A stretch of 64,000 nt of DNA from Clostridia bacterium (lineage in GTDB: Bacteria > Bacillota > Clostridia > Oscillospirales > Acutalibacteraceae): assembly GCA_017626295.1 (NCBI GenBank), contig JAGAJB010000022.1:1-64000 (forward strand), read 5' to 3'. This document shows, in pieces, positions 1-64,000 of the stretch (position 1 is its first letter; the number at the start of each line of letters is the position of its first letter). Below the pieces are notes generated by a model. That model did no database searches, had not been told where the DNA came from, and saw only the letters and a program-made list of their open reading frames with translations. The position numbers were made by a program, and so were the translations under genes.

Positions 1-96
1 AGCTGTAGTAATATAGGTACAAATCCACAGTGCTTGTCTTTATTATATCGCAGGTAGTTGTTCCTGCAAATACAATATATTCTTTCGAAAGGAGAC

Positions 97-135
97 ATAA
101 TTAAAAACCACCCCCTTTGAGATGGTTTTAATTAT
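97..135 (+). promoter_or_regulatory. Hairpin and promoter elements in front of tspO
   Basis: The arms ATAATTAAAAACCA (97-110) and TGGTTTTAATTAT (123-135) pair over 13 bp with one bulged A. A good ribosome binding site, AAAGGAG, lies just 5' of it (88-94). A TATAAT box follows at 141-146, with TTGAGA at 117-122 and 18 bp between them. If that promoter is used, transcription would begin at about 153, on the ATG itself. If transcription comes from further upstream, the hairpin would bring the ribosome site close to the start codon. The sequence alone does not decide between the two. Confidence 0.45.
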
Positions 136-152
136 ACGTGTATAATATGGTT

Positions 153-623
153 ATGAAATTAGATATTAAAAAACTACTTAAAAATATTGCCATTCCCCTT
201 GCGGTTGGCGGTGTATCAGGCTTTTTAACAAGCGGTGGTGTTGAAGACTTCACTTTAAATGCAGAAAAGCCGTTCTTTACGCCACCCGGTTGGCTTTTTC
301 CTGTGGCGTGGACTATTCTGTATACTTTAATGGGAATTTCCGCATATTTAATTGAAACTACACAAACGACTAAAGATAAAAAGACTGCATTTATACTACA
401 CTATCTTCAACTGTTTTTCAACTTCGTCTGGAGTTTTATCTTCTTTAATGCAGAGAACTATTTATTCGCATTTATATGGATAGCAATTCTGTGGGTGCTG
501 ATACTCGCCACAACGGTTGAATTTCACAAAATCAACCCCAAAGCCGCATATCTTATGATACCCTATATAATCTGGGTAGCCTTTGCGGCGGTTCTGAATT
601 TCAGCGTATATTTATTAAACTAA
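153..623 (+). CDS. tspO: TspO/MBR family membrane protein
   Basis: A small integral membrane protein of about 157 residues with five hydrophobic segments, the size and layout of the TspO/peripheral benzodiazepine receptor family. These proteins bind porphyrins and other tetrapyrroles and have been linked to stress responses. The family hallmarks are visible: the N-terminal PLAVGG segment, FTPPGWLFPVAWTILY and the later aromatic-rich helix with FNFVWSF. Start codons at 138 (GTG), 147 and 153 (ATG) are all in frame; 153 gives the usual family N-terminus MKLDIKK and sits where the TATAAT at 141-146 would place the transcript start. It is transcribed alone and converges on the next gene across a shared terminator. 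The family call is firm; the physiological role is not known here. Confidence 0.9.
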   Translation: MKLDIKKLLKNIAIPLAVGGVSGFLTSGGVEDFTLNAEKPFFTPPGWLFPVAWTILYTLMGISAYLIETTQTTKDKKTAFILHYLQLFFNFVWSFIFFNAENYLFAFIWIAILWVLILATTVEFHKINPKAAYLMIPYIIWVAFAAVLNFSVYLLN

Positions 624-627
624 AAAA

Positions 628-654
628 TGACCTTTTCCGCTTTGGAAAAGGTCA
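628..654. terminator. Bidirectional terminator between convergent genes
   Basis: TGACCTTTTCC and GGAAAAGGTCA form a perfect 11-bp stem around a 5-nt loop. It is flanked by an A-run on the left and AAAATTTTT on the right, so it can serve tspO and the minus-strand gene that ends at 664. Confidence 0.85.
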
Positions 655-663
655 AAATTTTTA

Positions 664-1683
664 TCAGTTAATTGTAAAAAGGTTTGTATCTTTGTCGTAG
701 TCGGACGTCCATACCGATATTACGTAATCAGTAAATAAATCATTTACAGTAATATCGCCTGCGCCCATTTCATCCGCCAGACCTTTAAGTGAATATGAGT
801 CAAATTTACAACGCACCATATTAAGACTGTCGTATTCGGTTGTTATGAAATCGCGTTTAAAGTTAACGCCGCCTTTTTCAAAACCGAAGCAAACGAAGTT
901 TGTAATAAAATCATTATTAAGTTCCGTATACGATGTAATATCGTTATAGTAAATATCAACCCACACAAATTCATCATTCTTGGTGATTTCAACAGTTTTA
1001 ATACCCTGTGTAACGTTAGAAACATTTGCTTTTTCCGTAACTGTCAAAGAAACGTCCTCAACAGTTTTCTCATATGTTCCTAAAAGAGTTTTACCTGTAC
1101 CGTCATTTTTATTGTGAAGATACAAATTAAATGCGTTATCAAGAATATTATCGTAATTAACGGTAATTTCATCGGTAAGAGCAACTGCGTTAGCGTAGTC
1201 ATTGATTACAGAAAGGGTATAAACTGCTGTATTGCTATCCTCAAGAAGTCTTAATTCACCGGGGCATTTTACCTGTGTGCCGTCTTTTAAATAAAAGCAG
1301 AAAACAGGTACTGCCTGTGCATTATTTACATCCTGCGCATAGTGAATTTTTAATAAAGATGCCTTGTCTTTATACTCAACTTTTAAAGAAACGCTGTTTT
1401 CATCATTTTCGGTTACAACGGATTTAATATCGGTTGAGAATTTCTTTATATTGTAATCTTTTGAAACTGCACCCGCTTCTGCTGAAGTTGTGTCTGTTTC
1501 TTCCTGTTTCTCGGTAATAACTTCCGTTGTGGTTTCATTATTCTCTTTGCTTTTTTCCTGTATTGCAGAAGTTACATTGGCAACAGCGAATATAACAACT
1601 GCAAAAACAATTATAATAAACACAAGCAAAGCAGGATTTTTCTGTATTTTGTGACCGAGGCTCTTTTTATTTGTTTCAGCCAT
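664..1683 (-). CDS. Membrane-anchored protein of unknown function
   Basis: A 339-residue protein with a short basic cytoplasmic N-terminus, one hydrophobic helix at about residues 16-38 and a long extracytoplasmic part. A Thr/Glu-rich linker (about 45-75) precedes two beta-rich segments that look alike in composition (about 85-200 and 205-335), so it may carry a duplicated sandwich domain. I do not recognise a named family. Its ATG overlaps the stop codon of the acyl-CoA synthetase upstream by one base (TAATG), so the two are translationally coupled and probably work together. No catalytic motif is visible. Confidence 0.65.
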   Translation of the reverse strand: MAETNKKSLGHKIQKNPALLVFIIIVFAVVIFAVANVTSAIQEKSKENNETTTEVITEKQEETDTTSAEAGAVSKDYNIKKFSTDIKSVVTENDENSVSLKVEYKDKASLLKIHYAQDVNNAQAVPVFCFYLKDGTQVKCPGELRLLEDSNTAVYTLSVINDYANAVALTDEITVNYDNILDNAFNLYLHNKNDGTGKTLLGTYEKTVEDVSLTVTEKANVSNVTQGIKTVEITKNDEFVWVDIYYNDITSYTELNNDFITNFVCFGFEKGGVNFKRDFITTEYDSLNMVRCKFDSYSLKGLADEMGAGDITVNDLFTDYVISVWTSDYDKDTNLFTIN

Positions 1684-3464
1684 TATTTATCCTCCGATTT
1701 TTTCTGGCTTTCACGAGCCTTTTCTGCGGCTTCACGTTCTTCTTTTTCTATACGTTCAGCCTCTCTGCCTGCTTTCTCTGCAGCCTTTTCGATTTCGCGC
1801 TTTGCTTTACGCTCTTCGCGAACTTCCTTTTTTGTAGGTGCAGGTGCGGGCGGTGTATCGGTAAGTTTCATAAAGTCGATTTTTGACATTCTTGTTCTGG
1901 GAAGAGCATCAAGAATTGTAACAGAACTCGGTCTTGAAAATCTTTCAAGTTTACTGTCGCAGTACTCTTTAATACACTTACGAACCTCATCGGGATTATC
2001 GGTAGGCTGATTAAGGGATACAAAGAGTTTAATAACAGGTTTACTGTCAACATAACCCTGAACTGCACAAGCCTCGTTAATATAATCAAGTTTTAAAACT
2101 TCGTTTTCAATATCGTTGGGATAAACATTATAACCCGAAATGATAATCATACGTTTCTTTCTTCCTGTAAAGAAAACAAAACCGTCTTCATCCATATATC
2201 CCAAGTCGCCTGAGCATACCCAACGTCTGCCCTTTTTATCAACATAAACGCCGTCATCTTCGCTGTCGTAATATCCCGCCATAACAGTAGAGCCGGATAT
2301 AACTATTTCGCCAATGGTGTTGGGGGGTAATTTTTTCCTTTTTTCACCCCAGATTTCAACGGTTATACCGTCAAGGGGTCTGCCGATAGAGTTATCTCTG
2401 TAAGCGCCTTTAATATTGGCGGTACAAACGGAACTTACTTCAGTAAGACCGTAACCTCTGTAAAGTTTGCCTTTAGCGTGCCACTTTTCGAGAAGTGAGT
2501 TAAAGGAATTAAGGAATGTGTCACTTATAAAATCACCGCCTGCCCACAAAAGACGAAGTTTTGAAAGATGGGGGCCGTCAAAGTTAGATGCCTCATACAT
2601 CTTTTTAAACATAGCGGGGACACCGACAATATAAGTAATATTATATTTCTTAATAAGTCTGTTTGCCTTCTCGGCGGAGAAGTTAGTCATGGGTATACAG
2701 GTAAAACCTGCACACATACTAAAGTGCATAACAACACCTAAACCGAAGGCATGGAAAAGCGGAAGAACCGCAAGAGAACACTCCGCACCGGGTGCGTGGG
2801 GCGAATCGAAGAAACTTAATTTATAAGCGAGTTCGTTAAGGTTTTTAGAAGTAAGTTGTATTGTTTTACTTTTACCCGTTGTTCCGCCGCCGTGAAGGAA
2901 CACAGCAATATCGTCGCCGTTGTTTTCAAGTTTGGGTGCGCGAAGATTCAAATTACATATAGTGTGATAAGAAGCGGTTGTGGAAGAGGGGGTTTTTGTT
3001 TTAACTTTTACCTTTTCAAAAACCTTGAACGCCGGGCGCATAAGGGGCGCTGCATAGTCAGAAGGAGAACACACAACAACAAGTCTGTTGCGCCTTCTTA
3101 ACATACTTACGTATTTTTCCATAAGAATATCAAGAATAAACACAGCTTTTGAATGTGTGCTTTTGAGAATATCCTCAAGTACGTCGGGCGGTGTAAGAGG
3201 GTGAACAATGTTAGCAATTGCACCGATACGGTTAGCCGCATAAAAAGCCGCAAAACTCTGCACGGTATTAGGCAAAAAGAGGGTTACAACATCTCCCCTT
3301 TTAATGTTTTTACTGTCGAGGTAGCCTGCAATAGACTCCACATCGTTAAAAAACTTTTTACGGCTTACAAGATTACCGAAACTTTCGGCAACATCATAAA
3401 CACCGAAATCTTTTGTACAATCGCGAAAGAATTCATAACAATTCCTGTTTTCGGGTTTTATCAT
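1683..3464 (-). CDS. AMP-forming acyl-CoA synthetase (class I adenylate-forming enzyme)
   Basis: A 593-residue AMP-binding enzyme that would activate a carboxylic acid with ATP to an acyl-adenylate and then a CoA thioester. The phosphate loop is present as FLHGGGTTGKSKTIQL, the A5 motif as YGLTEVSS, the A7/A8 region as GDLGYMDEDG followed by FTGRKKRMI, and the C-terminal acylation lysine in RMSKIDF. The family usually ends near residue 540. Here about 50 residues follow, very rich in Glu, Lys, Arg and Ala and probably a coiled coil or single long helix. A TTGACA-N17-TAAAAT promoter lies just upstream, with AAAGGAAA before the ATG. The substrate cannot be told from sequence; a medium or long fatty acid is possible. 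Confidence 0.88.
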   Translation of the reverse strand: MIKPENRNCYEFFRDCTKDFGVYDVAESFGNLVSRKKFFNDVESIAGYLDSKNIKRGDVVTLFLPNTVQSFAAFYAANRIGAIANIVHPLTPPDVLEDILKSTHSKAVFILDILMEKYVSMLRRRNRLVVVCSPSDYAAPLMRPAFKVFEKVKVKTKTPSSTTASYHTICNLNLRAPKLENNGDDIAVFLHGGGTTGKSKTIQLTSKNLNELAYKLSFFDSPHAPGAECSLAVLPLFHAFGLGVVMHFSMCAGFTCIPMTNFSAEKANRLIKKYNITYIVGVPAMFKKMYEASNFDGPHLSKLRLLWAGGDFISDTFLNSFNSLLEKWHAKGKLYRGYGLTEVSSVCTANIKGAYRDNSIGRPLDGITVEIWGEKRKKLPPNTIGEIVISGSTVMAGYYDSEDDGVYVDKKGRRWVCSGDLGYMDEDGFVFFTGRKKRMIIISGYNVYPNDIENEVLKLDYINEACAVQGYVDSKPVIKLFVSLNQPTDNPDEVRKCIKEYCDSKLERFSRPSSVTILDALPRTRMSKIDFMKLTDTPPAPAPTKKEVREERKAKREIEKAAEKAGREAERIEKEEREAAEKARESQKKSEDK

Positions 3465-3511
3465 AGATAAAATTTCCTTTCAAAAACATTAAGATAAGAA
3501 CATACCAATTT

Positions 3512-3540
3512 ATTTTATAATTTTAAGTACATATTGTCAA
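3512..3540 (-). promoter_or_regulatory. Promoter of the acyl-CoA synthetase gene
   Basis: On the minus strand TTGACA (3540-3535), a 17-bp spacer and TAAAAT (3517-3512) make a near-consensus housekeeping promoter. It sits directly behind the end of the PocR/AraC regulator gene, so the synthetase operon has its own start about 40 nt before the ATG. Confidence 0.75.
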
Positions 3541-3542
3541 GT

Positions 3543-4412
3543 TTATTGGTTTTTAATTTGCATTTTTCTGATAGAATGATTTGTTCGGTTTTGGGTTTTC
3601 CACGCAAGGGGCGACAGACCGTAGTGAGATTTGAAACATCTTGAAAAGTATTCCGAATCGGAAAAACCGCATTTTTCGGAAATTTCGTGCACAGAGTAAG
3701 ACCCCTCAAGAAGCATTTTTGAAGCCAATTTCATTCGCTTTTCGGTGACATAATCCATAATGGTTATGCCGAATTCCTCTTTAAAATGCTTTGTAAGAGT
3801 AACCGTACTACAATGCAAACTGTAACTTAAATCAGCAAGGGTAATTTTTTTATCTATATTATTCTTAACGTATTCCTTAATCATCTGACCAATGCTTTGC
3901 TTTGCATCGTAAAGCAAATTATTGTTTTCAATGAACTCTGCTATAACAGGGAGCATTTCTGCGCAAGCGTCAAGTTTCTTAAGGGAATAGGCGGGTATTT
4001 TATCAATATATTTCTTGAGAAGTTCTTCATTAAAATTATTAGAAACCTCAACAGCGTTATTAAAAGGAACAGAGGAACTACCCTCTTTATCCTCAATACC
4101 CATACTCAAAAAAATGTACGCCACAACATCGCCGTTTTTCATTACAGGTGCAATAGCCTCGTAAATACCGAAAGGGCAAATATACTTTACAAGTTTTTTA
4201 TTTTCGTTAACAAAACGCATCTGAATATTATCCGAAGCAATACATTTTTCAAGGCATTTTGTGTTTTTGTGAATATATGTGCAAAACTCCGTACCCGAAT
4301 GGCGACGAACTAAAACGCGGAACTCACTATCAATTATGGCAATATCAAGATTCGTTATTTTGTGGAAGTTATCAAGAATTCCCTCTAATTGCGGTAAATT
4401 CAGACTAATCAC
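3543..4412 (-). CDS. AraC-family regulator with PocR-type sensor domain
   Basis: A transcription factor with an N-terminal PocR ligand-binding domain (about residues 5-165, with the Cys-bearing segments FCTYIHKNTKCLEKC and KYICPFGIYEA) and two C-terminal AraC-type helix-turn-helix units (about 190-285, with SLHCSTVTLTKHFKEEFG and HEISEKCGFSDSEYFSRCFK). PocR domains sense small molecules, often diols or sugar derivatives. The frame stays open to a TTG at 4442, but that lies upstream of the likely transcript start, because TTGGAA-N17-TATACT with an extended -10 sits at 4459-4431. The ribosome site AGAGGTGAT (about 4416-4408) would favour a start at CTG 4403 (LNLPQLEG), with GTG 4412 as the conventional alternative used here. 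It is divergent from the oxidoreductase gene, its likely target. Confidence 0.85.
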   Translation of the reverse strand: MISLNLPQLEGILDNFHKITNLDIAIIDSEFRVLVRRHSGTEFCTYIHKNTKCLEKCIASDNIQMRFVNENKKLVKYICPFGIYEAIAPVMKNGDVVAYIFLSMGIEDKEGSSSVPFNNAVEVSNNFNEELLKKYIDKIPAYSLKKLDACAEMLPVIAEFIENNNLLYDAKQSIGQMIKEYVKNNIDKKITLADLSYSLHCSTVTLTKHFKEEFGITIMDYVTEKRMKLASKMLLEGSYSVHEISEKCGFSDSEYFSRCFKSHYGLSPLAWKTQNRTNHSIRKMQIKNQ

Positions 4413-4430
4413 CTCTTTAGTGTTTTTATT

Positions 4431-4459
4431 AGTATAACACAAAGTAGATATTATTCCAA
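4431..4459 (-). promoter_or_regulatory. Promoter of the PocR/AraC regulator
   Basis: Minus strand: TTGGAA (4459-4454), 17 bp, then TATACT (4436-4431) preceded by TG one base upstream, an extended -10. It places the transcript start near 4424 and rules out the TTG at 4442 as the start codon. Confidence 0.6.
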
Positions 4460-4603
4460 CAAAAAATGAAAAATCAGTAAAAATTCTTAAAATTCCTCTT
4501 TAATTTTATCGATTTTCCATATTTCTTTATTGATATATCATTCAGTAAATAAGTTTCAGGTGATAAAATATTCATAAAGAAAACTCTAAAAGGAGATATT
4601 GAC

Positions 4604-5623
4604 ATGGAAAAGAAATTAGTTTTCGGCGCAATAGGTCTGATGTTTGGTAACGCTCACCTTGAAGGCGCTCTCGCTTACGGTGCAGAGGTTGCGGCAATTT
4701 GCGACTGCAACGAAGAAACTCTCAGAAAATCGGGCGAAAAATATAATATTCCCCGGGAAAAATGGACCACGGATTATCACGACATTCTCAATAATCCCGA
4801 AATCAACATGGTTTCAATTGCTATCCCCGACCAGCAACACAGAAAAGTTGCTTGTGAAATGCTTGCGGCAGGTAAGCACGTTTTGTGCGAAAAGCCCCTC
4901 GCTCTTACACGAGAGGACATTGAAGCAATGGTACAGGCAACTGAAAAATCAAGTGCAAAATTTATGGTTGGTCAGATTTGCCGTTTCACACCTGCATTTG
5001 CAAAAGCAAAAGAAATTATTGAATCAGGTCAGATTGGCGAACTTTATTTCGTTGAATCCGAATATGCTCACGATTATATGAATATCGTTAAGAATGCTCA
5101 GATATGGCGTGCAGACCCCAAGCGTCACGGCGTTATCGGTGGCGGTTGCCACGCAGTTGACCTTCTTCGTTGGCTTGCAGGTGACCCCGTTGAAGTTTTT
5201 GCTTACGGTACACACAAACTTCTCCCCACAGTGCCCTATGATGATGCTACTTGCGCACTCCTTAAATTCGATGAAGAACTTATGGGTAAAGTTTTTGTTT
5301 CCACAGGTTGCAAAAGAGATTACACTATGAGAACCTGTATCTACGGCACAAAAGGTACTATTATTTGCGACAATACTTCACCTACAATGCAACTCTTTGT
5401 TGCTGACGAAAACGGTGTTGCTCCCGAAAAACCCGAAATAATTGAAATTGATGTTAATAACCACAATTATGTTAAGGAATTCCAGGTATTTGCCGACACA
5501 ATTGTAAACGATAAAGAAATGGAAACAAGTGTTTACGAAGGCGCTAAAACGGTTGAAGTTTGCCTTGCAATAGTTGAATCTGCAGAAACAGGCGAAAAAG
5601 TTAAACCCAACTATAATTTCTGA
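4604..5623 (+). CDS. Gfo/Idh/MocA family NAD(P)-dependent oxidoreductase
   Basis: A 339-residue dehydrogenase of the glucose-fructose oxidoreductase / inositol dehydrogenase superfamily. The N-terminal Rossmann fold (about 1-125) shows a variant dinucleotide loop, FGAIGLMFGNAH, and the hallmark CEKPLALT. The C-terminal alpha/beta domain (about 126-339) carries the GGGCHAVDLLRWL segment with the expected catalytic His and Asp. It probably oxidises a sugar or polyol. The ribosome site AAAGGAG precedes the ATG. It stands alone opposite the PocR/AraC regulator, which suggests induction by a sugar- or polyol-like ligand. The substrate is unknown. Confidence 0.88.
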   Translation: MEKKLVFGAIGLMFGNAHLEGALAYGAEVAAICDCNEETLRKSGEKYNIPREKWTTDYHDILNNPEINMVSIAIPDQQHRKVACEMLAAGKHVLCEKPLALTREDIEAMVQATEKSSAKFMVGQICRFTPAFAKAKEIIESGQIGELYFVESEYAHDYMNIVKNAQIWRADPKRHGVIGGGCHAVDLLRWLAGDPVEVFAYGTHKLLPTVPYDDATCALLKFDEELMGKVFVSTGCKRDYTMRTCIYGTKGTIICDNTSPTMQLFVADENGVAPEKPEIIEIDVNNHNYVKEFQVFADTIVNDKEMETSVYEGAKTVEVCLAIVESAETGEKVKPNYNF

Positions 5624-5639
5624 TATATTTTTACATAAG

Positions 5640-5765
5640 AACAGGACGGTTTGTGATTAAAACTATCACAAACCGCCCTTAATTCATTTGTTAAAAAACG
5701 CTTAAACCGTTGATTTTAAGGAAATCAGGGCATCGTCCGTTAATCACAGAATTATCCACTGTTAG
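5640..5765. repeat. Repeat family copy R5 (tail fragment)
   Basis: Carries the conserved GGACGGTTTGTGAT / ATCACAAACCGCCC hairpin (5644-5678), followed by the AATTCATTTG...AAACGCTTAAACCGTTGATTTTAA tail also found at about 7610-7655 and 25945-25985. Only the right part of the element is here. It lies at the 3' ends of the convergent oxidoreductase and small membrane protein genes. Confidence 0.7.
5644..5678. terminator. Repeat-borne terminator hairpin
   Basis: A 14-bp stem with one mismatch between GGACGGTTTGTGAT and ATCACAAACCGCCC. It lies between the convergent genes ending at 5623 and 5770. The same hairpin recurs at four other 3' ends in this window. Confidence 0.6.
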
Positions 5766-5769
5766 CCAC

Positions 5770-6156
5770 TTAACTATTTTTTTGCTTAGGTTTCGATTTT
5801 ATATAAATGATAAGAGCAATACTTTGTATACTTACACAACAAAAAAGTAAAACTGCTGTAAAAACAGATATATTTTTGTATGCTTCAATTACAAGAACTA
5901 AAGATATAAATACTAAGCCTAAAAATGTATGGAAAACCGTAAAGTCTTTGCGAACAATAGCCGTGTAAACCTGTCCTAATCCACTACCAATAGCGAATAT
6001 CAGCACCAAAATCAATGTTTTCGGTGTAAGTTCTGTTTTATTACCTTTAGCACTAAGAAAAAAATACATAAAAATATTAATGGCTAAAGATAAATAGCAT
6101 AAAGTAATAAATTTTAATCGTCTTTTCTGTTGTACGGTTTTTATCATATTATACAA
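5770..6156 (-). CDS. Small four-helix membrane protein, unknown
   Basis: About 125-128 residues, basic at the N-terminus, with four predicted hydrophobic helices (about 15-33, 45-62, 72-90 and 98-117) and a Lys-rich tail. No family recognised. It is the last gene of the minus-strand group downstream of the RHS gene, 36 nt behind the next membrane protein. A ribosome site GGAGG (6190-6186) is 30 nt from the TTG at 6156, but a 6-bp hairpin (6158-6178) between them would reduce the effective distance to about 8 nt. ATG 6147 is the alternative start. A role as an accessory or protective partner of the RHS protein is only a positional guess. Confidence 0.55.
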   Translation of the reverse strand: MYNMIKTVQQKRRLKFITLCYLSLAINIFMYFFLSAKGNKTELTPKTLILVLIFAIGSGLGQVYTAIVRKDFTVFHTFLGLVFISLVLVIEAYKNISVFTAVLLFCCVSIQSIALIIYIKSKPKQKNS

Positions 6157-6192
6157 ACAATCCGTCTTTTATGGATTGCTCTATACCTCCAA

Positions 6193-6915
6193 TTACTGTA
6201 CCCGGTATCCTGACTTATCTTGTTTGTTTTTCTTTTTCCATATCAAATAACCGCAACCGCCAAGAAAAGCTAAAACACCAATTACTGTTCCTGTATATAG
6301 ATTCGTTTTATCTCTTCCGGGTCTCTCTAAAATAGTCTCAACAATCTCTCCGTCGGTACGAAGCAATTTGGTGTATCCTTCAAAGCACTTCTTGTAATAA
6401 TATGTCCATTTTCCTGCTTTGAATTTTTCAGCACGCAACCTTTCAATAACACCATTATCTAATGCCGCACCGTCTGAAACAATGTAATAATGCACATCTT
6501 CCGTTTTTAAATCGTAACAAACAACAGAAGAGTAAAAATAAATATTAAGTGTTGAATCAACAAGTTCTATTGCCACATTTTCTTTGCTTTCGAAAGTAAT
6601 TTCTTTAAGGAAGTTACCAGAGGAATCATATATATCAATAAAATTATATTCAAAATTAGTCCACGATTTATCATCAACAACGCCGAAAGTGTGAACCGCA
6701 AAAGCACCATCCTCCTGTACAGTTGCCTGATTGAAAAAACTATGACCTGTACACTCTGATTGTATTTTAAAATTTAATTCGTGTGGTAAATCCGCTTCTT
6801 CTAATATTTCAACACCAATGTTTTTTGAAACAGAAACACCAAAAGCATAAAAAGGGACAACTGACAACAAGCATATTACAACAAAGACTATAAATATTCT
6901 TTTATTATGTACCAT
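6193..6915 (-). CDS. Exported, membrane-anchored protein of an RHS-linked family
   Basis: A 240-residue protein with a signal peptide (about 1-27), a beta-rich extracytoplasmic domain and a C-terminal membrane helix (about 205-226) followed by a Lys-rich tail. Its middle part resembles the neighbouring protein at 7699-8424: both have an IDIY/ICIY strand, a Gly-aromatic turn and then LNIYF with a Ser-Val pair soon after. They look like diverged copies. I do not know a named family. Position behind a polymorphic RHS gene and the surface-anchored layout make an RHS partner or immunity role possible, but nothing in the sequence proves it. The start has a weak ribosome site (AAGGAGAAA). Confidence 0.6.
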   Translation of the reverse strand: MVHNKRIFIVFVVICLLSVVPFYAFGVSVSKNIGVEILEEADLPHELNFKIQSECTGHSFFNQATVQEDGAFAVHTFGVVDDKSWTNFEYNFIDIYDSSGNFLKEITFESKENVAIELVDSTLNIYFYSSVVCYDLKTEDVHYYIVSDGAALDNGVIERLRAEKFKAGKWTYYYKKCFEGYTKLLRTDGEIVETILERPGRDKTNLYTGTVIGVLAFLGGCGYLIWKKKNKQDKSGYRVQ

Positions 6916-7078
6916 ATAATTTCTCCTTAATATATAAGATGGAGCAATATTCTATATCTCATCCCTCAACTACACTTGCACCAGATTATGTACTTTTATC
7001 ATATAGTATTTTTTAATTTTCGTCAATATCATATTCTCTATCGCATTAAACAAAACACAGAACCGTCGTTTTATACCG

Positions 7079-7314
7079 CCTTGCGCAAGGAAGGAGGGGA
7101 ACCACCTTTCCGTTGATTTTTTTTGCAAAATATAGTTTCAAGCGTGGCTTAAATTTATTTGTAATATTAAGTTCGGCGGGTGGTGGAGAATCCGCAACCT
7201 CCTTGCGTAAGGAAGGAGGGGGACCACCTTTCCGTTGATTTTTTTGTAAAATATAGTTTCAAGCGTGCCGTAAATTTATCAGAATGTTTTAGTTTGGCGG
7301 GTGGTGGAGAATCC
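7079..7314. repeat. Two tandem copies of a ~115-bp unit inside R1
   Basis: Unit one (7079-7193) and unit two (about 7200-7314) both run from CCTTGCG(C/T)AAGGAAGG to GTGGTGGAGAATCC. The related element at 18.7-18.9 kb has one copy only, so this is a local duplication. Confidence 0.7.
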
Positions 7315-7575
7315 CTAACACCTACCTTATTAAATAAATTAACTTAGAAGGACTCTCCACCGCCCGATAGAGTTAATCATTTAGGTAAAAGACTACTCGC
7401 TTTGTAATAAATCTTTTACACAACATAGTAAATGGCGGTCCCCCTCTCTCCTTGCGCAGAGAGGTAGAGCAAACAATAACTTTGTCGTTTCGTGGTATGC
7501 CAAGCCCTTACCCTACAATTGTGTATTGTTTACCGTACGGTTGTGTGTTGTTTTTATAAAAATTGTATAATAGAA

Positions 7576-7614
7576 AAGGGCAGTTTGTGACTAAATTAAT
7601 CACAAACCGCCCTT
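7576..7614. terminator. Repeat-borne terminator hairpin
   Basis: AAGGGCAGTTTGTGA (7576-7590) pairs with TCACAAACCGCCCTT (7600-7614) with one mismatch. On the minus strand, downstream of the RHS-linked gene ending at 7699, it is followed by a T-rich run. Confidence 0.6.
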
Positions 7615-7698
7615 AAATCATTTGTAAAAAACGCTTAAACCGTTGATTTTAAAGGGATTCAAGTATTTTCAAAGCAAGACACAGAACCGTCCCCTGTC

Positions 7699-8424
7699 CT
7701 ACCCTGTCCTAATTGTCCTGATGAATTGCCTAGCAACAAATGCAATAGCAACAAAAACAAAAACACAGACAAAGCCGATGGTTACTATAATATTTGTAAG
7801 TTGCGTTGAACCCACATCATATATGACACTTTCGATGCCGGTACTATCTTTCACAATCATCTGTGAATATGATGACGCGAACAAGTTCAGTATTCCCAGA
7901 TCATTTCCAATAAAATATTCAGCATCGCCAATTGTTCTTTTGGTATAATGAATGAAATGGTTTACATATGAATTATTTTCAATTGTATTTTTGATTTCAA
8001 GAACATCCAACACTTCTCCTCTTGGGGTTACCGAAACAATTACACTGCTGCGAACAAAATATATGTTAAGATTTTCTTCATCCCATTCAACCCCAAAATC
8101 ACCACTACAATTGAAAGTATATCCATATTGAAAAACACCTTCATTTGAATAAATACATATTGTTTTTCTATCTGATGTATTCTGACCAATTGCTATTAAC
8201 TGGTCACTATTTACATCAAAGCATGTAATAGTTTTTTTCACAGGTTCCTCGTCTATTGTTAATAAATTGATATTGGAAATAAATATATTTTTTTCTTCAC
8301 TTGTAAATTGATTTGTTTTGAATCCTGTATTCACTGCATTCACCTTCATCACATTTGTAAATAAAACAAATATGAAAACAGATAAAATAATTAAATAACG
8401 TCGGCTCATCTTCATATTTACCAC
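7699..8424 (-). CDS. Exported membrane protein coupled to the RHS gene
   Basis: A 241-residue protein with a signal peptide (about 1-30, ending near VNA), a beta-strand-rich domain with repeated NEGVFQYGYTF and NLNIYFVRSS-type strands, and a C-terminal membrane helix (about 212-232) with a short basic tail. Its ATG lies upstream of the RHS stop codon, a 7-nt overlap, so it is made with the RHS protein. It resembles the protein at 6193-6915. Genes tightly coupled downstream of an RHS gene often encode the cognate immunity or accessory protein; that is inference here, since no toxin domain could be named. An R1 terminal repeat abuts its stop codon. Confidence 0.65.
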   Translation of the reverse strand: MVNMKMSRRYLIILSVFIFVLFTNVMKVNAVNTGFKTNQFTSEEKNIFISNINLLTIDEEPVKKTITCFDVNSDQLIAIGQNTSDRKTICIYSNEGVFQYGYTFNCSGDFGVEWDEENLNIYFVRSSVIVSVTPRGEVLDVLEIKNTIENNSYVNHFIHYTKRTIGDAEYFIGNDLGILNLFASSYSQMIVKDSTGIESVIYDVGSTQLTNIIVTIGFVCVFVFVAIAFVARQFIRTIRTG

Positions 8425-11400
8425 TCCATGATTTTGATGTATACAGAGCTCGCTACATCATAAATATTAAACTGAGTTTTTGGTAATGTAACAGTTGTTC
8501 CCCATTCAACATGGAATTCTCCGCCAGGGGAACCAGCAGCAAGACCTCTAGTCAATGTACCACCGTAATATGCTTTATTTCTTTCCTGGTCTGGGATAAT
8601 GTTAAAATCACCACCAACAGCCACTGGAACACCTCCTACTGGTATTATAGCTGATCCCCCTATCTGATATCCCATTCCATTTAATTCATTTATGCTAGGC
8701 GCATTTGTTATACTCCTATAACTTGAAACAGATATACTTGGCGTACCACTGGTAACTCCTCCGCCGCCAGAAGCTTGGATTGCAACATTTCCCTTCGTAT
8801 CCATAGATACACCAATTTGACCATTGAAACTCCATGCACTTGGTGTTCCACTTACGTTGACACCAGTGGAATATGTTAAGTCTACCTTTGAAAGGGCCTT
8901 TTGAAAGGCTTTCACAACGGGCTTACCAATGTTCTTAGCTACCCATTTAACAGTATTCTTAAGCCACTGCGGCCAATGTCCAGAAGGATCAGACATATTG
9001 ACAGGATTATTCAAACAATACGCAAACATATTGTTGCCTAAAACATCTCCGCCAACATCAGATACTAAATTATCCGCATTGATAAACCTACCAACCGTAG
9101 AATCATAGTACCTTGACTGTAAGTAGTAAAGCCCAAGGTCAGCATCATAATAATACCCGCGATAACGGAATGGATTAGCGTTTGCAATGTCATACCATTT
9201 GTCGATTGGTTTACCGTCTGCATCGATTACAGATAAAATGTTACCCCAGGCGTCATATTCGTAGGCGGCAACTTTTACGCCTTTATTGTTGTAAAGACCT
9301 ATTACATCACCTTGTGAATTGGTGGTTACAAAATATACGGCACTTGAAGATTTACCTGTTGTGGGTGACTTAAAGTTATAATAGATAGCCGAAAGTTTAC
9401 CGTAACTATCATAGAAATAATAGAATTCTTGGTAATCTCCACGTTTTTCGTAATAGAGTTTATCACCTACATACTGATAAATGGTTTTTGTACCGTTAAC
9501 TGTTTTGGTTCCTCTTAGACCATCGGCATCATAGGTGAAAAGCAAGTCAACACCATTCTTGCGGTAACTTGTAAGCTGTCTGCCTTTCCACCACATATTT
9601 GCACCGTTATATGTTGTTGGATTACCTATTTCATCATACAATATTTTCTCTGTTTCGTCAATAGCACCGCTACCATCAAAGTCATAACCTTGTAAAAGAA
9701 AATCCCAACCATTCTTGTTATCATCACCGTATTCATAATCATAAGTTTTGGTAGTTGATAAAGTTTTCAGTGCGCTATCCGAATAGGTGTTTACAGTTTT
9801 TTCTTCTATATTACCCAAATTATCGTAGGTGTAGGAAATTACCTGTTTTGTGTCGTATTGTTTTTCTGTCAAAAGCTGACCTAAAGAATCATAGGTATAA
9901 TCTCTGTATGCTGCTCCGCCTTTGGCTATTGCGGTTATGTTGCCCACTTTATCGTAAGTATAACTATAAAGAACACCGTCGATTTCTTCCGAAGCAAGTT
10001 GATTTGTGAAATATGTACCTTCGGTACGTGCAGACATTTTATAATTGTAATCTGTAACAATATCCCGTTCAAGGTCAACTGTTGTTTTCTGTCTGCGGTT
10101 AAGACTGTCATGTGTATAATCGGTATTCACACCTAACGCAATATATCTTGTGGGAAGTCCGTCCATTGCGTTTCTGAGCGAATCGTTTACTACAACTCCG
10201 TTTGCATTTTTTATCTGATAATAGTGGTAATATTGCGAATATGTTTTTCCGCCGATACTGTTGATTATTGATGTCTGTATTCCTCTGGGGTCATATCCGT
10301 ACTCTGTTGAGCCTACATAAGCACCCGAACTACTTGATATATCGGTACGTATCAGCCGACCTATTGAATCGTAACTGTATGCATATTTTAAACTGTTAAT
10401 TCCGTCGCTGTGTAAACGTGGCGTACCATTGGAACTGTATAACCAAGAATACATTGGGTCTTCATAATAGGTTGCATTCGTTTGACCAACAGCAGCATTT
10501 TTGTGATATTCCTTTGTAATATTACCCGAATTGTCATACTCATACCTTATGCCGTCACCGTTTCCGTATTCGGTTTGAGTAAGAACGCCGTTATTGTCTG
10601 CGTAAGTATTAGTCGAAAGGGCAACACCACCAACCTTAGTCTTTTTAATGTTACCATAGGAGTCATATTGAAAAGAATATTGCTCCATATCTGTTATGGT
10701 ACTATTATCCCAGAATATAATATTTGAAATACGGTTACTATTTTTCCCTGTAATTGCACTTTTTTCATATTCATAGGTAACAGATGTGTTACCTGTTACA
10801 ACAGACATAGGTTTACTGTCAAATTCATCTGTATAACTATATTGGGTCTGAATACCATTTGCATCTGTTACAGTATTCATTGCACCTGTATTTTTATAAG
10901 TATAATTGGTTTTATAACCGTGTTCATCAGTATTATATGCAACATGGGCACCGTTACTTGTATAACCTTGACCTGTTTTAATTATGTAAATACCTGCATT
11001 ATACTCGGTTCCGGTATCGGGATCTATACCTGCCGCGTTCTTGGTTTGAGTAGCGGTAACCAGACCGTTTCCATCATAGGTATATGCTGTCTGTACCCCT
11101 TTAGGTGTGGTTACGGTTTGCAAATTATGGGTATTTGTCTCATACTTAAAACTCGTCTTACAACCTATAGCATCAGTATAGGTTTCTACGTTATTTTCAC
11201 CGTCATAGGTTATGTTATCCTTTTGTTCGGCGTTTTTGGTTACGGAGATAAGGTTACCTTCGCTGTCGTAGACATAAGACTGAGCAACATCTTTTATAAG
11301 TTGCAGATGGTCAAAAAACGCATAGTTTGCCTGTAAGTTATACCTTGGCATTATCATTATGTACGTAGGGGTATAGGTGGCTTTGTCATCTGCGCCTTTT

Positions 11401-14400
11401 TCGTACTTCAGGCAAATTGGCGTTACGGCATACTGCCAAGTGGCAATAGTAGTATTAAACTTTGCAGGGTCTTTGTATTGGGTAACTGTGGAAGTTTCGC
11501 CTTTTTCGTCGGTTTTGGTGTATGTTACCCTTACGGCGATTTCAAATTTTGAATCTTCTACATACTCTAAAGTTTTATCATCCTCCTGACTTTCGCTTTG
11601 AATTATTGTGTTATATTCTTCATCAGTAAGTTCTTCGCCGTCTACTTCATAGTGGCTGTGGAAAGTAGAATTCACCGCAAATGCCGCTGCCCAACCGCTG
11701 ACGATATATGTATCGTTTTCGTTGCCTTCTACGGGAATTGACTGATAAAAACCTTTGTACGCATCTGCTTCACCTGATATACGCAAAGCATTTGAACCCT
11801 GACGTTTGTTTTGGGTACTTATACCTGTAATAACATTTCCGTCTGAATCGGTTTCCTTGTTGGTATTTTGGGCTAAACTCCAGTTGGTAGGAAGTCCTGA
11901 ACTTGAACTTTCAAAACCCGAATTTTCAAGTAGATTCACGCTGTTTGGTGTTGTGCTGAGTTCAAGTTGCATACAGTCAAAGTATGCTTTACCTGTGGCG
12001 TTACGCAAGCAAAGATAAGCACCAAGTGACGTTGTACCTTCGGGAATTTCTATTGTTGCACTTAATCTGCGCCAACCGTTGTTTATATCAGTATTGGTAT
12101 CGGCAGTTAAAGGTTGCGAATAAACATTACCCAAGTTTGTGCCACTACTGTTATACGCGCTGATTTGAATATATGCACCTTTGTAACCCGTACTGCCTTT
12201 TTGCACCAAACCGTAAGTTTTTACAAATGCAGAGAATGTATAATAATATCCTGCGGTATAGGTACCGTTGATACTTTGTCCTAAATAGTTATTAGCACCG
12301 TCGCTACTGCTTGCCGTGGTGTTTAACGCAAGGCAGTATTTACCTGTATATTGACCGCCTGTTGCAAGATATTTGTCTGCAGTTAACGTACCTGTGGTAT
12401 TATGAGTCCAATTGTTATGACTTTCTGCATTACCGTTTTTCAACAGGTTTACGGTATTTTTGCCCAAAGATGCCGCATCCGTTATTTTGTTTTTACTGCC
12501 TTCTTTGTTATTTTGGTAATTATATGAGCCTGCACCGACTTCACCGCCGTTGCCGTATGATACCTGTTGTGAAGTAGGATTACCGCTGTTATCAAACTGC
12601 AAGGTGGTTACAATGTCATCATTTTTAGCCTGTTCGTTTTTTTCGTCATTTTCTTTTCTTTTATCATAAATGATGCCATCTATACCCGGTGTGCGTATCA
12701 CCGTTGTGTTGTATCTGCTACGGTCAAAGGTTGTTATCTGGCCGGTTTTTATAACATTCTTTCCGGAGGTATCCTTGGTTACGCCATATTCTGTTACCTG
12801 TGACACACGTCTGCCGGTAGCCTTGCTGGTGTAATTAAAGTTAAGCCCGTTGCCGTCACTTGTTTGTACATAGTTAATAATGCCTTCTTCAACTTCTTCG
12901 TAGCCTATTGTAACTACGGTTCCGTCATAGTAACTAACGGAGTTCAGGTAACCGCTTGCAGTATTAAGTACTACGGTTCTATCGGCATTATCTTTTACAG
13001 ATAAAACATAGTCCAACTCCGCATCATCTTGACCGTAATAGTCAAAAGTGAGTGTATGATTTGTGCCGTCTGTAACACTTGTGATTTTATCTTTAGAAGC
13101 ATTATATTTTATCAACATGCGTTTTCTGTTTGAATTGTATATTGATACAAGGTTACCCTTAGAATTGAAATACCGAGAGTTGTCCTGCTTATCAGTTATC
13201 TGATATGTAACATCCTCATCAGGGTCATCAGTTAACTCTAAACCCAAGCCGTCCTCGTCTTTGTATACGGTTTTTTCGTTTCCGTTTTTATCCTTTTCAG
13301 TTGTTTTGACGAAGTAATGCTCCGTTCCGTCACCGTCAGTATATACAAAGGGGTACTGTTCGGCTGCTTCACCTGTTAAACCGTATTCTTTTGAAGATAT
13401 AACGGTTTCCTGTATGTTAAATTTCCAACCTTTGCCCGGTGTTGTACGGAACGAGCCATTTATTCCGCTTGAATGTACCATCCCCGCCGCGTAACCGTTG
13501 TACACAAGGCTGAGGCTTACTGGCATTATTTCGCTGACAGTTGACATAAGGGGTATTTCATACACAAGGTTACCGCTGTAATCGTTAACGTACCCCGCAC
13601 CGCCTGTACCTGCAGAAAAACTCGAAAAACTCCAATATCCCTCAAGACCTTTGTTGTTGCGGTAGGTTACACTTACCGTAGGGTATATTACCTCCTGACT
13701 ATTGAATTCAGCAGAGATTATCTGTGCTCTACCAATCTTGGTTTCATCCATTCCTTTAAGCATGATACCGTTATTTGCACCATTTTCAAACCATGATTTT
13801 GCAGCTCGGGTTATATCAAAACTATAATAATCTCCCACACCATAGGTTAGTTCTGCATAATCAAGCACAGTATCGTCATAATTAGGCTGGTCGTTCCAGG
13901 TAGGTGCATTTGTTGTGTTGTTCCATGACTCAGTAACCCTGTGGGCAGAAATATACCTTTTTTCACTGCCGGCATCCACACTCTTTTGATATATATTAAG
14001 AGAAACGTTTTGAATAACACAACACTCATCAGGCAAATCAGGTAAATCAAATTTAATAAACGAATGTGTATTACCCAAGGTACTGTTACCTGCGTAAAGA
14101 TACATATCATAAGGGAAACTTTCTGAAGGTTCGCTTTCATCAACATAACAGTCAATCGTATTTTTTCTGCTAACATCAAGTTTTATTGTTGGGTCAATAA
14201 TAACCGGATATGCTCTAATCTCATCATTCAGCCATTTTTCGTCAGCGGTAATTGTCAAGATATATTCTTCACCGTCTTGTTTTAATGCCATAGTTACAGC
14301 ATCTGAATATTCACCGTTGGCATCAAACATATATGGTGGCATAATTACTGAAACCGGTTCAGTATATGTTGTATCCCTATATAAAACTATCGAGCCGTCT

Positions 14401-15236
14401 GTCTCTGCTTTAGGGCAAAAACCATCCAAATCCATAACAAAATCAAAACTATTCTTGTTTTGTTTTTTATTAAGTACAATACTCTCTTTAAGTGTTGAGG
14501 AACTAAGTTCATACTCAATATCAACATCGCTGAAAACATCTTCATAAACAACTGCACTCTTGTTGTTGTTTACGAGTGTCGGGTCTTTTTTATCTGTTTT
14601 TATATTATTTTTATAAGAATTTTTCGAAGATGTTGAGGTTAATTCAAATGTACTGACTTCATCATTTGTTTTTTGCACCGATTCAACAATTTTTACAGAA
14701 GTCAGATCCTGTGTGTCGGTAATTTTACCGTTGGAAATTTTTAAGCCACTTTGTTTCTCTTTAGGAGAGAAACTTATTTCGTAACCATCAACTTTAACAC
14801 TAATCTTTTTACTTGCATCTTTTTTTAATTCATTTGGAAATACGGTTGGTTTATCAGTATTTTCGGCAACATAACTTTTATTTAATACTGCGCCTTTTTC
14901 CGCTAAGGTGAAGTCATATTCTTCCCATTTGCCGTTATTTTTATAGTGTACGGGTTCAGAATACTGTGCCGCTAAGTATGTGCCATCTGATTGAAGGAAA
15001 TACTTTGTATCTTCCGTTCGCAATTCTTCAATTTCATTAAGTATTTTTACTTCACTTTCCGAAGATTCGCTCTCGGTATCTTCCTGAGTTATATTTTCGG
15101 TCTCTGCATTTTCCACAGTGTTTACTGTTGTTAGTTCCTGCACCTCTGCCGCTATTACAGGATTTGCTGCGGAAAACACACTGAAAAACATTATAACCGT
15201 CAATACAACAGATATTATTTTTATCGTTCTTTTCAT
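8418..15236 (-). CDS. Secreted RHS/YD-repeat protein with DNRLRE domain and variable tip
   Basis: A 2272-residue secreted giant. In order: signal peptide (about 1-30); N-terminal region to about 350; a DNRLRE-type domain (about 355-515); a Gly/Ser-rich junction with YVNDYSGNLVYEIP; two carbohydrate-binding-like beta-sandwich segments starting NLLKNGNAESHNNW (about 930) and NLLENSGFESS (about 1100); YD repeats (about 1320-1950); the RHS core with RYRGYYYDADLGLYYLQSRY (about 2020) and NPVNMSDPSGHW (to about 2087). The last 187 residues form a Gly/Ser-rich, beta-rich tip. RHS proteins encapsulate and deliver their tips to other cells. I see no nuclease or deaminase motif in this tip. AAGGAGG precedes the ATG, and an ECF-type promoter lies about 100 nt upstream. 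Confidence 0.92.
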   Translation of the reverse strand: MKRTIKIISVVLTVIMFFSVFSAANPVIAAEVQELTTVNTVENAETENITQEDTESESSESEVKILNEIEELRTEDTKYFLQSDGTYLAAQYSEPVHYKNNGKWEEYDFTLAEKGAVLNKSYVAENTDKPTVFPNELKKDASKKISVKVDGYEISFSPKEKQSGLKISNGKITDTQDLTSVKIVESVQKTNDEVSTFELTSTSSKNSYKNNIKTDKKDPTLVNNNKSAVVYEDVFSDVDIEYELSSSTLKESIVLNKKQNKNSFDFVMDLDGFCPKAETDGSIVLYRDTTYTEPVSVIMPPYMFDANGEYSDAVTMALKQDGEEYILTITADEKWLNDEIRAYPVIIDPTIKLDVSRKNTIDCYVDESEPSESFPYDMYLYAGNSTLGNTHSFIKFDLPDLPDECCVIQNVSLNIYQKSVDAGSEKRYISAHRVTESWNNTTNAPTWNDQPNYDDTVLDYAELTYGVGDYYSFDITRAAKSWFENGANNGIMLKGMDETKIGRAQIISAEFNSQEVIYPTVSVTYRNNKGLEGYWSFSSFSAGTGGAGYVNDYSGNLVYEIPLMSTVSEIMPVSLSLVYNGYAAGMVHSSGINGSFRTTPGKGWKFNIQETVISSKEYGLTGEAAEQYPFVYTDGDGTEHYFVKTTEKDKNGNEKTVYKDEDGLGLELTDDPDEDVTYQITDKQDNSRYFNSKGNLVSIYNSNRKRMLIKYNASKDKITSVTDGTNHTLTFDYYGQDDAELDYVLSVKDNADRTVVLNTASGYLNSVSYYDGTVVTIGYEEVEEGIINYVQTSDGNGLNFNYTSKATGRRVSQVTEYGVTKDTSGKNVIKTGQITTFDRSRYNTTVIRTPGIDGIIYDKRKENDEKNEQAKNDDIVTTLQFDNSGNPTSQQVSYGNGGEVGAGSYNYQNNKEGSKNKITDAASLGKNTVNLLKNGNAESHNNWTHNTTGTLTADKYLATGGQYTGKYCLALNTTASSSDGANNYLGQSINGTYTAGYYYTFSAFVKTYGLVQKGSTGYKGAYIQISAYNSSGTNLGNVYSQPLTADTNTDINNGWRRLSATIEIPEGTTSLGAYLCLRNATGKAYFDCMQLELSTTPNSVNLLENSGFESSSSGLPTNWSLAQNTNKETDSDGNVITGISTQNKRQGSNALRISGEADAYKGFYQSIPVEGNENDTYIVSGWAAAFAVNSTFHSHYEVDGEELTDEEYNTIIQSESQEDDKTLEYVEDSKFEIAVRVTYTKTDEKGETSTVTQYKDPAKFNTTIATWQYAVTPICLKYEKGADDKATYTPTYIMIMPRYNLQANYAFFDHLQLIKDVAQSYVYDSEGNLISVTKNAEQKDNITYDGENNVETYTDAIGCKTSFKYETNTHNLQTVTTPKGVQTAYTYDGNGLVTATQTKNAAGIDPDTGTEYNAGIYIIKTGQGYTSNGAHVAYNTDEHGYKTNYTYKNTGAMNTVTDANGIQTQYSYTDEFDSKPMSVVTGNTSVTYEYEKSAITGKNSNRISNIIFWDNSTITDMEQYSFQYDSYGNIKKTKVGGVALSTNTYADNNGVLTQTEYGNGDGIRYEYDNSGNITKEYHKNAAVGQTNATYYEDPMYSWLYSSNGTPRLHSDGINSLKYAYSYDSIGRLIRTDISSSSGAYVGSTEYGYDPRGIQTSIINSIGGKTYSQYYHYYQIKNANGVVVNDSLRNAMDGLPTRYIALGVNTDYTHDSLNRRQKTTVDLERDIVTDYNYKMSARTEGTYFTNQLASEEIDGVLYSYTYDKVGNITAIAKGGAAYRDYTYDSLGQLLTEKQYDTKQVISYTYDNLGNIEEKTVNTYSDSALKTLSTTKTYDYEYGDDNKNGWDFLLQGYDFDGSGAIDETEKILYDEIGNPTTYNGANMWWKGRQLTSYRKNGVDLLFTYDADGLRGTKTVNGTKTIYQYVGDKLYYEKRGDYQEFYYFYDSYGKLSAIYYNFKSPTTGKSSSAVYFVTTNSQGDVIGLYNNKGVKVAAYEYDAWGNILSVIDADGKPIDKWYDIANANPFRYRGYYYDADLGLYYLQSRYYDSTVGRFINADNLVSDVGGDVLGNNMFAYCLNNPVNMSDPSGHWPQWLKNTVKWVAKNIGKPVVKAFQKALSKVDLTYSTGVNVSGTPSAWSFNGQIGVSMDTKGNVAIQASGGGGVTSGTPSISVSSYRSITNAPSINELNGMGYQIGGSAIIPVGGVPVAVGGDFNIIPDQERNKAYYGGTLTRGLAAGSPGGEFHVEWGTTVTLPKTQFNIYDVASSVYIKIMEW

Positions 15237-15340
15237 CTTTCTGCCTCCTTGTTTTTTTAATACATTTTAATAATCGGTCATTCGAAAACAAACACCCCCA
15301 AACTAAGAGTTAAAACATTTAATTTTGCCTACACTTATAT

Positions 15341-15366
15341 ATGACAAAAAAATAAAAATACCTCGG
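15341..15366 (-). promoter_or_regulatory. Putative ECF-sigma promoter of the RHS gene (site a)
   Basis: Minus strand: an A-run, then CGAGG (15365-15361), 14 nt, then TGTCATATATA starting at 15346. The same two boxes with exactly the same 14-nt gap occur at 16166-16190, 17544-17568 and 18495-18519. The gap and the GTCATA-type -10 resemble promoters of extracytoplasmic-function sigma factors, and a sigma gene lies right next to it. Predicted transcript start about 15334. Confidence 0.65.
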
Positions 15367-15496
15367 TTTTTTTATTCAGAAATTCAATTTTTGTAAGAAA
15401 CAACAAAAACGACTTTATTTTTTTGTCGATATTTTTCTTTTTTAGGTTTTAGTTTTATTACACGAAGAAATAATTCGACAAATTATTACAAATTTA

Positions 15497-15524
15497 TTGA
15501 AGATTATTTTTATTATGATATAAT
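15497..15524 (+). promoter_or_regulatory. Housekeeping promoter of the sigma factor operon
   Basis: TTGAAG (15497-15502), a 16-bp spacer and a perfect TATAAT (15519-15524). This gives basal transcription of the sigma gene. The rest of the 340-nt gap to the RHS gene is A/T-rich and holds only this promoter and the divergent site a. Confidence 0.7.
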
Positions 15525-15577
15525 GTAATGGTTAATTCGTGTTAAATGTAAATGTTTTTATGGAAGGGGTTTTATAC

Positions 15578-16135
15578 GTGATAGATGCTATTGAGGCAGA
15601 AATTATTGCCAAAAAATACTATAAAGACGTATATTCATATTGCTTTTCATATTTTGACTGCGATGCGGAAGAAGCCTCGGACATCACGCAAGATGTCTTT
15701 TTATTTTTTCAAGAAAAATGCGAAACTCTGGAAGACACAAATATTCAAGCCTGGTTATATAAAGTTGCAAAAAACAAAGTGCGAGAACATTTCAGAAAAC
15801 TGAAAAAAGAAGAAAAACTTCTGGCTTTGGAAAAGAGCATGGCTAACGTTACCGAAGAAGATATAATTCCCCTTTTCGATGAGCATTTTAATATGAAAGA
15901 TGAAGAGATATTAAAATACAAAGACATTGTTTTAAAAGGCTTAACTAAAAAAGAACAGTTGCTTTACACTAAAATCTTCATTGAAAAGAAGAAGTATAAA
16001 GAAATTGCCGAAGAATTAAATATAACCGAAAAAGCGGTTAATTCAAGGGCATTAAGATTAAGGGTAAAAATCAGAAATATAGTAAGATTAATGTTTACAT
16101 CTGTAGGTCAATTTGTAATAAAACTGTTTTTCTGA
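15578..16135 (+). CDS. ECF-type RNA polymerase sigma factor
   Basis: A 185-residue sigma-70 family protein with region 2 (about 10-80, including DCDAEEASDITQDVFLFF and AWLYKVAKNKVREHFRK) and region 4 (about 120-175, with LTKKEQLLYTKIF and YKEIAEELNITEKAVNSR as the helix-turn-helix). There is no region 1 or 3, as in extracytoplasmic-function sigmas. The longer frame starts with GTG 15539, but GGAAGGGG at about 15561-15568 points to GTG 15578. Its neighbours are a membrane protein with anti-sigma layout and, divergently, the RHS gene. Four copies of one promoter motif nearby are its likely targets. Confidence 0.87.
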   Translation: MIDAIEAEIIAKKYYKDVYSYCFSYFDCDAEEASDITQDVFLFFQEKCETLEDTNIQAWLYKVAKNKVREHFRKLKKEEKLLALEKSMANVTEEDIIPLFDEHFNMKDEEILKYKDIVLKGLTKKEQLLYTKIFIEKKKYKEIAEELNITEKAVNSRALRLRVKIRNIVRLMFTSVGQFVIKLFF

Positions 16136-16165
16136 AAATTTTTTGAAAATTTTTTAAAAAAATTT

Positions 16166-16190
16166 CGAGGTCTTTTCAATATTTTGTCAT
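16166..16190 (+). promoter_or_regulatory. Putative ECF-sigma promoter before the anti-sigma gene (site b)
   Basis: CGAGG (16166-16170), 14 nt, TGTCAT (16185-16190) followed by ATATATA. Identical boxes and gap to site a. It lies between the sigma gene and the downstream membrane protein, so active sigma would raise its own inhibitor and the secreted Cys-rich protein. Confidence 0.65.
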
Positions 16191-16240
16191 ATATATATTG
16201 AAAGGAGGAAAAACTTTCAGGAAAGGAGTCGATTATTGTA

Positions 16241-17053
16241 ATGGAAAATAATATAAACAGTAAGGAAAAGTTAATAGCATATCTTTCGCTCATTCGTGAC
16301 CAGGAAACAGAAAAACCTTTGGACGAAGCGGATAACGATTTAATCAAGGCTTGCGTTGAATTGTTATTGGAATTACAAGGCAAAGAGGTCACTCTGAGTA
16401 CTGAAGATATAGAAGAATTGGTCAGAAAAATACCTTTTGCAGATACCGAAATGATAAAAACGGTAAACGCAAAAGGCAAAGTAAGAAAATTTAAGAAAAA
16501 GAAGATTTTGCTTATCGCTGCGGTTATTGCAATTTTAGTAGCAATTTTAAGTATTGTATCAATTGCATTTGAGTGGAATATATTTGATGCGTTAAAGGAC
16601 AAGTTCGGTACTGTTGCAAACGCACCTGCGGGTGTTGAACAACAGGAAAACGGGATAACGTTTGAGCGTCTTGGTCAAGAAAGAATATATCAAAGTGTTG
16701 AAGAATGTTTTGAAAAAGAAAACATTGATGTACTTATTCCTAAATGTTCACCAGATGATTTAAGTATAAACACTATCGCAGTTTACGAGATTAATGAAAA
16801 AGAAGAAATTTATATTTCATTTGACAAAGAAAACTTCAGTTGTGTAATAAAGAACAACTCCAACATACCTATTGAAGTTGTTGATAATTATAACGAAATA
16901 ATAAATATAAACAATACAACGTGCTATATTTTTGATATGAAAGATGTTGGTGTTGTCCAAGTTTACTTTGAATACAAAAATAATTGCTATAAATACACAT
17001 ATAATGATAAGCAAGTTCTTCTAGAGATTATTGAAAATTTGGAGGAAATTTAA
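16241..17053 (+). CDS. Putative anti-sigma factor, single-pass membrane protein
   Basis: A 270-residue protein: a cytoplasmic acidic domain (about 1-80), a Lys-rich stop, one membrane helix (about 87-110, LIAAVIAILVAILSI) and an extracytoplasmic domain of about 160 residues that resembles DUF4367-type sensor domains, though weakly. This layout directly behind a sigma gene is typical of regulators that bind the sigma factor until an outside signal arrives. The ribosome site GGAAAGGAG precedes the ATG. Its stop codon overlaps the ATG of the next gene by one base. The anti-sigma call rests on context and topology, not on a recognised sigma-binding motif. Confidence 0.7.
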   Translation: MENNINSKEKLIAYLSLIRDQETEKPLDEADNDLIKACVELLLELQGKEVTLSTEDIEELVRKIPFADTEMIKTVNAKGKVRKFKKKKILLIAAVIAILVAILSIVSIAFEWNIFDALKDKFGTVANAPAGVEQQENGITFERLGQERIYQSVEECFEKENIDVLIPKCSPDDLSINTIAVYEINEKEEIYISFDKENFSCVIKNNSNIPIEVVDNYNEIININNTTCYIFDMKDVGVVQVYFEYKNNCYKYTYNDKQVLLEIIENLEEI

Positions 17054-17448
17054 TGAAAACGAAGCGTTTCTTATCATTACTTTTAACACTTGCCGTACTT
17101 ACAGGACTTTGTGTAATTCCCACTTCTGCTGTTGAAACCGAGGAAGTTGCAACAACAGAAATAGAAATCTTTATTGAAAATGAAGATATATCCGAAGAGA
17201 CAAGAGCAAAGATTATTGCGTATTACTCTGACCCTAACCACGAAAATGACGGTATTGCAACCTGCGGATTAACCTGTACTTTATTCGGTCATAAATTGGA
17301 AGATTCAGTAGTTAGATCTGTTACGCACAAAGTTCGTTCAACTGCGCCAAGATGTTTAGAAAAAACTTATACATATGAAGCATGCACACGATGTGATTAT
17401 GAGAATTCTACTCTTCTCGGCAGTTCATACATTTTCTGCTGTTCTTAA
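17053..17448 (+). CDS. Small secreted Cys/His-rich protein
   Basis: 131 residues with a clear signal peptide (about 1-26, ending PTSA), an acidic stretch, and a mature domain with eight cysteines, including CGLTC, ACTRC and a final CC, plus two His (GHK, THK). The pattern suggests disulfides or a metal-binding knuckle outside the cell. It is coupled to the putative anti-sigma gene (TAATG overlap, GGAGG ribosome site inside that gene), so it belongs to the sigma operon. Function unknown; an exported effector or stress-response protein is possible. Confidence 0.7.
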   Translation: MKTKRFLSLLLTLAVLTGLCVIPTSAVETEEVATTEIEIFIENEDISEETRAKIIAYYSDPNHENDGIATCGLTCTLFGHKLEDSVVRSVTHKVRSTAPRCLEKTYTYEACTRCDYENSTLLGSSYIFCCS

Positions 17449-17457
17449 TGGGTTACA

Positions 17458-17489
17458 CCGGATAGGCTGACGCCTATCCGGCGTTTTTT
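17458..17489 (+). terminator. Terminator of the sigma operon
   Basis: CCGGATAGGC and GCCTATCCGG form a perfect 10-bp stem with a TGAC loop, followed by CG and six T. Confidence 0.92.
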
Positions 17490-17543
17490 ATATGAAAGAT
17501 TTTTCAGTTTATTTAGTACCGAAAAAATCTTCTCATAATATAT

Positions 17544-17568
17544 ATGTCAATTTTCTCCCAATGCCTCG
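17544..17568 (-). promoter_or_regulatory. Third copy of the ECF-type motif (site c)
   Basis: Minus strand: CGAGG (17568-17564), 14 nt, TGACATATATA from 17549. It would fire leftward, antisense to the sigma operon tail; no minus-strand gene follows for over 2 kb. It shares extra flanking bases (GCATT after CGAGG and TATGAGAAGA downstream) with site d, so the two are related by duplication. Confidence 0.45.
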
Positions 17569-17596
17569 CATATTTTTTCAAAAAAATTTGATTTTT

Positions 17597-17905
17597 TTAT
17601 TTTTTCATATTATCAGCAAGGGAAATCAGTAATTTTATTTGCTCATTTGTAAGCTTTTTACAGGCATTTATTAAATCAGGGATGCTGTCAGGACTTTTTT
17701 GTTCATAGTCAAAAAATTCACAAGGAGTTATATTAAAATACTCGCATATTGAGAAAAACACAGTCATAGAGGGAAATGCTTTTCCGTTCTCAATATGGTT
17801 TATGTAATTCTCGCTTTGACCGAGAGTCAGACTCATATCCCTTGCAGATACGCCCTTATTATTTCGCAATTCTATCATTCTGTTTTTAAATTTTTCATTG
17901 CTCAT
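17597..17905 (-). CDS. XRE-family helix-turn-helix regulator
   Basis: A 102-residue DNA-binding protein with an N-terminal Cro/C1 helix-turn-helix (about 5-60; motifs MIELRNNKGVSARDMSLTLG and ENYINHIENGKAFPS) and a short helical tail (about 70-102). AAAGGTGAT precedes ATG 17905; the GTG at 17914 falls inside this ribosome site and is not the start. It is divergent from the SLOG-like gene and probably regulates it or itself. Confidence 0.85.
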   Translation of the reverse strand: MSNEKFKNRMIELRNNKGVSARDMSLTLGQSENYINHIENGKAFPSMTVFFSICEYFNITPCEFFDYEQKSPDSIPDLINACKKLTNEQIKLLISLADNMKK

Positions 17906-17950
17906 TTTTATCACCTTTCTATTTTTAATTTATGCAATATATTTAAATAA

Positions 17951-17979
17951 TTGACTTACAACATTCTTTTGTGTATTAT
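17951..17979 (+). promoter_or_regulatory. Promoter of the SLOG-like gene
   Basis: TTGACT (17951-17956), 17 bp and TATTAT (17974-17979), close to consensus, giving a transcript start near 17986. Confidence 0.65.
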
Positions 17980-18014
17980 TTAATCTATAAACATTCGTTT
18001 TGTGTGGTGTTTTT

Positions 18015-18473
18015 GTGGATAATACATGTTGTTTTTTCGGACACAGAGAAGTGTTTGATTCGGTTGGTTTAAACGTTTATGAAAAAATATGTGATTTAAT
18101 AGAAAACCAAAATATTACTACCTTTATTGTTGGCGATTACGGTGATTTTGACAGAGTAACCGCCGCAATGGTAAGAAAAGCCAAGAAAAAATATAATAAT
18201 ATAAAGTTGATTCTGATAAGACCGTATTTTTCAAACGAACTGAACACCAATAAAGATTATTACGCTATGCTCTATGATGACATAATAATCCCCGTTGAAT
18301 TGGCAAACGTACATTTCAAAAACGCTATAAGAAAAAGAAACGAATGGATGATTGACAACAGTCAATATATAATTTTTTATGTAAGGCGTAATTACGGCGG
18401 TGCTTACACAGCACTGCGATATGTTCAATTGAAAGAAAAAAGTTTTTGTAATATGGCTGATAAAGAATCATAA
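18015..18473 (+). CDS. SLOG-superfamily (DUF1273-like) protein
   Basis: About 152 residues. The N-terminus CCFFGHREVF and the later GDYGDFDRVTAAMVRKAKKK match the SLOG Rossmann-like fold, in which a CxxGHR motif and a G-x-G-x-x-D-x-x-A motif line a nucleotide-binding pocket. SLOG proteins bind or make nucleotide-derived ligands, and some belong to defence or signalling systems. I chose GTG 18015, because the TTG at 18000 lies before the conserved start; no strong ribosome site is visible. Divergent partner: the XRE regulator. The family call is moderate; the ligand is unknown. Confidence 0.65.
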   Translation: MDNTCCFFGHREVFDSVGLNVYEKICDLIENQNITTFIVGDYGDFDRVTAAMVRKAKKKYNNIKLILIRPYFSNELNTNKDYYAMLYDDIIIPVELANVHFKNAIRKRNEWMIDNSQYIIFYVRRNYGGAYTALRYVQLKEKSFCNMADKES

Positions 18474-18494
18474 ATTTTCTTCTCATATATATAT

Positions 18495-18519
18495 ATGACA
18501 GTTTTTATAAAATGCTTCG
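18495..18519 (-). promoter_or_regulatory. Fourth copy of the ECF-type motif (site d)
   Basis: Minus strand: CGAAG (18519-18515), 14 nt, TGTCATATATA from 18500. It would read antisense across the SLOG-like gene toward the XRE gene, which starts about 580 nt further on. Confidence 0.45.
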
Positions 18520-18553
18520 GAAAATTTTTAAAAATTTTAATGAAATAGAATAA

Positions 18554-19200
18554 GACAGGGGCCGGTTCTGTGTCTTATCCCCAAACTACATTTGTCGCCA
18601 AATTTCGTATTTTTATCATATAATATTTTTTAATTCTCGTTAATATTATTCACTAATATATTAAACATGAATAGAGAAGAAACATCAATTATCGTAGGGT
18701 TTAGGCTTGCCTAAACCGCACATACACAGTTGGGTAACGCTAAGCCGTACCTCCTTGCGCAAGGAAGGAGGGGAACCACCTTTCCGTTGATTTTTTTTGC
18801 AAAATATAGTTTCAAGCGTGGCTTAATTTATTTGTAATATTAAGTTCGGCAGGTGGTGGAGAATCCCTATCGCCTACCTTATTCAATAAATTAACTTAGA
18901 AGGACTCTCCACCGCCCGATAGAGTTAATCATTTAGGTAAATAACAACTCGCTTTGTAATAAAATTTTTGAAACAACATAGTAAATGGCGGTCCCCCTCT
19001 CTCCTTGCGCAGAGAGGTAGATCAAACAATAACTTTGTCGTTTCGCGGCAAGGGCGAGCCCTTACCCTACAATTGTGTATTGTTTACCGTACGGTTGTGT
19101 GTTGTTTTTATAAAAATTGTATAATAGAAAAGGGCAGTTTGTGACTAAATTAATCACAAACCGCCCTTAATTCATTTGTAAAAGTTTAAACGTTGGTATT
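18554..19200. repeat. Repeat element R2 with left terminal repeat
   Basis: The gap between 18474 and 19229 has no gene. From 18554 it starts with the terminal sequence GACAGGGG...TTCTGTGTC (21 bp), the reverse complement of the end of R1 apart from one base. It then holds the AATTATCGTAGGGTTTAGG block, the CCTTGCGCAAGG palindrome and one copy of the 115-bp unit, an inverted partner GGACTCTCCACCGCCC, and the terminal hairpin. Most of its right two thirds is nearly identical to 7079-7620. Confidence 0.75.
19130..19168. terminator. Repeat-borne terminator hairpin
   Basis: AAGGGCAGTTTGTGA (19130-19144) pairs with TCACAAACCGCCCTT (19154-19168). It lies about 60 nt beyond the stop codon of the MFS gene on the minus strand and is followed there by TTTTCTATTATA. 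Confidence 0.6.
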
Positions 19201-19228
19201 AAAGGTTTTCAAGATTACTGACCGAAAA

Positions 19229-20461
19229 TCACATAACTGTTCTTGCATTATCAATTTTTTCATCGTTCTTTCCCCCGCCTGATTTTGAAATTTTTTTCAT
19301 AACGAAAAGTGAAATTATCATAAGTATCGGGAAAATTACGGCGGCGAAGACACCGCGTTTAATGTCATCGTTTAATATATCTGTGGCTATTCCTACAACG
19401 GTGGGTCCGAAAGAACAGCCGAAGTCACCTGCTAAAGCAAGGAATGCGAACATTGCCGTTCCGCCTTTCGGGAAACTTTCGGAAGCAAGTGAAAATGCAC
19501 CGGGCCACATAACACCCACGGCAAAACCGCACATTGCACATCCTACCAATGAAAATGCGGCATTCCCCGAAAACGACGCTATAACGTAGGATAAAATGCA
19601 CAGCACCGAACACGCGGTCATATATTTTGTAAGATTTACTTTTTCGCTTATCTTTGAATAAACCACACGGGAAACACCCATTGTTACTGCAAATAAACTG
19701 GGGCCCGCAAGGTCGCCGACTGTTTTGGAAACATTAAGACCCGCTTCAGCAAAGGTGGAAGCCCACTGACTCATACCCTGTTCGGATGCACCTGCGCAAA
19801 CCATAACGAGTATAAAAAGTAAAAATTGCTTTGAAGAAAACAGTTTTTTAATGGGTATTTGTTCCCCTTCCTCTGTAAGCGGTGCAATGGGAACCTTTGC
19901 AAAATAGAAAGTATTTAAAAACGGAATTACTGCCCAAAGAAGTGCAAGAATACGCCAATTTTCTATACCGAAAACGGTAAAGAACAAAGTAGACAAAAGC
20001 ACTACGAACAAGTGACCCCAACAGTAAAAAGAATGGAGTAAACTCATTGCCGCTTTCTTCGCTTTTATGGGGCAGACTTCAACAATGGGACTTACTAAAA
20101 CCTCAATAAGACCGCCACCTAAAGCGTACAACAAAATTGAAATCAGAAGTCCGTAATATGGGTCGGGCAATAAAGACGGAAAAATACCAAGTCCTGCTAT
20201 ACCTAACGCAGAGAAAAGTTGCGCCGCGACTATACATTTTCTGTACCCGATTTTGTCAACAACTTTCGCTGCGATTACATCCACAACCAACTGAAAAAGA
20301 AAGTTGATGGTAATAAGCGAAGTGATTTTTTCAAGAGGTATGCCGAATTCACTTCTGAAAGTCAGAAATAAGAGGGGCGCAAAATTATTGACTATCGCCT
20401 GAACAACATAACCGAAGTAACAGGCAAACACAGTATGATTGTAATTATTTTTAACTGACAT
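19229..20461 (-). CDS. MFS transporter
   Basis: A 411-residue major facilitator superfamily permease with about 12 hydrophobic helices. After helix 2 it has the loop AAKVVDKIGYRKC, a form of the G-x-x-x-D-(R/K)-x-G-(R/K)-(R/K) signature, and a Gly-rich helix with YALGGGLIEVLVSP. It resembles fucose/sugar-type permeases, though the substrate is not fixed by sequence. The frame extends to 20527, but ATG 20461 comes one base after the stop codon of the DUF6171-like gene and gives the usual N-terminus. It is in an operon with the GH51 enzyme and so may import an arabinose-containing sugar. Confidence 0.85.
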   Translation of the reverse strand: MSVKNNYNHTVFACYFGYVVQAIVNNFAPLLFLTFRSEFGIPLEKITSLITINFLFQLVVDVIAAKVVDKIGYRKCIVAAQLFSALGIAGLGIFPSLLPDPYYGLLISILLYALGGGLIEVLVSPIVEVCPIKAKKAAMSLLHSFYCWGHLFVVLLSTLFFTVFGIENWRILALLWAVIPFLNTFYFAKVPIAPLTEEGEQIPIKKLFSSKQFLLFILVMVCAGASEQGMSQWASTFAEAGLNVSKTVGDLAGPSLFAVTMGVSRVVYSKISEKVNLTKYMTACSVLCILSYVIASFSGNAAFSLVGCAMCGFAVGVMWPGAFSLASESFPKGGTAMFAFLALAGDFGCSFGPTVVGIATDILNDDIKRGVFAAVIFPILMIISLFVMKKISKSGGGKNDEKIDNARTVM

Positions 20462-20462
20462 T

Positions 20463-20717
20463 TTACCACTTTCTGTCCGAAACATTGGGACACTTTTGTT
20501 TTTTGAACGCCGCCCTGAACTCAACATAACAACCGCATTTCATACATACACCTGAAATGAGATTATCACAACTTTTGCATTTTTTAAGGCGTTCATTGTA
20601 AACTTCACTTTCGCATTTTTCTTCGGGCGAAAGTTTATCTATTTTTTCTTTTATGCTTTCAAGCATACCGCCCTCCGCACTTTCAAGAAGAAGGCATCGT
20701 TTACATTCCTGTTTCAT
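20463..20717 (-). CDS. DUF6171-like Cys-rich small protein
   Basis: 84 residues with CKRC near the N-terminus and a zinc-ribbon-like group CKSCDNLISGVCMKCGCY followed by KQKCPNV, which matches DUF6171-type proteins. Probably binds zinc or iron; function unknown. Its ATG overlaps the GH51 stop codon by one base and its own stop is one base before the MFS start, so the three genes are translated as a coupled unit. Confidence 0.75.
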   Translation of the reverse strand: MKQECKRCLLLESAEGGMLESIKEKIDKLSPEEKCESEVYNERLKKCKSCDNLISGVCMKCGCYVEFRAAFKKQKCPNVSDRKW

Positions 20718-22186
20718 TACTTAATTATAAATTTCACAACACTGCAAGGGGGAATATTTGCAACAAAACCGTCGTCAGTTAAACTGTAATCTGTGAAAAC
20801 CGCAGTTTTAACGACATCTTTGTTATCAAACGTATTGTAATCCCTTGCGTTACCTGTTACAATTTCCGCTTCCACAGAAGAAATTTCTGTATCTGCTATC
20901 TGGCATTTAATTTCGTAACTCTCAGTAAGTGAAGCGTTTGAAATTGTGGAAATTATAGTTCCGTTTTCGTCAACAGATGCACTTTCAGTAAGCACGGGGG
21001 TCTTTTTATCGTCGAGATAATCTGTTGTAATGAAACTTCCGAGAAGTGTATTTTCAGCGTGTGACTTGAACATTCTGAAAATATGGTATGTAGGTGTAAG
21101 AAGCATATCTTCACCGTCTGTAAAGATAACCGACTGAAGAACGTTAACCGTCTGTGCAATATTTGCCATTTTTACGCGGTCGGAATGTTTATTGAAAATA
21201 TTAAGAGTTAAACCGGCAACAAGAGCATCGCGCATTGTACTTTGCTGATAAAGGAAACCAGGGTTTGTACCCTCTTCAACGTCAAACCAAGTACCCCATT
21301 CATCAACTATTAGGTCTACCCTTTTGTCAGGGTCGTATCTGTTCATAATCTCAGTATGACGGCGAACGAGTTCTTCCATTCTGTATGCTTTGGAAATTGT
21401 AGTGTAATACTCTTCGTCAGTATAATCAGTTGCCTTACCCTTATTATTCCAATTACCCGGAATTGTGTAATAATGAAGCGATATACCGTTCATTTTATTA
21501 CCCGCAATACGCATTACTTCTGCCGTCCAGTTAAAGTCAAAATCACTTGCACCGCAACCGATTCTGTAAATGCGGTTATCGGGGTCATAATCCCTCACAT
21601 AAGTCTGATAACGTCTGTATTCATTGGCATAGTATTCGGGGTGCATATTACCTCCGCAACCCCAGTTTTCGTTACCAACACCGAAGTATTTAACTTTCCA
21701 GGGCTTTTCTCTGCCGTTCTTTTTACGAAGTTCACTCATAGGTGATAAACCGTCAAAGGTCATATACTCTATCCATTCGCTCATTTCACGGACAGTTCCG
21801 CTACCCATATTACCGTTAACGTAGGCATCGCAACCTATCTGCTCGCAAAGTTCAAAAAACTCGTGTGTGCCGAAAGAATTATCTTCAACAACACCACCCC
21901 AATGGGTGTTAATCATTTTCTTTCTTGACTCTTTAGGGCCTATGCCGTCTTGCCAATGGTATTCGTCAGCAAAACATCCGCCGGGCCAACGAAGAACAGG
22001 AAGTCCCATTTCTTTAAGAGCGTTTACAACATCTGTTCGCATACCTTTTACGTTAGGGATTGGTGAATCCTCGCCAACAAATGTACCCTCGTAGATGCAT
22101 CTGCCGAGATGCTCCGAAAATGTGCCGTATATATCTTTACTGATTTTTGAGATTTTTTGATTAGGGTTAATAAGATATTTTTCCAA
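20717..22186 (-). CDS. Alpha-L-arabinofuranosidase, glycoside hydrolase family 51
   Basis: A 489-residue intracellular enzyme (no signal peptide) that removes terminal alpha-L-arabinofuranose from arabinan or arabinoxylan oligosaccharides. The (beta/alpha)8 barrel shows [20 protein letters not shown], the acid/base Glu in [11 protein letters not shown] and the nucleophile Glu in VDEWGTW, followed by the C-terminal beta-sandwich (about 390-489). Length is typical for GH51. AGAGGTG stands at the right distance from TTG 22186; the GTG at 22195 lies inside that ribosome site. It leads an operon with the DUF6171-like and MFS genes. Confidence 0.93.
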
Positions 22187-22507
22187 AAAAATCACCTCTG
22201 AGCGTGTTTGATTTATGATAACATATTACGACAAATAATTTCAATAAAAAGAAGAAAAAACACCATAAGAATACATCCGTGAATATTCACATAAATATTA
22301 TATTGCTCTTATTTTATACCCTGTTTTTCACTTAATTGACATAATGAATGTATAAATTTACACGGAGATTGTTAAACAACAGACAATGTGAATGGCTATT
22401 CACCGCGGTTTGCAGGGATTTGTTTCCACTTTTTGCAAAAAAAGTTTTTTGAGTAAATATCCATTTTTGTTTATCCTTACAATATTTTTTTACACGTTAT
22501 AAATTTA

Positions 22508-22536
22508 TTGCATTTTGGTTTTTAGTGGTATAAAAT
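22508..22536 (+). promoter_or_regulatory. Promoter and 5' hairpin of gdhA
   Basis: TTGCAT (22508-22513), 17 bp and TAAAAT (22531-22536). The leader is about 110 nt and ends in a small hairpin TGTTGC-TAAA-GCAACA (22621-22636) directly before the ribosome site AAAGGAG. The rest of the 460-nt gap (22187-22500) is A/T-rich, and I see no gene or known leader there. Confidence 0.6.
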
Positions 22537-22652
22537 AATCAGCGTAATATTTTGCCGTATTATATAACAATACTAACCTTGTTGTCGTTTTTAAGGTTTT
22601 TTGTTATAGATAAGCGACAGTGTTGCTAAAGCAACAAAAGGAGTGTCTTACA

Positions 22653-23996
22653 ATGAATTATATCCAGAACACAATTGATGCAGTTGCAAAAAAACATGCT
22701 AACGAACCCGAGTTCGTACAGACAGTTACAGAAGTGTTAACCTCTCTTGCACCTGTTATCGAACAACATCCCGAATATGAAAAAGCCGCTTTGCTTGAAA
22801 GAATGGTTGAACCCGAAAGACAGATTTCTTTCCGCGTTACTTGGGTTGACGATAACGGCAAAGTTCAGGTAAACACAGGTTACAGAGTACAGTTTAACGG
22901 CGCTATCGGTCCTTACAAGGGCGGTCTTCGTTTCCATCCCTCTGTTTACATCGGTATTATGAAATTCCTCGCTTTCGAGCAGACATTCAAAAACAGCCTT
23001 ACAGGTCTCCCCATCGGTGGCGGTAAGGGTGGCTCCGACTTCGACCCCAGAGGCAAGAGCGATGCAGAAATCCTTCGTTTCTGCCAAAGTTTTATGACAG
23101 AACTTTACAGACACATCGGCCCCGACGTTGACGTTCCCGCAGGTGACATCGGTGTTGGCGGCAGAGAAATCGGCTACCTCTACGGTCAGTACAGAAGAAT
23201 CCGCGGTGCATTTGAAAACGGCGTTCTCACTGGTAAGGGTCTTTCATACGGCGGTTCGCTTATCAGACCCGAAGCAACAGGCTACGGCGCTACATACTAC
23301 GCAGTTGAAATGTTCAAACATTTCGGCGAGGACATCAAAGGCAAAACCTTCGCTATCTCCGGTTTCGGTAACGTTGCCTGGGGTGTTGCAAAGAAGGTTG
23401 CAGAACTCGGCGGTAAAGTTGTTACTATCTCCGGTCCCGACGGTTACATTTATGATAAAGACGGTATTGTTACCGATGAAAAAATCGACTATATGCTCGA
23501 AATGCGTGCTTCAGGCCGTGATAGAGTTCAGGATTATGCTGACAAATTCGGTGTTGAGTTCCACGCAGGCGAAAAACCCTGGGGTGTAAAAGTTGACGTT
23601 GCAATGCCTTGCGCTACACAGAACGAAATCAATATGGACGAAGCAAAGAAAATCGTTGCTAACGGCGTGCAGTACTACATCGAAGTTGCAAATATGCCCA
23701 CAACAAACGATGCTCTTGAATACCTTAAAGAAAACTGCAAAACAGTTGCTCCCTCAAAGGCTGTTAATGCCGGTGGTGTTGCAGTTTCTGCACTCGAAAT
23801 GAGCCAGAACTCAATGAGATACAGTTGGACTTCCGAAGAAGTTGACGAAAAACTCAAACAGATTATGAAAAATATTCACGACAATTCCGCTGCTGCTGCT
23901 GAAAAATACGGCCTCGGTTATGACCTTGTTGCAGGTGCAAACATTGCAGGTTTCGTAAAAGTTGCAGACGCTATGATGGCTCAGGGACTTATATAA
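22653..23996 (+). CDS. gdhA: NADP-type glutamate dehydrogenase
   Basis: 447 residues, the usual length of the hexameric NADP-dependent enzyme that interconverts 2-oxoglutarate plus ammonia and glutamate. Visible motifs: KGGLRFHPSVY, the catalytic lysine region LPIGGGKGGSDFDPRGK, VPAGDIGVGGREIGYLYGQY and the dinucleotide loop FGNVAWG. The start is ATG 22653 behind AAAGGAG, not the TTG 30 nt earlier. Transcribed alone, with its own terminator. Strong codon bias and a strong ribosome site suggest high expression, consistent with ammonia assimilation or supply of glutamate to the aminotransferase in this window. Confidence 0.97.
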   Translation: MNYIQNTIDAVAKKHANEPEFVQTVTEVLTSLAPVIEQHPEYEKAALLERMVEPERQISFRVTWVDDNGKVQVNTGYRVQFNGAIGPYKGGLRFHPSVYIGIMKFLAFEQTFKNSLTGLPIGGGKGGSDFDPRGKSDAEILRFCQSFMTELYRHIGPDVDVPAGDIGVGGREIGYLYGQYRRIRGAFENGVLTGKGLSYGGSLIRPEATGYGATYYAVEMFKHFGEDIKGKTFAISGFGNVAWGVAKKVAELGGKVVTISGPDGYIYDKDGIVTDEKIDYMLEMRASGRDRVQDYADKFGVEFHAGEKPWGVKVDVAMPCATQNEINMDEAKKIVANGVQYYIEVANMPTTNDALEYLKENCKTVAPSKAVNAGGVAVSALEMSQNSMRYSWTSEEVDEKLKQIMKNIHDNSAAAAEKYGLGYDLVAGANIAGFVKVADAMMAQGLI

Positions 23997-24006
23997 CAAA
24001 AAAATT

Positions 24007-24049
24007 AAAGGGTCTGATGAAAGTTTAAAACTTTCATCAGACCCTTTTT
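24007..24049. terminator. Bidirectional terminator after gdhA
   Basis: A nearly 20-bp stem from AAAGGGTCTGATGAAAGTTT and its complement, ending in a T-run. It separates gdhA from the convergent aconitase X genes. Confidence 0.93.
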
Positions 24050-24060
24050 ATTCTGCAAAT

Positions 24061-24513
24061 TTAATCACAAATTTCGACTGTGCCGTCGGGATAAACTTTA
24101 ATCTTATCACCTGTTTTAACAGTGTTAAGGAATTCTTCGCCGAGGCAGTCAACTGTGGGCATGGGAGTGTCGGTCCATACAGAACCGAGTATGCAACCTG
24201 CTGCTGCAAGTGAGTCGATATGCTCTGAGAAAAGCATGCAAGCAGGACTTTTGCCCATAACCTTTGCACAATAAAGAACCATGCCACCGGTTGTAGAACC
24301 GATTGTCTGAGGAAGGCAAAGTGCTGAACCGCCCATGGGTTTTTCAAAAATATCAGCGTTGTTCTGGTCACCGCATTTTGCAGTTTTATCCTCAGGTTTG
24401 TCAAACTGTAATGCAGTCTGGAAAGATGCAAGTGTATTAAAACCGCCGTGTGAAACGAGAGCAGTTGCTTCTGCTGTACCCGGTACTACGGGACGTCCTT
24501 TAAATGTTTTCAT
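24061..24513 (-). CDS. Aconitase X swivel (small) subunit
   Basis: 150 residues matching the DUF126/aconitase X swivel domain, with GRPVVPGTAEATALVS near the start and GSTTGGMVLYCAK and GSVWTDTPMPTVDC later. With the large subunit it forms a heterodimeric dehydratase. Characterised bacterial forms dehydrate cis-3-hydroxy-L-proline, archaeal ones mevalonate 5-phosphate; gut Clostridia most plausibly use the former. It starts one base after the stop of the large subunit gene. Confidence 0.88.
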   Translation of the reverse strand: MKTFKGRPVVPGTAEATALVSHGGFNTLASFQTALQFDKPEDKTAKCGDQNNADIFEKPMGGSALCLPQTIGSTTGGMVLYCAKVMGKSPACMLFSEHIDSLAAAGCILGSVWTDTPMPTVDCLGEEFLNTVKTGDKIKVYPDGTVEICD

Positions 24514-24514
24514 C

Positions 24515-25801
24515 TTATTTTGCCCCCTTTGTGATTATATCAAGAATCTCTTCACTAGTGTAGTAACGAGATGTTGTGTATGTACGAAGTTTGTTGGAGT
24601 TAGTAATAACTCTACCCATTTTTGCTAAGGGGTTATTCATATACATAAGAGGACAAATATAACTGAGAGTTACACCTGTTGCAGCAAGTTTTGCGGCATA
24701 CTCTGTTTTATTGAATTCATCGCAAACTGCGGGAGCAGCAGTAAATACTGTAGGAATGGTAACTTTCTTCTTCCCACTCTTTTTGAGACCTTCACATACG
24801 TTGTCGGTCCACTCTTTAAGCTGCTGAAGTGAAAGATGAGGACAACCTACAAAGCAAAGTTGAGGAGCCTTATCGGGCTTTTTCCACATAACAGGATAAG
24901 AATTTTTAACTCTTTCAAGTTCTGCATCGTCGATAACGTAAACCTGAGCATTTTCTGCAATAAGGCTTTCACCCATTTCAACTGCTTCGGGGGTAAGACC
25001 TTCAATATGGTAAAGACCAACCGCACCGTTTGAAGCAGTGGCAGCACCGAAGTCTTTAAGGTATGCTTTTGCATCGTCATCAAGTTCTGTGCCGATCCAG
25101 TCGGTAAGACCTTTAACGTAAGGAACATCTTCCATAACTTTCATACCGATAGCGCTACCGAGAACCTGTGCTTCGGGTTTCTTTTTACATTTAACTTCAA
25201 CAATCCAGGTTGCTTTTCTGCCCTCATCGGTAACAAGACCGAAGTAAGGAACAAAACCTGCAATTGAACCGAAAAGTTCAATAATACCGGAGTTACGGTT
25301 GCAACGAGCACCGAGAACAGAGTTTGCATAAACAACTGCACTTGATTCAGCCCATGAAAGAATGTCACCTTTCTTGGGAAGGTTGCCGACCTCGTTCATA
25401 TAGCAAGTACAAGTATAAGCCTCGTCACTTACAAGACCTAACTTTCTGAGTTGTTCATCATAACTGTCTTGCTTAGTGTACATAAATTTGTTGAAAACAA
25501 GGTTTTTTGCAAAGTTTGAAGGTACCTTGGGATCAACAGGCTTGGGGTCAACAGAGAATTTCTGTTTTGAAGAAAGACCTGCATCAATAAGTTGCTGCAT
25601 AAGGTCATAAACAGGAGTCATAACCTTAAGACCGAAACTTGTAACAAGGTGACCCATTTCGCTTGTAACAGGAATCATTTTTGTTGCACCGAATGCTTCA
25701 CCGTACATAACAAGGGTCTTTACAACCTTTGCCATTGTTTCCCCCTGTTCGCCGTTAAGTAAGGCGAGTTGTTCGGGAGTTAATTCCATTTTGTAGTCCA
25801 T
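24515..25801 (-). CDS. Aconitase X catalytic (large) subunit
   Basis: 428 residues of the DUF521/aconitase X catalytic domain. Seen: LTPEQLALLNGEQGE at the N-terminus, TCTCYMNEVGNLP, SSAVVYANSVLGARCNRN and FVGCPHLS, the cysteine-bearing segments expected to hold the metal or iron-sulfur centre. Probable dehydratase acting on a hydroxyproline-type substrate; the exact substrate cannot be read from sequence. ATG 25801 has the AGAAAGGATG ribosome site; the frame runs on to 25837 without one. It is first in a two-gene operon with the swivel subunit. Confidence 0.88.
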   Translation of the reverse strand: MDYKMELTPEQLALLNGEQGETMAKVVKTLVMYGEAFGATKMIPVTSEMGHLVTSFGLKVMTPVYDLMQQLIDAGLSSKQKFSVDPKPVDPKVPSNFAKNLVFNKFMYTKQDSYDEQLRKLGLVSDEAYTCTCYMNEVGNLPKKGDILSWAESSAVVYANSVLGARCNRNSGIIELFGSIAGFVPYFGLVTDEGRKATWIVEVKCKKKPEAQVLGSAIGMKVMEDVPYVKGLTDWIGTELDDDAKAYLKDFGAATASNGAVGLYHIEGLTPEAVEMGESLIAENAQVYVIDDAELERVKNSYPVMWKKPDKAPQLCFVGCPHLSLQQLKEWTDNVCEGLKKSGKKKVTIPTVFTAAPAVCDEFNKTEYAAKLAATGVTLSYICPLMYMNNPLAKMGRVITNSNKLRTYTTSRYYTSEEILDIITKGAK

Positions 25802-25904
25802 TATATTCATCCTTTCTTGAATTACGGTTTCATACACATTTCATTGTAACACAAATCATATAAAATGCAAACTTTTTTTGTTAAAAAGATAACATTTTAG
25901 TCAC

Positions 25905-26034
25905 AAAAAGGGAAGTTTGTGACTAAATCCATCACAAACCGCCCTTAATTCATTTGTTAAAAAACGCTTGAATCGTTGATTATAAATGGATGTTTTTTGC
26001 TATCCGTCAATCATAGGGCACACCGTCCCCTGTC
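25905..26034. repeat. Repeat family copy R4 (right end)
   Basis: Holds the hairpin (25908-25946), the AATTCATTTGTTAAAAAACGCTT tail and, at 26016-26034, the terminal sequence with CCGTCCCCTGTC seen at the right end of R1. With R3 it brackets the two-gene island at 26.1-27.9 kb. Confidence 0.7.
25908..25946. terminator. Repeat-borne terminator hairpin
   Basis: AAGGGAAGTTTGTGA pairs with TCACAAACCGCCCTT with two mismatches. It lies in the 280-nt gap 3' of the exported protein gene ending at 26117. Confidence 0.5.
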
Positions 26035-26116
26035 TTGCCTAACCTTTTATTACTAGTATTGAGGGAACACGATTCATTAAACAACAGATTTGGCTTTAAA
26101 TTTATCCTATGTAATA

Positions 26117-27055
26117 TTAGTGAGGAATATTAATTGTCGCGTTTGAAGTATGAATTGGACTAGCACCAGCATTATATGATGCTTTACTTGCATATATCTG
26201 CACCTTGACAACGCATTTAAAATCTGTTGTATACGTTGTTGTGGTTTTGTAGTATTGTCCCACTGCCATATCGGGAGTCTGCGCATCAAGAGCAACCGCG
26301 ATAGATAACGCTTCAGCGATTTTAATAGTAACTTTTCCTAATGCGTCTAAATTCTTAGTAGGTGTAAAAAATAAAATTACGCTCGGTATAGCAGCTGTAA
26401 CCTTGTTAACTGTTACATCTGTTTGGGTAATTGTTTGGTATGCGGTATGTGTTGCATATGGTCTATCAAATAAAGTCTTAAAGTGTTTATGCTCTTTATA
26501 ATCTCGTGCAATAATGTCAACTGAAATATAAATACCACTTACCAGACCTTTTGTGTTTATAGTTATCGTATGGTTTCCCTTACTACGCCCAGCAAGACTT
26601 ACCATTGTTCCTTCGGTTCTACAGGCAGTCGGATACTCATATCCTAATTCAAAATTAAAATATGAAGTGGACGGTATATTGCTCTTTACGTTAATTTTAA
26701 TAGTTAAGACATGTGCAGTGGTTACATTCGCAGATGTAACAGAAACATAATTATCAATAAGATTTGTTGTGGCAGTTGGTGTTGATCGTTGAGAATTATT
26801 ATCTGCTTTCTGCTGCTCAGAAACCCTCTCTAACAACTCGTCAAATATCGCATTCACATGCTGTTGCTCTTCTGCTATATGTGATAGTTCATATAATGTT
26901 TCAAGTGAACATGAATTTATGTATTCGTTTGTTAGATACGATTCATCAAAAACTTGATTTTGGGGATCTTCTGCAGCTACTGCCGGAACAGCCATTGTAG
27001 ACACCACGATTGCAGATATAAATAAGCACATTATTTTTTTAAAAACATTTTTCAT
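26117..27055 (-). CDS. Secreted protein of unknown function
   Basis: 312 residues with a signal peptide (about 1-28, ending AVAA), a helical acidic/Gln-rich stretch (about 35-90) and a Thr/Val-rich beta-type domain (about 95-312). I do not recognise a family. AGAAAGGA precedes the ATG. It is 34 nt downstream of a membrane-protein gene with which it forms a unit, and the pair lies between two copies of the repeat family, which suggests an accessory insertion. Confidence 0.6.
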   Translation of the reverse strand: MKNVFKKIMCLFISAIVVSTMAVPAVAAEDPQNQVFDESYLTNEYINSCSLETLYELSHIAEEQQHVNAIFDELLERVSEQQKADNNSQRSTPTATTNLIDNYVSVTSANVTTAHVLTIKINVKSNIPSTSYFNFELGYEYPTACRTEGTMVSLAGRSKGNHTITINTKGLVSGIYISVDIIARDYKEHKHFKTLFDRPYATHTAYQTITQTDVTVNKVTAAIPSVILFFTPTKNLDALGKVTIKIAEALSIAVALDAQTPDMAVGQYYKTTTTYTTDFKCVVKVQIYASKASYNAGASPIHTSNATINIPH

Positions 27056-27089
27056 AACAAATTCCTTTCTATGTTAATTATCAACATTT

Positions 27090-27848
27090 TTATGAGAGTA
27101 CTGGATATGTTATTTTCCGAGCACGCAAATCTTCACCACGATAAATCACGCAACACATATAATCTTGTTCAACCTGTATTATAAAATTATATGTATGAGC
27201 ATTATCAATAAAATTTCCACTTATCACATTATGATTTGTATCCGTACAATTTAAAGTGTATTCAGTATGTAGATATCTAATTAGTTCATCCTTTATCTTG
27301 ATTAAATTGCGTTTTGAAGACTTGATTTCAAGTGAATAGAAATAATTTTTATCCTTCAAATCAACAGACTGCTGCACTTCGCTTGCTGAAATGTTAACAA
27401 ATGGATACCACAAGCGAATCTGTTCTGCATTGTAAACTACGTTCCCTTCTATCTGACCAAAAACATCCGTTACAGTAATGGCATCAATTTCATCATGTAT
27501 AGTTGTGTAAAATGAGGAATAAATATTACCTGCTACAATGTATATTAGAAACAAACACACCAATAAACATATGATAATAACTACCATTCTGTTGATTGAA
27601 TCTCGTTTACTTAATTTAGTTAGTGTAATAATGCGGTAAATTGAAAAGAGAGCAAATAATGCAGAAACAATAATGTTTATTACTGCATTGTGAAATAATA
27701 TGTTGATAAATAAGTATCCATTTTCACATGCCTTGAATAATGAAAACGCTGCAAGTGCAAAAAGAAGGATAATTTCAATTATTCTAATTATTAATACATA
27801 TTTCCTGGATTCATTGGTATCGCAAAAACTATGTTTCTTGCTCCCCAT
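27090..27848 (-). CDS. Membrane protein with C-terminal extracytoplasmic domain
   Basis: About 252 residues: four hydrophobic helices in the first half (about 18-36, 48-68, 82-105 and so on) and a soluble C-terminal domain of about 130 residues (DVFGQIEGNVVYNAEQ onward). No family recognised. AAGGGGGA stands before ATG 27848; ATG 27854 is too close to it. It probably works with the secreted protein encoded just downstream. Confidence 0.55.
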   Translation of the reverse strand: MGSKKHSFCDTNESRKYVLIIRIIEIILLFALAAFSLFKACENGYLFINILFHNAVINIIVSALFALFSIYRIITLTKLSKRDSINRMVVIIICLLVCLFLIYIVAGNIYSSFYTTIHDEIDAITVTDVFGQIEGNVVYNAEQIRLWYPFVNISASEVQQSVDLKDKNYFYSLEIKSSKRNLIKIKDELIRYLHTEYTLNCTDTNHNVISGNFIDNAHTYNFIIQVEQDYMCCVIYRGEDLRARKITYPVLS

Positions 27849-27878
27849 AAACATTCCCCCTTAACTATATTTAATTTA

Positions 27879-28275
27879 GACAGATGACGGTTCTGTATCC
27901 CAAGACACAAGACAGGCGGAGGTTCTGTCTCTTATCCCCCAACTACATCTGTTACCGAATTTTGTATTTTTATCATATAATATTTTTTAATTCTCGTCAA
28001 TATTTTTCACTAATACATTAAACACGAACAGAGAAAAACATCAATTATCGTAGGGTTTAGGCTTGCCTAAACCGCAAAGTCACAAACACAGTTGGGTAAC
28101 GCCAAGCCGTACCTCCTTGCGCAGAGAGGTAGAATAAACAACAACTTTGTCGTTTCGCGGTATGCCAAGCCCTTACCCTACAATTGTGTGTTGTTTTTAT
28201 CTAAATTGTATAATAAAAAAAAGGACAGTTCGTGACAGATAATTCATCACAAACCGCCTTTAATTCATTTGTTAA
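27879..28275. repeat. Repeat family copy R3 (shortened)
   Basis: Two left terminal sequences in tandem (27879-27899 and 27911-27931, each containing GGTTCTGT), then the CATCAATTATCGTAGGG block of R2, then a jump past the 115-bp unit to the AACTTTGTCGTTTCGCGG block and the terminal hairpin. It is an internally deleted version of R2. No gene in this 440-nt gap. Confidence 0.7.
28221..28260. terminator. Repeat-borne terminator hairpin
   Basis: AAGGACAGTTCGTGA (28221-28235) pairs with TCACAAACCGCCTT (28247-28260). It lies about 30 nt beyond the stop codon of the DUF5696-like gene. Confidence 0.55.
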
Positions 28276-28291
28276 ATTTTAAAGTATTCGC

Positions 28292-30394
28292 TTATATAAT
28301 TACATAATCCTTCGCGGAGATCATTACGCCGTTAACTTCAACTACTGCGGGGTTATAATTCACATAAACAACTTTATTGTAGTCGTAGGTTGTTTTATAC
28401 ACTCCCGGCACTACAAGTTCGTGTGAGGTTATTTTCATATCCATAACAGGTAGAAGTTTTTTTGCATCCGCATAAAGTTCCGCGGTATGCGATGCATAAA
28501 CGTTATAATTAAGATTACTTTCGGAATTGTGGGTAAACAGGAATGAGGGTGCTGAGCCGTATTCTATTGCTTTAAGAAGTGCATCTTCAGCGGATAAATT
28601 AGTAATATTCATATAACTGCTTCCGTAAATTACGCTTCCGTGGAGTACCATTTGTAACACGGGAACTGCCGTTACGCCCTCGTTACCAACGCAGTTTGCG
28701 GTATCAGGGATATTGAAAACCGCATCTGCTTCTTTCATAAGATAAACCGCAGGATAAGAAAGCATTAAACCGCCGTTTGCACTTAATGCCGAGGATTTTT
28801 CTTTTATATTCTCAAGTACCTGTTGTCTGTTAAGACCGCCTTGAAGGTCGGTATAAAGAAGCATTGAAGCATCGTTAAGGCAAATATCCGCAGATTTCAA
28901 AGAAGAAATCATTTTATAACATTCGGAAATATTGGCGTTTACCCTATTTGTACTGTTAAGGGAAAAACTATTCGCGGTGAACCCTGCAAACTTTGAGGGT
29001 GTTTCATAAACTTTTACACTTTGGCTTTTGCCGTCGTGTTTGCCTGTATAAAGGTTAATATCAAGCCAGGCAGTATTATCCTGCTCGGTGATTTTACGTG
29101 CCATAGTGTTATAGCCGTCTTTACCGCCCAAATCGGAACTGAATGTATCTGACTCAAAGGAAACAGAAGAAAGTCCGTTTTTATTTGCACCCGAAAAACG
29201 CAAGGCGATATTTCTGACACCTCTTGTTTTAAGAACTGCGGTTATCTCCGCCGCATCTTCAAAAGTTGTGGCAACTGCTTTTCCGTCGGGTGAACCGAGA
29301 ACGTTTATAAAGAAAGGCATATCAATAAACTTGTCGCTTATTTCATCGGGCAGATAACCGCGTGTTATAAGGTTATCCCTCACCTGCTCTGAGATATTAT
29401 TATAAGTACCGCCTTTAGTTACTGAATAAACCTGTGAAACTTCGCCCTCGTAAGACTCACCTGCACAGAACTTGCCGTCAATCATACCGCAAGCGGTGAT
29501 AGTAAATGTATTGTACAAATATCCCCCGCCGTTTTCAAACTTTTTGCAGGAAATTTCGGACAAGGCATCACCGTTTGTGATAATTGTATTTACAAGATAA
29601 CTGTTCTTAGTCATAGCGAAAAACGGCAAAACCGCGCCTTGTGAATAATCATAAAAAGCAACATCAGAGCCATAAACGCCTAAATCAAGTGTTAAAGGTT
29701 TTTCGGAAACCGCACTTAAATCCACCTCAGCACCGCAACCATCGGGAAGTGTATAAAACTCGTTGCCCGTTGCAGTATTAACAGAGAAAAGACCCTGTAA
29801 AATGCTTATTTTTTCTATATAATTACCTTCGGGAAGAACAATATCCGCAGTATTTACGGATGCTTTGAAATTGCCGTTTTCAATACTGAAAATTACGGGA
29901 ATTGAAACATAAGTATCGGTGTGACTTAATGTGTTTTTTGCCTGTTTAGCATCGGTGAAAAAGTTGAATTTAACAGAAACCGCGGTTTTATCGATAACTT
30001 TAACTTCAAAAGTGCCGAAAGATACGCTGTTATCAGTGGAATTCATTGTATACGAATTGCCGTCTTTATCCCTCATTCTGATACTGAGGACATTCGCTAA
30101 AGAATACTTAGCCGCATCCTTGGAACAGGAATTAAAGATAGTTTTACCGTCGGAAGAAACCAACGCAACAGAAGCATTTTTACTGTTAATCATTAAATTT
30201 GCGGAAGTACCTTTAAGGGTTATATCAAAATCAGCAGAATAATCTACGCCTGTCTGCTTTTCAGCAACATAAGAGTAGTTATTTATACTTTTTTGAAACA
30301 TCCCCGGCAATATCACCGCTGCCGCTATTGCCGCTGCCAACACCAAAGCACAAACAGCAATAAGTATTTTTTTCTTTCCTGTCTTTTTCTTCAT
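28292..30394 (-). CDS. Membrane-anchored DUF5696-like protein
   Basis: About 700 residues. A basic N-terminus and one helix (about 10-30) anchor a large extracytoplasmic region. An N-terminal beta-rich half (about 40-330) is followed by a part (about 350-640) with alternating strands and helices that looks like a TIM-barrel glycosidase-type fold, which I associate with the DUF5696 family of Firmicutes. A role in binding or cutting cell-surface or dietary glycans is possible. I cannot point to catalytic acids with confidence. Transcribed alone, divergent from the foldase gene. Confidence 0.6.
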   Translation of the reverse strand: MKKKTGKKKILIAVCALVLAAAIAAAVILPGMFQKSINNYSYVAEKQTGVDYSADFDITLKGTSANLMINSKNASVALVSSDGKTIFNSCSKDAAKYSLANVLSIRMRDKDGNSYTMNSTDNSVSFGTFEVKVIDKTAVSVKFNFFTDAKQAKNTLSHTDTYVSIPVIFSIENGNFKASVNTADIVLPEGNYIEKISILQGLFSVNTATGNEFYTLPDGCGAEVDLSAVSEKPLTLDLGVYGSDVAFYDYSQGAVLPFFAMTKNSYLVNTIITNGDALSEISCKKFENGGGYLYNTFTITACGMIDGKFCAGESYEGEVSQVYSVTKGGTYNNISEQVRDNLITRGYLPDEISDKFIDMPFFINVLGSPDGKAVATTFEDAAEITAVLKTRGVRNIALRFSGANKNGLSSVSFESDTFSSDLGGKDGYNTMARKITEQDNTAWLDINLYTGKHDGKSQSVKVYETPSKFAGFTANSFSLNSTNRVNANISECYKMISSLKSADICLNDASMLLYTDLQGGLNRQQVLENIKEKSSALSANGGLMLSYPAVYLMKEADAVFNIPDTANCVGNEGVTAVPVLQMVLHGSVIYGSSYMNITNLSAEDALLKAIEYGSAPSFLFTHNSESNLNYNVYASHTAELYADAKKLLPVMDMKITSHELVVPGVYKTTYDYNKVVYVNYNPAVVEVNGVMISAKDYVII

Positions 30395-30552
30395 AAAACG
30401 CACCGTTTCCCGATTTTTAAAATATATTATATAATATCACGCAAACACAAGTTATGTCAAACTACATATTGCTATTTTAACAGCCTTTTCATAAAAATTT
30501 CTTAACTAAATGTAAATAAACCTCACATATACAAATAAATATGTAAAAACTC

Positions 30553-30581
30553 TTGTAAAATTTTTAATTTTGTTATAGAAT
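30553..30581 (+). promoter_or_regulatory. Promoter of the parvulin-type foldase gene
   Basis: TTGTAA (30553-30558), 17 bp, TAGAAT (30576-30581). The leader to the ATG at 30646 is about 58 nt, with AAAGGATG as ribosome site. Confidence 0.6.
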
Positions 30582-30645
30582 AGAAACAATGTTCGTGCGT
30601 GAAAGTATGAACGCATGATATTATGAAAGCAAAGGATGAAAATTT

Positions 30646-32355
30646 ATGGCAAACAACGAAATCAAAACCAATGCCGAGATTTACCGTGAACAGCGCAAGG
30701 CTCGTCTTGCAAAGGCTGCTAAAAAGAAAAAATCAGGCAAAGGTGACAAGATAGTAGGTATTATTGTTAAGGTAATTTGCATTGTTCTTGTTGCAACCGT
30801 TGTTCTTTACGGTGCTGCAAAAATGCTTACTGATGTATTCTGCGTACCTCAGAAAGTTCTTACTGCTGCTACATATGAGGATGAAAAACTCTCTGTTGCT
30901 GAATACAACTATTACTATATGTCTTTATTTAACCGTGCTGTTTCTATTTCTCAGCAGTACGATGCACAGTATCAGGGTTACGGCGCCTCTTACTTCAACA
31001 CCTCTGTTGACCCCGCTGAACAGGATTACCCCGGCAAGGATGCTCCCGAAGGTGTAAAAACATGGGCAGATTACTTCAAACATACTGCAAGCACTGTCGG
31101 TTTAACTTATAAAGCACTTTATAATGAAGCAACAAGCGAAGAAGCAAAGAAAAACGGTTTTGAACTTACAGAAGAGCAGAAAACCGAAATGCGGAAATCA
31201 ATTGACGAAGCAATTGACCAACTTAAAGAAAATGCTGAAAGAGACGATTTCTCTATCGACAATTACATTGCAAAAGTTTGCGGTGAAGGTCTTAGCGAAA
31301 AATCATACAGAGAACTTCTTGAAAGAGATTCTGTAGTTTCATATTATCAGGAATGGTATCAGGAAAATGCAAAAGCATCTATAACCAAAGAAGATGTTGA
31401 TAAGTACTATGCTGATAACAGAGCTGATATTGACATCGCTTCTATCAGATATTTCACAGTATCTTATGCAGAAGCAACAGAAGGTTCAACTGACCCTGTT
31501 TATACAAAAGATCAGGCTAAGGCTCGTGCAAATCAGTTTGTTGCAAAAGTTACTGACGAGGCTTCCTTCATTGCTGCTGCTAAAGAGTTTGCACCCGCAT
31601 CATTAAAGTCAACTTATGCTGAAGACTCAGCAACACTCGGTGAAAATCTTACCAAACCCAACATAATAAATCTCTCTGAAGAGTTTGCTAATTGGATGTT
31701 TGATGCAAAAAGAACTGTTGGTGAAATTTCTGTATTCGATGTTGAAGATCATAAGGCATATTACATTGCTTATATAGTTACTCCTGCTCATAAAGATACA
31801 CAAGTCGCTTCCGCAGACGTTCGTCACATTCTTGTTCAGGCTGAAACAACTGACGCTGACGGTAAGGAACTCAGCGATGCAGAAGTTACGAAGAATTTTG
31901 CAACTGCAAAAACAGAGGCTGACAAAATCCTTGCTGAATGGAAAGCAGGCGAAGCAACAGAAGATTCTTTCGCTAAACTTGCAACAGAGAAAACTGATGA
32001 TACAGGCTCTAAAGAAACAGGCGGTCTTTATGAAGACATCAAAAATGATGGTCAATATGTACCTGAATTCACAGAATGGGCTCTTGCTTCACACAAGGTT
32101 GGTGACACAGGCATAATCAAAACAGACTACGGTTATCACATTATGTACTTTGTAGGCGCTGACAATATGCAGAAGTGGGAAAGCGATGTTCGTTCAACTA
32201 TTGCGAGTGAAGACTTTGACACACACTTCAATGGTATTACTGATGCTATAACAGAAAAGACAGAACGCAATGATGTTATCGTTGACTTCTTCGCAAAGAG
32301 AACTGCAAAAGTTGTTTCAAGATACACAACTTCTTCAACAACTACAACATACTAA
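30646..32355 (+). CDS. Membrane-anchored peptidyl-prolyl isomerase (parvulin/SurA-PrsA type)
   Basis: A 569-residue protein folding catalyst on the outer face of the membrane. A Lys-rich cytoplasmic start (1-35) and one helix (about 38-62) precede a long helical chaperone region of SurA_N type (about 75-270). The C-terminal rotamase domain (about 385-505) shows DVRHILVQAE, SFAKLATEKTDD, GGLYEDI and TDYGYHIMYFVG. There is no lipobox cysteine, so it is tethered by its helix rather than lipidated, unlike PrsA. A Thr/Ser-rich tail ends the protein. Confidence 0.85.
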   Translation: MANNEIKTNAEIYREQRKARLAKAAKKKKSGKGDKIVGIIVKVICIVLVATVVLYGAAKMLTDVFCVPQKVLTAATYEDEKLSVAEYNYYYMSLFNRAVSISQQYDAQYQGYGASYFNTSVDPAEQDYPGKDAPEGVKTWADYFKHTASTVGLTYKALYNEATSEEAKKNGFELTEEQKTEMRKSIDEAIDQLKENAERDDFSIDNYIAKVCGEGLSEKSYRELLERDSVVSYYQEWYQENAKASITKEDVDKYYADNRADIDIASIRYFTVSYAEATEGSTDPVYTKDQAKARANQFVAKVTDEASFIAAAKEFAPASLKSTYAEDSATLGENLTKPNIINLSEEFANWMFDAKRTVGEISVFDVEDHKAYYIAYIVTPAHKDTQVASADVRHILVQAETTDADGKELSDAEVTKNFATAKTEADKILAEWKAGEATEDSFAKLATEKTDDTGSKETGGLYEDIKNDGQYVPEFTEWALASHKVGDTGIIKTDYGYHIMYFVGADNMQKWESDVRSTIASEDFDTHFNGITDAITEKTERNDVIVDFFAKRTAKVVSRYTTSSTTTTY

Positions 32356-32366
32356 AAATTAAACCC

Positions 32367-32404
32367 GACTGTTGCAAATTTCGATTTGCAACAGTCTTTT
32401 TTTT
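32367..32404 (+). terminator. Terminator of the foldase gene
   Basis: GACTGTTGCAAAT, TTCG loop, ATTTGCAACAGTC, then eight T: a textbook intrinsic terminator. Confidence 0.95.
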
Positions 32405-32449
32405 ATGAATATATACTCATTTTCGGTAAATTATAATACAGGTGATATT

Positions 32450-32887
32450 ATGGTTGCTATTCTTACCGCAATTTTATCCGGTGCGTTAATGAGTATACAA
32501 GGCGTTTTCAATGAAGGTGTTACAAAGCAAACTTCAATCTGGCTTTCCGCATCATTCGTGCAACTTACCGCTTTTCTCTTTTGCCTTGCTGCCTGGTTTT
32601 TTACAGGTCGCGAAAGTACTGTTGGCGCCCTATTTAAAATAGAAAACAAATATATGCTCTTGGGCGGTATTATCGGTGCTTTGATAACTTACACAGTTAT
32701 CAGAAGTATGTCGGGTCTTGGGCCTGCACAGGCGGTTATGATAATAGTTACCGCACAACTTGTTGTAGCGTATCTTTTGGAACTTTTCGGTTTATTCGGT
32801 GTTGAAAAAGTCGATTTTCAATGGCGAAAACTTGTAGGCGTTGCTATTACCATAGGCGGTATACTTTTATTTAAGTGGGATAAATAG
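32450..32887 (+). CDS. DMT-superfamily membrane protein (YdcZ/DUF606-like)
   Basis: 145 residues with four to five hydrophobic helices, matching half-size drug/metabolite transporters of the DUF606 (YdcZ) type: GALMSIQGVFNEGVTKQTS near the N-terminus and LGPAQAVMIIVTAQLVVAYL in helix 4. Such proteins are thought to work as dimers; the substrate is unknown. ACAGGTGAT points to ATG 32450; the longer frame would begin inside the preceding terminator. Confidence 0.83.
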   Translation: MVAILTAILSGALMSIQGVFNEGVTKQTSIWLSASFVQLTAFLFCLAAWFFTGRESTVGALFKIENKYMLLGGIIGALITYTVIRSMSGLGPAQAVMIIVTAQLVVAYLLELFGLFGVEKVDFQWRKLVGVAITIGGILLFKWDK

Positions 32888-32889
32888 TA

Positions 32890-32920
32890 AAAGGTCAGTG
32901 AAGAGAAATCACTGACCTTT
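32890..32920. terminator. Bidirectional terminator
   Basis: AAAGGTCAGTGA and TCACTGACCTTT form a 12-bp stem between the convergent DMT transporter and dipeptidase genes. Confidence 0.88.
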
Positions 32921-32926
32921 ATATTT

Positions 32927-33838
32927 TCATAAATTTTCAGAAAAAAATCTGTGGGCGTTTTCGTAAAATATTTTATCAAGTAACTCCCTGCTATACCCTT
33001 TTTCTGCCAATATATTATATACGCTGAAGAGTTTCTCAACTCCCGCAAAATCGGAATGAATGGAGCATCCGTCATAATCGCTGCCAAGAGCGATGTTATT
33101 TTCACAACCGAGAGAAAGAAAATAATCTATCTGTCTTACAAATGAATCGATACCGAAGAAACCGTCGCTTTCAAGAAAATTGCGACAGAAATTAAGCCCG
33201 ATAATACCGTTATGTTCTTTTACAAGCCTTATTTGTTCATCCGTAAGGTTTCTTTTTCTGCCTTTGGAATTTTCAACTATATCAGCGTTTGAATGACTAG
33301 CAATGAAGGGTTTATTTGATATTTTTATAAAATCATAAAAACTCTCTCTGTTAAGGTGGGAAACGTCAAGAATAATACCGTACTCTTCCGCAAGTTTTAC
33401 AAAATCTTTACCAAAGGAGGTAAACCCGCCCTCTGAAAAAGCACCCGAAGCGATTTCATTGGGGCTGTTCCAAGTAAGTGTAACAAGTTTAACTCCGCGA
33501 TTATAAAGATGTGTCAAACCGTCTAATGTACCGCCACAAGCAGAGCCACCCTCAACAGAAAGTATTGCTTTAACCTTAGTTTCGGACTTATCACCGAAAG
33601 CAGAAATAACGTTCTTATTTTCTTCAATTTGTTTGTAAAAATAATCTGCAACCTTATCGAAATATTGACGCGCAACCTCTCCGCGCATCTCATCACGAAT
33701 CCAAACAGCAAAAATTTGTATGTACTTTTGGAACTTTTCCATTCTTTTTAATGATAAGTGCATATAGTTATCATAAAGAGATACACAATTTTTACAACAT
33801 TCCGTTATTGTATCACAATGTAAATCAAAGACCTTCAT
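32927..33838 (-). CDS. Membrane dipeptidase (peptidase family M19)
   Basis: A 303-residue metallo-dipeptidase. The zinc ligands are visible: HCDT (HxD) at residues 7-9, the bridging Glu in SVEGG, the His in IASHSNA, and the GSDYDG segment near residue 255. Cleaves dipeptides, including D-amino acid-containing ones. No signal peptide, so cytoplasmic here. It ends the rnhB-yraN-dipeptidase operon, 9 nt after yraN, with GAGGTTATG as ribosome site. Confidence 0.9.
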   Translation of the reverse strand: MKVFDLHCDTITECCKNCVSLYDNYMHLSLKRMEKFQKYIQIFAVWIRDEMRGEVARQYFDKVADYFYKQIEENKNVISAFGDKSETKVKAILSVEGGSACGGTLDGLTHLYNRGVKLVTLTWNSPNEIASGAFSEGGFTSFGKDFVKLAEEYGIILDVSHLNRESFYDFIKISNKPFIASHSNADIVENSKGRKRNLTDEQIRLVKEHNGIIGLNFCRNFLESDGFFGIDSFVRQIDYFLSLGCENNIALGSDYDGCSIHSDFAGVEKLFSVYNILAEKGYSRELLDKIFYENAHRFFSENL

Positions 33839-33847
33839 AGCATAACC

Positions 33848-34201
33848 TCAAAATGCGTTTTCAATATGATTTATGCTTCTTACTTCGTTATTATCACTCA
33901 TAAAAACTTCGATTATATCAAAGCGCATTTTATTTTTCAAAGCATATTTGTTCATATACGCTGCGGCAGAGCCTCTTATATTTTCCTGTTTATGATAATC
34001 AACCGCATCTGCAGGCGAAAACATACCGCCTTCTTTTCGGGTTTTTACTTCCACAAAACAGATTACATTTTTCTTTTCGGCAATAATATCAATTTCACCG
34101 ACACCTGTACGGTAATTTGCCGCCAGTATTTTGTAACCCTTTATGCGCAAATGCCTGGCGGCGAGTTGTTCACCGTATGCGCCAACTAACTTAGAGTTCA
34201 T
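33848..34201 (-). CDS. yraN: YraN-family putative endonuclease (UPF0102)
   Basis: 117 residues, a restriction-endonuclease-like fold: GAYGEQLAARHLRIKGY, then the nuclease core GVGEIDIIAEKKNVICFVEVKTRK with the acidic and ExK residues. Commonly encoded next to rnhB, as here; its ATG overlaps the rnhB stop by 4 nt. Role probably in DNA processing. Confidence 0.93.
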   Translation of the reverse strand: MNSKLVGAYGEQLAARHLRIKGYKILAANYRTGVGEIDIIAEKKNVICFVEVKTRKEGGMFSPADAVDYHKQENIRGSAAAYMNKYALKNKMRFDIIEVFMSDNNEVRSINHIENAF

Positions 34202-34806
34202 TTATCTTCACCTAAAATCTTCTTTAAAAACGTTCTTCTGTGAACAGGTGAAACACCGTATTTTTCTATCATTTCATAATGAAGTTTTGTTCCGTAACCT
34301 TTGTGTTTGGAAAACTGATATTCGGGATATTTCTCCGCTATCTCCAACATAAATCTGTCACGGCTGACTTTTGCGATTATTGAAGCCGCCGCAACTGACA
34401 TACACTTACTGTCGCCTTTAACAATTGTAATCTCTTTTACGCCTGTTTTAGGGTACTGATTGCCGTCGATATATGCAAGGTCGGGTTTTATCTTAAGTCC
34501 GTCCACAGCGCGTTCCATAGCAAGAAAAGTGGCGTTAAGGATATTTATTTCGTCAATTTCTTTTTCGTCCGCTATGCCTACTGACCAACAAATTGCATCC
34601 CTTATAATATCATCATAAACCAAATCCCTTTTCTTTTCGGAAAGTTTCTTGGAATCGTTGAGAATTTCGTGAGAATAGTTTTCGGGAAGAATAACCGCCG
34701 CCGCAAAAACAGGCCCTGCAAGCGGTCCTCTGCCCGCTTCGTCAACACCGCAAACTACGTTATATCCGTTCTCGTGTGCTTCAATTTCATAAGAAAAATC
34801 TAACAT
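34198..34806 (-). CDS. rnhB: Ribonuclease HII
   Basis: 202 residues. Removes ribonucleotides and RNA primers from DNA. The active-site motif GVDEAGRGPLAGPV is present near residue 20, with the Asp of AYIDG and the later KGDSKCMSVAAASIIAKV segment. GAGGTG precedes the ATG. First gene of the rnhB-yraN-dipeptidase group. Confidence 0.96.
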   Translation of the reverse strand: MLDFSYEIEAHENGYNVVCGVDEAGRGPLAGPVFAAAVILPENYSHEILNDSKKLSEKKRDLVYDDIIRDAICWSVGIADEKEIDEINILNATFLAMERAVDGLKIKPDLAYIDGNQYPKTGVKEITIVKGDSKCMSVAAASIIAKVSRDRFMLEIAEKYPEYQFSKHKGYGTKLHYEMIEKYGVSPVHRRTFLKKILGEDK

Positions 34807-34820
34807 AATAACACCTCAAA

Positions 34821-34853
34821 AATAAACCACAGAATTGTCTTCTGTGGTTTATT
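34821..34853. terminator. Hairpin between rbgA and rnhB
   Basis: AATAAACCACAGAA and TTCTGTGGTTTATT form a 14-bp stem with a 5-nt loop. On the minus strand it is followed by TTTTT and, within a few bases, the rnhB ribosome site, so it ends or attenuates transcription from rbgA. The 150 nt between it and rbgA hold no gene. Confidence 0.8.
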
Positions 34854-35007
34854 TTATAGTATTTATAATTTATTTTCAAGTGTTATGGTTTAAACCTCTA
34901 TTTAATAAACTGTTTATTTTAGATGCAGAAGGCGTTTTTTTACTCCGAAGGTGTATACAGATACTCCGAGTGAGAAAAAAAGCGACTTATGCGCTAAAAG
35001 AAGCAGT

Positions 35008-35874
35008 TTATTCAGGTTTTTCAAGAGATAGTCTTCCCAATTTTCCGCCTCTGTATTCGTCAAGAATCATTACCGAGGCGCGTTCATAATCTATCTCGCC
35101 ACCGGAAATGAGCATTCCCCTTTTTCTGCCTATCATTTCAAGGATTTCGTAATCTTCTTTATCTGCAAAATCGGTGATTTTAAAACGCTCCGTCAATCTG
35201 TCGGAATAGCCATTTTTAAGCACACCTATAAGGCGCATTGCGAGTGATTCGATGTCAATAACATCATCCTTGACCGAGCCTATAAAAGCCAGTTTATCGC
35301 CAACTGCTTTATCCTCGAACTTAGGCCATAACACACCCGGGGTATCAAGAAGTTCAATTCCGCTGCCAACAGCAAACCAACTGTTTGAGCGTGTTACACC
35401 GGGTTTATCGGCAACTTTGGCACGGTTTCTGCCTGCCATTTTATTTATAAAAGAAGATTTTCCTGTGTTGGGTATACCCACAACCATAACTCGCAAGGGT
35501 TTACCTACCATACCTTTTTCGGTATTGCGTTTAATCTTATCTTTTAAAACTTCGCGTACAAGGGGTAAATATGCGTTAAGACCTTTACCCGAACGGCAGT
35601 CAACAGGTAAGGCATACATTCCGTTTTTCTTATAGTGCTCCACCCATTTTGCCGTTGTTTTTTCATCGGCAACGTCGCATTTGTTAAGAAGTACAATGCG
35701 GGGTTTTGAACCTATCATTTCTTTGAGTTCGGGGTTTGATGAACTCATAGGGATTCTTGCATCAACTATTTCTGTCACTAAATCGACAAAAGGCAGGCTT
35801 TCTTTAATAAGCCTGCGTGTTTTTGCCATATGACCGGGAAACCATTGTACTGTTTGTTTCTGTGAATCATTCAT
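35008..35874 (-). CDS. rbgA: Ribosome biogenesis GTPase RbgA (YlqF)
   Basis: 288 residues, a circularly permuted GTPase needed for late 50S subunit assembly. Motif order G4-G5-G1-G3 is visible: LLNKCDVAD (G4), then GIPNTGKSSFINKM (P-loop) and DTPGVLWPK (G3). The N-terminal VQWFPGHMAKTRR is the family signature. Start ATG 35874 overlaps the end of lepB by 8 nt; the longer frame from 35898 lies inside lepB and lacks the signature start. In many Firmicutes it sits beside lepB, rplS and rnhB, as here. Confidence 0.96.
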   Translation of the reverse strand: MNDSQKQTVQWFPGHMAKTRRLIKESLPFVDLVTEIVDARIPMSSSNPELKEMIGSKPRIVLLNKCDVADEKTTAKWVEHYKKNGMYALPVDCRSGKGLNAYLPLVREVLKDKIKRNTEKGMVGKPLRVMVVGIPNTGKSSFINKMAGRNRAKVADKPGVTRSNSWFAVGSGIELLDTPGVLWPKFEDKAVGDKLAFIGSVKDDVIDIESLAMRLIGVLKNGYSDRLTERFKITDFADKEDYEILEMIGRKRGMLISGGEIDYERASVMILDEYRGGKLGRLSLEKPE

Positions 35875-36562
35875 AATCGTAAATATCAAAATCTCCAACA
35901 GGTAAAATTCTTACTACCGCTTTACCTAAAATATATCTTTCGTCAATATCACCTACGTGATAAGAACGGCTGTCGGTAGAACCGTTTCTGTTGTCACCCA
36001 TACAGAAAAGATGGCCTTCGGGAACTGTATAAGGGAACTCTCTGTAATCGCCCTTTTCAAGTAAGAAATCTTCTTTTACATAGGGTTCTTCAAGTGCTGT
36101 GCCGTCAACATAAATGGTTGCGGTTTCATAATCAATATCAACAGTTTGACCGCCTGTTGCAATAACTCTTTTAATAAGAGGCTCGTGGAAATAAGTATCC
36201 TGAGTAATAACTACAATATCACCGTATTCATACTCAGACTTCTGAACGGTTAAAAGCCAGTCACCGTCTTGAAGAGTATTGGTCATCGACAGACCGTCAA
36301 CACCTACAAGTCTGAAAACGAAGGTAAAAATAATCGCAATGATGATAAATGAACTCATTACAACCGATACCAAATCGTATACAGAAAGGTGGAATTTCTT
36401 TTTGCCGTCAATTTTTTCTTCTTTATTTATATCGGTAGTTACATTATCCTCCGCAGAAATATTCTTAGGAGTTTCTTCGGTATAAATAACTTCTTCATCA
36501 GACATATTGTAAGAAGCGTCAGAACCGCTTTCTACATCAATGATTCTATCGTCTTTATCCAT
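35867..36562 (-). CDS. lepB: Signal peptidase I
   Basis: 231 residues. Cleaves signal peptides from exported proteins on the outer membrane face. An acidic cytoplasmic N-terminus (1-55) is unusually long; one membrane helix follows (about 62-85). The catalytic Ser is in DGLSMTNTL and the general base Lys in LIKRVIATGG; FCMGDNRNGSTDSR is the conserved box E. Translationally overlaps rbgA. Confidence 0.94.
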   Translation of the reverse strand: MDKDDRIIDVESGSDASYNMSDEEVIYTEETPKNISAEDNVTTDINKEEKIDGKKKFHLSVYDLVSVVMSSFIIIAIIFTFVFRLVGVDGLSMTNTLQDGDWLLTVQKSEYEYGDIVVITQDTYFHEPLIKRVIATGGQTVDIDYETATIYVDGTALEEPYVKEDFLLEKGDYREFPYTVPEGHLFCMGDNRNGSTDSRSYHVGDIDERYILGKAVVRILPVGDFDIYDYE

Positions 36563-36604
36563 AATAATTCAACCATCCGTTAAAATTCTCAAATTAAGAA
36601 TCAA

Positions 36605-36627
36605 GGGCAGATAGTTTATATCTGCCC
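36605..36627 (-). terminator. Hairpin after rplS
   Basis: GGGCAGATA and TATCTGCCC form a 9-bp stem about 15 nt beyond the rplS stop codon. The following run is weak (TTGATTCTT), so termination may be partial and lepB-rbgA may be read through. Confidence 0.6.
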
Positions 36628-36642
36628 CACTCTCCGACTTTA

Positions 36643-36987
36643 TTAGCCGATTTTTTCCTTAACCTTAGAAGCCTTGCCGACTCTGTCACGAAGATAATAA
36701 AGTTTTGCTCTGCGAACTTTACCGCGACGAACAATTTTAATATCTGCAACGTTGGGAGAATGAACAGGGAATACTCTCTCTACACCTACACCGTAAGAAA
36801 CACGGCGTACTGTGAAAGTTTCGCTGATACCGCTACCGTGTTTAGCAATAACAGTACCTTCGAATGCCTGAATTCTTTCTCTTTCGCCTTCACGGATTTT
36901 AACATCGATTCTGATGGTATCACCGATTTCGAAAGCGGGCTTCTCAGCCTTAAGGCTGTCCTGTGCAATAAGTTTTAATGCGTCCAT
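36643..36987 (-). CDS. rplS: 50S ribosomal protein L19
   Basis: 114 residues, full length, with the family motifs [34 protein letters not shown] and [20 protein letters not shown]. Located at the 30S-50S interface. ATG 36987 has GGAGGTTATT directly before it; the upstream in-frame codon at 37008 lacks a site. It has its own strong promoter and a structured leader. Confidence 0.98.
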
Positions 36988-37101
36988 AATAACCTCCGTT
37001 TTTTTCAAGCGTTCATACCGAAAATTCGTAGCGGACCGCCAGCTTTAATGTTGCCATTAACTGCCGTTGACACCTCGCGGGTAACAACGCACACATAGAC
37101 T
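36988..37101 (-). promoter_or_regulatory. Probable L19 leader of rplS
   Basis: About 110 nt of leader between the promoter and rplS, with GC-rich paired segments (GCGAGGTGTCAACGGCAG and GCTGGCGGTCCGCTACG) unlike the A/T-rich surroundings. Many Firmicutes rplS genes carry an L19 leader that lets the protein control its own synthesis. I infer the same here from position and composition; a covariance search would decide. Confidence 0.5.
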
Positions 37102-37106
37102 TAAGT

Positions 37107-37135
37107 ATAATAACACATACATTTGTAAAATGCAA
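37107..37135 (-). promoter_or_regulatory. rplS promoter
   Basis: Minus strand TTGCAT (37135-37130), 17 bp, TATTAT (37112-37107) with TG one base upstream, an extended -10. Confidence 0.7.
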
Positions 37136-37173
37136 CAGTTTTTTCAGATATTTTTTGTTACTGTTTAAATACC

Positions 37174-37395
37174 TTATTCTTTGTCTTTCGACTCATCAAT
37201 TTTAAGTGCGGCTTTAATTTTTTCATTATCTTTTGAAATTTGCCTTAATTTGATAACGCAATAAATCAACGGAACAAGCACAGGTATTTCCCAACCTTCC
37301 ATAACGTTAAATACCGCAAGCAACAGCCACGCAATCAAAAGAACTAACGAAGCCCAAAACAATAAATTTTCAATCAATTTAATTATCTTATTCAT
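37174..37395 (-). CDS. Small two-helix membrane protein
   Basis: 73 residues, two hydrophobic helices (about 11-28 and 35-50) and a charged C-terminal tail rich in Lys, Asp and Glu. No family recognised. It follows the exported protein gene at 37413 by 17 nt and may be cotranscribed with it. Confidence 0.5.
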   Translation of the reverse strand: MNKIIKLIENLLFWASLVLLIAWLLLAVFNVMEGWEIPVLVPLIYCVIKLRQISKDNEKIKAALKIDESKDKE

Positions 37396-37412
37396 CTTTT
37401 ATTTCTCTCCCC

Positions 37413-38399
37413 TTATTGTGGTCTGTATGTTAAGGTCTTGTCAATTGTATAATCTTTGAAATGTGATTTTAAAGAAAGTGTAATATTACCATCCGTTACA
37501 CTTTTAACAGAAACGGAAGTTGAAATAGTTATAATTCTATGAAAATATGTTCCGTATAGAGAAAAATTGGTTATCAATCCAGGGTTTTCTACATAGTAAC
37601 CACAGGCAAGCATTATTGCAAGATCGCTTACATCTACACTTGTTGATATAGATGTAGTATCATTAGGCAAATTAAACTTATAGCCAATGTAGTTTGAAGT
37701 TTTTAAAATATTGTCGGTATCATTCTCATCGAACTCTTCAACTATTTCATCAGTTACCACACTGGTTCCCCAATATGCGGTCTGTTTATATTCTACTGCA
37801 CATCCAGATCTAGAACTGTCAAAAGTTCCGCTGTTAGAACTTAAAAACAATGCATCAACACCTCTGTTTATTGGCGGAGTTAACCATTCAAATGTTGTAA
37901 TGACAGCATAATAACCGGAATTATCATTAGTACCAATCCAAATAAGTGTTTTTTTGAAATATGAATCCGTTTCTTCTTCTGTACCGGAGTCAATAGAACG
38001 TGAAGATGTTCCTGCCGATTTTTTTCCTTTTTGAGCCTTCTCTTGAACAGTGTATTCTTCTTCTGAAATCTCCTCTGTTATGCCATTTGTCGTTTCTACA
38101 AAATATTCATTCAACACACCTACAGCATTTGCTGTATTATAAATTTCTATTTTACGTTCCTTTGTAAAATTATCTAACCACCTTTCGTCAAGTCCAATAA
38201 AAATAAAAAAAGCATTAGCTTTATCTTCGTCGTTACTATAAGTAGCTTCAATTTCCTTTTTAATTTGTTTAATTTGATTCTCTGAAAATCCTGTTTGATT
38301 TTGTCCATCAGTTGCAAAAACGGAATTGATAAATAAGGTATTGATGAAAAGCGCTGTTAAAAGTAATGTAGATATGATTTTTTGAAACTTTTTATTCAT
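37413..38399 (-). CDS. Secreted protein of unknown function
   Basis: 328 residues with a signal peptide (about 1-29, ending VFA). A helical N-terminal domain (about 35-100) and a charged linker with KAQKGKKSAGTSSR precede a beta-rich C-terminal domain (about 145-328). AAAGGAG precedes the ATG. No family recognised. The 340 nt upstream (38400-38736) are very A/T-rich, and I see no gene or clear promoter there. Confidence 0.6.
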   Translation of the reverse strand: MNKKFQKIISTLLLTALFINTLFINSVFATDGQNQTGFSENQIKQIKKEIEATYSNDEDKANAFFIFIGLDERWLDNFTKERKIEIYNTANAVGVLNEYFVETTNGITEEISEEEYTVQEKAQKGKKSAGTSSRSIDSGTEEETDSYFKKTLIWIGTNDNSGYYAVITTFEWLTPPINRGVDALFLSSNSGTFDSSRSGCAVEYKQTAYWGTSVVTDEIVEEFDENDTDNILKTSNYIGYKFNLPNDTTSISTSVDVSDLAIMLACGYYVENPGLITNFSLYGTYFHRIITISTSVSVKSVTDGNITLSLKSHFKDYTIDKTLTYRPQ

Positions 38400-38736
38400 T
38401 TTCTGTTACTCCTTTTTTAGTTAATTTACAACAATCCTCAAAACAAAAAATGATAATTTTATGAAATTATATTTCATTTCAAATGAACATCGGTATGACC
38501 CCCATTTATTAATAACGTTTTTTAGTAAAATAATTTTTTGTATTAATATTGATTCTACATAAAATTCAGTGTTTTTGATCAATTTATGCTTACAATAATT
38601 TAACTATCACAAAACATCAAAGAATTCAATCGGGTTTACAAAAACGCAATCAATTTCGACAAAAACGCATGATTTGTAAGTATAGTTTCACAAAAATCAA
38701 CCCATAATTCGCACTCAAAGTGTTGTAAACAATATC

Positions 38737-38853
38737 TTATACGCCGTTTCTGTATCGTTCACAATTAGCAATAATGGAATCTATGTTTTCTTTTTCGGTA
38801 ACACCCAATATATTCACCACCTGTACATTTTTTACAGCGAACCAACAATTCAT
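38737..38853 (-). CDS. 38-residue ORF coupled to the deacetylase gene
   Basis: ATG (38853) overlaps the deacetylase stop codon as ATGA. The product begins MNCWFAVKNVQVVNILG and ends ERYRNGV, with a mixed, protein-like composition including VTEKENIDSII. No family recognised. It could be a real small protein made by coupling or the remnant of a longer gene whose 3' part was lost. Confidence 0.35.
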   Translation of the reverse strand: MNCWFAVKNVQVVNILGVTEKENIDSIIANCERYRNGV

Positions 38854-39560
38854 TTAATCAAGTTTTTTATATATTCAAACGCTTCCGTATTAGTACAGTA
38901 ATAAATATCTTCTCTGCCCGCAAGTTTTCGGCACACTTCCTCAAAAAAATCCCAGTCATCCTCCACATCAAGTTCGTAACTGTGACCCCAGATATAAAAC
39001 AACTGTAATTTATCGGAACTGCTGTTTAAAAACTCATCGCATAATTCAAGAAGTTTCACTTTATTTTTTGTGAGACTTGCGGTTGGTTTAAATAAAAACA
39101 AGTCTTTCTGTACGTCAAAATTATAGGAATGAACGATTGTTCTTGCATATTTTACGGAAGTTTTATTTTTAATTAAATCGGCTACTGCCCTGTTAGAGTT
39201 TATACCACCGCAAGGGTATGCAAAACCTTGTACCTCGTACCCTACCAATTCGCTTAGTTTACTTCTGTCGTTTTCAACCTGGCGAACAACCTCTTCAGGT
39301 GAAAGGGTTGTAAGATTAGGGTGAGTTAAGGTGTGTGATGCCACCTCGTGACCTTTATAAATATCTTTTATTAGTTCGGGTGCAATTTTTGTATGATTTA
39401 TTTTTTTGCCCTGTATAGTTAAATAACCCTCTTTACCTAAAAGTTCGGAATTAAGGTTGAAGGTACATTTCAAACCGTATTTATTAAGGATATTTATAAA
39501 ACGCTCATCTTGAGTTATACCGTCATCAAAACTGAATGTAAGTATTTTTTTATAGCCCAT
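38850..39560 (-). CDS. Polysaccharide deacetylase family protein (NodB domain)
   Basis: 236 residues, a single NodB-type domain without a signal peptide. The first catalytic motif is FSFDDG, the zinc-binding HTLTHP follows (SHTLTHPNL, residues about 80-88), and FAYPCGG is motif 3. Likely removes an acetyl group from an amino sugar polymer or precursor; the substrate is unknown. AGAGGGAAAG precedes the ATG, right after a hairpin that ends the SPOCS/LysM gene. Confidence 0.88.
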   Translation of the reverse strand: MGYKKILTFSFDDGITQDERFINILNKYGLKCTFNLNSELLGKEGYLTIQGKKINHTKIAPELIKDIYKGHEVASHTLTHPNLTTLSPEEVVRQVENDRSKLSELVGYEVQGFAYPCGGINSNRAVADLIKNKTSVKYARTIVHSYNFDVQKDLFLFKPTASLTKNKVKLLELCDEFLNSSSDKLQLFYIWGHSYELDVEDDWDFFEEVCRKLAGREDIYYCTNTEAFEYIKNLIK

Positions 39561-39576
39561 ACTTTCCCTCTAAAAA

Positions 39577-39614
39577 ATAGTAACGAAAACAAAACACATT
39601 GCTTTCGTTACTAT
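39577..39614 (-). terminator. Terminator of the SPOCS/LysM gene
   Basis: ATAGTAACGAAA and TTTCGTTACTAT pair over 12 bp. On the minus strand TTTTTT follows at once, then the deacetylase ribosome site. Confidence 0.85.
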
Positions 39615-39637
39615 TATAATATTATTATACTGTTTTT

Positions 39638-41164
39638 TCAAGCAGAGGGAATAAATATCATTTTAAGATTTTCGGTAGTGTCCCCATCCAAGTCATTTTC
39701 AGCCGCTATTGCTTTCACTGTCGTATTGTATCGCCTTGCAATTGCCCAGAGGCTTTCGTTGGAGTTTTCGGGGAAATACACCGTTATTGCGTTACAATTA
39801 CGGCATACGGGTGTTTCGCTTTCGGTTATATCCGTAACCGCATCAATAACTAACTTACCGAAAACGGAGCCTGTAACACAAATTTCGGCACGAACATCAA
39901 CACTGTTTGTGCCTTTGACGGTGCAATCAAGTGATTTTAACGTTAATTCGGGAGAACAGATAATATTTTTATCATTATACTCAACTTTCTTTTTATAAGC
40001 ATAGTCGAACATTTTACTGATACCGGAAAGGCTACCTGCAGAATCTTTAATTATTAGTGAAACAGAAAGGCTTCCGCTTATTATCAACTCGCCGTTTTCC
40101 GCTTTAACCTGAACACTTGTTACCTCACCGCAACAGTCTAAAACTGCACCTACACCCTCACCTGTCACGGTAAAATTATTTTCAAAAATATAGGTTTCTT
40201 TTATTTCATCAAGTGCGGTGCAGAAAGTGTGGGGCGATTTTTTCAGTTCAAGGGCAGTACCAACCGCGTAGGCATCGGATATTACAAGAAGTTCTTTTTC
40301 TTCCCACATATCAACACAAGCATCAACCCCCAAGGAAATATCAAAGGCAGTTGCCATACCTGTTGATTCGCCTTTTAATATTACGTCAAGTGCCGTAACT
40401 TGTAAAACTACATTACCTGTAAAGTGTTCCTCCATACCGTCAAATTCAAGTATCTGGTTTACAGGTATACTGTGTTTAATATGCTCCGCAGAAGATTTAT
40501 CGTTTGCATTCACATAACAAACATCTACTACCGCATCGCCTTTAACCATAATTTTATTATTTATTTTTCGTATCTCCGTACAAACCGCGTTAGCCTTTGT
40601 ACTGATTATAAATGCCGCAGGAGAATTAAGTGTAACCGTATCACTCATTGAAAATGACCTTGTTTTTTTACAACCCAAAGACATTGCTTTAACAGGCATA
40701 TTTTTCTGCTCAATTCCCTTTGTGTCACCGAGGGAGATAACCTCCTCTTTCTCTTCACAGTAAACAAAGAATTTTATTACAATACCTGCTTTGATTTCTG
40801 CTCGTTTTGTGCCTGTGGCACGGCAGTTAACGTAGGAAACATTGACTTTTGCATTTACATCGACCGCATCCGAAAATAACGCATTTTCACAATGACGGGT
40901 AAAGGGTCTTGACTGAGAAAAACTGTAAATACAGCCGTCCTCAGCGGTGTAAATCATTCTTAAATCACACACACCGTCTACGGTTACCCTCTCGCCAACA
41001 AGCCGACAGGAATTGATTTTAGGCTCGGCGGTTGATTTAATAATTCGCAATATTTCAGGCATATACTCAGGTAGAGTCAGTTCCGATTCAACACTTTCCT
41101 CCACAGAGTTATCCGTTAATGTTTTGAGAAATTTATAATCCTCGTGTTTTAATGAAATATCCAT
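39638..41164 (-). CDS. SPOCS (DUF3794) and LysM domain protein
   Basis: 508 residues with repeated SPOCS/DUF3794 beta domains (about 20-130, 160-290 and 320-440) and a C-terminal LysM domain (about 460-505, with SLWAIARRYNTTVKAIAAEN). This is the layout of clostridial spore-coat-associated proteins; LysM binds peptidoglycan or glycan. There is no signal peptide, which fits an intracellular spore protein. ATG 41164 is preceded by GAAGGGAG, which is part of the upstream terminator stem, so stem formation could hide the ribosome site. Confidence 0.85.
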   Translation of the reverse strand: MDISLKHEDYKFLKTLTDNSVEESVESELTLPEYMPEILRIIKSTAEPKINSCRLVGERVTVDGVCDLRMIYTAEDGCIYSFSQSRPFTRHCENALFSDAVDVNAKVNVSYVNCRATGTKRAEIKAGIVIKFFVYCEEKEEVISLGDTKGIEQKNMPVKAMSLGCKKTRSFSMSDTVTLNSPAAFIISTKANAVCTEIRKINNKIMVKGDAVVDVCYVNANDKSSAEHIKHSIPVNQILEFDGMEEHFTGNVVLQVTALDVILKGESTGMATAFDISLGVDACVDMWEEKELLVISDAYAVGTALELKKSPHTFCTALDEIKETYIFENNFTVTGEGVGAVLDCCGEVTSVQVKAENGELIISGSLSVSLIIKDSAGSLSGISKMFDYAYKKKVEYNDKNIICSPELTLKSLDCTVKGTNSVDVRAEICVTGSVFGKLVIDAVTDITESETPVCRNCNAITVYFPENSNESLWAIARRYNTTVKAIAAENDLDGDTTENLKMIFIPSA

Positions 41165-41171
41165 AAAAAAT

Positions 41172-41214
41172 AAACTCCCTTCATATATTCTCAATGAAAT
41201 ATATGAGGGAGTTT
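41172..41214. terminator. Terminator stem containing a ribosome binding site
   Basis: AAACTCCCTTCATATATT and AATATATGAGGGAGTTT pair over about 17 bp with one bulge. On the minus strand the second arm contains GAAGGGAG, the ribosome site of the SPOCS/LysM gene, followed by TTTATTTTTT. It ends LCP transcripts and may gate translation of the next gene. Confidence 0.8.
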
Positions 41215-41230
41215 TTTGTAATATTACTTT

Positions 41231-42676
41231 TTATTCTTCTGCATCGGAATCGGATGTTGTTTCCTCTTCAACTGTTTCTTCATAAAGAAGTGTGTAAAGA
41301 AGTTCTTTATTTTCTTCAACATCAAGAGAAATGCTGGAGCCGTCCCACTCGGATGAATACCACCAGGTATCTTCAAAAGGCAACTGAGCAGAAACAAGGA
41401 GTTTGTCCATATCAGTTCCCGACTTTGTCACACAAGACATAAGGCTGAAAATAAGACTCCAGAAATCAGTGGTTGAAAGAGTTGTTTCAATATAGGGTGC
41501 AACATCTTTCGCAGTTGAAATAAGACCGAATATACCCACAGGGTTAAGTTTACCCTTAACGTCTTCTACTATTGCGGAGATAACCTTACGCTGACGTTCT
41601 GTTCGGTTAAAGTCAGAGTCAAGTTTTCTTATTCTTGCATACCAAAGGGCCTGATAACCTGTAAGGTGAACATTTTCGCCACTCTGAACTGTTTCGGGTT
41701 TTTCTTCACTGCCGTATCTGTGGCGATTGTTGATATAATCCGCCTCATCCTCCGTAACATCAACCTCTATACCGCCCAAGCCGTCTATAAGGGCTGTAAA
41801 CATTTCAAAGTTAACGGTTGCGTAATCGTCAATTTTAATACCGAAATTCTGCTCAATTGTCTGCACAAGAAGATTAGCACCGCCCCAGGCATACGCGGCA
41901 TTTACTTTTGATTCTCTGTTACCGGGAATATCAAGGTGTGTATCACGCAAAATTGAAACAACAGTAATTCTGCCCGTTCTTTTATTAACAGAGGCTATCA
42001 TAATACTGTCGCTTCGTGATGAACCGCCCTTTTCTTTATCCGCACCGATAAGAAGAATATTTTTAACGTGACTTTCGCTGACAAGGGAATCAACGTCTTC
42101 TATATGCTCAATTTCTTCGGCTTTTGTGAATTTACCGACTATACCGCCCGCCATAGCAAACAGTATACCGCCGAAACCTATAATAATTGCAAGCAGTACT
42201 GCAATAACAGCAAAGCCTTTACCGTGACCTTTTTTACCGCTTTTCGAGGCGGTTTTGCCGTGTCTTGCCTCGTAATCCGAGATTTCGTCGCTGTCAACAG
42301 GGGTAACTTTTCTAACCTTTTGGGTAGTATATTTATCATTCACCTGTCGGGGCGAAACTTGCGGAGTTCTTCGCGGTTGGGGTTGCTCCGCTTTCGGTGT
42401 TACCTGTCGCCTTTGGGGTTGCGGAGTATACTGCCTGTCGCTTTGAGAAAAAACGTCCTCATAATTATTATTTTTGCGTTTTGAAATATAAATATCATCA
42501 GAAGAATCGTTCTGCTTATTCTTTGCTTGTCCTATATAAATATCTTTGGAAGAATCGCTGAAAACATCCTCAAACTCATCATCGTCATAATCACTTAATA
42601 GTTCAAGATAATCGTCCTCGATATTTATTCGACGTTTATCTTCATTATTTTTATCCGAATATCGTCTGTCTGCCAA
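41231..42676 (-). CDS. LytR-CpsA-Psr (LCP) family protein
   Basis: 481 residues. A long charged, Pro/Gln/Arg-rich cytoplasmic part (1-145), one membrane helix (about 152-175) and an LCP catalytic domain (about 205-400): LLIGADKEKGGSSRSDSIMI, SILRDTHLDIPG, KVNAAYAWGG and WYARIRKLDSDFNRTERQR. LCP enzymes ligate glycopolymers such as teichoic acids or capsule to peptidoglycan. The start is TTG 42676 behind AAAGGAG. An extended -10 promoter is present upstream. Confidence 0.9.
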   Translation of the reverse strand: MADRRYSDKNNEDKRRINIEDDYLELLSDYDDDEFEDVFSDSSKDIYIGQAKNKQNDSSDDIYISKRKNNNYEDVFSQSDRQYTPQPQRRQVTPKAEQPQPRRTPQVSPRQVNDKYTTQKVRKVTPVDSDEISDYEARHGKTASKSGKKGHGKGFAVIAVLLAIIIGFGGILFAMAGGIVGKFTKAEEIEHIEDVDSLVSESHVKNILLIGADKEKGGSSRSDSIMIASVNKRTGRITVVSILRDTHLDIPGNRESKVNAAYAWGGANLLVQTIEQNFGIKIDDYATVNFEMFTALIDGLGGIEVDVTEDEADYINNRHRYGSEEKPETVQSGENVHLTGYQALWYARIRKLDSDFNRTERQRKVISAIVEDVKGKLNPVGIFGLISTAKDVAPYIETTLSTTDFWSLIFSLMSCVTKSGTDMDKLLVSAQLPFEDTWWYSSEWDGSSISLDVEENKELLYTLLYEETVEEETTSDSDAEE

Positions 42677-42709
42677 AAGAATTACTCCTTTTTTAGATAT
42701 AATAGTAGA

Positions 42710-42738
42710 ATTCTATCACAATATAAAAATAATTGCAA
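42710..42738 (-). promoter_or_regulatory. LCP gene promoter
   Basis: Minus strand TTGCAA (42738-42733), 17 bp, TAGAAT (42715-42710) with TG one base upstream. Confidence 0.65.
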
Positions 42739-42742
42739 CAAT

Positions 42743-42768
42743 AAAAGGACGGCAGTTGCCGTCCTTTT
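42743..42768 (-). terminator. Terminator after ilvE
   Basis: AAAAGGACGGCA and TGCCGTCCTTTT form a 12-bp stem with a very short loop directly beyond the ilvE stop codon. Confidence 0.85.
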
Positions 42769-42773
42769 GAGAA

Positions 42774-43850
42774 TTACTTAACTTTTACAATCCAGCCGTT
42801 CTTATCTTCGATTTTGCCCCACTGAATACCTGTGAGTTCATCGTAGAGGAACTGTGCAACAGGTCCGATTTCATTATTATTGATAATAATGTGTTCGTCA
42901 CCGTCGATGTATTCACCAACAGGAGAAATAACCGCTGCAGTACCTGTACCGAAAGATTCGTTAAGTTTGCCGTTTTTGTGAGCCTCTTTAACTTCGTCAA
43001 TAGAAATCTTGCGCTCCTCAACTTTATAGCCGTGGGCTTTAAGAACTTCTATACAACTTGCTCTTGTTACACCGGGAAGAATGTTGCCGTCTGTAAGTTC
43101 GGGGGTAACAACCACACCGTCGATTACAAAGAATACGTTCATAGCACCAACTTCGTCGATGTACTTTCTTTCAACACCGTCAAGCCAGAGAACCTGAGCG
43201 TAGCCCATTTTATCAGCCTTTTCCTGACCGATAAGAGATGCTGCGTAGTTACCGCCTGCTTTTGCCATACCTGTACCGCCTTTAACGCAACGTACATATT
43301 CGCGTTCAATAGCGATTTTAACAGGGTCCATACCGTTGGGATAGTAAGAGCCAACGGGTGAAAGGATAATAGCAAAAAGATAACTGTGTGAAGGATGAAC
43401 ACCAAGGAATTCATCAGTAGCAATAATGAAAGGACGAATATAAAGAGATGTTCCGTCGCTATGGGGAACCCAGTCGCTATCAACATCAACAACTGTCTTA
43501 ATAGCCTCAAGAACCATATCGGGATCAAGGCGAGGTACACAAAGACGGTCGCAAGTGTTGTTCATTCTTTCGATATTTTTCTGAGGACGGAAAAGTTGGA
43601 TGCTACCGTCAGCAGTTCTGTATGCTTTAAGACCTTCGAAAAGTTCCTGTGCATAGTGGAAAACCATTGCTGAGGGGTCGAGAGCAATAGGTCCGTAAGG
43701 AACTACCCTGCCGTCGTGCCAACCTTGACCGTCATCATAATTCATTAAAAACATATGGTCAGTAAAAATTTTACCGAAACCGAGTTTTGCTTCGCTCTCG
43801 GGCTTTGCCTTGGGAGCAGTAGTTCTTTCAATTTTGAAATCGTAACTCAT
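42774..43850 (-). CDS. ilvE: Branched-chain amino acid aminotransferase
   Basis: 358 residues, the long (class II BCAT) type of fold-IV PLP enzyme. Transfers an amino group between glutamate and the 2-oxoacids of valine, leucine and isoleucine. Seen: VFHYAQELFEGLKAYR, MAKAGGNYAASLIGQ with the PLP-site region, LWLDGVERKYIDEVGAMN and NESFGTGTAAVISPVG. AGAGGTTATTTCA precedes ATG 43850. It is last in the 2-oxoacid oxidoreductase operon, 26 nt after the gamma subunit, linking acyl-CoA, 2-oxoacid and amino acid. Confidence 0.95.
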   Translation of the reverse strand: MSYDFKIERTTAPKAKPESEAKLGFGKIFTDHMFLMNYDDGQGWHDGRVVPYGPIALDPSAMVFHYAQELFEGLKAYRTADGSIQLFRPQKNIERMNNTCDRLCVPRLDPDMVLEAIKTVVDVDSDWVPHSDGTSLYIRPFIIATDEFLGVHPSHSYLFAIILSPVGSYYPNGMDPVKIAIEREYVRCVKGGTGMAKAGGNYAASLIGQEKADKMGYAQVLWLDGVERKYIDEVGAMNVFFVIDGVVVTPELTDGNILPGVTRASCIEVLKAHGYKVEERKISIDEVKEAHKNGKLNESFGTGTAAVISPVGEYIDGDEHIIINNNEIGPVAQFLYDELTGIQWGKIEDKNGWIVKVK

Positions 43851-43876
43851 TGAAATAACCTCTTTTCCAAATTCAA

Positions 43877-44413
43877 TCAATAATCGTAACCGAGTTTAAG
43901 TGCAGTTTTGTTTACTTCAAGAAGATCCTTATGACGTGCTGAAACAACCTTTGAGAGAGGTGCATCAATGCCGTCAAAACCAAGCATGGGAACTTCCTTA
44001 AGCACTTTACCTGTGATAATCATATTAGCGAGTGTGCTGATGCCTTTTTCGTTAGCAATTTCTGTTGAAGGAATGTAGTAAACATCAACGTCTGTTCTTT
44101 CAACTTTACGTGAAATAAGAGTTGAGTCAACAAAAATCTTACCGCCGGAAACCACTTCATTCTCGTATTTATCAAGAGAAGGAAGGTTCATTGCTACGAG
44201 TACGTCGGGTTTGCCGACAATGGGAGAACCGATGGGTTCGTCACTTACGATAACGCTGCAGTTAGCAGTACCGCCACGCATTTCGGGACCGTATGAAGGA
44301 AGCCAGGAAACCTGTTTGTTTTCAAGAAGTCCTTTGTATGCTACGAATTTACCGGCAAAAAGGATACCCTGACCGCCGAAGCCGGCAAAAAGAATATTAC
44401 ATGTGTTACTCAT
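43877..44413 (-). CDS. 2-oxoacid:ferredoxin oxidoreductase, gamma subunit
   Basis: 178 residues, the family's gamma domain, with [20 protein letters not shown] at the N-terminus and [17 protein letters not shown]. It completes a four-subunit enzyme that interconverts a 2-oxoacid plus CoA and an acyl-CoA plus CO2, using ferredoxin. Overlaps the beta subunit gene by one base. Confidence 0.92.
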
Positions 44414-45165
44414 TATTTTGCCTCCTCTGCATAGATATCTTTATAAACACCGAGAGGATAGTAAGGAAGCATATTATCCTCGAGCCATTTAAGTGCTTTT
44501 TCGGGTGAAAGACCCCAGTTTGTAGGACAAGTTGAAACAACTTCAACAAGTGAGAAGCCTTTGCCGTCAATCTGATTCTGGAAAGCCTTTTTAATTGCGG
44601 CTTTTGCTTTTCTTACGTTTGCGGGATTGTTAACAGAAACTCTTTCAAGGTAAGCAGCACCGTCAACATTCTGAAGAAGTTCGCAAACTTTTACGGGATA
44701 ACCGACAGTTTCAACATCTCTGCCGTAAGGTGATGTCTGTGTAACCTGACCGGGAAGTGTTGTGGGAGCCATCTGACCGCCTGTCATACCGTAAATTGCG
44801 TTATTAACGAAGATTACTGTGATATTTTCGCGTCTTGCAGCAGCGTGAACTGTTTCAGCAGTACCGATAGCGGCAAGGTCACCGTCACCCTGATATGTGA
44901 AAACAATGTTGTTTTCGGGGTCTGCACGTTTTACACCTGTTGCAACAGCCGGTGCTCTGCCGTGGGGTGCCTGAATAAAGTCACAGGTAAAATAATCATA
45001 AGCCATAACCGAACAGCCAACAGGTGCAACACCTATTGTTCTGCCGTCAATACCGAGTTCATCAATAACTTCGGCAACAAGTCTGTGGATAATACCGTGA
45101 GTACAACCGGGACAATAGTGAAGCGGTGCATCGGTGAGTGTCTTGGGTTTTTCAAAAACTACCAT
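44413..45165 (-). CDS. 2-oxoacid:ferredoxin oxidoreductase, beta (TPP) subunit
   Basis: 250 residues, thiamine diphosphate-binding subunit. The TPP motif GDGDLAAIGTAE is followed by IFVNNAIYGMTGGQMAPTT, and the N-terminal CPGCTHG segment is present. By similarity of the whole complex the substrate class is branched-chain or aromatic 2-oxoacids rather than pyruvate. One-base overlaps with the subunits on both sides. Confidence 0.93.
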   Translation of the reverse strand: MVVFEKPKTLTDAPLHYCPGCTHGIIHRLVAEVIDELGIDGRTIGVAPVGCSVMAYDYFTCDFIQAPHGRAPAVATGVKRADPENNIVFTYQGDGDLAAIGTAETVHAAARRENITVIFVNNAIYGMTGGQMAPTTLPGQVTQTSPYGRDVETVGYPVKVCELLQNVDGAAYLERVSVNNPANVRKAKAAIKKAFQNQIDGKGFSLVEVVSTCPTNWGLSPEKALKWLEDNMLPYYPLGVYKDIYAEEAK

Positions 45166-46229
45166 TATTTGTCGCCTCCTTCATTGATTTCCTCAATCTT
45201 TGCAAGAACCTCTTCGGGTGAGGGAATCATACCGCCTGTGCGGTTGCAAAGATATACGGGTTTCTTGCACTCTGTTGCAAGTTTAACGTCTTCAATCATC
45301 TGACCCATATTCATTTCAACAGAAAGGAATGCCTTGCATTTATCAGCAGCGGCTCTTAAAACTTTCTTGGGGAAAGGCCAGAGTGTAATAGGACGAATCA
45401 TACCAACCTTGATACCTTTAGCACGTGCTTCAACAATAGCGTTCTTAGCAACACGGGCAGTGATACCGAAGGATACTACGCAGATTTCTGCATCGTCCAT
45501 AAGATATTCTTCGTAAAGAACTTCATTCTCTTCAATTGTTTTGTATCTTGCAAAACGCTCAAAGTTTGTCTTTTCAAGTTCTTCGGGTTTAAGGTAAAGA
45601 GAGTTAACGATATTGTGTTTTCTCTCCCCTTTTGTACCTGTAAGAGCCCAGGGTTTATCGAATGTGTTGGGCTTTGTTTCGGGAAGTTCAACAGGCTCCA
45701 TCATCTGACCCATTGTACCGTCTGCAAGAATCATTGCAGGCATTCTGTACTTGTCAGCAAGGTCAAATGCTGTGCTTGTAAGAGAAGCCATTTCCTGAAC
45801 TGAAGAAGGTGCAAGGACAATTTTCATAAAGTCGCCGTGGCTACCGCCTTTAACTGCCTGGAAATAGTCTGACTGTGAGGGCTGAATACCGCCGAGACCG
45901 GGGCCGCCACGCTGTACGTTAACAATAAGTGCAGGAACATCGCTACCCGCTATGTATGAAATACCCTCGCTCTTAAGAGATACACCGGGGCTTGAACTTG
46001 ATGTCATAACTCGTTTGCCTGTTGCGGCAACACCGAGAACCATATTGATAGCGGCAATTTCACTTTCAGCCTGAAGGAATACGCCGCCTACTTTGGGCAT
46101 ACGCTTTGCCATATATGCGGCAATTTCTGTCTGAGGGGTAATGGGATAGCCGAAATAATGCATACAGCCTGCTCTGATAGCGGCTTCAGCAATGGCTTCA
46201 TTACCTTTCATTAAAACTTTCTCACCCAT
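45165..46229 (-). CDS. vorB: 3-methyl-2-oxobutanoate:ferredoxin oxidoreductase alpha subunit (VorB type)
   Basis: 354 residues, pyrimidine-binding alpha subunit: FGYPITPQTEIAAYMAKRM, QAESEIAAINMVLG, TSSSSPGVSLKSEGISY and VNVQRGGPGLGGIQPSQSD. This segment pattern is that of VorB, the subunit of the 2-oxoisovalerate enzyme, which acts on the 2-oxoacids of valine, leucine and isoleucine. Starts 10 nt after the ferredoxin subunit gene. Confidence 0.9.
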   Translation of the reverse strand: MGEKVLMKGNEAIAEAAIRAGCMHYFGYPITPQTEIAAYMAKRMPKVGGVFLQAESEIAAINMVLGVAATGKRVMTSSSSPGVSLKSEGISYIAGSDVPALIVNVQRGGPGLGGIQPSQSDYFQAVKGGSHGDFMKIVLAPSSVQEMASLTSTAFDLADKYRMPAMILADGTMGQMMEPVELPETKPNTFDKPWALTGTKGERKHNIVNSLYLKPEELEKTNFERFARYKTIEENEVLYEEYLMDDAEICVVSFGITARVAKNAIVEARAKGIKVGMIRPITLWPFPKKVLRAAADKCKAFLSVEMNMGQMIEDVKLATECKKPVYLCNRTGGMIPSPEEVLAKIEEINEGGDK

Positions 46230-46239
46230 TTATTTCACC

Positions 46240-46446
46240 TTACCTTTCAACAGTTATAGCGCAGTCGGGGCACATTGTTGCGCAGAAAGCACAACCGATG
46301 CACTTGCTTTCATCAATGCAATGTGCAGGATGGTGACCTTTTGCATTAAGTTTTGATGAGTCTAACTCTACGATTTTCTTGGGGCAAGCAGTTACGCATA
46401 AACCGCAACCCTTACACACATTTTCTGCAAATGTAACTTTTGCCAT
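46240..46446 (-). CDS. Ferredoxin-like delta subunit, two [4Fe-4S] clusters
   Basis: 68 residues with two CxxCxxCxxxC motifs (CKGCGLCVTACP and CIGCAFCATMCP). It carries electrons between the TPP centre and free ferredoxin. First gene of the oxidoreductase-ilvE operon, with GGAGG before its ATG. The 90 nt to the P-loop ATPase gene hold an imperfect hairpin only. Confidence 0.93.
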   Translation of the reverse strand: MAKVTFAENVCKGCGLCVTACPKKIVELDSSKLNAKGHHPAHCIDESKCIGCAFCATMCPDCAITVER

Positions 46447-46539
46447 TTTACTGCCTCCTTAGAGTGAATGTATTCGAACCAAATATGCCTTAAATGTCCG
46501 AATTCACGCACCTTTGTAATTTTTTTGTCTTGTAATACG

Positions 46540-47202
46540 TCAGACAATTTTCTTTTGTAAAGTCAGCGGAAACAGATTTTGTACTTTTCCGTTGAGATTA
46601 TTAACTAAATCTTCTCTTACGGTTGTCATTTTAACAGGAAGTCCTGTTAATTCGCTTAACTTTTGGGTTTCGGCAACCGAATCGAGTATATCCTGTGCCT
46701 GTGTCATTTCGCCTAAATTAGAGTTATTGACAATGGCTGTGAATTTCATTTTGCAAGCATCTTCAATTTCACGCATTATCTCAACTGCTGATTCGGCATC
46801 GGGAGTTAAGGGACGGAATTTATTGAAAACGAAAAGAAGTTCATAATCGTTTTCTTCAATAATAGCGTCCGAATATCTGCCCAGAGCATAGGCACCGCGG
46901 TCATCACCGCCTATATCCATTATCGCCTTTTCTTCGCGTTTGTCAAGAAGGGAATATACTTCCTGCGGCAACGCTGGTAAATCCACATTGGAACTTGCAA
47001 ACTCTGAAGAAATAAGTTTTATTCCTGCGGCTGTTAATTCATCAAGACTGTCACGAGTTCTGAAATAAGGGTTTACTATATCAAGGTCTGCAATAACAAC
47101 CTCGTTACCAAGGGCTTTAAGATGCAGTGCATAGTTTACGGCAATATTGGTTTTACCGCTTCCGTAGTGCCCTGCAAACAAGGTCATTCGTTTATACTGC
47201 AT
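46540..47202 (-). CDS. P-loop ATPase of unknown role
   Basis: 220 residues of the SIMIBI/MinD-like class: Walker A GHYGSGKTNIAVNYAL at the N-terminus, ADLDIVNPYFRTRD (Walker A' type switch) and IMDIGGDDRGAYALGRY. No transmembrane or DNA-binding part. It starts 11 nt after the upstream acyl-CoA synthetase gene and precedes the ferredoxin gene, so it belongs to the same cluster. It could help mature a metal centre or a CoA-enzyme; this is inference. Confidence 0.75.
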   Translation of the reverse strand: MQYKRMTLFAGHYGSGKTNIAVNYALHLKALGNEVVIADLDIVNPYFRTRDSLDELTAAGIKLISSEFASSNVDLPALPQEVYSLLDKREEKAIMDIGGDDRGAYALGRYSDAIIEENDYELLFVFNKFRPLTPDAESAVEIMREIEDACKMKFTAIVNNSNLGEMTQAQDILDSVAETQKLSELTGLPVKMTTVREDLVNNLNGKVQNLFPLTLQKKIV

Positions 47203-47213
47203 CTGATCACCTC

Positions 47214-49502
47214 TTAAAGTTTATTTCTTTGAATTTTTCCGCTTGTTGTTTTAGGCAATTCATCTTTAAATACAACAATACGGGGATATTTGTAAGGAGC
47301 AGTTCTCTCCTTAACATACTGCTGAATTTCTTTCTTAAGTTCGTCTGTACCCTCTGTGCCTGCAACAAGGACGATACTTGCTTTAACCACCTGTCCCCTT
47401 ACTTCGTCGGGTGCTGCGGAAACACCGCATTCAAGAACATAAGGAAGTTCCATAATAACACTTTCGATTTCAAAGGGTCCGATACGGTAACCGGAGGATT
47501 TGATAACGTCATCAACACGGCCTACATACCAATAGAAACCGTCCTCATCCATCCAGGCAACGTCGCCTGTATGGTAGTAACCGTCGTGCCAGACTTCTTT
47601 AGTCTTTTCTTCGTCGTGATAGTAACCTGTAAACAAGCCACAGGGTGCGCCGTCTTTAACTTTAACAACGATTTCGCCGTTTTCACCTGCTTTAACAGGG
47701 TTACCGTCGCTGTCAAGAAGGCAAACATCATAAATAGGTGCGGGTTTACCCATTGAACCGATTTTATGAGGTGCGCCTGTCATATTACCGATAATCATTG
47801 TGCTTTCGGTCTGACCGAAGCCTTCAAGAATCTGAAGTCCTGTTGCTTTTTCAAACTGACGGTAAACTTCGGGGTTGAGAGCCTCACCGGCAGTTGTCAT
47901 ATGTTTAACGGAACTGAAATCGTATTTTGAAATATCTTGTTTTATCATCATTCTGAGCATTGTGGGAGGTGCGCAGAACGTTGTTATTTTATGTTTTGCA
48001 AACATGGGAAGAATGTCTGCCGCATCGAAACGGTCAAAGTCATAAACGAACAAAGCCGCCTCGCAAAGCCACTGACCGTAAAGTTTACCCCACATTGCCT
48101 TTGCCCAACCTGTATCGGAAATAGTAAAGTGCAAGCCGTCGGGGTCAACATTATGCCAATACTTTGCAGTATGGAAATGACCGAGAGCATATTTATAGTT
48201 ATGTACTGCGATTTTGGGATAGCCTGTTGTACCGGAGGTAAAGAACATAAGCATTAAATCGTCGCCACCGGGGGCATCTTCGGTTCTTTCGTAATGAGAA
48301 CTGAAAAGAGCGCTTTCTTCATCGTAATTGCGCCAACCGTCACGAGTACCGCCAACTGCAATTTTAATTTCGAGACCGGGGCACTTTGCCGCTGCTAAAT
48401 CAACCTGATTTGCAACATCACCGTCTGTTGTGCAAAGTATTGCCTTAACACCTGCTGCTTGGAAGCGATATTCAAGGTCGTGCTCTAAAAGTTGGTTAGG
48501 TGCGGGAATACCGATAGCGCCAAGTTTATTAAGACCGAGCATTGCAAACCAATACTGATAATGGCGTTTGAGAATAAGCATTACCCTGTCGCCTTTTTTT
48601 ATACCTAAAGATTTGAAATAGTTTGCAGCCTGGTTGGAGGCTTTTTTCATATCTTTGAAAGTGAAGCGACGCTCTGTTTTATCCCTTGAAACGTGAAGCA
48701 TTGCAAGTTTCTCGGGTTCTTTATCTGCCAGTGCATCAATAAGGTCAAAGGCAAAGTTAAAGTTTTCTGTATTCTTGAATTTAATTGAAGTGGGAGTTCC
48801 GTTATCATTCTCCTCAACGTCAATAAATTTACGGTAAATACGGTCTTTGGTGTCTTTATGAGATGTTTTTGTGCCTCTTAATGTCTGTGCGTGGGTAAGT
48901 TCGGGAATCGGTTCACCCGTGGGGTTAAGAACGAGTGCATAGAAAGTACAGTCACTACCGTCAACGGCTATCATACCGTGAGGAGTTGAACTGTCGTAAT
49001 AAATGCTGTCACCGGGGCCGAGAACTTCGTAATGCTCGCCTACCTGAACTTTAAGTTTACCCTCAATAACAATGTCAAGTTCCTGACCTGCGTGGGTGGT
49101 AAGTTCAATATCACGGTGTTGCTTTTCTTCATCGTACGTACTGCGAACGAAAAGAGGCTCGGCAATTCTGTTTTTGAAAGAAGCGGCAAGGTTATAGTAT
49201 GTCATACCGTGGGCTTTTTCAATTTTCTGTCCTTTGCCTGCTTTTGTGAAAACATAGTTTGAAAGTTTAGGGCTGTGACCCTCAATAATACTTGTTACGT
49301 CAACATTAAATGCAAGAGCGCAACGGTAAATAAACGCGAAGTTAAGGTCGCTTTCACCGTTTTCACAAGCGATATATTCACTTTCACTAACGTCGGTTTT
49401 AATTGCCATCTCGGCAACGCTTAAGTTCTCAATTTCCCTGAGTTCTTTAATACGCGCTGCCATTTCCTTGATTTTGTAATCAAGACCGGTAATTTTCTTC
49501 AT
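47214..49502 (-). CDS. XRE-cupin-acyl-CoA synthetase fusion (copy 1)
   Basis: 762 residues. Domains: helix-turn-helix of XRE type (about 8-65, RIKELREIENLSVAEMAIKT), cupin_2 (about 100-185, THAGQELDIVIEGKLKVQVG and PGDSIYYDSSTPHGM), then a full AMP-forming acyl-CoA synthetase (about 215-762) with MLMFFTSGTTGYPKIAVHN, GFGQTEST, HTGDVAWMDEDGFYWYVGR and the C-terminal lysine in PKTTSGKIQRNKL. HTH-cupin proteins are usually free regulators; fusion to the enzyme is unusual. ATG 49502 has AGGAGG; a T-box leader precedes it. Likely activates a short branched or aryl acid. Confidence 0.9.
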   Translation of the reverse strand: MKKITGLDYKIKEMAARIKELREIENLSVAEMAIKTDVSESEYIACENGESDLNFAFIYRCALAFNVDVTSIIEGHSPKLSNYVFTKAGKGQKIEKAHGMTYYNLAASFKNRIAEPLFVRSTYDEEKQHRDIELTTHAGQELDIVIEGKLKVQVGEHYEVLGPGDSIYYDSSTPHGMIAVDGSDCTFYALVLNPTGEPIPELTHAQTLRGTKTSHKDTKDRIYRKFIDVEENDNGTPTSIKFKNTENFNFAFDLIDALADKEPEKLAMLHVSRDKTERRFTFKDMKKASNQAANYFKSLGIKKGDRVMLILKRHYQYWFAMLGLNKLGAIGIPAPNQLLEHDLEYRFQAAGVKAILCTTDGDVANQVDLAAAKCPGLEIKIAVGGTRDGWRNYDEESALFSSHYERTEDAPGGDDLMLMFFTSGTTGYPKIAVHNYKYALGHFHTAKYWHNVDPDGLHFTISDTGWAKAMWGKLYGQWLCEAALFVYDFDRFDAADILPMFAKHKITTFCAPPTMLRMMIKQDISKYDFSSVKHMTTAGEALNPEVYRQFEKATGLQILEGFGQTESTMIIGNMTGAPHKIGSMGKPAPIYDVCLLDSDGNPVKAGENGEIVVKVKDGAPCGLFTGYYHDEEKTKEVWHDGYYHTGDVAWMDEDGFYWYVGRVDDVIKSSGYRIGPFEIESVIMELPYVLECGVSAAPDEVRGQVVKASIVLVAGTEGTDELKKEIQQYVKERTAPYKYPRIVVFKDELPKTTSGKIQRNKL

Positions 49503-49819
49503 AATTTTCCTCCTGTAATTCGGCGGGACGGTAAAAAACAAGAACTCGTCCCAAAGATAATCTTTGAGACGAGTAAAAAAATCAATTTTATACCCGCGGT
49601 ACCACTCAAATTGCAGTAAAAACTGCCTCTCTCAAGGTCAAACAACCCCTATGCATTTACGCAGCAATCACGGAGAGGTTCTACTAAGCGAAAAGCCTTT
49701 CTTCCTCCCGGCTCAGAAACTACAAACATCAGTCACACAACCTATGGCTTGCACCAACCGCCACTTCTCTGCAAGGTGAATTAACTGCGCCCTTTTCTTC
49801 AACGCCTTTTTATTCAATT
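49503..49819 (-). promoter_or_regulatory. T-box leader A (before acyl-CoA synthetase copy 1)
   Basis: A 317-nt minus-strand leader. The T-box core GTGGTACCGCGG is at 49605-49594. Stem I has the CAGAGA and GGTTGGTGCAAGCC features. A terminator (ACTCGTC... 49544-49574) with a T-run follows the antiterminator position. Uncharged tRNA pairing would favour antitermination and switch the synthetase on. I could not fix the specifier codon by eye; a GTA/GTT and a TTC triplet lie where it is expected. Confidence 0.93.
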
Positions 49820-49825
49820 TCCTCA

Positions 49826-49854
49826 AAGATACCACATCTGCCTTGATTTGTCAA
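49826..49854 (-). promoter_or_regulatory. Promoter of T-box leader A
   Basis: Minus strand TTGACA (49854-49849), 17 bp, TATCTT (49831-49826). It gives acyl-CoA synthetase copy 1 its own transcript. Confidence 0.75.
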
Positions 49855-49891
49855 TAGCAGACGGCTATTTTTTATTGTATTTTCCGTCGGA

Positions 49892-52165
49892 TTACAGTTT
49901 GTTTCTGATGATTTTTCCGCTGATGGTTTTAGGAAGTTCATCTTTAAACACAACTATACGGGGATATTTATAAGGAGCAGTATTTTTCTTAACATAATCC
50001 TGAATCTCTTTTTTGAGTTCTTCCGTACCTTCCGTACCCTGTGTAAGAACGATACTTGCTTTAACTACCTGGCCCCTTACTTCATCGGGTGCTGCAGAAA
50101 CACCGCACTCAAGAACATAAGGAAGTTCCATAATAACGTTTTCGATTTCAAAGGGTCCTATACGGTAGCCGGATGATTTGATAACATCATCAACACGGCC
50201 CACGTACCATAAATAACCGTCCTCATCACGCCAAGCAGTATCACCTGTGTGGTAAAGTCCGTCGTGATAAACTTCCTTGGTCTTTTCTTCATCATTATAA
50301 TATCCGAGGAAGAGACCGCAAGGAACACCGTTATCGGTATGAACTACGATTTCACCTGTTTCACCGTCTGCAACGGGATTACCGTGCGGGTCAACAACAT
50401 CAATATCATAAAGCGGTGTGGGTTTACCCATAGCACCGATTTTGATGGGTGTACCGTTAAGGTTTGCAATTGAAAGTGTAGTTTCAGTCTGACCGAAGCC
50501 TTCGTGAACGCGAAGGCCTGTTGCCTTCTTAAACTGTTTGAAAACTTCGGGGTTAAGTGCCTCACCCGCTGTTGTAGCGTGTTTTATAGAGGAAAGGTCA
50601 TACTGTGAAATATCCTGTTTTATAAGCATTCTGTACATTGTGGGAGGTGCGCAGAACGTTGTGATATTGTATTTTGCGAACATGGGAAGAATCTTCGAAG
50701 CATCAAAACGCTCAAAGTCATATACGAAAACTGCACCCTCGCAGAGCCACTGACCGTAGAGTTTACCCCAGAGTGCTTTACCCCAACCTGTTTCGGAAAT
50801 GGTAAAGTGGATGCCGTCACGCTCTACGCAATGCCAATATTTAGCAGTGATAAAGTGGCCGAGAGGATATTTATGACTGTGTACGGCAATTTTGGGATAA
50901 CCTGTTGTACCTGATGTAAAGAACATTATCATCGGGTCATCACCGCAAGCAGTATCATCATCGCGAACGAAACGACGGCTGAAAAGTCCGAACTCTTCAT
51001 CAAAATTATGCCAACCGTCTTTTTTGCCGTTAGCAACAATTTTAATCTGTAATGTGGGGCTGTTCTTCTGTGCCTCGTCGATATTCTCGGTTGCTTTACC
51101 GTCGGCAGTAGCAATAACTGCAGATACACCTGCTGAATTGAAGCGGTATTCGTAATCGTGAACAACAAGTTGATTTGTTGCGGGGATTGCAACTGCACCG
51201 AGTTTATGAAGTCCGAGAATTGCAAGCCAGAACTGATAGTTCCTTTTAAGAACAAGAAGAACTCTGTCGCCTTTTTTGATACCTAAAGATTTAAAGTAGT
51301 TTGCAGCCTGTGAAGATGCCTCTTTAATATCTTTAAATGTGAAACGGCGTTCTGTTAAATCATCGGCAATGTGAAGCATTGCGAGTTTATCGGGATACTT
51401 TCTGCCCAATTCATCAATTATATCGAAAGCGAAGTTGAATTTATCTTCGTCGTGGAACTTGATACTGTCGCAAACACCTTTGTCATCAACTGTAGTTGTG
51501 ATGAACTTATCGCAAACAAGGGGTGTTTCCTTAGAAACTTTGTTTACGGTAACAGTGCTCATATGCTCGTCTGCGGTATCTTCATCCTCAGCCATAACCA
51601 TAGCAAGGAACAGGCAGTCTTCACCGTCAACGGCTATCATACCGTGGGGAGTTGAACTCTTATAATAGATACTGTCACCCTCGTGAAGAACTTCAACGCG
51701 GTCACCTATCTGAACTTTAAGCGCACCCTTGATGACAAGGTCAAATTCCTGACCGGAGTGTGTTGTAACTTCAATGGGTTTAGACTGAAGTTCGCTTGAA
51801 TATTCATACTTAACCCAATAGGGATTGGCGAGTTTCTTTTTAAAATTAGGAGCAAGGTTCTGAATAAGTATGCCTTCCTCGTTAGCGGTAGTTGTACCTT
51901 CGCCGCGTCGGGTTACGTTATAAGTTGAAAGTTTTGCACTCTGACCTTCCAACAAATCTGTAATTTCAACACCGAATGCAAGGGCACACTTATGAACGAA
52001 AGTGAAAGGCATATCGTCTTTGCCCTCTAAATATGCGCGGTATTCGTCGAGGCTGACTTCTGTTTTCTTAGCCATTTCTTCATCCGTAAAACCGTAAATG
52101 TTACGAAGTTCCGAAATACGCTGTGCAACCTCAGCGAGTTTGTTTGTTACTGAATTATCGACCAT
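49892..52165 (-). CDS. XRE-cupin-acyl-CoA synthetase fusion (copy 2)
   Basis: 757 residues with the same domain order as the gene downstream: XRE helix-turn-helix (about 10-65), cupin (about 100-190, THSGQEFDLVIKGALKVQIG) and acyl-CoA synthetase (about 210-757) with MIMFFTSGTTGYPKIAVHS, GFGQTETT, HTGDTAWRDEDGYLWYVGR and PKTISGKIIRNKL. Long stretches of the C-terminal half are identical to copy 1, while the N-terminal parts differ more, so the two are tandem duplicates with different sensors or substrates. GAAAGGATG precedes the ATG. It has its own T-box. Confidence 0.9.
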   Translation of the reverse strand: MVDNSVTNKLAEVAQRISELRNIYGFTDEEMAKKTEVSLDEYRAYLEGKDDMPFTFVHKCALAFGVEITDLLEGQSAKLSTYNVTRRGEGTTTANEEGILIQNLAPNFKKKLANPYWVKYEYSSELQSKPIEVTTHSGQEFDLVIKGALKVQIGDRVEVLHEGDSIYYKSSTPHGMIAVDGEDCLFLAMVMAEDEDTADEHMSTVTVNKVSKETPLVCDKFITTTVDDKGVCDSIKFHDEDKFNFAFDIIDELGRKYPDKLAMLHIADDLTERRFTFKDIKEASSQAANYFKSLGIKKGDRVLLVLKRNYQFWLAILGLHKLGAVAIPATNQLVVHDYEYRFNSAGVSAVIATADGKATENIDEAQKNSPTLQIKIVANGKKDGWHNFDEEFGLFSRRFVRDDDTACGDDPMIMFFTSGTTGYPKIAVHSHKYPLGHFITAKYWHCVERDGIHFTISETGWGKALWGKLYGQWLCEGAVFVYDFERFDASKILPMFAKYNITTFCAPPTMYRMLIKQDISQYDLSSIKHATTAGEALNPEVFKQFKKATGLRVHEGFGQTETTLSIANLNGTPIKIGAMGKPTPLYDIDVVDPHGNPVADGETGEIVVHTDNGVPCGLFLGYYNDEEKTKEVYHDGLYHTGDTAWRDEDGYLWYVGRVDDVIKSSGYRIGPFEIENVIMELPYVLECGVSAAPDEVRGQVVKASIVLTQGTEGTEELKKEIQDYVKKNTAPYKYPRIVVFKDELPKTISGKIIRNKL

Positions 52166-52500
52166 AACTTTTCATCCTTTCAAAAAAGAAATAATCAAAA
52201 ACGCACAAATAAAAAAGCCCCAAAATAAAGCAAATTTGCTTTACTTTGAGACGAATATAATATCCGCGGTACCACTCAAATTGCAATAATAATATTGCCA
52301 CCTCAGGAGTCCATCAACTCCGTTGCACTAACGCAGCATTCTCGGAAAGCGCCTACTCAAACATAATCTTTCGGACCTTCGGCTCGGAAGGGATGGGTCA
52401 ATGAAAAAACAAACTGTCGGCTCACAGCAACCGCCGACTCTCTGAAAGTCGTTAATTTCGACCGTCTTCGTCATAGCTTTTATTTGTGATATTTTTAATT
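52166..52500 (-). promoter_or_regulatory. T-box leader B (before acyl-CoA synthetase copy 2)
   Basis: Minus strand leader with the core GTGGTACCGCGG (52275-52264) and a classic stem I (TTTCAGAGAGTCGGCGG, loop, GAGCCGAC). The terminator stem CCCCAAAATAAAGCAAA with its partner (52218-52250) has a T-run after it. Candidate specifier triplets AUC and CCC lie in the expected segment before CTTCCGAGCC; I cannot choose between them safely. Confidence 0.93.
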
Positions 52501-52506
52501 TCTAAA

Positions 52507-52535
52507 AGATTAACACACTTCATTTTTTCTGTCAA
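52507..52535 (-). promoter_or_regulatory. Promoter of T-box leader B
   Basis: Minus strand TTGACA (52535-52530), 17 bp, TAATCT (52512-52507) with an extended TG. Confidence 0.75.
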
Positions 52536-52588
52536 TAGTTTTTTTAAATTTTTTCTGTTTTTTACCTCAAAAAATTTAAAAATAAGTG

Positions 52589-52617
52589 TTGACAAACCTA
52601 AAAAATAATGATATTAT
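52589..52617 (+). promoter_or_regulatory. Promoter of T-box leader C
   Basis: TTGACA (52589-52594), 17 bp, TATTAT (52612-52617). It is divergent from the leader B promoter with 53 bp between the two -35 boxes, so one regulator could touch both. Confidence 0.8.
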
Positions 52618-52623
52618 TTCACA

Positions 52624-52900
52624 CATATTCATAAATGCGATGAAGGAATTACGTATTTTTGGTTTTACACTTCAGAGAGTTGACGTTTGCTGCGAGTCAA
52701 TGTGTTGCAAAAATTCGGTCTCGTTCCGGAGCAGAGTTTCCCAACCGCTTAGGCGTGTAAGAAACTACGGCGGCCCCGTTACCATGGCTACAGGCTTATA
52801 GGAGCCTTAATGAGTGACTGCTTTTGCAGTAACCGGGGTGGTACCGCGGATTTTACGATTCGTCCCTGAGGTCAGATTTATATTTGACCTCGGGTTTTTT
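52624..52900 (+). promoter_or_regulatory. T-box leader C (before the LeuA-like operon)
   Basis: The core GTGGTACCGCGG is at 52839-52850. Stem I starts around TTCAGAGAGTTGACG and closes with GTCAA. The terminator CCCTGAGGTCA...TGACCTCGGG (52864-52894) is followed by six T. It controls the LeuA-like gene and the fusion synthetase behind it. UUC, GUC and CUC triplets lie in the possible specifier region; not assigned. Confidence 0.93.
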
Positions 52901-52961
52901 ATTGCCCTGTGCCGTAATTGGATATTACATTATATTATATAGTCGCGAAAGGATGAATAAC

Positions 52962-54350
52962 ATGAGAAGAGTTATTATTTCTGACATCACACTTAAAAAA
53001 ATTTCAGAGGACAGAGCCGTATCCTTGCTTTTCCGTGAAAAATCTGCTATTGCAATCTGTGCTGATAAAATCGGTTCAGATATTATTGAAATTCCTGCAG
53101 TTAAATCTCCCCGCGAGGATAGAATCATATATAAAACAATAGCACAGAACATACAGAATGCTGTTTTTGCAATTCCCGTAGGATTCAGCAGTGAAGATAT
53201 TTCTGTTGCGTGGGATTGTATCAAGGATGCAAAAAAACCGCGTCTTCAGGTTGAACTTCCGGTATCTACTATTCAGATGGAATATACATACCACGTAAAA
53301 CAAGCAAAAATGCTTGAGAAAATTGCCGCACTTATCAAGGAAGCAAAAGCATTATGCGACGATGTAGAATTTTCTGCGCTTGATGCAACAAGAGCAGATG
53401 AAGATTTCCTTATTACCGCGTTAAAAGAAGCGGAAACCTGCGGTGCAACTATGGTTACTATCTGTGACGATGCAGGTACCTCGACTCCTGAGAATATTGC
53501 AGAATTAGTTACTAAGGCAAAGAATGCTGTAAGTATTCCTGTTTTTGTACAGGTATCAGACCGTATCAATATGGGTGTTGCTTCTGCTTTCACTGCTATT
53601 AAATGCGGTGTTGACGGTATTAAATGTGCAATGGTTGGTAAAGATGCTCTTCTCACAGGTGAAATTTCTGACGCAATAAACGCTTGCGGTGCACAGATTG
53701 ATGCAGAAATCAACCTTAACAACACAAAAATCCACGCAAGCATTGATGACATACTCGCTAATATTAATCACGATAGTTATGAAAATGAAAAAACCGTAAG
53801 CGAAAAGAAGAAGATTTTACTCGACTCTGATTCTTCTATAGCTCAGGTAACACAGGCATCAATAGTTTTAGGTTACGAACTTTCTGATTCAGATATAGGT
53901 AACGTATATAAAACACTTATGCAGGTATGTGAAAAGAAAGGTGCTGTGGGCTACAAAGAATTTGAAGCAATTATAGCAAGTTCAGCTATGCAGGCGCCTT
54001 CAACCTATCACTTTGAAACATACACAACAACCAGCAGTAATATGTCAAGTTCAATGTCACAGGTTACTTTGAAATGTAATGATGAGATTATCTGCGGTGT
54101 AAGTAACGGTGATGGCCCTATTGACTCTGTTTTCCGTGCAATCGAACAGTGCATCGGTCACCACTATGAACTTGATGATTTCCAGGTACAGTCTGTTACC
54201 GAAGGAAAAGAAGCGCTCGGTTCAGCACTTGTAAAACTTCGTAACAACGGAAAACTTTATTCAGGTAACGGCACATCTACTGATATTGTCGCCGCAAGCA
54301 TCAGAGCATATATCAATGCATTAAACAAGATTATATTTGAGGAGGAATAA
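52962..54350 (+). CDS. LeuA-like protein with degenerate catalytic domain
   Basis: 462 residues. The C-terminal part (about 340-462) is a clear 2-isopropylmalate synthase allosteric domain: GDGPIDSVFRAIEQ, VTEGKEALGSALVKLRNNGK and GNGTSTDIVAASIRAYINAL. The N-terminal part has the DRE-TIM barrel pattern, but key residues are missing. The usual DTTLRDG reads DITLKKI, the metal-binding HxH before ND reads QVS, and the GERxGN loop is not found. It therefore probably lacks normal synthase activity and may act as a leucine or 2-oxoacid sensor or a modified aldolase. ATG 52962 follows GAAAGGATG. T-box controlled and coupled to the fusion gene behind it. Confidence 0.75.
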   Translation: MRRVIISDITLKKISEDRAVSLLFREKSAIAICADKIGSDIIEIPAVKSPREDRIIYKTIAQNIQNAVFAIPVGFSSEDISVAWDCIKDAKKPRLQVELPVSTIQMEYTYHVKQAKMLEKIAALIKEAKALCDDVEFSALDATRADEDFLITALKEAETCGATMVTICDDAGTSTPENIAELVTKAKNAVSIPVFVQVSDRINMGVASAFTAIKCGVDGIKCAMVGKDALLTGEISDAINACGAQIDAEINLNNTKIHASIDDILANINHDSYENEKTVSEKKKILLDSDSSIAQVTQASIVLGYELSDSDIGNVYKTLMQVCEKKGAVGYKEFEAIIASSAMQAPSTYHFETYTTTSSNMSSSMSQVTLKCNDEIICGVSNGDGPIDSVFRAIEQCIGHHYELDDFQVQSVTEGKEALGSALVKLRNNGKLYSGNGTSTDIVAASIRAYINALNKIIFEEE

Positions 54351-54351
54351 G

Positions 54352-56805
54352 ATGAAAATTGCATTTTCAACTAAGAATGTAACCCGCCCCTCATTCCTTG
54401 ACACTTGCCGTTACGCTTTTGACTACGGTTTTGAAGGCTTTGAAATTTACGATGCCATAAAAGAAAGAAGCGGACATCACGACAGCATTTTAAGGCGTGA
54501 CCGCATTGCTGATGCGCACAGAAAACTTGTTAACAGAAATCTTTCCGTCTGCGCACTTCGTATGCCGTATCCCATTGAGAGCGAAGAAACAACTGCAGAA
54601 CTTGTAGAAAAATACGTAAATATGGCTGCGGTATCAGGCATCGAAAATATTATTGTCCGTGCAGAATCAAAAACAGATTTTGCCGTATTGGATGAAAAAA
54701 TGTCCGCCGCTATCAAACGTGCTGAAGAAACCGACGTAAACATTTTATTTGAAACCGTTGGTTATCTTGCAAAAACTGAAAATGTCATTGACATTATAAA
54801 CCACTTTGCTTGCGCTGCTATCGGTGCTTCATGGAACGTAAGATCCACATGTTTCGGTGCGGGCGAAAATGCAGAAACCACCATCAAAAATCTGGGTGCA
54901 TATATTAAATATGTGCGACTCGGTGATATGAAGGATGGCAAAACCGTTTTAATCGGCGAAGGCGATCTTGACGTAAAAAAATTATTGAACTCCCTTTCTT
55001 CACTTAATTATGAAGGTTTTATCTGCGTTGCATGGAACGAAGAAATCAGCGATGCAGACATCGTTCTCACCCACTTCACAAACTACATTTCATCTTTATC
55101 CCGTGAGAAAAAATCCTATGACCGTGCATACTACAATCGTGATAAATCCGGCACTTTCGTTTGGAAAAAGTACGACATTTTAGATGCAACCTTTTCTGAC
55201 GTGCTTGACACAATGGCAGAAACCTACCCTGACCAGTATGCATTCAAATATCCAACGTTGGATTACACAAGAACTTATGAGCAATTCCGTCGCGACGTTG
55301 ACGAATGTGCTGCTGCATTGATTTCACTGGGCGTAAAAGCCGGTGACCACGTGGCAATATGGGCAACTAACATTCCCCAGTGGTTCCTTACCTTCTGGGC
55401 AACAACAAAAATCGGTGCGGTTCTTGTTACCGTCAATACAGCCTATAAAATCCACGAAATTGAATATCTTCTCAAGCAATCAGACACTCATACCCTCGTT
55501 ATGATTGAATACTGCAAAGACATCAACTACAAAGAAATTATTGAAGAACTTTGCCCCGAACTCAAGGACCTTGAACCCGGTTCGCCGTTGTATTCAAAAA
55601 ATCTGCCTTTCCTTCGTAACGTTGTAACCGTTGGTTTTGATATGGACGGTTGTCTTAACTGGGAGCAGATGTTGTCACGTTCTGCACTTGTTCCGAGAGA
55701 AGAAGTCCGCAGACGCGCTTCCCTTGTAAAGCCTGACGACGTTTGTAATATGCAGTACACTTCAGGTACAACAGGCTTTCCCAAGGGTGTTATGCTTACA
55801 CACAGAAACATTGTAAATAACGGTAAGACTATCGGTGACAGAATGGATTTATCAACTGCTGACCGTATGATGATTCAGGTGCCTATGTTCCATTGCTTCG
55901 GCATGGTACTTTCTATGACGTCTATGATGACTCACGGCGGTACGCTTTGTCCCATCCCCTATTTCTCACCGAAATCATCGCTTGCTTGCGTAAACGACGA
56001 ACGAATCACCTGTTTCAACGGCGTTCCCACAATGTTTATCGCAATGTTCAATCATCCCGACTTTGCGAAAACAGATTTCTCATATATGCGAACAGGCATT
56101 ATGGCAGGTGCTAACTGTCCTGCGGACCTTATGCGCCGTGCTTCAGTTGAAATGAATATGAAAGAAATCCTTTCGGTTTACGGTCAGACAGAGGCCTCCC
56201 CCGGTTGTACAATGGGTGAAGTTAACGAAGATCTTGATCACCGTGTTGAAACTGTAGGTAGCGCATTCCCCGGTATTGAATGCAAAATCATTGACCCTGA
56301 AACAGGACTTGAACTTCCTGACGGTCAGAGTGGCGAATTTGTTGCCCGTGGCTTTAACATTATGAAGGGTTATTACAAAATGCCCGAAGCAACCGCACAG
56401 GCAATTGACAGCGAGGGCTGGCTTCACTCCGGCGATATTTGTATGAGAACTCCCGACGGCTACTACAAAGTTACGGGACGTCTGAAGGATATGATTATCC
56501 GTGGCGGCGAAAACCTCTATCCCCGTGAAATTGAGGAATTCTATCTCACCAACCCCAAGATTCGTGACGTGCAGGTTGTAGGTGTTCCCGATGAACAGTA
56601 CGGTGAGGAATGCTGTGCATGGATTATTCTTCACAAGGGCGAAACAGCGGACGAAAAAGAAATGAAGGAATACGGTTATGCTTCTATAGCAAAGCATAAA
56701 GTTCCCAGATACTTCTTATTTGTAAATGAATTCCCCATGAATGCCGCAGGTAAGATTCTTAAATACAAAATGCGCGAAGAGGCTATTGAAAAATACGGAC
56801 TTTAA
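54352..56805 (+). CDS. TIM-barrel (xylose isomerase-like) and acyl-CoA synthetase fusion
   Basis: 817 residues. The N-terminal domain (about 1-260) resembles sugar-phosphate isomerase/epimerase TIM barrels (MKIAFSTKNVTRPSFLDTC, ILFETVGYL, IGEGDLDVKKLLNSL). Of the four usual metal ligands only the Glu of LFET is clearly kept: the DxxH segment reads WNVRS and the HVHxKD segment YVRLGD. The C-terminal domain (about 285-817) is an intact AMP-forming synthetase: MQYTSGTTGFPKGVMLTHRN, YGQTEASPG, HSGDICM, GRLKDMIIRGGENLYPREIE and the lysine of AAGKILKYK. GAGGAGG stands before ATG 54352, one base past the LeuA-like stop codon. Confidence 0.85.
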   Translation: MKIAFSTKNVTRPSFLDTCRYAFDYGFEGFEIYDAIKERSGHHDSILRRDRIADAHRKLVNRNLSVCALRMPYPIESEETTAELVEKYVNMAAVSGIENIIVRAESKTDFAVLDEKMSAAIKRAEETDVNILFETVGYLAKTENVIDIINHFACAAIGASWNVRSTCFGAGENAETTIKNLGAYIKYVRLGDMKDGKTVLIGEGDLDVKKLLNSLSSLNYEGFICVAWNEEISDADIVLTHFTNYISSLSREKKSYDRAYYNRDKSGTFVWKKYDILDATFSDVLDTMAETYPDQYAFKYPTLDYTRTYEQFRRDVDECAAALISLGVKAGDHVAIWATNIPQWFLTFWATTKIGAVLVTVNTAYKIHEIEYLLKQSDTHTLVMIEYCKDINYKEIIEELCPELKDLEPGSPLYSKNLPFLRNVVTVGFDMDGCLNWEQMLSRSALVPREEVRRRASLVKPDDVCNMQYTSGTTGFPKGVMLTHRNIVNNGKTIGDRMDLSTADRMMIQVPMFHCFGMVLSMTSMMTHGGTLCPIPYFSPKSSLACVNDERITCFNGVPTMFIAMFNHPDFAKTDFSYMRTGIMAGANCPADLMRRASVEMNMKEILSVYGQTEASPGCTMGEVNEDLDHRVETVGSAFPGIECKIIDPETGLELPDGQSGEFVARGFNIMKGYYKMPEATAQAIDSEGWLHSGDICMRTPDGYYKVTGRLKDMIIRGGENLYPREIEEFYLTNPKIRDVQVVGVPDEQYGEECCAWIILHKGETADEKEMKEYGYASIAKHKVPRYFLFVNEFPMNAAGKILKYKMREEAIEKYGL

Positions 56806-56830
56806 AAAGCAAACAGCATAATAACATTAT

Positions 56831-56866
56831 AAAAGTCGGACAGAGGCAATGCCCGTCCGACTTTTT
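56831..56866 (+). terminator. Terminator after the fusion synthetase gene
   Basis: AAAAGTCGGAC and GTCCGACTTTT pair over 11 bp with a T-run. The amidohydrolase ribosome site TGAGGTAA follows within 10 nt. Confidence 0.88.
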
Positions 56867-56882
56867 AATTTGAGGTAATACT

Positions 56883-57707
56883 ATGAAAGACTACAAAATA
56901 ATTGACTCGCATTGCCACATCTTTCCCGATAAAATCGCAGAAAAGGCTACGAAAAGCACCGATAGATTTTACGGAATAACAGATGCGGGAATAAAAACAT
57001 CTGGTTACGTAGGCAACGTGAGAACACTTCTTGCACAGTGCAGAGTTATGAATATAGATAAATGCATTGTAAACTCCGTTGCAACAACCGCACATCAGGT
57101 ACGAAGTATAAATGAATTTATTGCAAACGAAGTAACTCTTCACCCCGATAAATTTATAGGTTTAGGTGCTATGCACCCGGACAGTGAAGATTTTGAGGGT
57201 GATGCTGACCATATTATTGAATTGGGTCTTCACGGTGTTAAACTTCACCCCGATATACAGAATTTTAAAATTGATGACCCAAAGGCACTTAAAATCTTTG
57301 ATGTTTGTGAAAAGAAAGGTCTGCCCATTCTTATCCACACAGGTGACTCCCGATTTGATAACTCAAACCCCAACAGAGTTGCGCCTGTTCTGGAACAATT
57401 TCCCGACCTCGTTGTAATCGGCGCACATATGGGCGGTTGGTCAATCTGGAAAGAAGCATCAGAAAAACTTTCAAAATTCAAGAATTTTTACGTTGATACC
57501 TGTTCCTCGTTTTACGCTCTGAAAAAAGAAGATGCAAAGAAAATAATTGAAACATACGGAACAGATAAAGTAATATTCGGTACTGATTTCCCGATGTGGC
57601 CCGCAAAAGACGAATTAGAATATCTGTTTTCCCTCGGTTTTTCCGAACCGCAGTTGGAAGATATATTACATAATAACATCCTTAAAGTTTTGAAGATATA
57701 CGATTAA
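56883..57707 (+). CDS. Amidohydrolase family protein (amidohydrolase_2 type)
   Basis: 274 residues, a metal-dependent TIM-barrel hydrolase or decarboxylase. Ligands seen: DSHCHIFP (HxH) at the N-terminus, GVKLHPD, ILIHTGD, GAHMGG and the Asp in FGTDFPMWP near residue 240. Related proteins hydrolyse or decarboxylate carboxylates. It starts right after the terminator of the synthetase operon and may be read through from it. Substrate unknown. Confidence 0.87.
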   Translation: MKDYKIIDSHCHIFPDKIAEKATKSTDRFYGITDAGIKTSGYVGNVRTLLAQCRVMNIDKCIVNSVATTAHQVRSINEFIANEVTLHPDKFIGLGAMHPDSEDFEGDADHIIELGLHGVKLHPDIQNFKIDDPKALKIFDVCEKKGLPILIHTGDSRFDNSNPNRVAPVLEQFPDLVVIGAHMGGWSIWKEASEKLSKFKNFYVDTCSSFYALKKEDAKKIIETYGTDKVIFGTDFPMWPAKDELEYLFSLGFSEPQLEDILHNNILKVLKIYD

Positions 57708-57713
57708 AGAAAT

Positions 57714-57752
57714 ACTCCACGCACTACTTTTGGCAATGCGCGGAGTTTTTTT
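57714..57752 (+). terminator. Terminator of the amidohydrolase gene
   Basis: ACTCCACGCA and TGCGCGGAGT form an imperfect stem followed by seven T. It also faces the small minus-strand gene ending at 57756. Confidence 0.75.
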
Positions 57753-57755
57753 ATT

Positions 57756-57914
57756 TTACAAATCAATATCATTAAAGTTTATGTACATATCCTCTGTTTT
57801 TATCTGTGCTTGTTTTAAAATCTCATCACTTTCTGATTTTGTTTCGGTTCTTACCGCATCAGTTACGGCATTGAATAAATGGTAATACATTTTCTTATAA
57901 AGTTCATTTTCCAT
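57756..57914 (-). CDS. 52-residue conserved-looking small protein
   Basis: MENELYKKMYYHLFNAVTDA at the start, DMYINFNDIDL at the end: an acidic, helical 52-residue protein with no membrane segment. AGAGGTAGAATTAT stands before the ATG at a normal distance. It resembles short helical proteins common in Clostridia genomes, function unknown. It is too short for most ORF cut-offs. Confidence 0.65.
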   Translation of the reverse strand: MENELYKKMYYHLFNAVTDAVRTETKSESDEILKQAQIKTEDMYINFNDIDL

Positions 57915-57985
57915 ATAATTCTACCTCTAAAATTAAAAATGCGCCAACCGAAGTCGACGCACGAAAAATGCAACGCTCCGATTGT

Positions 57986-58093
57986 TGCTACACAAATTCA
58001 AATATATTCCAAGAACACAGTTGAATAGAGCTGCATTTTTACCAAAAGATAAAAAAACAACTGTAATACTTGAAATATAAAATTTGTGTAGCA
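57986..58093. repeat. Gene-free 650-nt stretch with inverted repeat
   Basis: TGCTACACAAATT (57986-57998) and its complement AATTTGTGTAGCA (58081-58093) flank about 82 nt, like the ends of a very small mobile element or a long hairpin. Further right, 58306-58325 shows AAATGGCGGTCCCCCTC, a fragment of the repeat family seen in R1 and R2. I see no gene between 57915 and 58561. Confidence 0.45.
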
Positions 58094-58561
58094 CAAATAA
58101 TTTACCACATTTTTCGGGTTTTATCAATAGAAAATTCAATATAAATAAAAAACAATGTAGTTCTCTTGCGTTTTTCTTTAGTAGGATAGTTCGACTTATC
58201 CAAATGGAGAATAACAGAAAGAGAACTACCCACCACCGCTCCGCTGCACTATATCTAAAAATAAAATACATCACCCGTTTGAAAAACTATTCTGTAAACA
58301 ACTTGACAAATGGCGGTCCCCCTCCCTATTTGCAAGCAAACAGGGATGATAGGCTTCGCAAATATCTGTTTTTGTTCCACGCGAAGCAATATAATCGGCT
58401 TGCCCCGAAACTCCTCACTCCTCACTCCTAATTCCTAACTTATTTTGCCATTTTCTACTTGAAAACAGTTTTAATCTGTGCTAAACTTGTAAACTGTATG
58501 TTTTAGATTCATAAGATGATAGTAATATATATTTCTTACATCAGTTTGAGGTGTTACGCAA

Positions 58562-59491
58562 ATGATTTGCAACAATATTTTAGAAGCAATGGGAAACACC
58601 CCTGTTATCCGTCTTAACCGTATGGTTGATGAGGACAGTGCAGAAATCCTCGTTAAATTCGAGGGCCTTAACGTTGGCGGTTCAATCAAAACAAGAACTG
58701 CTTACAATATGATTTTAAAGGCTGAAGAACAGGGTAAAATCAACAAAGATACAATAATCGTTGAGCCTACAAGCGGCAACCAAGGTATCGGTCTTGCCCT
58801 TGTCGGTGCGGTAAGGGGTTACAAAACGGTTATCATTATGCCCGACTCCGTCAGTGAAGAACGCAGAAAACTTGTTAAACACTACGGTGCAGAGGTTAAA
58901 CTCGTTCACGATGCGGGTAACATCGGTAAATGTATTGATGAATGCTTGCAATTAGCATTGAAAATGCAGGAAGAGAACGAAAATGTTTTCGTTCCTCAGC
59001 AGTTTGAAAACCCTGCTAACCCCGAAATCCAGCGCAAGAAAACTGCTACGGAAATCCTTGAACAAGTGGGCAAACCCATTGACGGTTTCTGCGCGGGTAT
59101 CGGCACAGGCGGTACACTTACAGGCATAGGCGAAGTTCTTAAAGAGGCTAACCCCGATATTGAAATCTGGGCAGTTGAGCCTGAAGATGCGGCGATTCTT
59201 TCGGGCGGTCTTATCGGAACACATATTCAGATGGGTATCGGTGACGGTCTTATTCCCCCCATTCTTAACACGTCTATTTATAGTGATATTTGTATCGTTA
59301 CCGATGAAGAGGCTCTTAACACCGCAAAAGACCTGGCATCCAAAGAAGGTATACTCTGCGGTATATCAAGCGGTACTAACGTTGCGGCGGCTATTAAACT
59401 TGCTAAAAAACTCGGCAAAGGCAAAACAGTTGTGGCAGTTCTTCCCGACACCGCCGAAAGATACTTTTCTACTCCCCTTTTTGATGAATAA
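58562..59491 (+). CDS. Cysteine synthase family protein (CysK-like)
   Basis: 309 residues of the fold-II PLP family that makes cysteine from O-acetylserine and sulfide. The PLP lysine is in NVGGSIKTRTA, where most CysK proteins have NPGGSVKDR. The substrate loop reads PTSGNQGIGLAL instead of PTSGNTG. The phosphate-binding GIGTGGTLTGIGEVLK and the C-terminal GISSGTNVAAAIKLA are normal. The changes may alter the substrate. GAGGTG lies before the ATG. Monocistronic. Confidence 0.85.
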   Translation: MICNNILEAMGNTPVIRLNRMVDEDSAEILVKFEGLNVGGSIKTRTAYNMILKAEEQGKINKDTIIVEPTSGNQGIGLALVGAVRGYKTVIIMPDSVSEERRKLVKHYGAEVKLVHDAGNIGKCIDECLQLALKMQEENENVFVPQQFENPANPEIQRKKTATEILEQVGKPIDGFCAGIGTGGTLTGIGEVLKEANPDIEIWAVEPEDAAILSGGLIGTHIQMGIGDGLIPPILNTSIYSDICIVTDEEALNTAKDLASKEGILCGISSGTNVAAAIKLAKKLGKGKTVVAVLPDTAERYFSTPLFDE

Positions 59492-59496
59492 AATTT

Positions 59497-59533
59497 ATCA
59501 CCTGATACATCAACTGTATCAGGTGATTTTTTT
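59497..59533 (+). terminator. Terminator after the cysK-like gene
   Basis: ATCACCTGATAC and GTATCAGGTGAT pair over 12 bp, followed by a T-run. It also faces the end of spoIIIAH. Confidence 0.93.
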
Positions 59534-60065
59534 ATGCAGACTCTGTTATTTTTATGTTTGAGGCATCTAACTTTGTATTAGTAGTCACTATATCCATAAT
59601 CTGAAGTGCAGTATCTTCATTGAGCGCGCCTTTTTTTACTACTATTTGTGCAGAACTGTCGTTTATTACAACCACACATTCTCCCGATATTTTAGCAGTT
59701 ATAAGGGATTCAATATCGTTCTCCTGTTTAATCTGCAAGGTTAACTTATCAATAGATGCTGTTATTGACTTTGCCTCCTCTGTGCCTGTTTTAGCATTTT
59801 TCAAGGAAGTGTTCAGTTTGTCGAGAGCCTCATCCCTTGTTTTTTGTCGGTTAAGTTTTACCTCACTGAAATAGTCCGTTGCAGTAGCATCTGCATTTAC
59901 ATACTTCGCTTCGCCCAAATTCTGCACATACTCACTCTCGGTTGTTTCTTCACCTTGTTTCAAAGAATTATTACCTGTGTAATACCAATTCACAAAAACG
60001 GCAGCACCTAACGCCACCACAAGTGTTGCAAGAATAAGTTGCCTTCTTTTTAATATAACATTCAT
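59532..60065 (-). CDS. spoIIIAH: Stage III sporulation protein AH
   Basis: 177 residues with one membrane helix (about 10-30) and a C-terminal YscJ/FliF-like ring-forming domain (about 75-177). On the mother-cell side it pairs with forespore SpoIIQ to build the channel that feeds the forespore. The linker is rich in Glu and Thr. Last gene of the operon, 23 nt after spoIIIAG. Confidence 0.9.
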   Translation of the reverse strand: MNVILKRRQLILATLVVALGAAVFVNWYYTGNNSLKQGEETTESEYVQNLGEAKYVNADATATDYFSEVKLNRQKTRDEALDKLNTSLKNAKTGTEEAKSITASIDKLTLQIKQENDIESLITAKISGECVVVINDSSAQIVVKKGALNEDTALQIMDIVTTNTKLDASNIKITESA

Positions 60066-60088
60066 AAATATCGCTCCTCGTATTTAAA

Positions 60089-60628
60089 TTATTTAGCCGT
60101 CATTTTTTCAACGGATACTTTCGCACTGCTGATACCGAACAACGCGCACACGGTTTCCGTTATTGCCGTTTTTACATTAACATCATCAGCCCCTTCTGCA
60201 ACTATTGCCACACCTTTCACAGTTGGCTCATACACTTTAACCACAAGGCACTCTTCGTTACTTGAGCCGTTTTTTACAATTATGTATTCTTCGGTCATTT
60301 CGCTTTTATCTTTCAGTTCATCCTGTTCATTCTTAGTTGAGTACCCTTTTGCGTAGACGTTTTCGTAGCAACTTTCAAGGGTTACCATTGCCCTAACATC
60401 ACCTGCACCGTTGATTTTACTCAAAAGTGTTTCAAGTTCTTTTTCCATCTCTTTAGTATATTGTGCGGCGTAAACAGAAGTGTTCCGGACATCAACTGTT
60501 TCTGTATCATCGGTATTCACAAACTCGCTGAATAAAAGAATAATTAAGGCTATTACTGCCAAAAGTATCAGAATAACATTCTTTTTTGAAAAGTTCAGTT
60601 TTCGTATATGTTTTAATATTTCGCTCAT
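60089..60628 (-). CDS. spoIIIAG: Stage III sporulation protein AG
   Basis: 179 residues: one membrane helix (about 20-37), then a ring-building domain with INGAGDVRAMVTLE and, at the C-terminus, VKVYEPTVKGVAIVAEGADD. It forms a large ring in the mother-cell membrane of the SpoIIIA-Q complex. Two-base gap to spoIIIAF. Confidence 0.92.
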   Translation of the reverse strand: MSEILKHIRKLNFSKKNVILILLAVIALIILLFSEFVNTDDTETVDVRNTSVYAAQYTKEMEKELETLLSKINGAGDVRAMVTLESCYENVYAKGYSTKNEQDELKDKSEMTEEYIIVKNGSSNEECLVVKVYEPTVKGVAIVAEGADDVNVKTAITETVCALFGISSAKVSVEKMTAK

Positions 60629-60630
60629 TT

Positions 60631-61098
60631 TTACACCATCTTTTCCACAACGAGAACCGTTTTATATTCTTCTGCAACCGCCTTTTTTATTTCGGGTATT
60701 TTATCCCCGAATTTCTCTGCAACCTGTATTTTTATTTCATCAAGGTATACTGTGTTTTCTTCCGCTTCTACACTTGTATTTATATATATTTCATATTCAT
60801 CAATATTCAAGTTTATGAGTATATTGCGCATCTCGTTATAAATCTTTTTCTCGGTAAGATTTGCGGTGTGCATTAAGGCGTCGTAACTTACATTCTCGTT
60901 TGTTTCGTAAGTTTCGGTAATATTAGAAAAATCAAAATCAATTTTCAAAAGCGGCGATAACGAAGCAATAAGCATTACAGAAACAACAGCAACTCTCAAC
61001 GTTTTACGTGCATTTTGAGGCGCTGCATATTCCAAAAATCCGCCAATAAGAGCGCAAGCAATATAATTCACAAACACGGTTTTTATAACGTCACTCAT
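60631..61098 (-). CDS. spoIIIAF: Stage III sporulation protein AF
   Basis: 155 residues with two hydrophobic helices at the N-terminus (about 5-22 and 32-50) and a soluble C-terminal domain. Position and length fit SpoIIIAF, a poorly conserved channel component. Its ATG overlaps the spoIIIAE stop codon (ATGA). Confidence 0.88.
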   Translation of the reverse strand: MSDVIKTVFVNYIACALIGGFLEYAAPQNARKTLRVAVVSVMLIASLSPLLKIDFDFSNITETYETNENVSYDALMHTANLTEKKIYNEMRNILINLNIDEYEIYINTSVEAEENTVYLDEIKIQVAEKFGDKIPEIKKAVAEEYKTVLVVEKMV

Positions 61099-62222
61099 AC
61101 GCCACCGCCCTTTACTGCTATTACAACCCCTACGGAAACTATAAAAATCGTTGCCACAATTACGATGGTTGCCACAAGTAACACAAGGGTATCCTTTAAA
61201 ACGTTCAGCATACCCATGGCTTTGCTTGTACCGAAGGACTCTGAAACTGATATTGAAATTTCAAGTGCTAATATCCACACAAGTAAATCAATGAGTGTGG
61301 GTAAAACAGTTACCGTAACGGTTATAATACCGAATATGCCTACGGTATTTTTTATAAGCGTAAGGCTTGAAACAAGTGCGGAGTAAGTTTCGCTGACAGT
61401 ACCGCCGACTACGGGAAGACTGCGCCCCACAACAAAACGGATACTTTTGGCGGTAAGGGAATCAACACCGTCACTTAATACACCTTTAACGGTGATAATA
61501 CCCGAAAAAACAGTTCCTATGAAACTCATAAAGAACACATAAACCTTTTTAACCGTACCCGAAAAGCGTGTACTGAAATCAAACATATCGAAGCACGACA
61601 AAAAGCCCAAAGAACACATTGCGCTGACAACAGGCTGACAAAACTCCGACAGAAGCCCCGAAAACAATGCATTTGAAAATACGGTCAAAGCAGAATAAGT
61701 AATGCTTGCGGTAAAATTCCCCGATGAAGAAACAACCGCACAAAACACACCTGTAAAAGCAGTTGTAAAAACACCTAAAGTTTCAAGAACGGAAAAAGAC
61801 GTTGTTACGATTTTTGCAACAGGTACGGCGGCACTTAAAGCCACCACCGAGCCACCTACCAAAGACACGCTTTCAGAAGAACTTACTATTGATGATAAAA
61901 GTGTTGTAAGCATCAAAACACCCATTGTAATCACCGAAAACTGCAAAGGTTCTTTTAAAGCATTTGAAACCATATTAAAAAGCGCTCTGAACACTTTAGA
62001 GGGTTCAATAGAAAAAATGCTTTCATAACTTATTTCGTCTATGCCGATTTCTTTTAAAATCCCCAGAGTTTCATCATCAACTGATGACACAACCGACTCG
62101 AAATCAAACTCCTCTGCATATTGGTCAATATTAGATTCCACGGCAAAGGCTGAAACAGGAAAAAGAAACAGACTTATTAAAGTTACTGCAACAACCGATG
62201 TGATTTTAAACTTTCTTTTCAT
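61095..62222 (-). CDS. spoIIIAE: Stage III sporulation protein AE
   Basis: 375 residues. A signal peptide (about 1-27, ending AFA) is followed by at least seven hydrophobic helices. This is the largest membrane component of the engulfment channel. ATG 62222 has ACAGGTGAAAAA before it; the frame extends to 62297 inside spoIIIAD, and that extension is not the start. Confidence 0.93.
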   Translation of the reverse strand: MKRKFKITSVVAVTLISLFLFPVSAFAVESNIDQYAEEFDFESVVSSVDDETLGILKEIGIDEISYESIFSIEPSKVFRALFNMVSNALKEPLQFSVITMGVLMLTTLLSSIVSSSESVSLVGGSVVALSAAVPVAKIVTTSFSVLETLGVFTTAFTGVFCAVVSSSGNFTASITYSALTVFSNALFSGLLSEFCQPVVSAMCSLGFLSCFDMFDFSTRFSGTVKKVYVFFMSFIGTVFSGIITVKGVLSDGVDSLTAKSIRFVVGRSLPVVGGTVSETYSALVSSLTLIKNTVGIFGIITVTVTVLPTLIDLLVWILALEISISVSESFGTSKAMGMLNVLKDTLVLLVATIVIVATIFIVSVGVVIAVKGGGV

Positions 62223-62226
62223 TTTT

Positions 62227-62616
62227 TCACCTGTTAAAAAAGGATGAAGCAACTGTAACAACTGCCGTAAATACAGGCAAAGCGCAGGATATTGCAAGTA
62301 TTTTCACAGCAAACTCAACTGTGTTTGCAACGGCATTCTGACCGTTATCACGACATATATCCGCCGTTACTGCCCCCACGGTTAAAATCGCGAAAATTTT
62401 AAGCATTATTTTTATTGCTTCAAAACTGAAATTCTCAGATAAATTGAAACTTTCTAAAGATTCTACCAGTTCTTTTATCTGCGGGGTTACGGTCAATAAT
62501 ATAATTATTACTAAAGCCACCTGTACAACAGCGGAATATGTAGTTGTGTTATTCTTTAAAAGGGCGAGCATTATAACGCCCGATATTGCCAAAACCGCTA
62601 TTTTTAACGCAATCAA
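62227..62616 (-). CDS. spoIIIAD: Stage III sporulation protein AD
   Basis: 129 residues, four hydrophobic helices, matching SpoIIIAD in length and in the C-terminal AVKILAISCALPVFTAVV segment. Overlaps spoIIIAC by 4 nt; its stop codon is 4 nt before the spoIIIAE start. Confidence 0.92.
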   Translation of the reverse strand: MIALKIAVLAISGVIMLALLKNNTTTYSAVVQVALVIIILLTVTPQIKELVESLESFNLSENFSFEAIKIMLKIFAILTVGAVTADICRDNGQNAVANTVEFAVKILAISCALPVFTAVVTVASSFFNR

Positions 62617-62807
62617 AACTGCATCACGGACATCAGTTCGTCCTTTAATTCGGTTAAATACGGCAGGAACATCATAAGTACAATAATCAAACCTGCGATA
62701 GTCGTAAGCAAGGTATATTCTTCTTTACCCGCTTTCTGTAACAGTTGATTCATAACCGCAACAATTATACCGACTGCAACCATTTTAAAAATTATCGTTA
62801 AATCCAT
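62613..62807 (-). CDS. spoIIIAC: Stage III sporulation protein AC
   Basis: 64 residues, two hydrophobic helices, exactly the family length. NQLLQKAGKEEYTLLTTIAG is the conserved loop. Part of the mother-cell membrane complex. Confidence 0.94.
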   Translation of the reverse strand: MDLTIIFKMVAVGIIVAVMNQLLQKAGKEEYTLLTTIAGLIIVLMMFLPYLTELKDELMSVMQF

Positions 62808-62815
62808 TTTTCACC

Positions 62816-63262
62816 TCAAAGAGAGAGAATAATAACGCACAGCGCACTTAACACGCTGAGGGCAGTATTAACTTGTATTTTGCTTTTTTCGTTTTGCTTG
62901 CGTTGTGTCAGCAAATCTGAAAAACGGCTGATATACTCGTCACACAAGGAAATCTGACCGTCAGTATCCGTAGTACCGATACGGTTTACAAACTGAAAAA
63001 ACTCCGACTTTACCGTTTCTTCACAAAATTCGTCTGGTATTATTTTTAAACCGTCAAATTTTATGTATTGGTATTTTTGCTTTTTCGCAGAGTTTACCAA
63101 AGTTTCAAAATCAGACGTACGGTAATGAAGTTCCCCTTTTATAAACGAAATTAACCGAACAATTTCATCAAGTGCAACTGTTTTTCTTTTTTCTTTAAAA
63201 ACATCATATATGCCAACGGCTAAAAAGGAGAATGCTACACATAACACAATTACCGTTTTCAT
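62816..63262 (-). CDS. spoIIIAB: Stage III sporulation protein AB
   Basis: 148 residues, a little shorter than usual (about 170): hydrophobic helices at both ends and a helical middle with FIKGELHYR, the family signature segment. It probably contacts the SpoIIIAA ATPase. Overlaps spoIIIAA by 4 nt. Confidence 0.9.
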   Translation of the reverse strand: MKTVIVLCVAFSFLAVGIYDVFKEKRKTVALDEIVRLISFIKGELHYRTSDFETLVNSAKKQKYQYIKFDGLKIIPDEFCEETVKSEFFQFVNRIGTTDTDGQISLCDEYISRFSDLLTQRKQNEKSKIQVNTALSVLSALCVIILSL

Positions 63263-64000
63263 AACGAAACCGTTTCCTTTACTTTACAAGGTGCATTGCG
63301 ACCTTCAAGAACTACCGCTTTTTTAAACACCCCTGCATTCACAAGTGTTTTTATGTTAGGTCGCCTGAGAACTTCTTCAAAAGTTGAGCCGTGGGCAGTT
63401 GCTATGAACCCCACACCGCTATTCATACCCGAAAGAAGTGCTTTCGACTCATCTTCACCGCCGATTTCGTCCAGAACTATAATATCCGGCGAAAGTGTTC
63501 TTACCGCTATTTCAGTGCCTAAGGCTTTCGGATAAAGGGTTAAAACATCCGTATGTTCACCTACATCAAGACCGTAACCGAAAGAACGTGAAGCAATTTC
63601 GTCACGCTCGTCAATTATTGCGGTTTTAAAAGGTTTTGGTGTGCTTTTACCCGAATAGTGTCGGCATAAATCTCTTAAAAGTGTTGTTTTTCCCGAAAGT
63701 GGCGGACCTACAATAATATAGGAAGTACACTCCCCCACTTCATTCAGCACATCTTCAGAGCAACCGTAAAATTCTCTTGAAATTCGTATATTAACAGAAT
63801 TAAAAGAGGATACAGAATAAACCGAGCCGTTCTTAATAACTGCCCTGCCCGCTACACCTGCCTTACAACCGCCACGCAAGGGAATGAAGCCTTTTGCTAT
63901 CATATCCTGGTATGTATGAAGTGAACGACGTGAAAGCATAAATACAATTTCCTGCATTTCGCGTTCGTCGGTTCTTAAAACATTATCGCAATATGTAACC
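63259..64000 (-). CDS. spoIIIAA: Stage III sporulation protein AA (5' end outside the window)
   Basis: AAA-type ATPase that powers the SpoIIIA-SpoIIQ channel, expected about 300 residues; 247 codons are in view. Walker A is VGPPLSGKTTLLRD, Walker B IIVLDEIGGEDE, and IATAHGSTFEEVLRRP is the sensor segment. An ATG lies at 63957, but the frame stays open to the last base with family-like sequence (NVLRTDERE, before IVFMLSRRSLHTYQDM), so the true start lies beyond 64000. In other species the operon is driven by sigma-E. Confidence 0.93.
   Translation of the reverse strand, partial: VTYCDNVLRTDEREMQEIVFMLSRRSLHTYQDMIAKGFIPLRGGCKAGVAGRAVIKNGSVYSVSSFNSVNIRISREFYGCSEDVLNEVGECTSYIIVGPPLSGKTTLLRDLCRHYSGKSTPKPFKTAIIDERDEIASRSFGYGLDVGEHTDVLTLYPKALGTEIAVRTLSPDIIVLDEIGGEDESKALLSGMNSGVGFIATAHGSTFEEVLRRPNIKTLVNAGVFKKAVVLEGRNAPCKVKETVSL

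Follow-up and report, generated by a model that had tools for sequence, protein, structure and literature searches.

T-box leaders with isoleucine, valine and leucine specifiers head acyl-CoA synthetase units beside a VorB-type oxidoreductase and IlvE in a Clostridia bacterium

Introduction

Three acyl-CoA synthetases, a 2-oxoacid:ferredoxin oxidoreductase and an aminotransferase are grouped with three T-boxes at positions 42774-57707 of the window, the 64,000-nt stretch analysed here (contig JAGAJB010000022.1 of GCA_017626295.1, positions 1-64,000). Do these genes supply or degrade amino acids, and which acids are activated by the synthetases? T-boxes and the carboxylation of branched acids are both already known. 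According to work cited in the part of PMC7356843 available to us, rumen bacteria carboxylate isovalerate to Leu, isobutyrate to Val and 2-methylbutyrate to Ile, a route described since the 1960s. We propose that the T-box set very probably couples tRNA charging to this carboxylation route, and that the gut bacterium appears to rebuild Ile, Val and Leu from short fatty acids that other microbes around it leave behind.

Organization of the locus

The clustering of a VorB-type ferredoxin enzyme, ilvE and three acyl-CoA synthetases, described in an earlier note on this DNA, was borne out by profile matches that located every part (Table 1). The Vor enzyme of the window comprises alpha, beta, gamma and ferredoxin subunits, the alpha subunit being assigned by NF005507 and the others by Pfam domains; the ferredoxin subunit and the P-loop NTPase are members of the Vor stretch. 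The Ile and Val synthetase units run into VorABCD and then ilvE. The same note placed the synthetases behind T-boxes: each of the three units is indeed headed by one, but the third ligase lies behind the LeuA-like gene and not directly behind the leader. The true starts are probably near 49502 for the Val-branch synthetase and at ATG 52962 for the LeuA-like protein, and ATG 54352 is the probable start of the Leu-branch fusion ligase. The two promoter-like elements are weak evidence, the scan having found 36 against 30.5 expected.

Table 1. Features of the locus, with window positions and supporting matches
Feature	Position	Strand	Support
IlvE, branched-chain amino acid aminotransferase	42774..43880	-	NF009897 502 bits, TIGR01123 418 bits, both above cut-offs
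2-oxoacid:ferredoxin oxidoreductase gamma subunit	43877..44413	-	PF01558 above cut-off; NCBIfam matches all below cut-off
2-oxoacid:ferredoxin oxidoreductase beta (TPP) subunit	44413..45165	-	PF02775 above cut-off; NCBIfam matches all below cut-off
2-oxoacid:ferredoxin oxidoreductase alpha subunit (NCBIfam 'VorB' subfamily)	45165..46229	-	NF005507 558 bits, cut-off 399
VorD-like ferredoxin subunit, two 4Fe-4S motifs	46240..46446	-	Fer4 above cut-off; delta-subunit models below their cut-offs
P-loop NTPase (CbiA/ParA-like)	46540..47202	-	CbiA/ParA resemblance below Pfam cut-offs
XRE-cupin-AMP-forming acyl-CoA synthetase, Val branch	47214..49541	-	HTH_19, Cupin_2, AMP-binding all above cut-offs
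Terminator-like hairpin of Val leader	49574-49544	-	
T-box leader, specifier GUA (Val)	49562..49811	-	RF00230 81.1 bits, cut-off 93, E 1e-16
Promoter-like TTGACA-17-TATCTT before Val leader	49854-49826	-	
XRE-cupin-AMP-forming acyl-CoA synthetase, Ile branch	49892..52165	-	HTH_19 (below cut-off), Cupin_2, AMP-binding
Terminator-like hairpin of Ile leader	52252-52217	-	
T-box leader, specifier AUC (Ile)	52244..52483	-	RF00230 104.2 bits, cut-off 93
Promoter-like TTGACA-17-TATTAT before Leu leader	52589-52617	+	
T-box leader, specifier CUC (Leu)	52631..52870	+	RF00230 110.3 bits, cut-off 93
Terminator-like hairpin of Leu leader	52865-52894	+	
LeuA-like protein	52884..54350	+	LeuA_dimer 108 bits, HMGL-like 101 bits; leuA models all below cut-off
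TIM-barrel (AP_endonuc_2)-acyl-CoA synthetase fusion, Leu branch	54337..56805	+	best match PRK12583 665 bits, cut-off 832
Amidohydrolase-2 family protein	56883..57707	+	PF04909 above cut-off

T-box leaders and their specifier codons

The Leu and Ile leaders score above the RF00230 cut-off, and the Val leader, at 81 of the 93 bits required (E 1e-16), was also recovered by a genome-wide search with this model. The antiterminator sequence GUGGUACCGCG is common to all three leaders, each of which is directly followed by a terminator-like hairpin, its stem 13-16 pairs long, and a T tail. Since such hairpins follow each leader and leaders with the same codon recur before related genes in relatives, a chance origin of the T-boxes was ruled out.

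Specifier codons were taken by eye from the covariance-model alignment. The same reading gave UUC at pheS, ACC at thrS, AUC at ileS and UGG at two trpB genes, these aminoacyl-tRNA synthetase (aaRS) genes being named by eye from their translations and trpB by profile match. The codon-to-GAG spacing is one base off at alaS and at a Tyr symporter leader, showing that a fixed spacing rule is not universal; the alaS specifier GCU (Ala) was read only once the identity of the gene was known. The specifier check by RF00230 suggested in the earlier note gave AUC, GUA and CUC, that is Ile, Val and Leu and not an unrelated amino acid, and this assignment is held in relatives.

Conservation in relatives

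For comparison, 80 stretches of 66 genomes and 80 named loci, the latter from a list of at least 576 relatives, were fetched as a selection of the matches. An Ile T-box precedes 99 of the 104 fetched Ile-type ligases (94 leaders found by script, 5 more by Rfam and eye), the rest being three without a T-box and two cut loci. Similarly, 62 of 72 fetched Val-type ligases carry a Val T-box (56 GUA, 6 GUC), one an Ile T-box and nine none, while LeuA-like genes of at least 44% identity have a Leu T-box in 25/26 cases (24 CUC, 1 CUG). Leaders of 4/40 divergent LeuA-like proteins and 4/32 divergent Val-like ligases, on which the script was wrong, were read by eye and unblinded, L117 being unsure. In a tree of 219 ligases, of which 124 are labelled Ile and 63 Val (four labels being eye re-readings, L102, L103, L110 and L117), the label changes only once between Ile and Val if unlabelled rows are not counted; with leaderless rows treated as their own state, there are 21 changes, versus 82.5 in shuffles.

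The neighbourhood is also conserved. Within the 78 Ile-clade loci with room, VorABC is found downstream in 73, IlvE in 59 and a relative of the P-loop NTPase, at most 9 kb downstream, in 72. Solo ligases form a separate group, 27/35 of which have Ile leaders; Vor was near none of the 27 solo loci with room, and therefore a T-box and a ligase are not always accompanied by carboxylation.

The LeuA-like protein

The protein encoded first in the Leu unit reaches 226 bits on TIGR00973, against an equivalog cut-off of 598.7, and appears in the genome search as two pieces of 116 and 113 bits. Compared with the 2-isopropylmalate synthase LeuA, whose metal ligands we take to be Asp and HxH, the metal Asp and both His sites are occupied by K, Q and S, and all leuA models remain below cut-off. 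Among 66 relatives, D occurs once at the Asp site, and H zero times and once at the His sites. An active second LeuA was ruled out by this loss, although D167 and R170, two further conserved residues of the active site, persist in 66/66 and 65/66 relatives, respectively. The leucine-binding regulatory domain is retained (LeuA_dimer 108 bits). The structural model improved from pLDDT 37.6 with a single sequence to pLDDT 83.9 and pTM 0.58 with an alignment; full-length LeuA chains superpose with rmsd above 12 Å, and the structural comparison therefore covers the barrel only. The gene adjoins the TIM-barrel-ligase fusion in 57/57 loci with room. The LeuA-like protein probably senses leucine on behalf of the ligase next to it.

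Substrates of the acyl-CoA synthetases

The best NCBIfam match of both XRE-cupin ligases is MbcS (NF047394), with 450 bits for the Ile and 438 bits for the Val synthetase against a cut-off of 850; with scores at about half of this equivalog cut-off, they were not filed as MbcS. The Leu-unit synthetase belongs to another subfamily. The accessible part of PMC10026030 reports that S. aureus MbcS accepts 2-methylbutyrate and isobutyrate, and isovalerate poorly, which agrees with two MbcS-like ligases for Ile and Val and another subfamily for Leu. We propose that the Ile-branch ligase is a 2-methylbutyryl-CoA synthetase, the Val-branch ligase an isobutyryl-CoA synthetase and the Leu-branch fusion an isovaleryl-CoA synthetase. 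The predicted substrates of the XRE-cupin ligases coincide with those of MbcS, whereas these ligases differ in their lower scores and in the fused XRE-cupin part, and the S. aureus enzyme works in lipid synthesis (PMC10026030, same part).

The earlier note had allowed branched or aryl acids as substrates. The Ile, Val and Leu specifiers speak for the branched acids, and an aryl-acid role for the window locus was ruled out by them.

Absence of the standard pathway

In the draft genome itself (96.3% complete, 42 contigs), on which these absences rest, profile searches gave no match above cut-off for ilvC, ilvD or canonical leuA. All 14 control genomes were matched in the same searches, with 14, 14 and 9 of 14 above cut-off. 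Among genomes with a full-length ligase (best E <1e-240; a few matches partial or crossing stops that lie between regulator and ligase), ilvC is above cut-off in 13/74, compared with 78/123 of the others; P is 2.5e-10, a value that overstates independence because the genomes are related. In genomes with the tandem locus, ilvC is present in 2/21. Since the draft genome gave no ilvC, ilvD or canonical leuA, supply fits rather than breakdown, the direction that the earlier note had favoured.

Proposed mechanism and alternatives

Uncharged tRNA-Ile, tRNA-Val or tRNA-Leu would bind the leader bearing its own codon and shift folding from the terminator to the antiterminator, so that the corresponding synthetase unit would be expressed. 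The synthetases would convert 2-methylbutyrate, isobutyrate and isovalerate, end products of amino acid fermentation by other microbes, into acyl-CoAs. VorABCD would then carboxylate these reductively to 2-oxoacids, and amination of the latter by IlvE would yield Ile, Val and Leu. In the Leu unit, the LeuA-like protein, with its catalytic metal site lost, probably senses leucine for the adjoining ligase. VOR-like enzymes can favour aromatic oxoacids, as stated in the part of PMC13290082 available to us.

The ligases could instead feed branched-chain membrane lipids, amino acid shortage removing the usual acyl-CoA source. The MbcS precedent in S. aureus (PMC10026030, part available) and the solo ligases without Vor nearby (0/27) lend this some weight, but VorABC and IlvE, present in 73/78 and 59/78 Ile-clade loci, would be needless for lipids, and amino acid supply accounts better for the Tyr T-box-ligase-IorAB operon described below and for the Leu unit, which has a Leu T-box of its own; we regard a lipid role as unlikely. 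Still less probable is a catabolic role, in which IlvE and Vor would ferment branched-chain amino acids oxidatively while the ligases run in reverse or recapture acids. Vor-type enzymes do act oxidatively in amino acid fermenters, at loci with aminotransferases, but homologues of phosphate butyryltransferase and butyrate kinase also occur at those loci (PMC13290082, same part), whereas the window has AMP-forming ligases. Moreover, T-box induction, expected on amino acid shortage, has the wrong sign for breakdown, and the missing ilvC and ilvD indicate a need for supply.

It is very improbable that the codons were read one base off and the T-boxes answer to other tRNAs. The Val T-box does score under the Rfam cut-off, moving the frame by one base would give His, Cys or Ser, and the alaS and Tyr symporter leaders require just such a shift. 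The base 3' of the codon is nonetheless A or G in 62/62 Val, 43/49 Leu and 74/119 Ile leaders, the calibrators being alike; in the window Ile leader it is C, as in 42/119 AUC leaders, but in the shifted frame all AUC and CUC leaders would have C there. All tallied leaders for Ile, Val and Leu have the bulge UGGU, whereas trpB has UGGC and thrS UGGA; this agrees with the tRNA discriminator bases and opposes Ser or His. Finally, the specifier label tracks the ligase tree.

Relation to known systems

In the coupling of tRNA charging to carboxylation proposed here, the leaders share with classical T-boxes (RF00230), found before aaRS, biosynthesis and transport genes, their architecture, codon, antiterminator, terminator and expected amino-acid-specific induction, but differ in heading acid-activating ligases. 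The conversion would be identical to the rumen carboxylation of Allison, Robinson and others; what is proposed in addition are the genes, one ligase per acid and the tRNA-based control. For C. difficile, 26 T-boxes are tabulated in the part of PMC11477304 available: they belong to aaRS, biosynthesis (including 2-isopropylmalate synthase) and transporter genes and to one ACT protein, and neither a CoA ligase nor a ferredoxin enzyme is named. A term search of the main text of PMC2494555 gave no occurrence of CoA ligase, acyl-CoA, oxidoreductase or ferredoxin. tRNA control of the acid-activating step, with one tRNA per acid, was not found in the searchable literature, judged by title, start of abstract and term counts, with the two main T-box surveys and the regulon tables of PMC3766115 (seen in part) outside this scope. 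Within that scope, no precedent was found for the new regulatory link anticipated by the earlier note, though an earlier listing may exist.

Because each ligase's product can be read from the RNA, specifiers allow substrates to be predicted, in testable form, across a large family of ligases. Specifiers would also link gut-microbe cross-feeding to tRNA charging, a signal by which a cell could time its use of waste acids from a neighbour, and would offer a sequence marker for carboxylating species.

Other T-boxes of the genome

Eleven T-boxes were detected in the genome, six of them above the Rfam cut-off; four head aaRS genes and one the Tyr symporter. A tentative extension, which could prove right nearly as readily as wrong, is a tRNA-sensing salvage regulon of T-boxes for Ile, Val, Leu, Trp and Tyr (the last replaced by Phe in some relatives), with the dead LeuA turned into the leucine sensor of the isovalerate ligase. 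Each T-box would control the opening reaction by which its own amino acid is rebuilt from a compound that another microbe releases in fermentation, the substrates being 2-methylbutyrate, isobutyrate, isovalerate, hydroxyphenylacetate or phenylacetate, and indole (TrpB without TrpA); six of the 11 T-boxes would head such units.

Elsewhere in the genome, a Tyr T-box is followed by a fourth synthetase, IorA (713 bits) and IorB. This Tyr T-box-ligase-IorAB operon is a parallel to the units of the locus described here.

Three T-box-headed ligase units

The T-boxes, acyl-CoA ligases, 2-oxoacid:ferredoxin oxidoreductase (Vor) and branched-chain aminotransferase (IlvE) that the earlier note had seen together were all located in the window, and their co-occurrence is real. 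Its placement of the synthetases behind T-boxes holds for all three units, except that the Leu ligase is separated from its T-box by a LeuA-like gene. Two of the three T-boxes exceed the Rfam cut-off, and each of the three is directly followed, at the terminator position, by a 13-16-pair hairpin with a T tail (terminator-like sites in the region: 25 vs 13.9 in shuffles). Since the Val leader has a promoter-like TTGACA-17-TATCTT of its own, the Val unit may be transcribed independently of the Ile one, although the total of promoter-like sites is at chance level (36 vs 30.5, sd 5.9).

Genes and leaders of the T-box-headed units in the window
Feature	Position	Strand	Remark
T-box, Ile	52483-52244	-	heads minus-strand series; over Rfam cut-off
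XRE-cupin-ligase, Ile	49892-52165	-	second in minus-strand series
T-box, Val	49811-49562	-	81 of 93 bits, E 1e-16; below Rfam cut-off
XRE-cupin-ligase, Val	47214-49541	-	downstream of Val T-box
P-loop NTPase	46540-47202	-	without family over cut-off
Ferredoxin subunit, then Vor alpha, beta, gamma, IlvE		-	end of minus-strand series
T-box, Leu	52631-52870	+	heads plus-strand series; over Rfam cut-off
LeuA-like	52884(52962)-54350	+	between Leu T-box and TIM-ligase
TIM-barrel-ligase fusion	54337-56805	+	downstream of LeuA-like
TIM-barrel (AP_endonuc_2) domain	54409-55038	+	N-terminus of Leu ligase
Amidohydrolase	56883-57707	+	last of plus-strand series

The specifier codons, read from covariance-model alignments (RF00230) as the earlier note had proposed, are AUC (Ile), GUA (Val) and CUC (Leu), one per ligase unit. 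In the draft genome carrying the window, 11 T-boxes were detected at E <= 0.001, of which six pass the cut-off, and the same reading gave UUC at pheS, ACC at thrS, AUC at ileS and UGG at two trpB genes (synthetases identified by eye in translations; trpB by TIGR00263, 510 bits, one copy). The alaS leader reads GCU provided that the codon sits one base further from GAG; since it was first read as CUG, it is not an independent test. The remaining two T-boxes read UAC (Tyr) and precede a fourth ligase and a sodium:solute symporter (L183:2140-4011(+), PF00474), the latter leader with one extra base, as at alaS; tyrosine or an aryl acid may be what this symporter takes up. All Ile, Val and Leu leaders in the tally (n=239 with these codons) have U as the bulge base, trpB has C and thrS has A, in agreement with the tRNA discriminator bases. 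A purine (A or G) follows the codon in 74/119 AUC, 62/62 Val and 43/49 Leu leaders.

Conservation of leaders and gene order

Matches to the Ile-type ligase occur in 136/197 genomes of the order (E <= 1e-60; ligases without the XRE-cupin part included). Leaders were tallied at 160 loci: 80 stretches around ligase or LeuA-like genes, fetched from 66 genomes with these or other hits, and 80 named-record loci, the best 80 of 576 relatives. Among 104 ligases nearest the Ile type, 94 read AUC, 2 were cut and 8 gave none by script; five of these eight have an upstream Rfam T-box with AUC by eye, and three have none. Those nearest the Val type (n=72) gave 56 GUA, 6 GUC, 1 AUC and 9 none. LeuA-like genes at >= 44% identity (n=26) showed 24 CUC, 1 CUG and 1 none, and more divergent ones (n=40) 16 CUC, 8 CUG, 10 none, 2 cut and 4 Leu by re-reading. 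Divergent Val-like ligases (n=32) gave 19 AUC, 9 none and 4 AUC by re-reading (one unsure), and divergent Ile-like ones (n=9) 5 AUC and 4 none; all re-read leaders had been mis-called by the script.

A FastTree tree of 219 ligases, the window's two and 217 fetched ones (210 clusters at 95% identity), comprised 124 Ile, 63 Val and 32 unlabelled rows. With the unlabelled rows left out, the Ile/Val label changes once, and every Val row falls within one clade of 77 (63 Val, 14 none). The simplest reading of this unrooted tree is one duplication with a codon switch between Ile and Val ligases.

The operon company is conserved too. Where at least 7 kb was available downstream, the 9 kb after 73/78 Ile-clade ligases hold VorA, B and C in the same orientation, and IlvE is present there in 59 of the 78; a relative of the P-loop NTPase is found near the Vor genes in 72/78 loci. 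The Val-clade ligase is the next gene after the Ile-clade ligase in 68/92 cases with room, and the TIM-ligase directly follows LeuA-like in 57/57. Against a tight link, none of 27 solo ligases with room has Vor nearby, and relatives of the TIM-ligase, a few of them possibly lacking its TIM part, were matched in 111/197 genomes at E <= 1e-150, LeuA-like in 42/197 at E <= 1e-40.

Need for the route and predicted substrates

Neither ilvC nor ilvD/edd was matched in this draft genome (96.3% complete, 42 contigs), and apart from the two LeuA-like pieces, at 116 and 113 bits against a cut-off of 599, the leuA search gave a single match of 18.8 bits. In control searches for ilvC, ilvD and leuA, 14/14 genomes matched, with 14, 14 and 9 over the cut-off. 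Among the genomes of the order, which are related to one another, ilvC exceeds the cut-off in 13/74 with a full-length ligase vs 78/123 others, in 4/42 with LeuA-like vs 87/155, and in 2/21 with the tandem Ile-Val locus vs 89/176. The sequence evidence supports well the interpretation that the T-box-controlled ligases, Vor and IlvE would serve amino acid supply; the direction, substrates and induction are predictions.

The best NCBIfam match of both XRE-cupin ligases is MbcS, yet at about half its cut-off. MbcS of S. aureus acts selectively on 2-methylbutyrate and isobutyrate, isovalerate being a poor substrate (PMC10026030). The Leu-unit ligase, predicted to act on isovalerate, best matches another model, PRK12583 (665 of 832 bits), which fits this weakness of MbcS. 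XRE-cupin domains are fused to the ligases at 47214-52165(-); in some genomes outside the order (L269-L275) stops interrupt the match, as if regulator and ligase were separate neighbouring frames there, and these genes may have fused in the window's lineage. Matches lacking the TIM-barrel part of the Leu ligase also exist in other genomes.

Distribution and relation to known systems

In a phylum-wide draw, 20/398 genomes matched at E <= 1e-200, 18 of them outside the order. By script only, a T-box was found at the ligase in four of these 18 (G335, Ile and Val; G249, G509 and G341, Ile) and not in the other 14. MAGs make up nearly all of the 80 named records (best 80 of 576), and the titles of many point to ruminant gut. 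One of the 80, Erysipelotrichaceae bacterium NK3D112, named with Hungate1000 genomes (PMC5069950), is probably an isolate, since it bears no MAG mark and is grouped with those genomes. Its locus (L262) has Ile (AUC), Val (GUC) and Leu (by eye) leaders with both ligases, the LeuA-like/TIM-ligase pair, Vor and IlvE.

Rumen carboxylation of branched acids to Leu, Val and Ile, the amino acids of the window's specifiers, is old knowledge (PMC7356843). Whereas the window's T-boxes head ligase units, no CoA ligase appears in the T-box list of PMC11477304 (Table 2) or by term search in the text of PMC2494555. Among the papers listed, none joined T-box control to acid carboxylation, and this link is new as far as searched, the main T-box surveys lying outside the search.

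Aromatic parallels

An operon elsewhere in the genome (L180, C31:44000-56000), with a UAC T-box, ligase, IorA (713 bits; cut-off 651) and IorB (282; cut-off 230) at 4252-8520(-), is the aromatic-amino-acid parallel of the window's system. Relatives of its ligase occur in 68/197 genomes, this one counted (E <= 1e-150); among the 29 of their loci covered, 12 have an Rfam T-box (by eye, 10 UAC and 2 UUC), and IorA adjoins in 10 (1.5 kb flank searched). An aroA-like gene nearly reaches its cut-off (265 of 287 bits), so the shikimate pathway may be present and Tyr may be independent of salvage. The two trpB genes (L007/L181 and L009/L182, on C36 and C32) each lie behind a Trp (UGG) T-box; with no trpA match in the genome, indole salvage would be possible. 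A TPP riboswitch lies near one Tyr-ligase relative (L161:3921-4022(-)).
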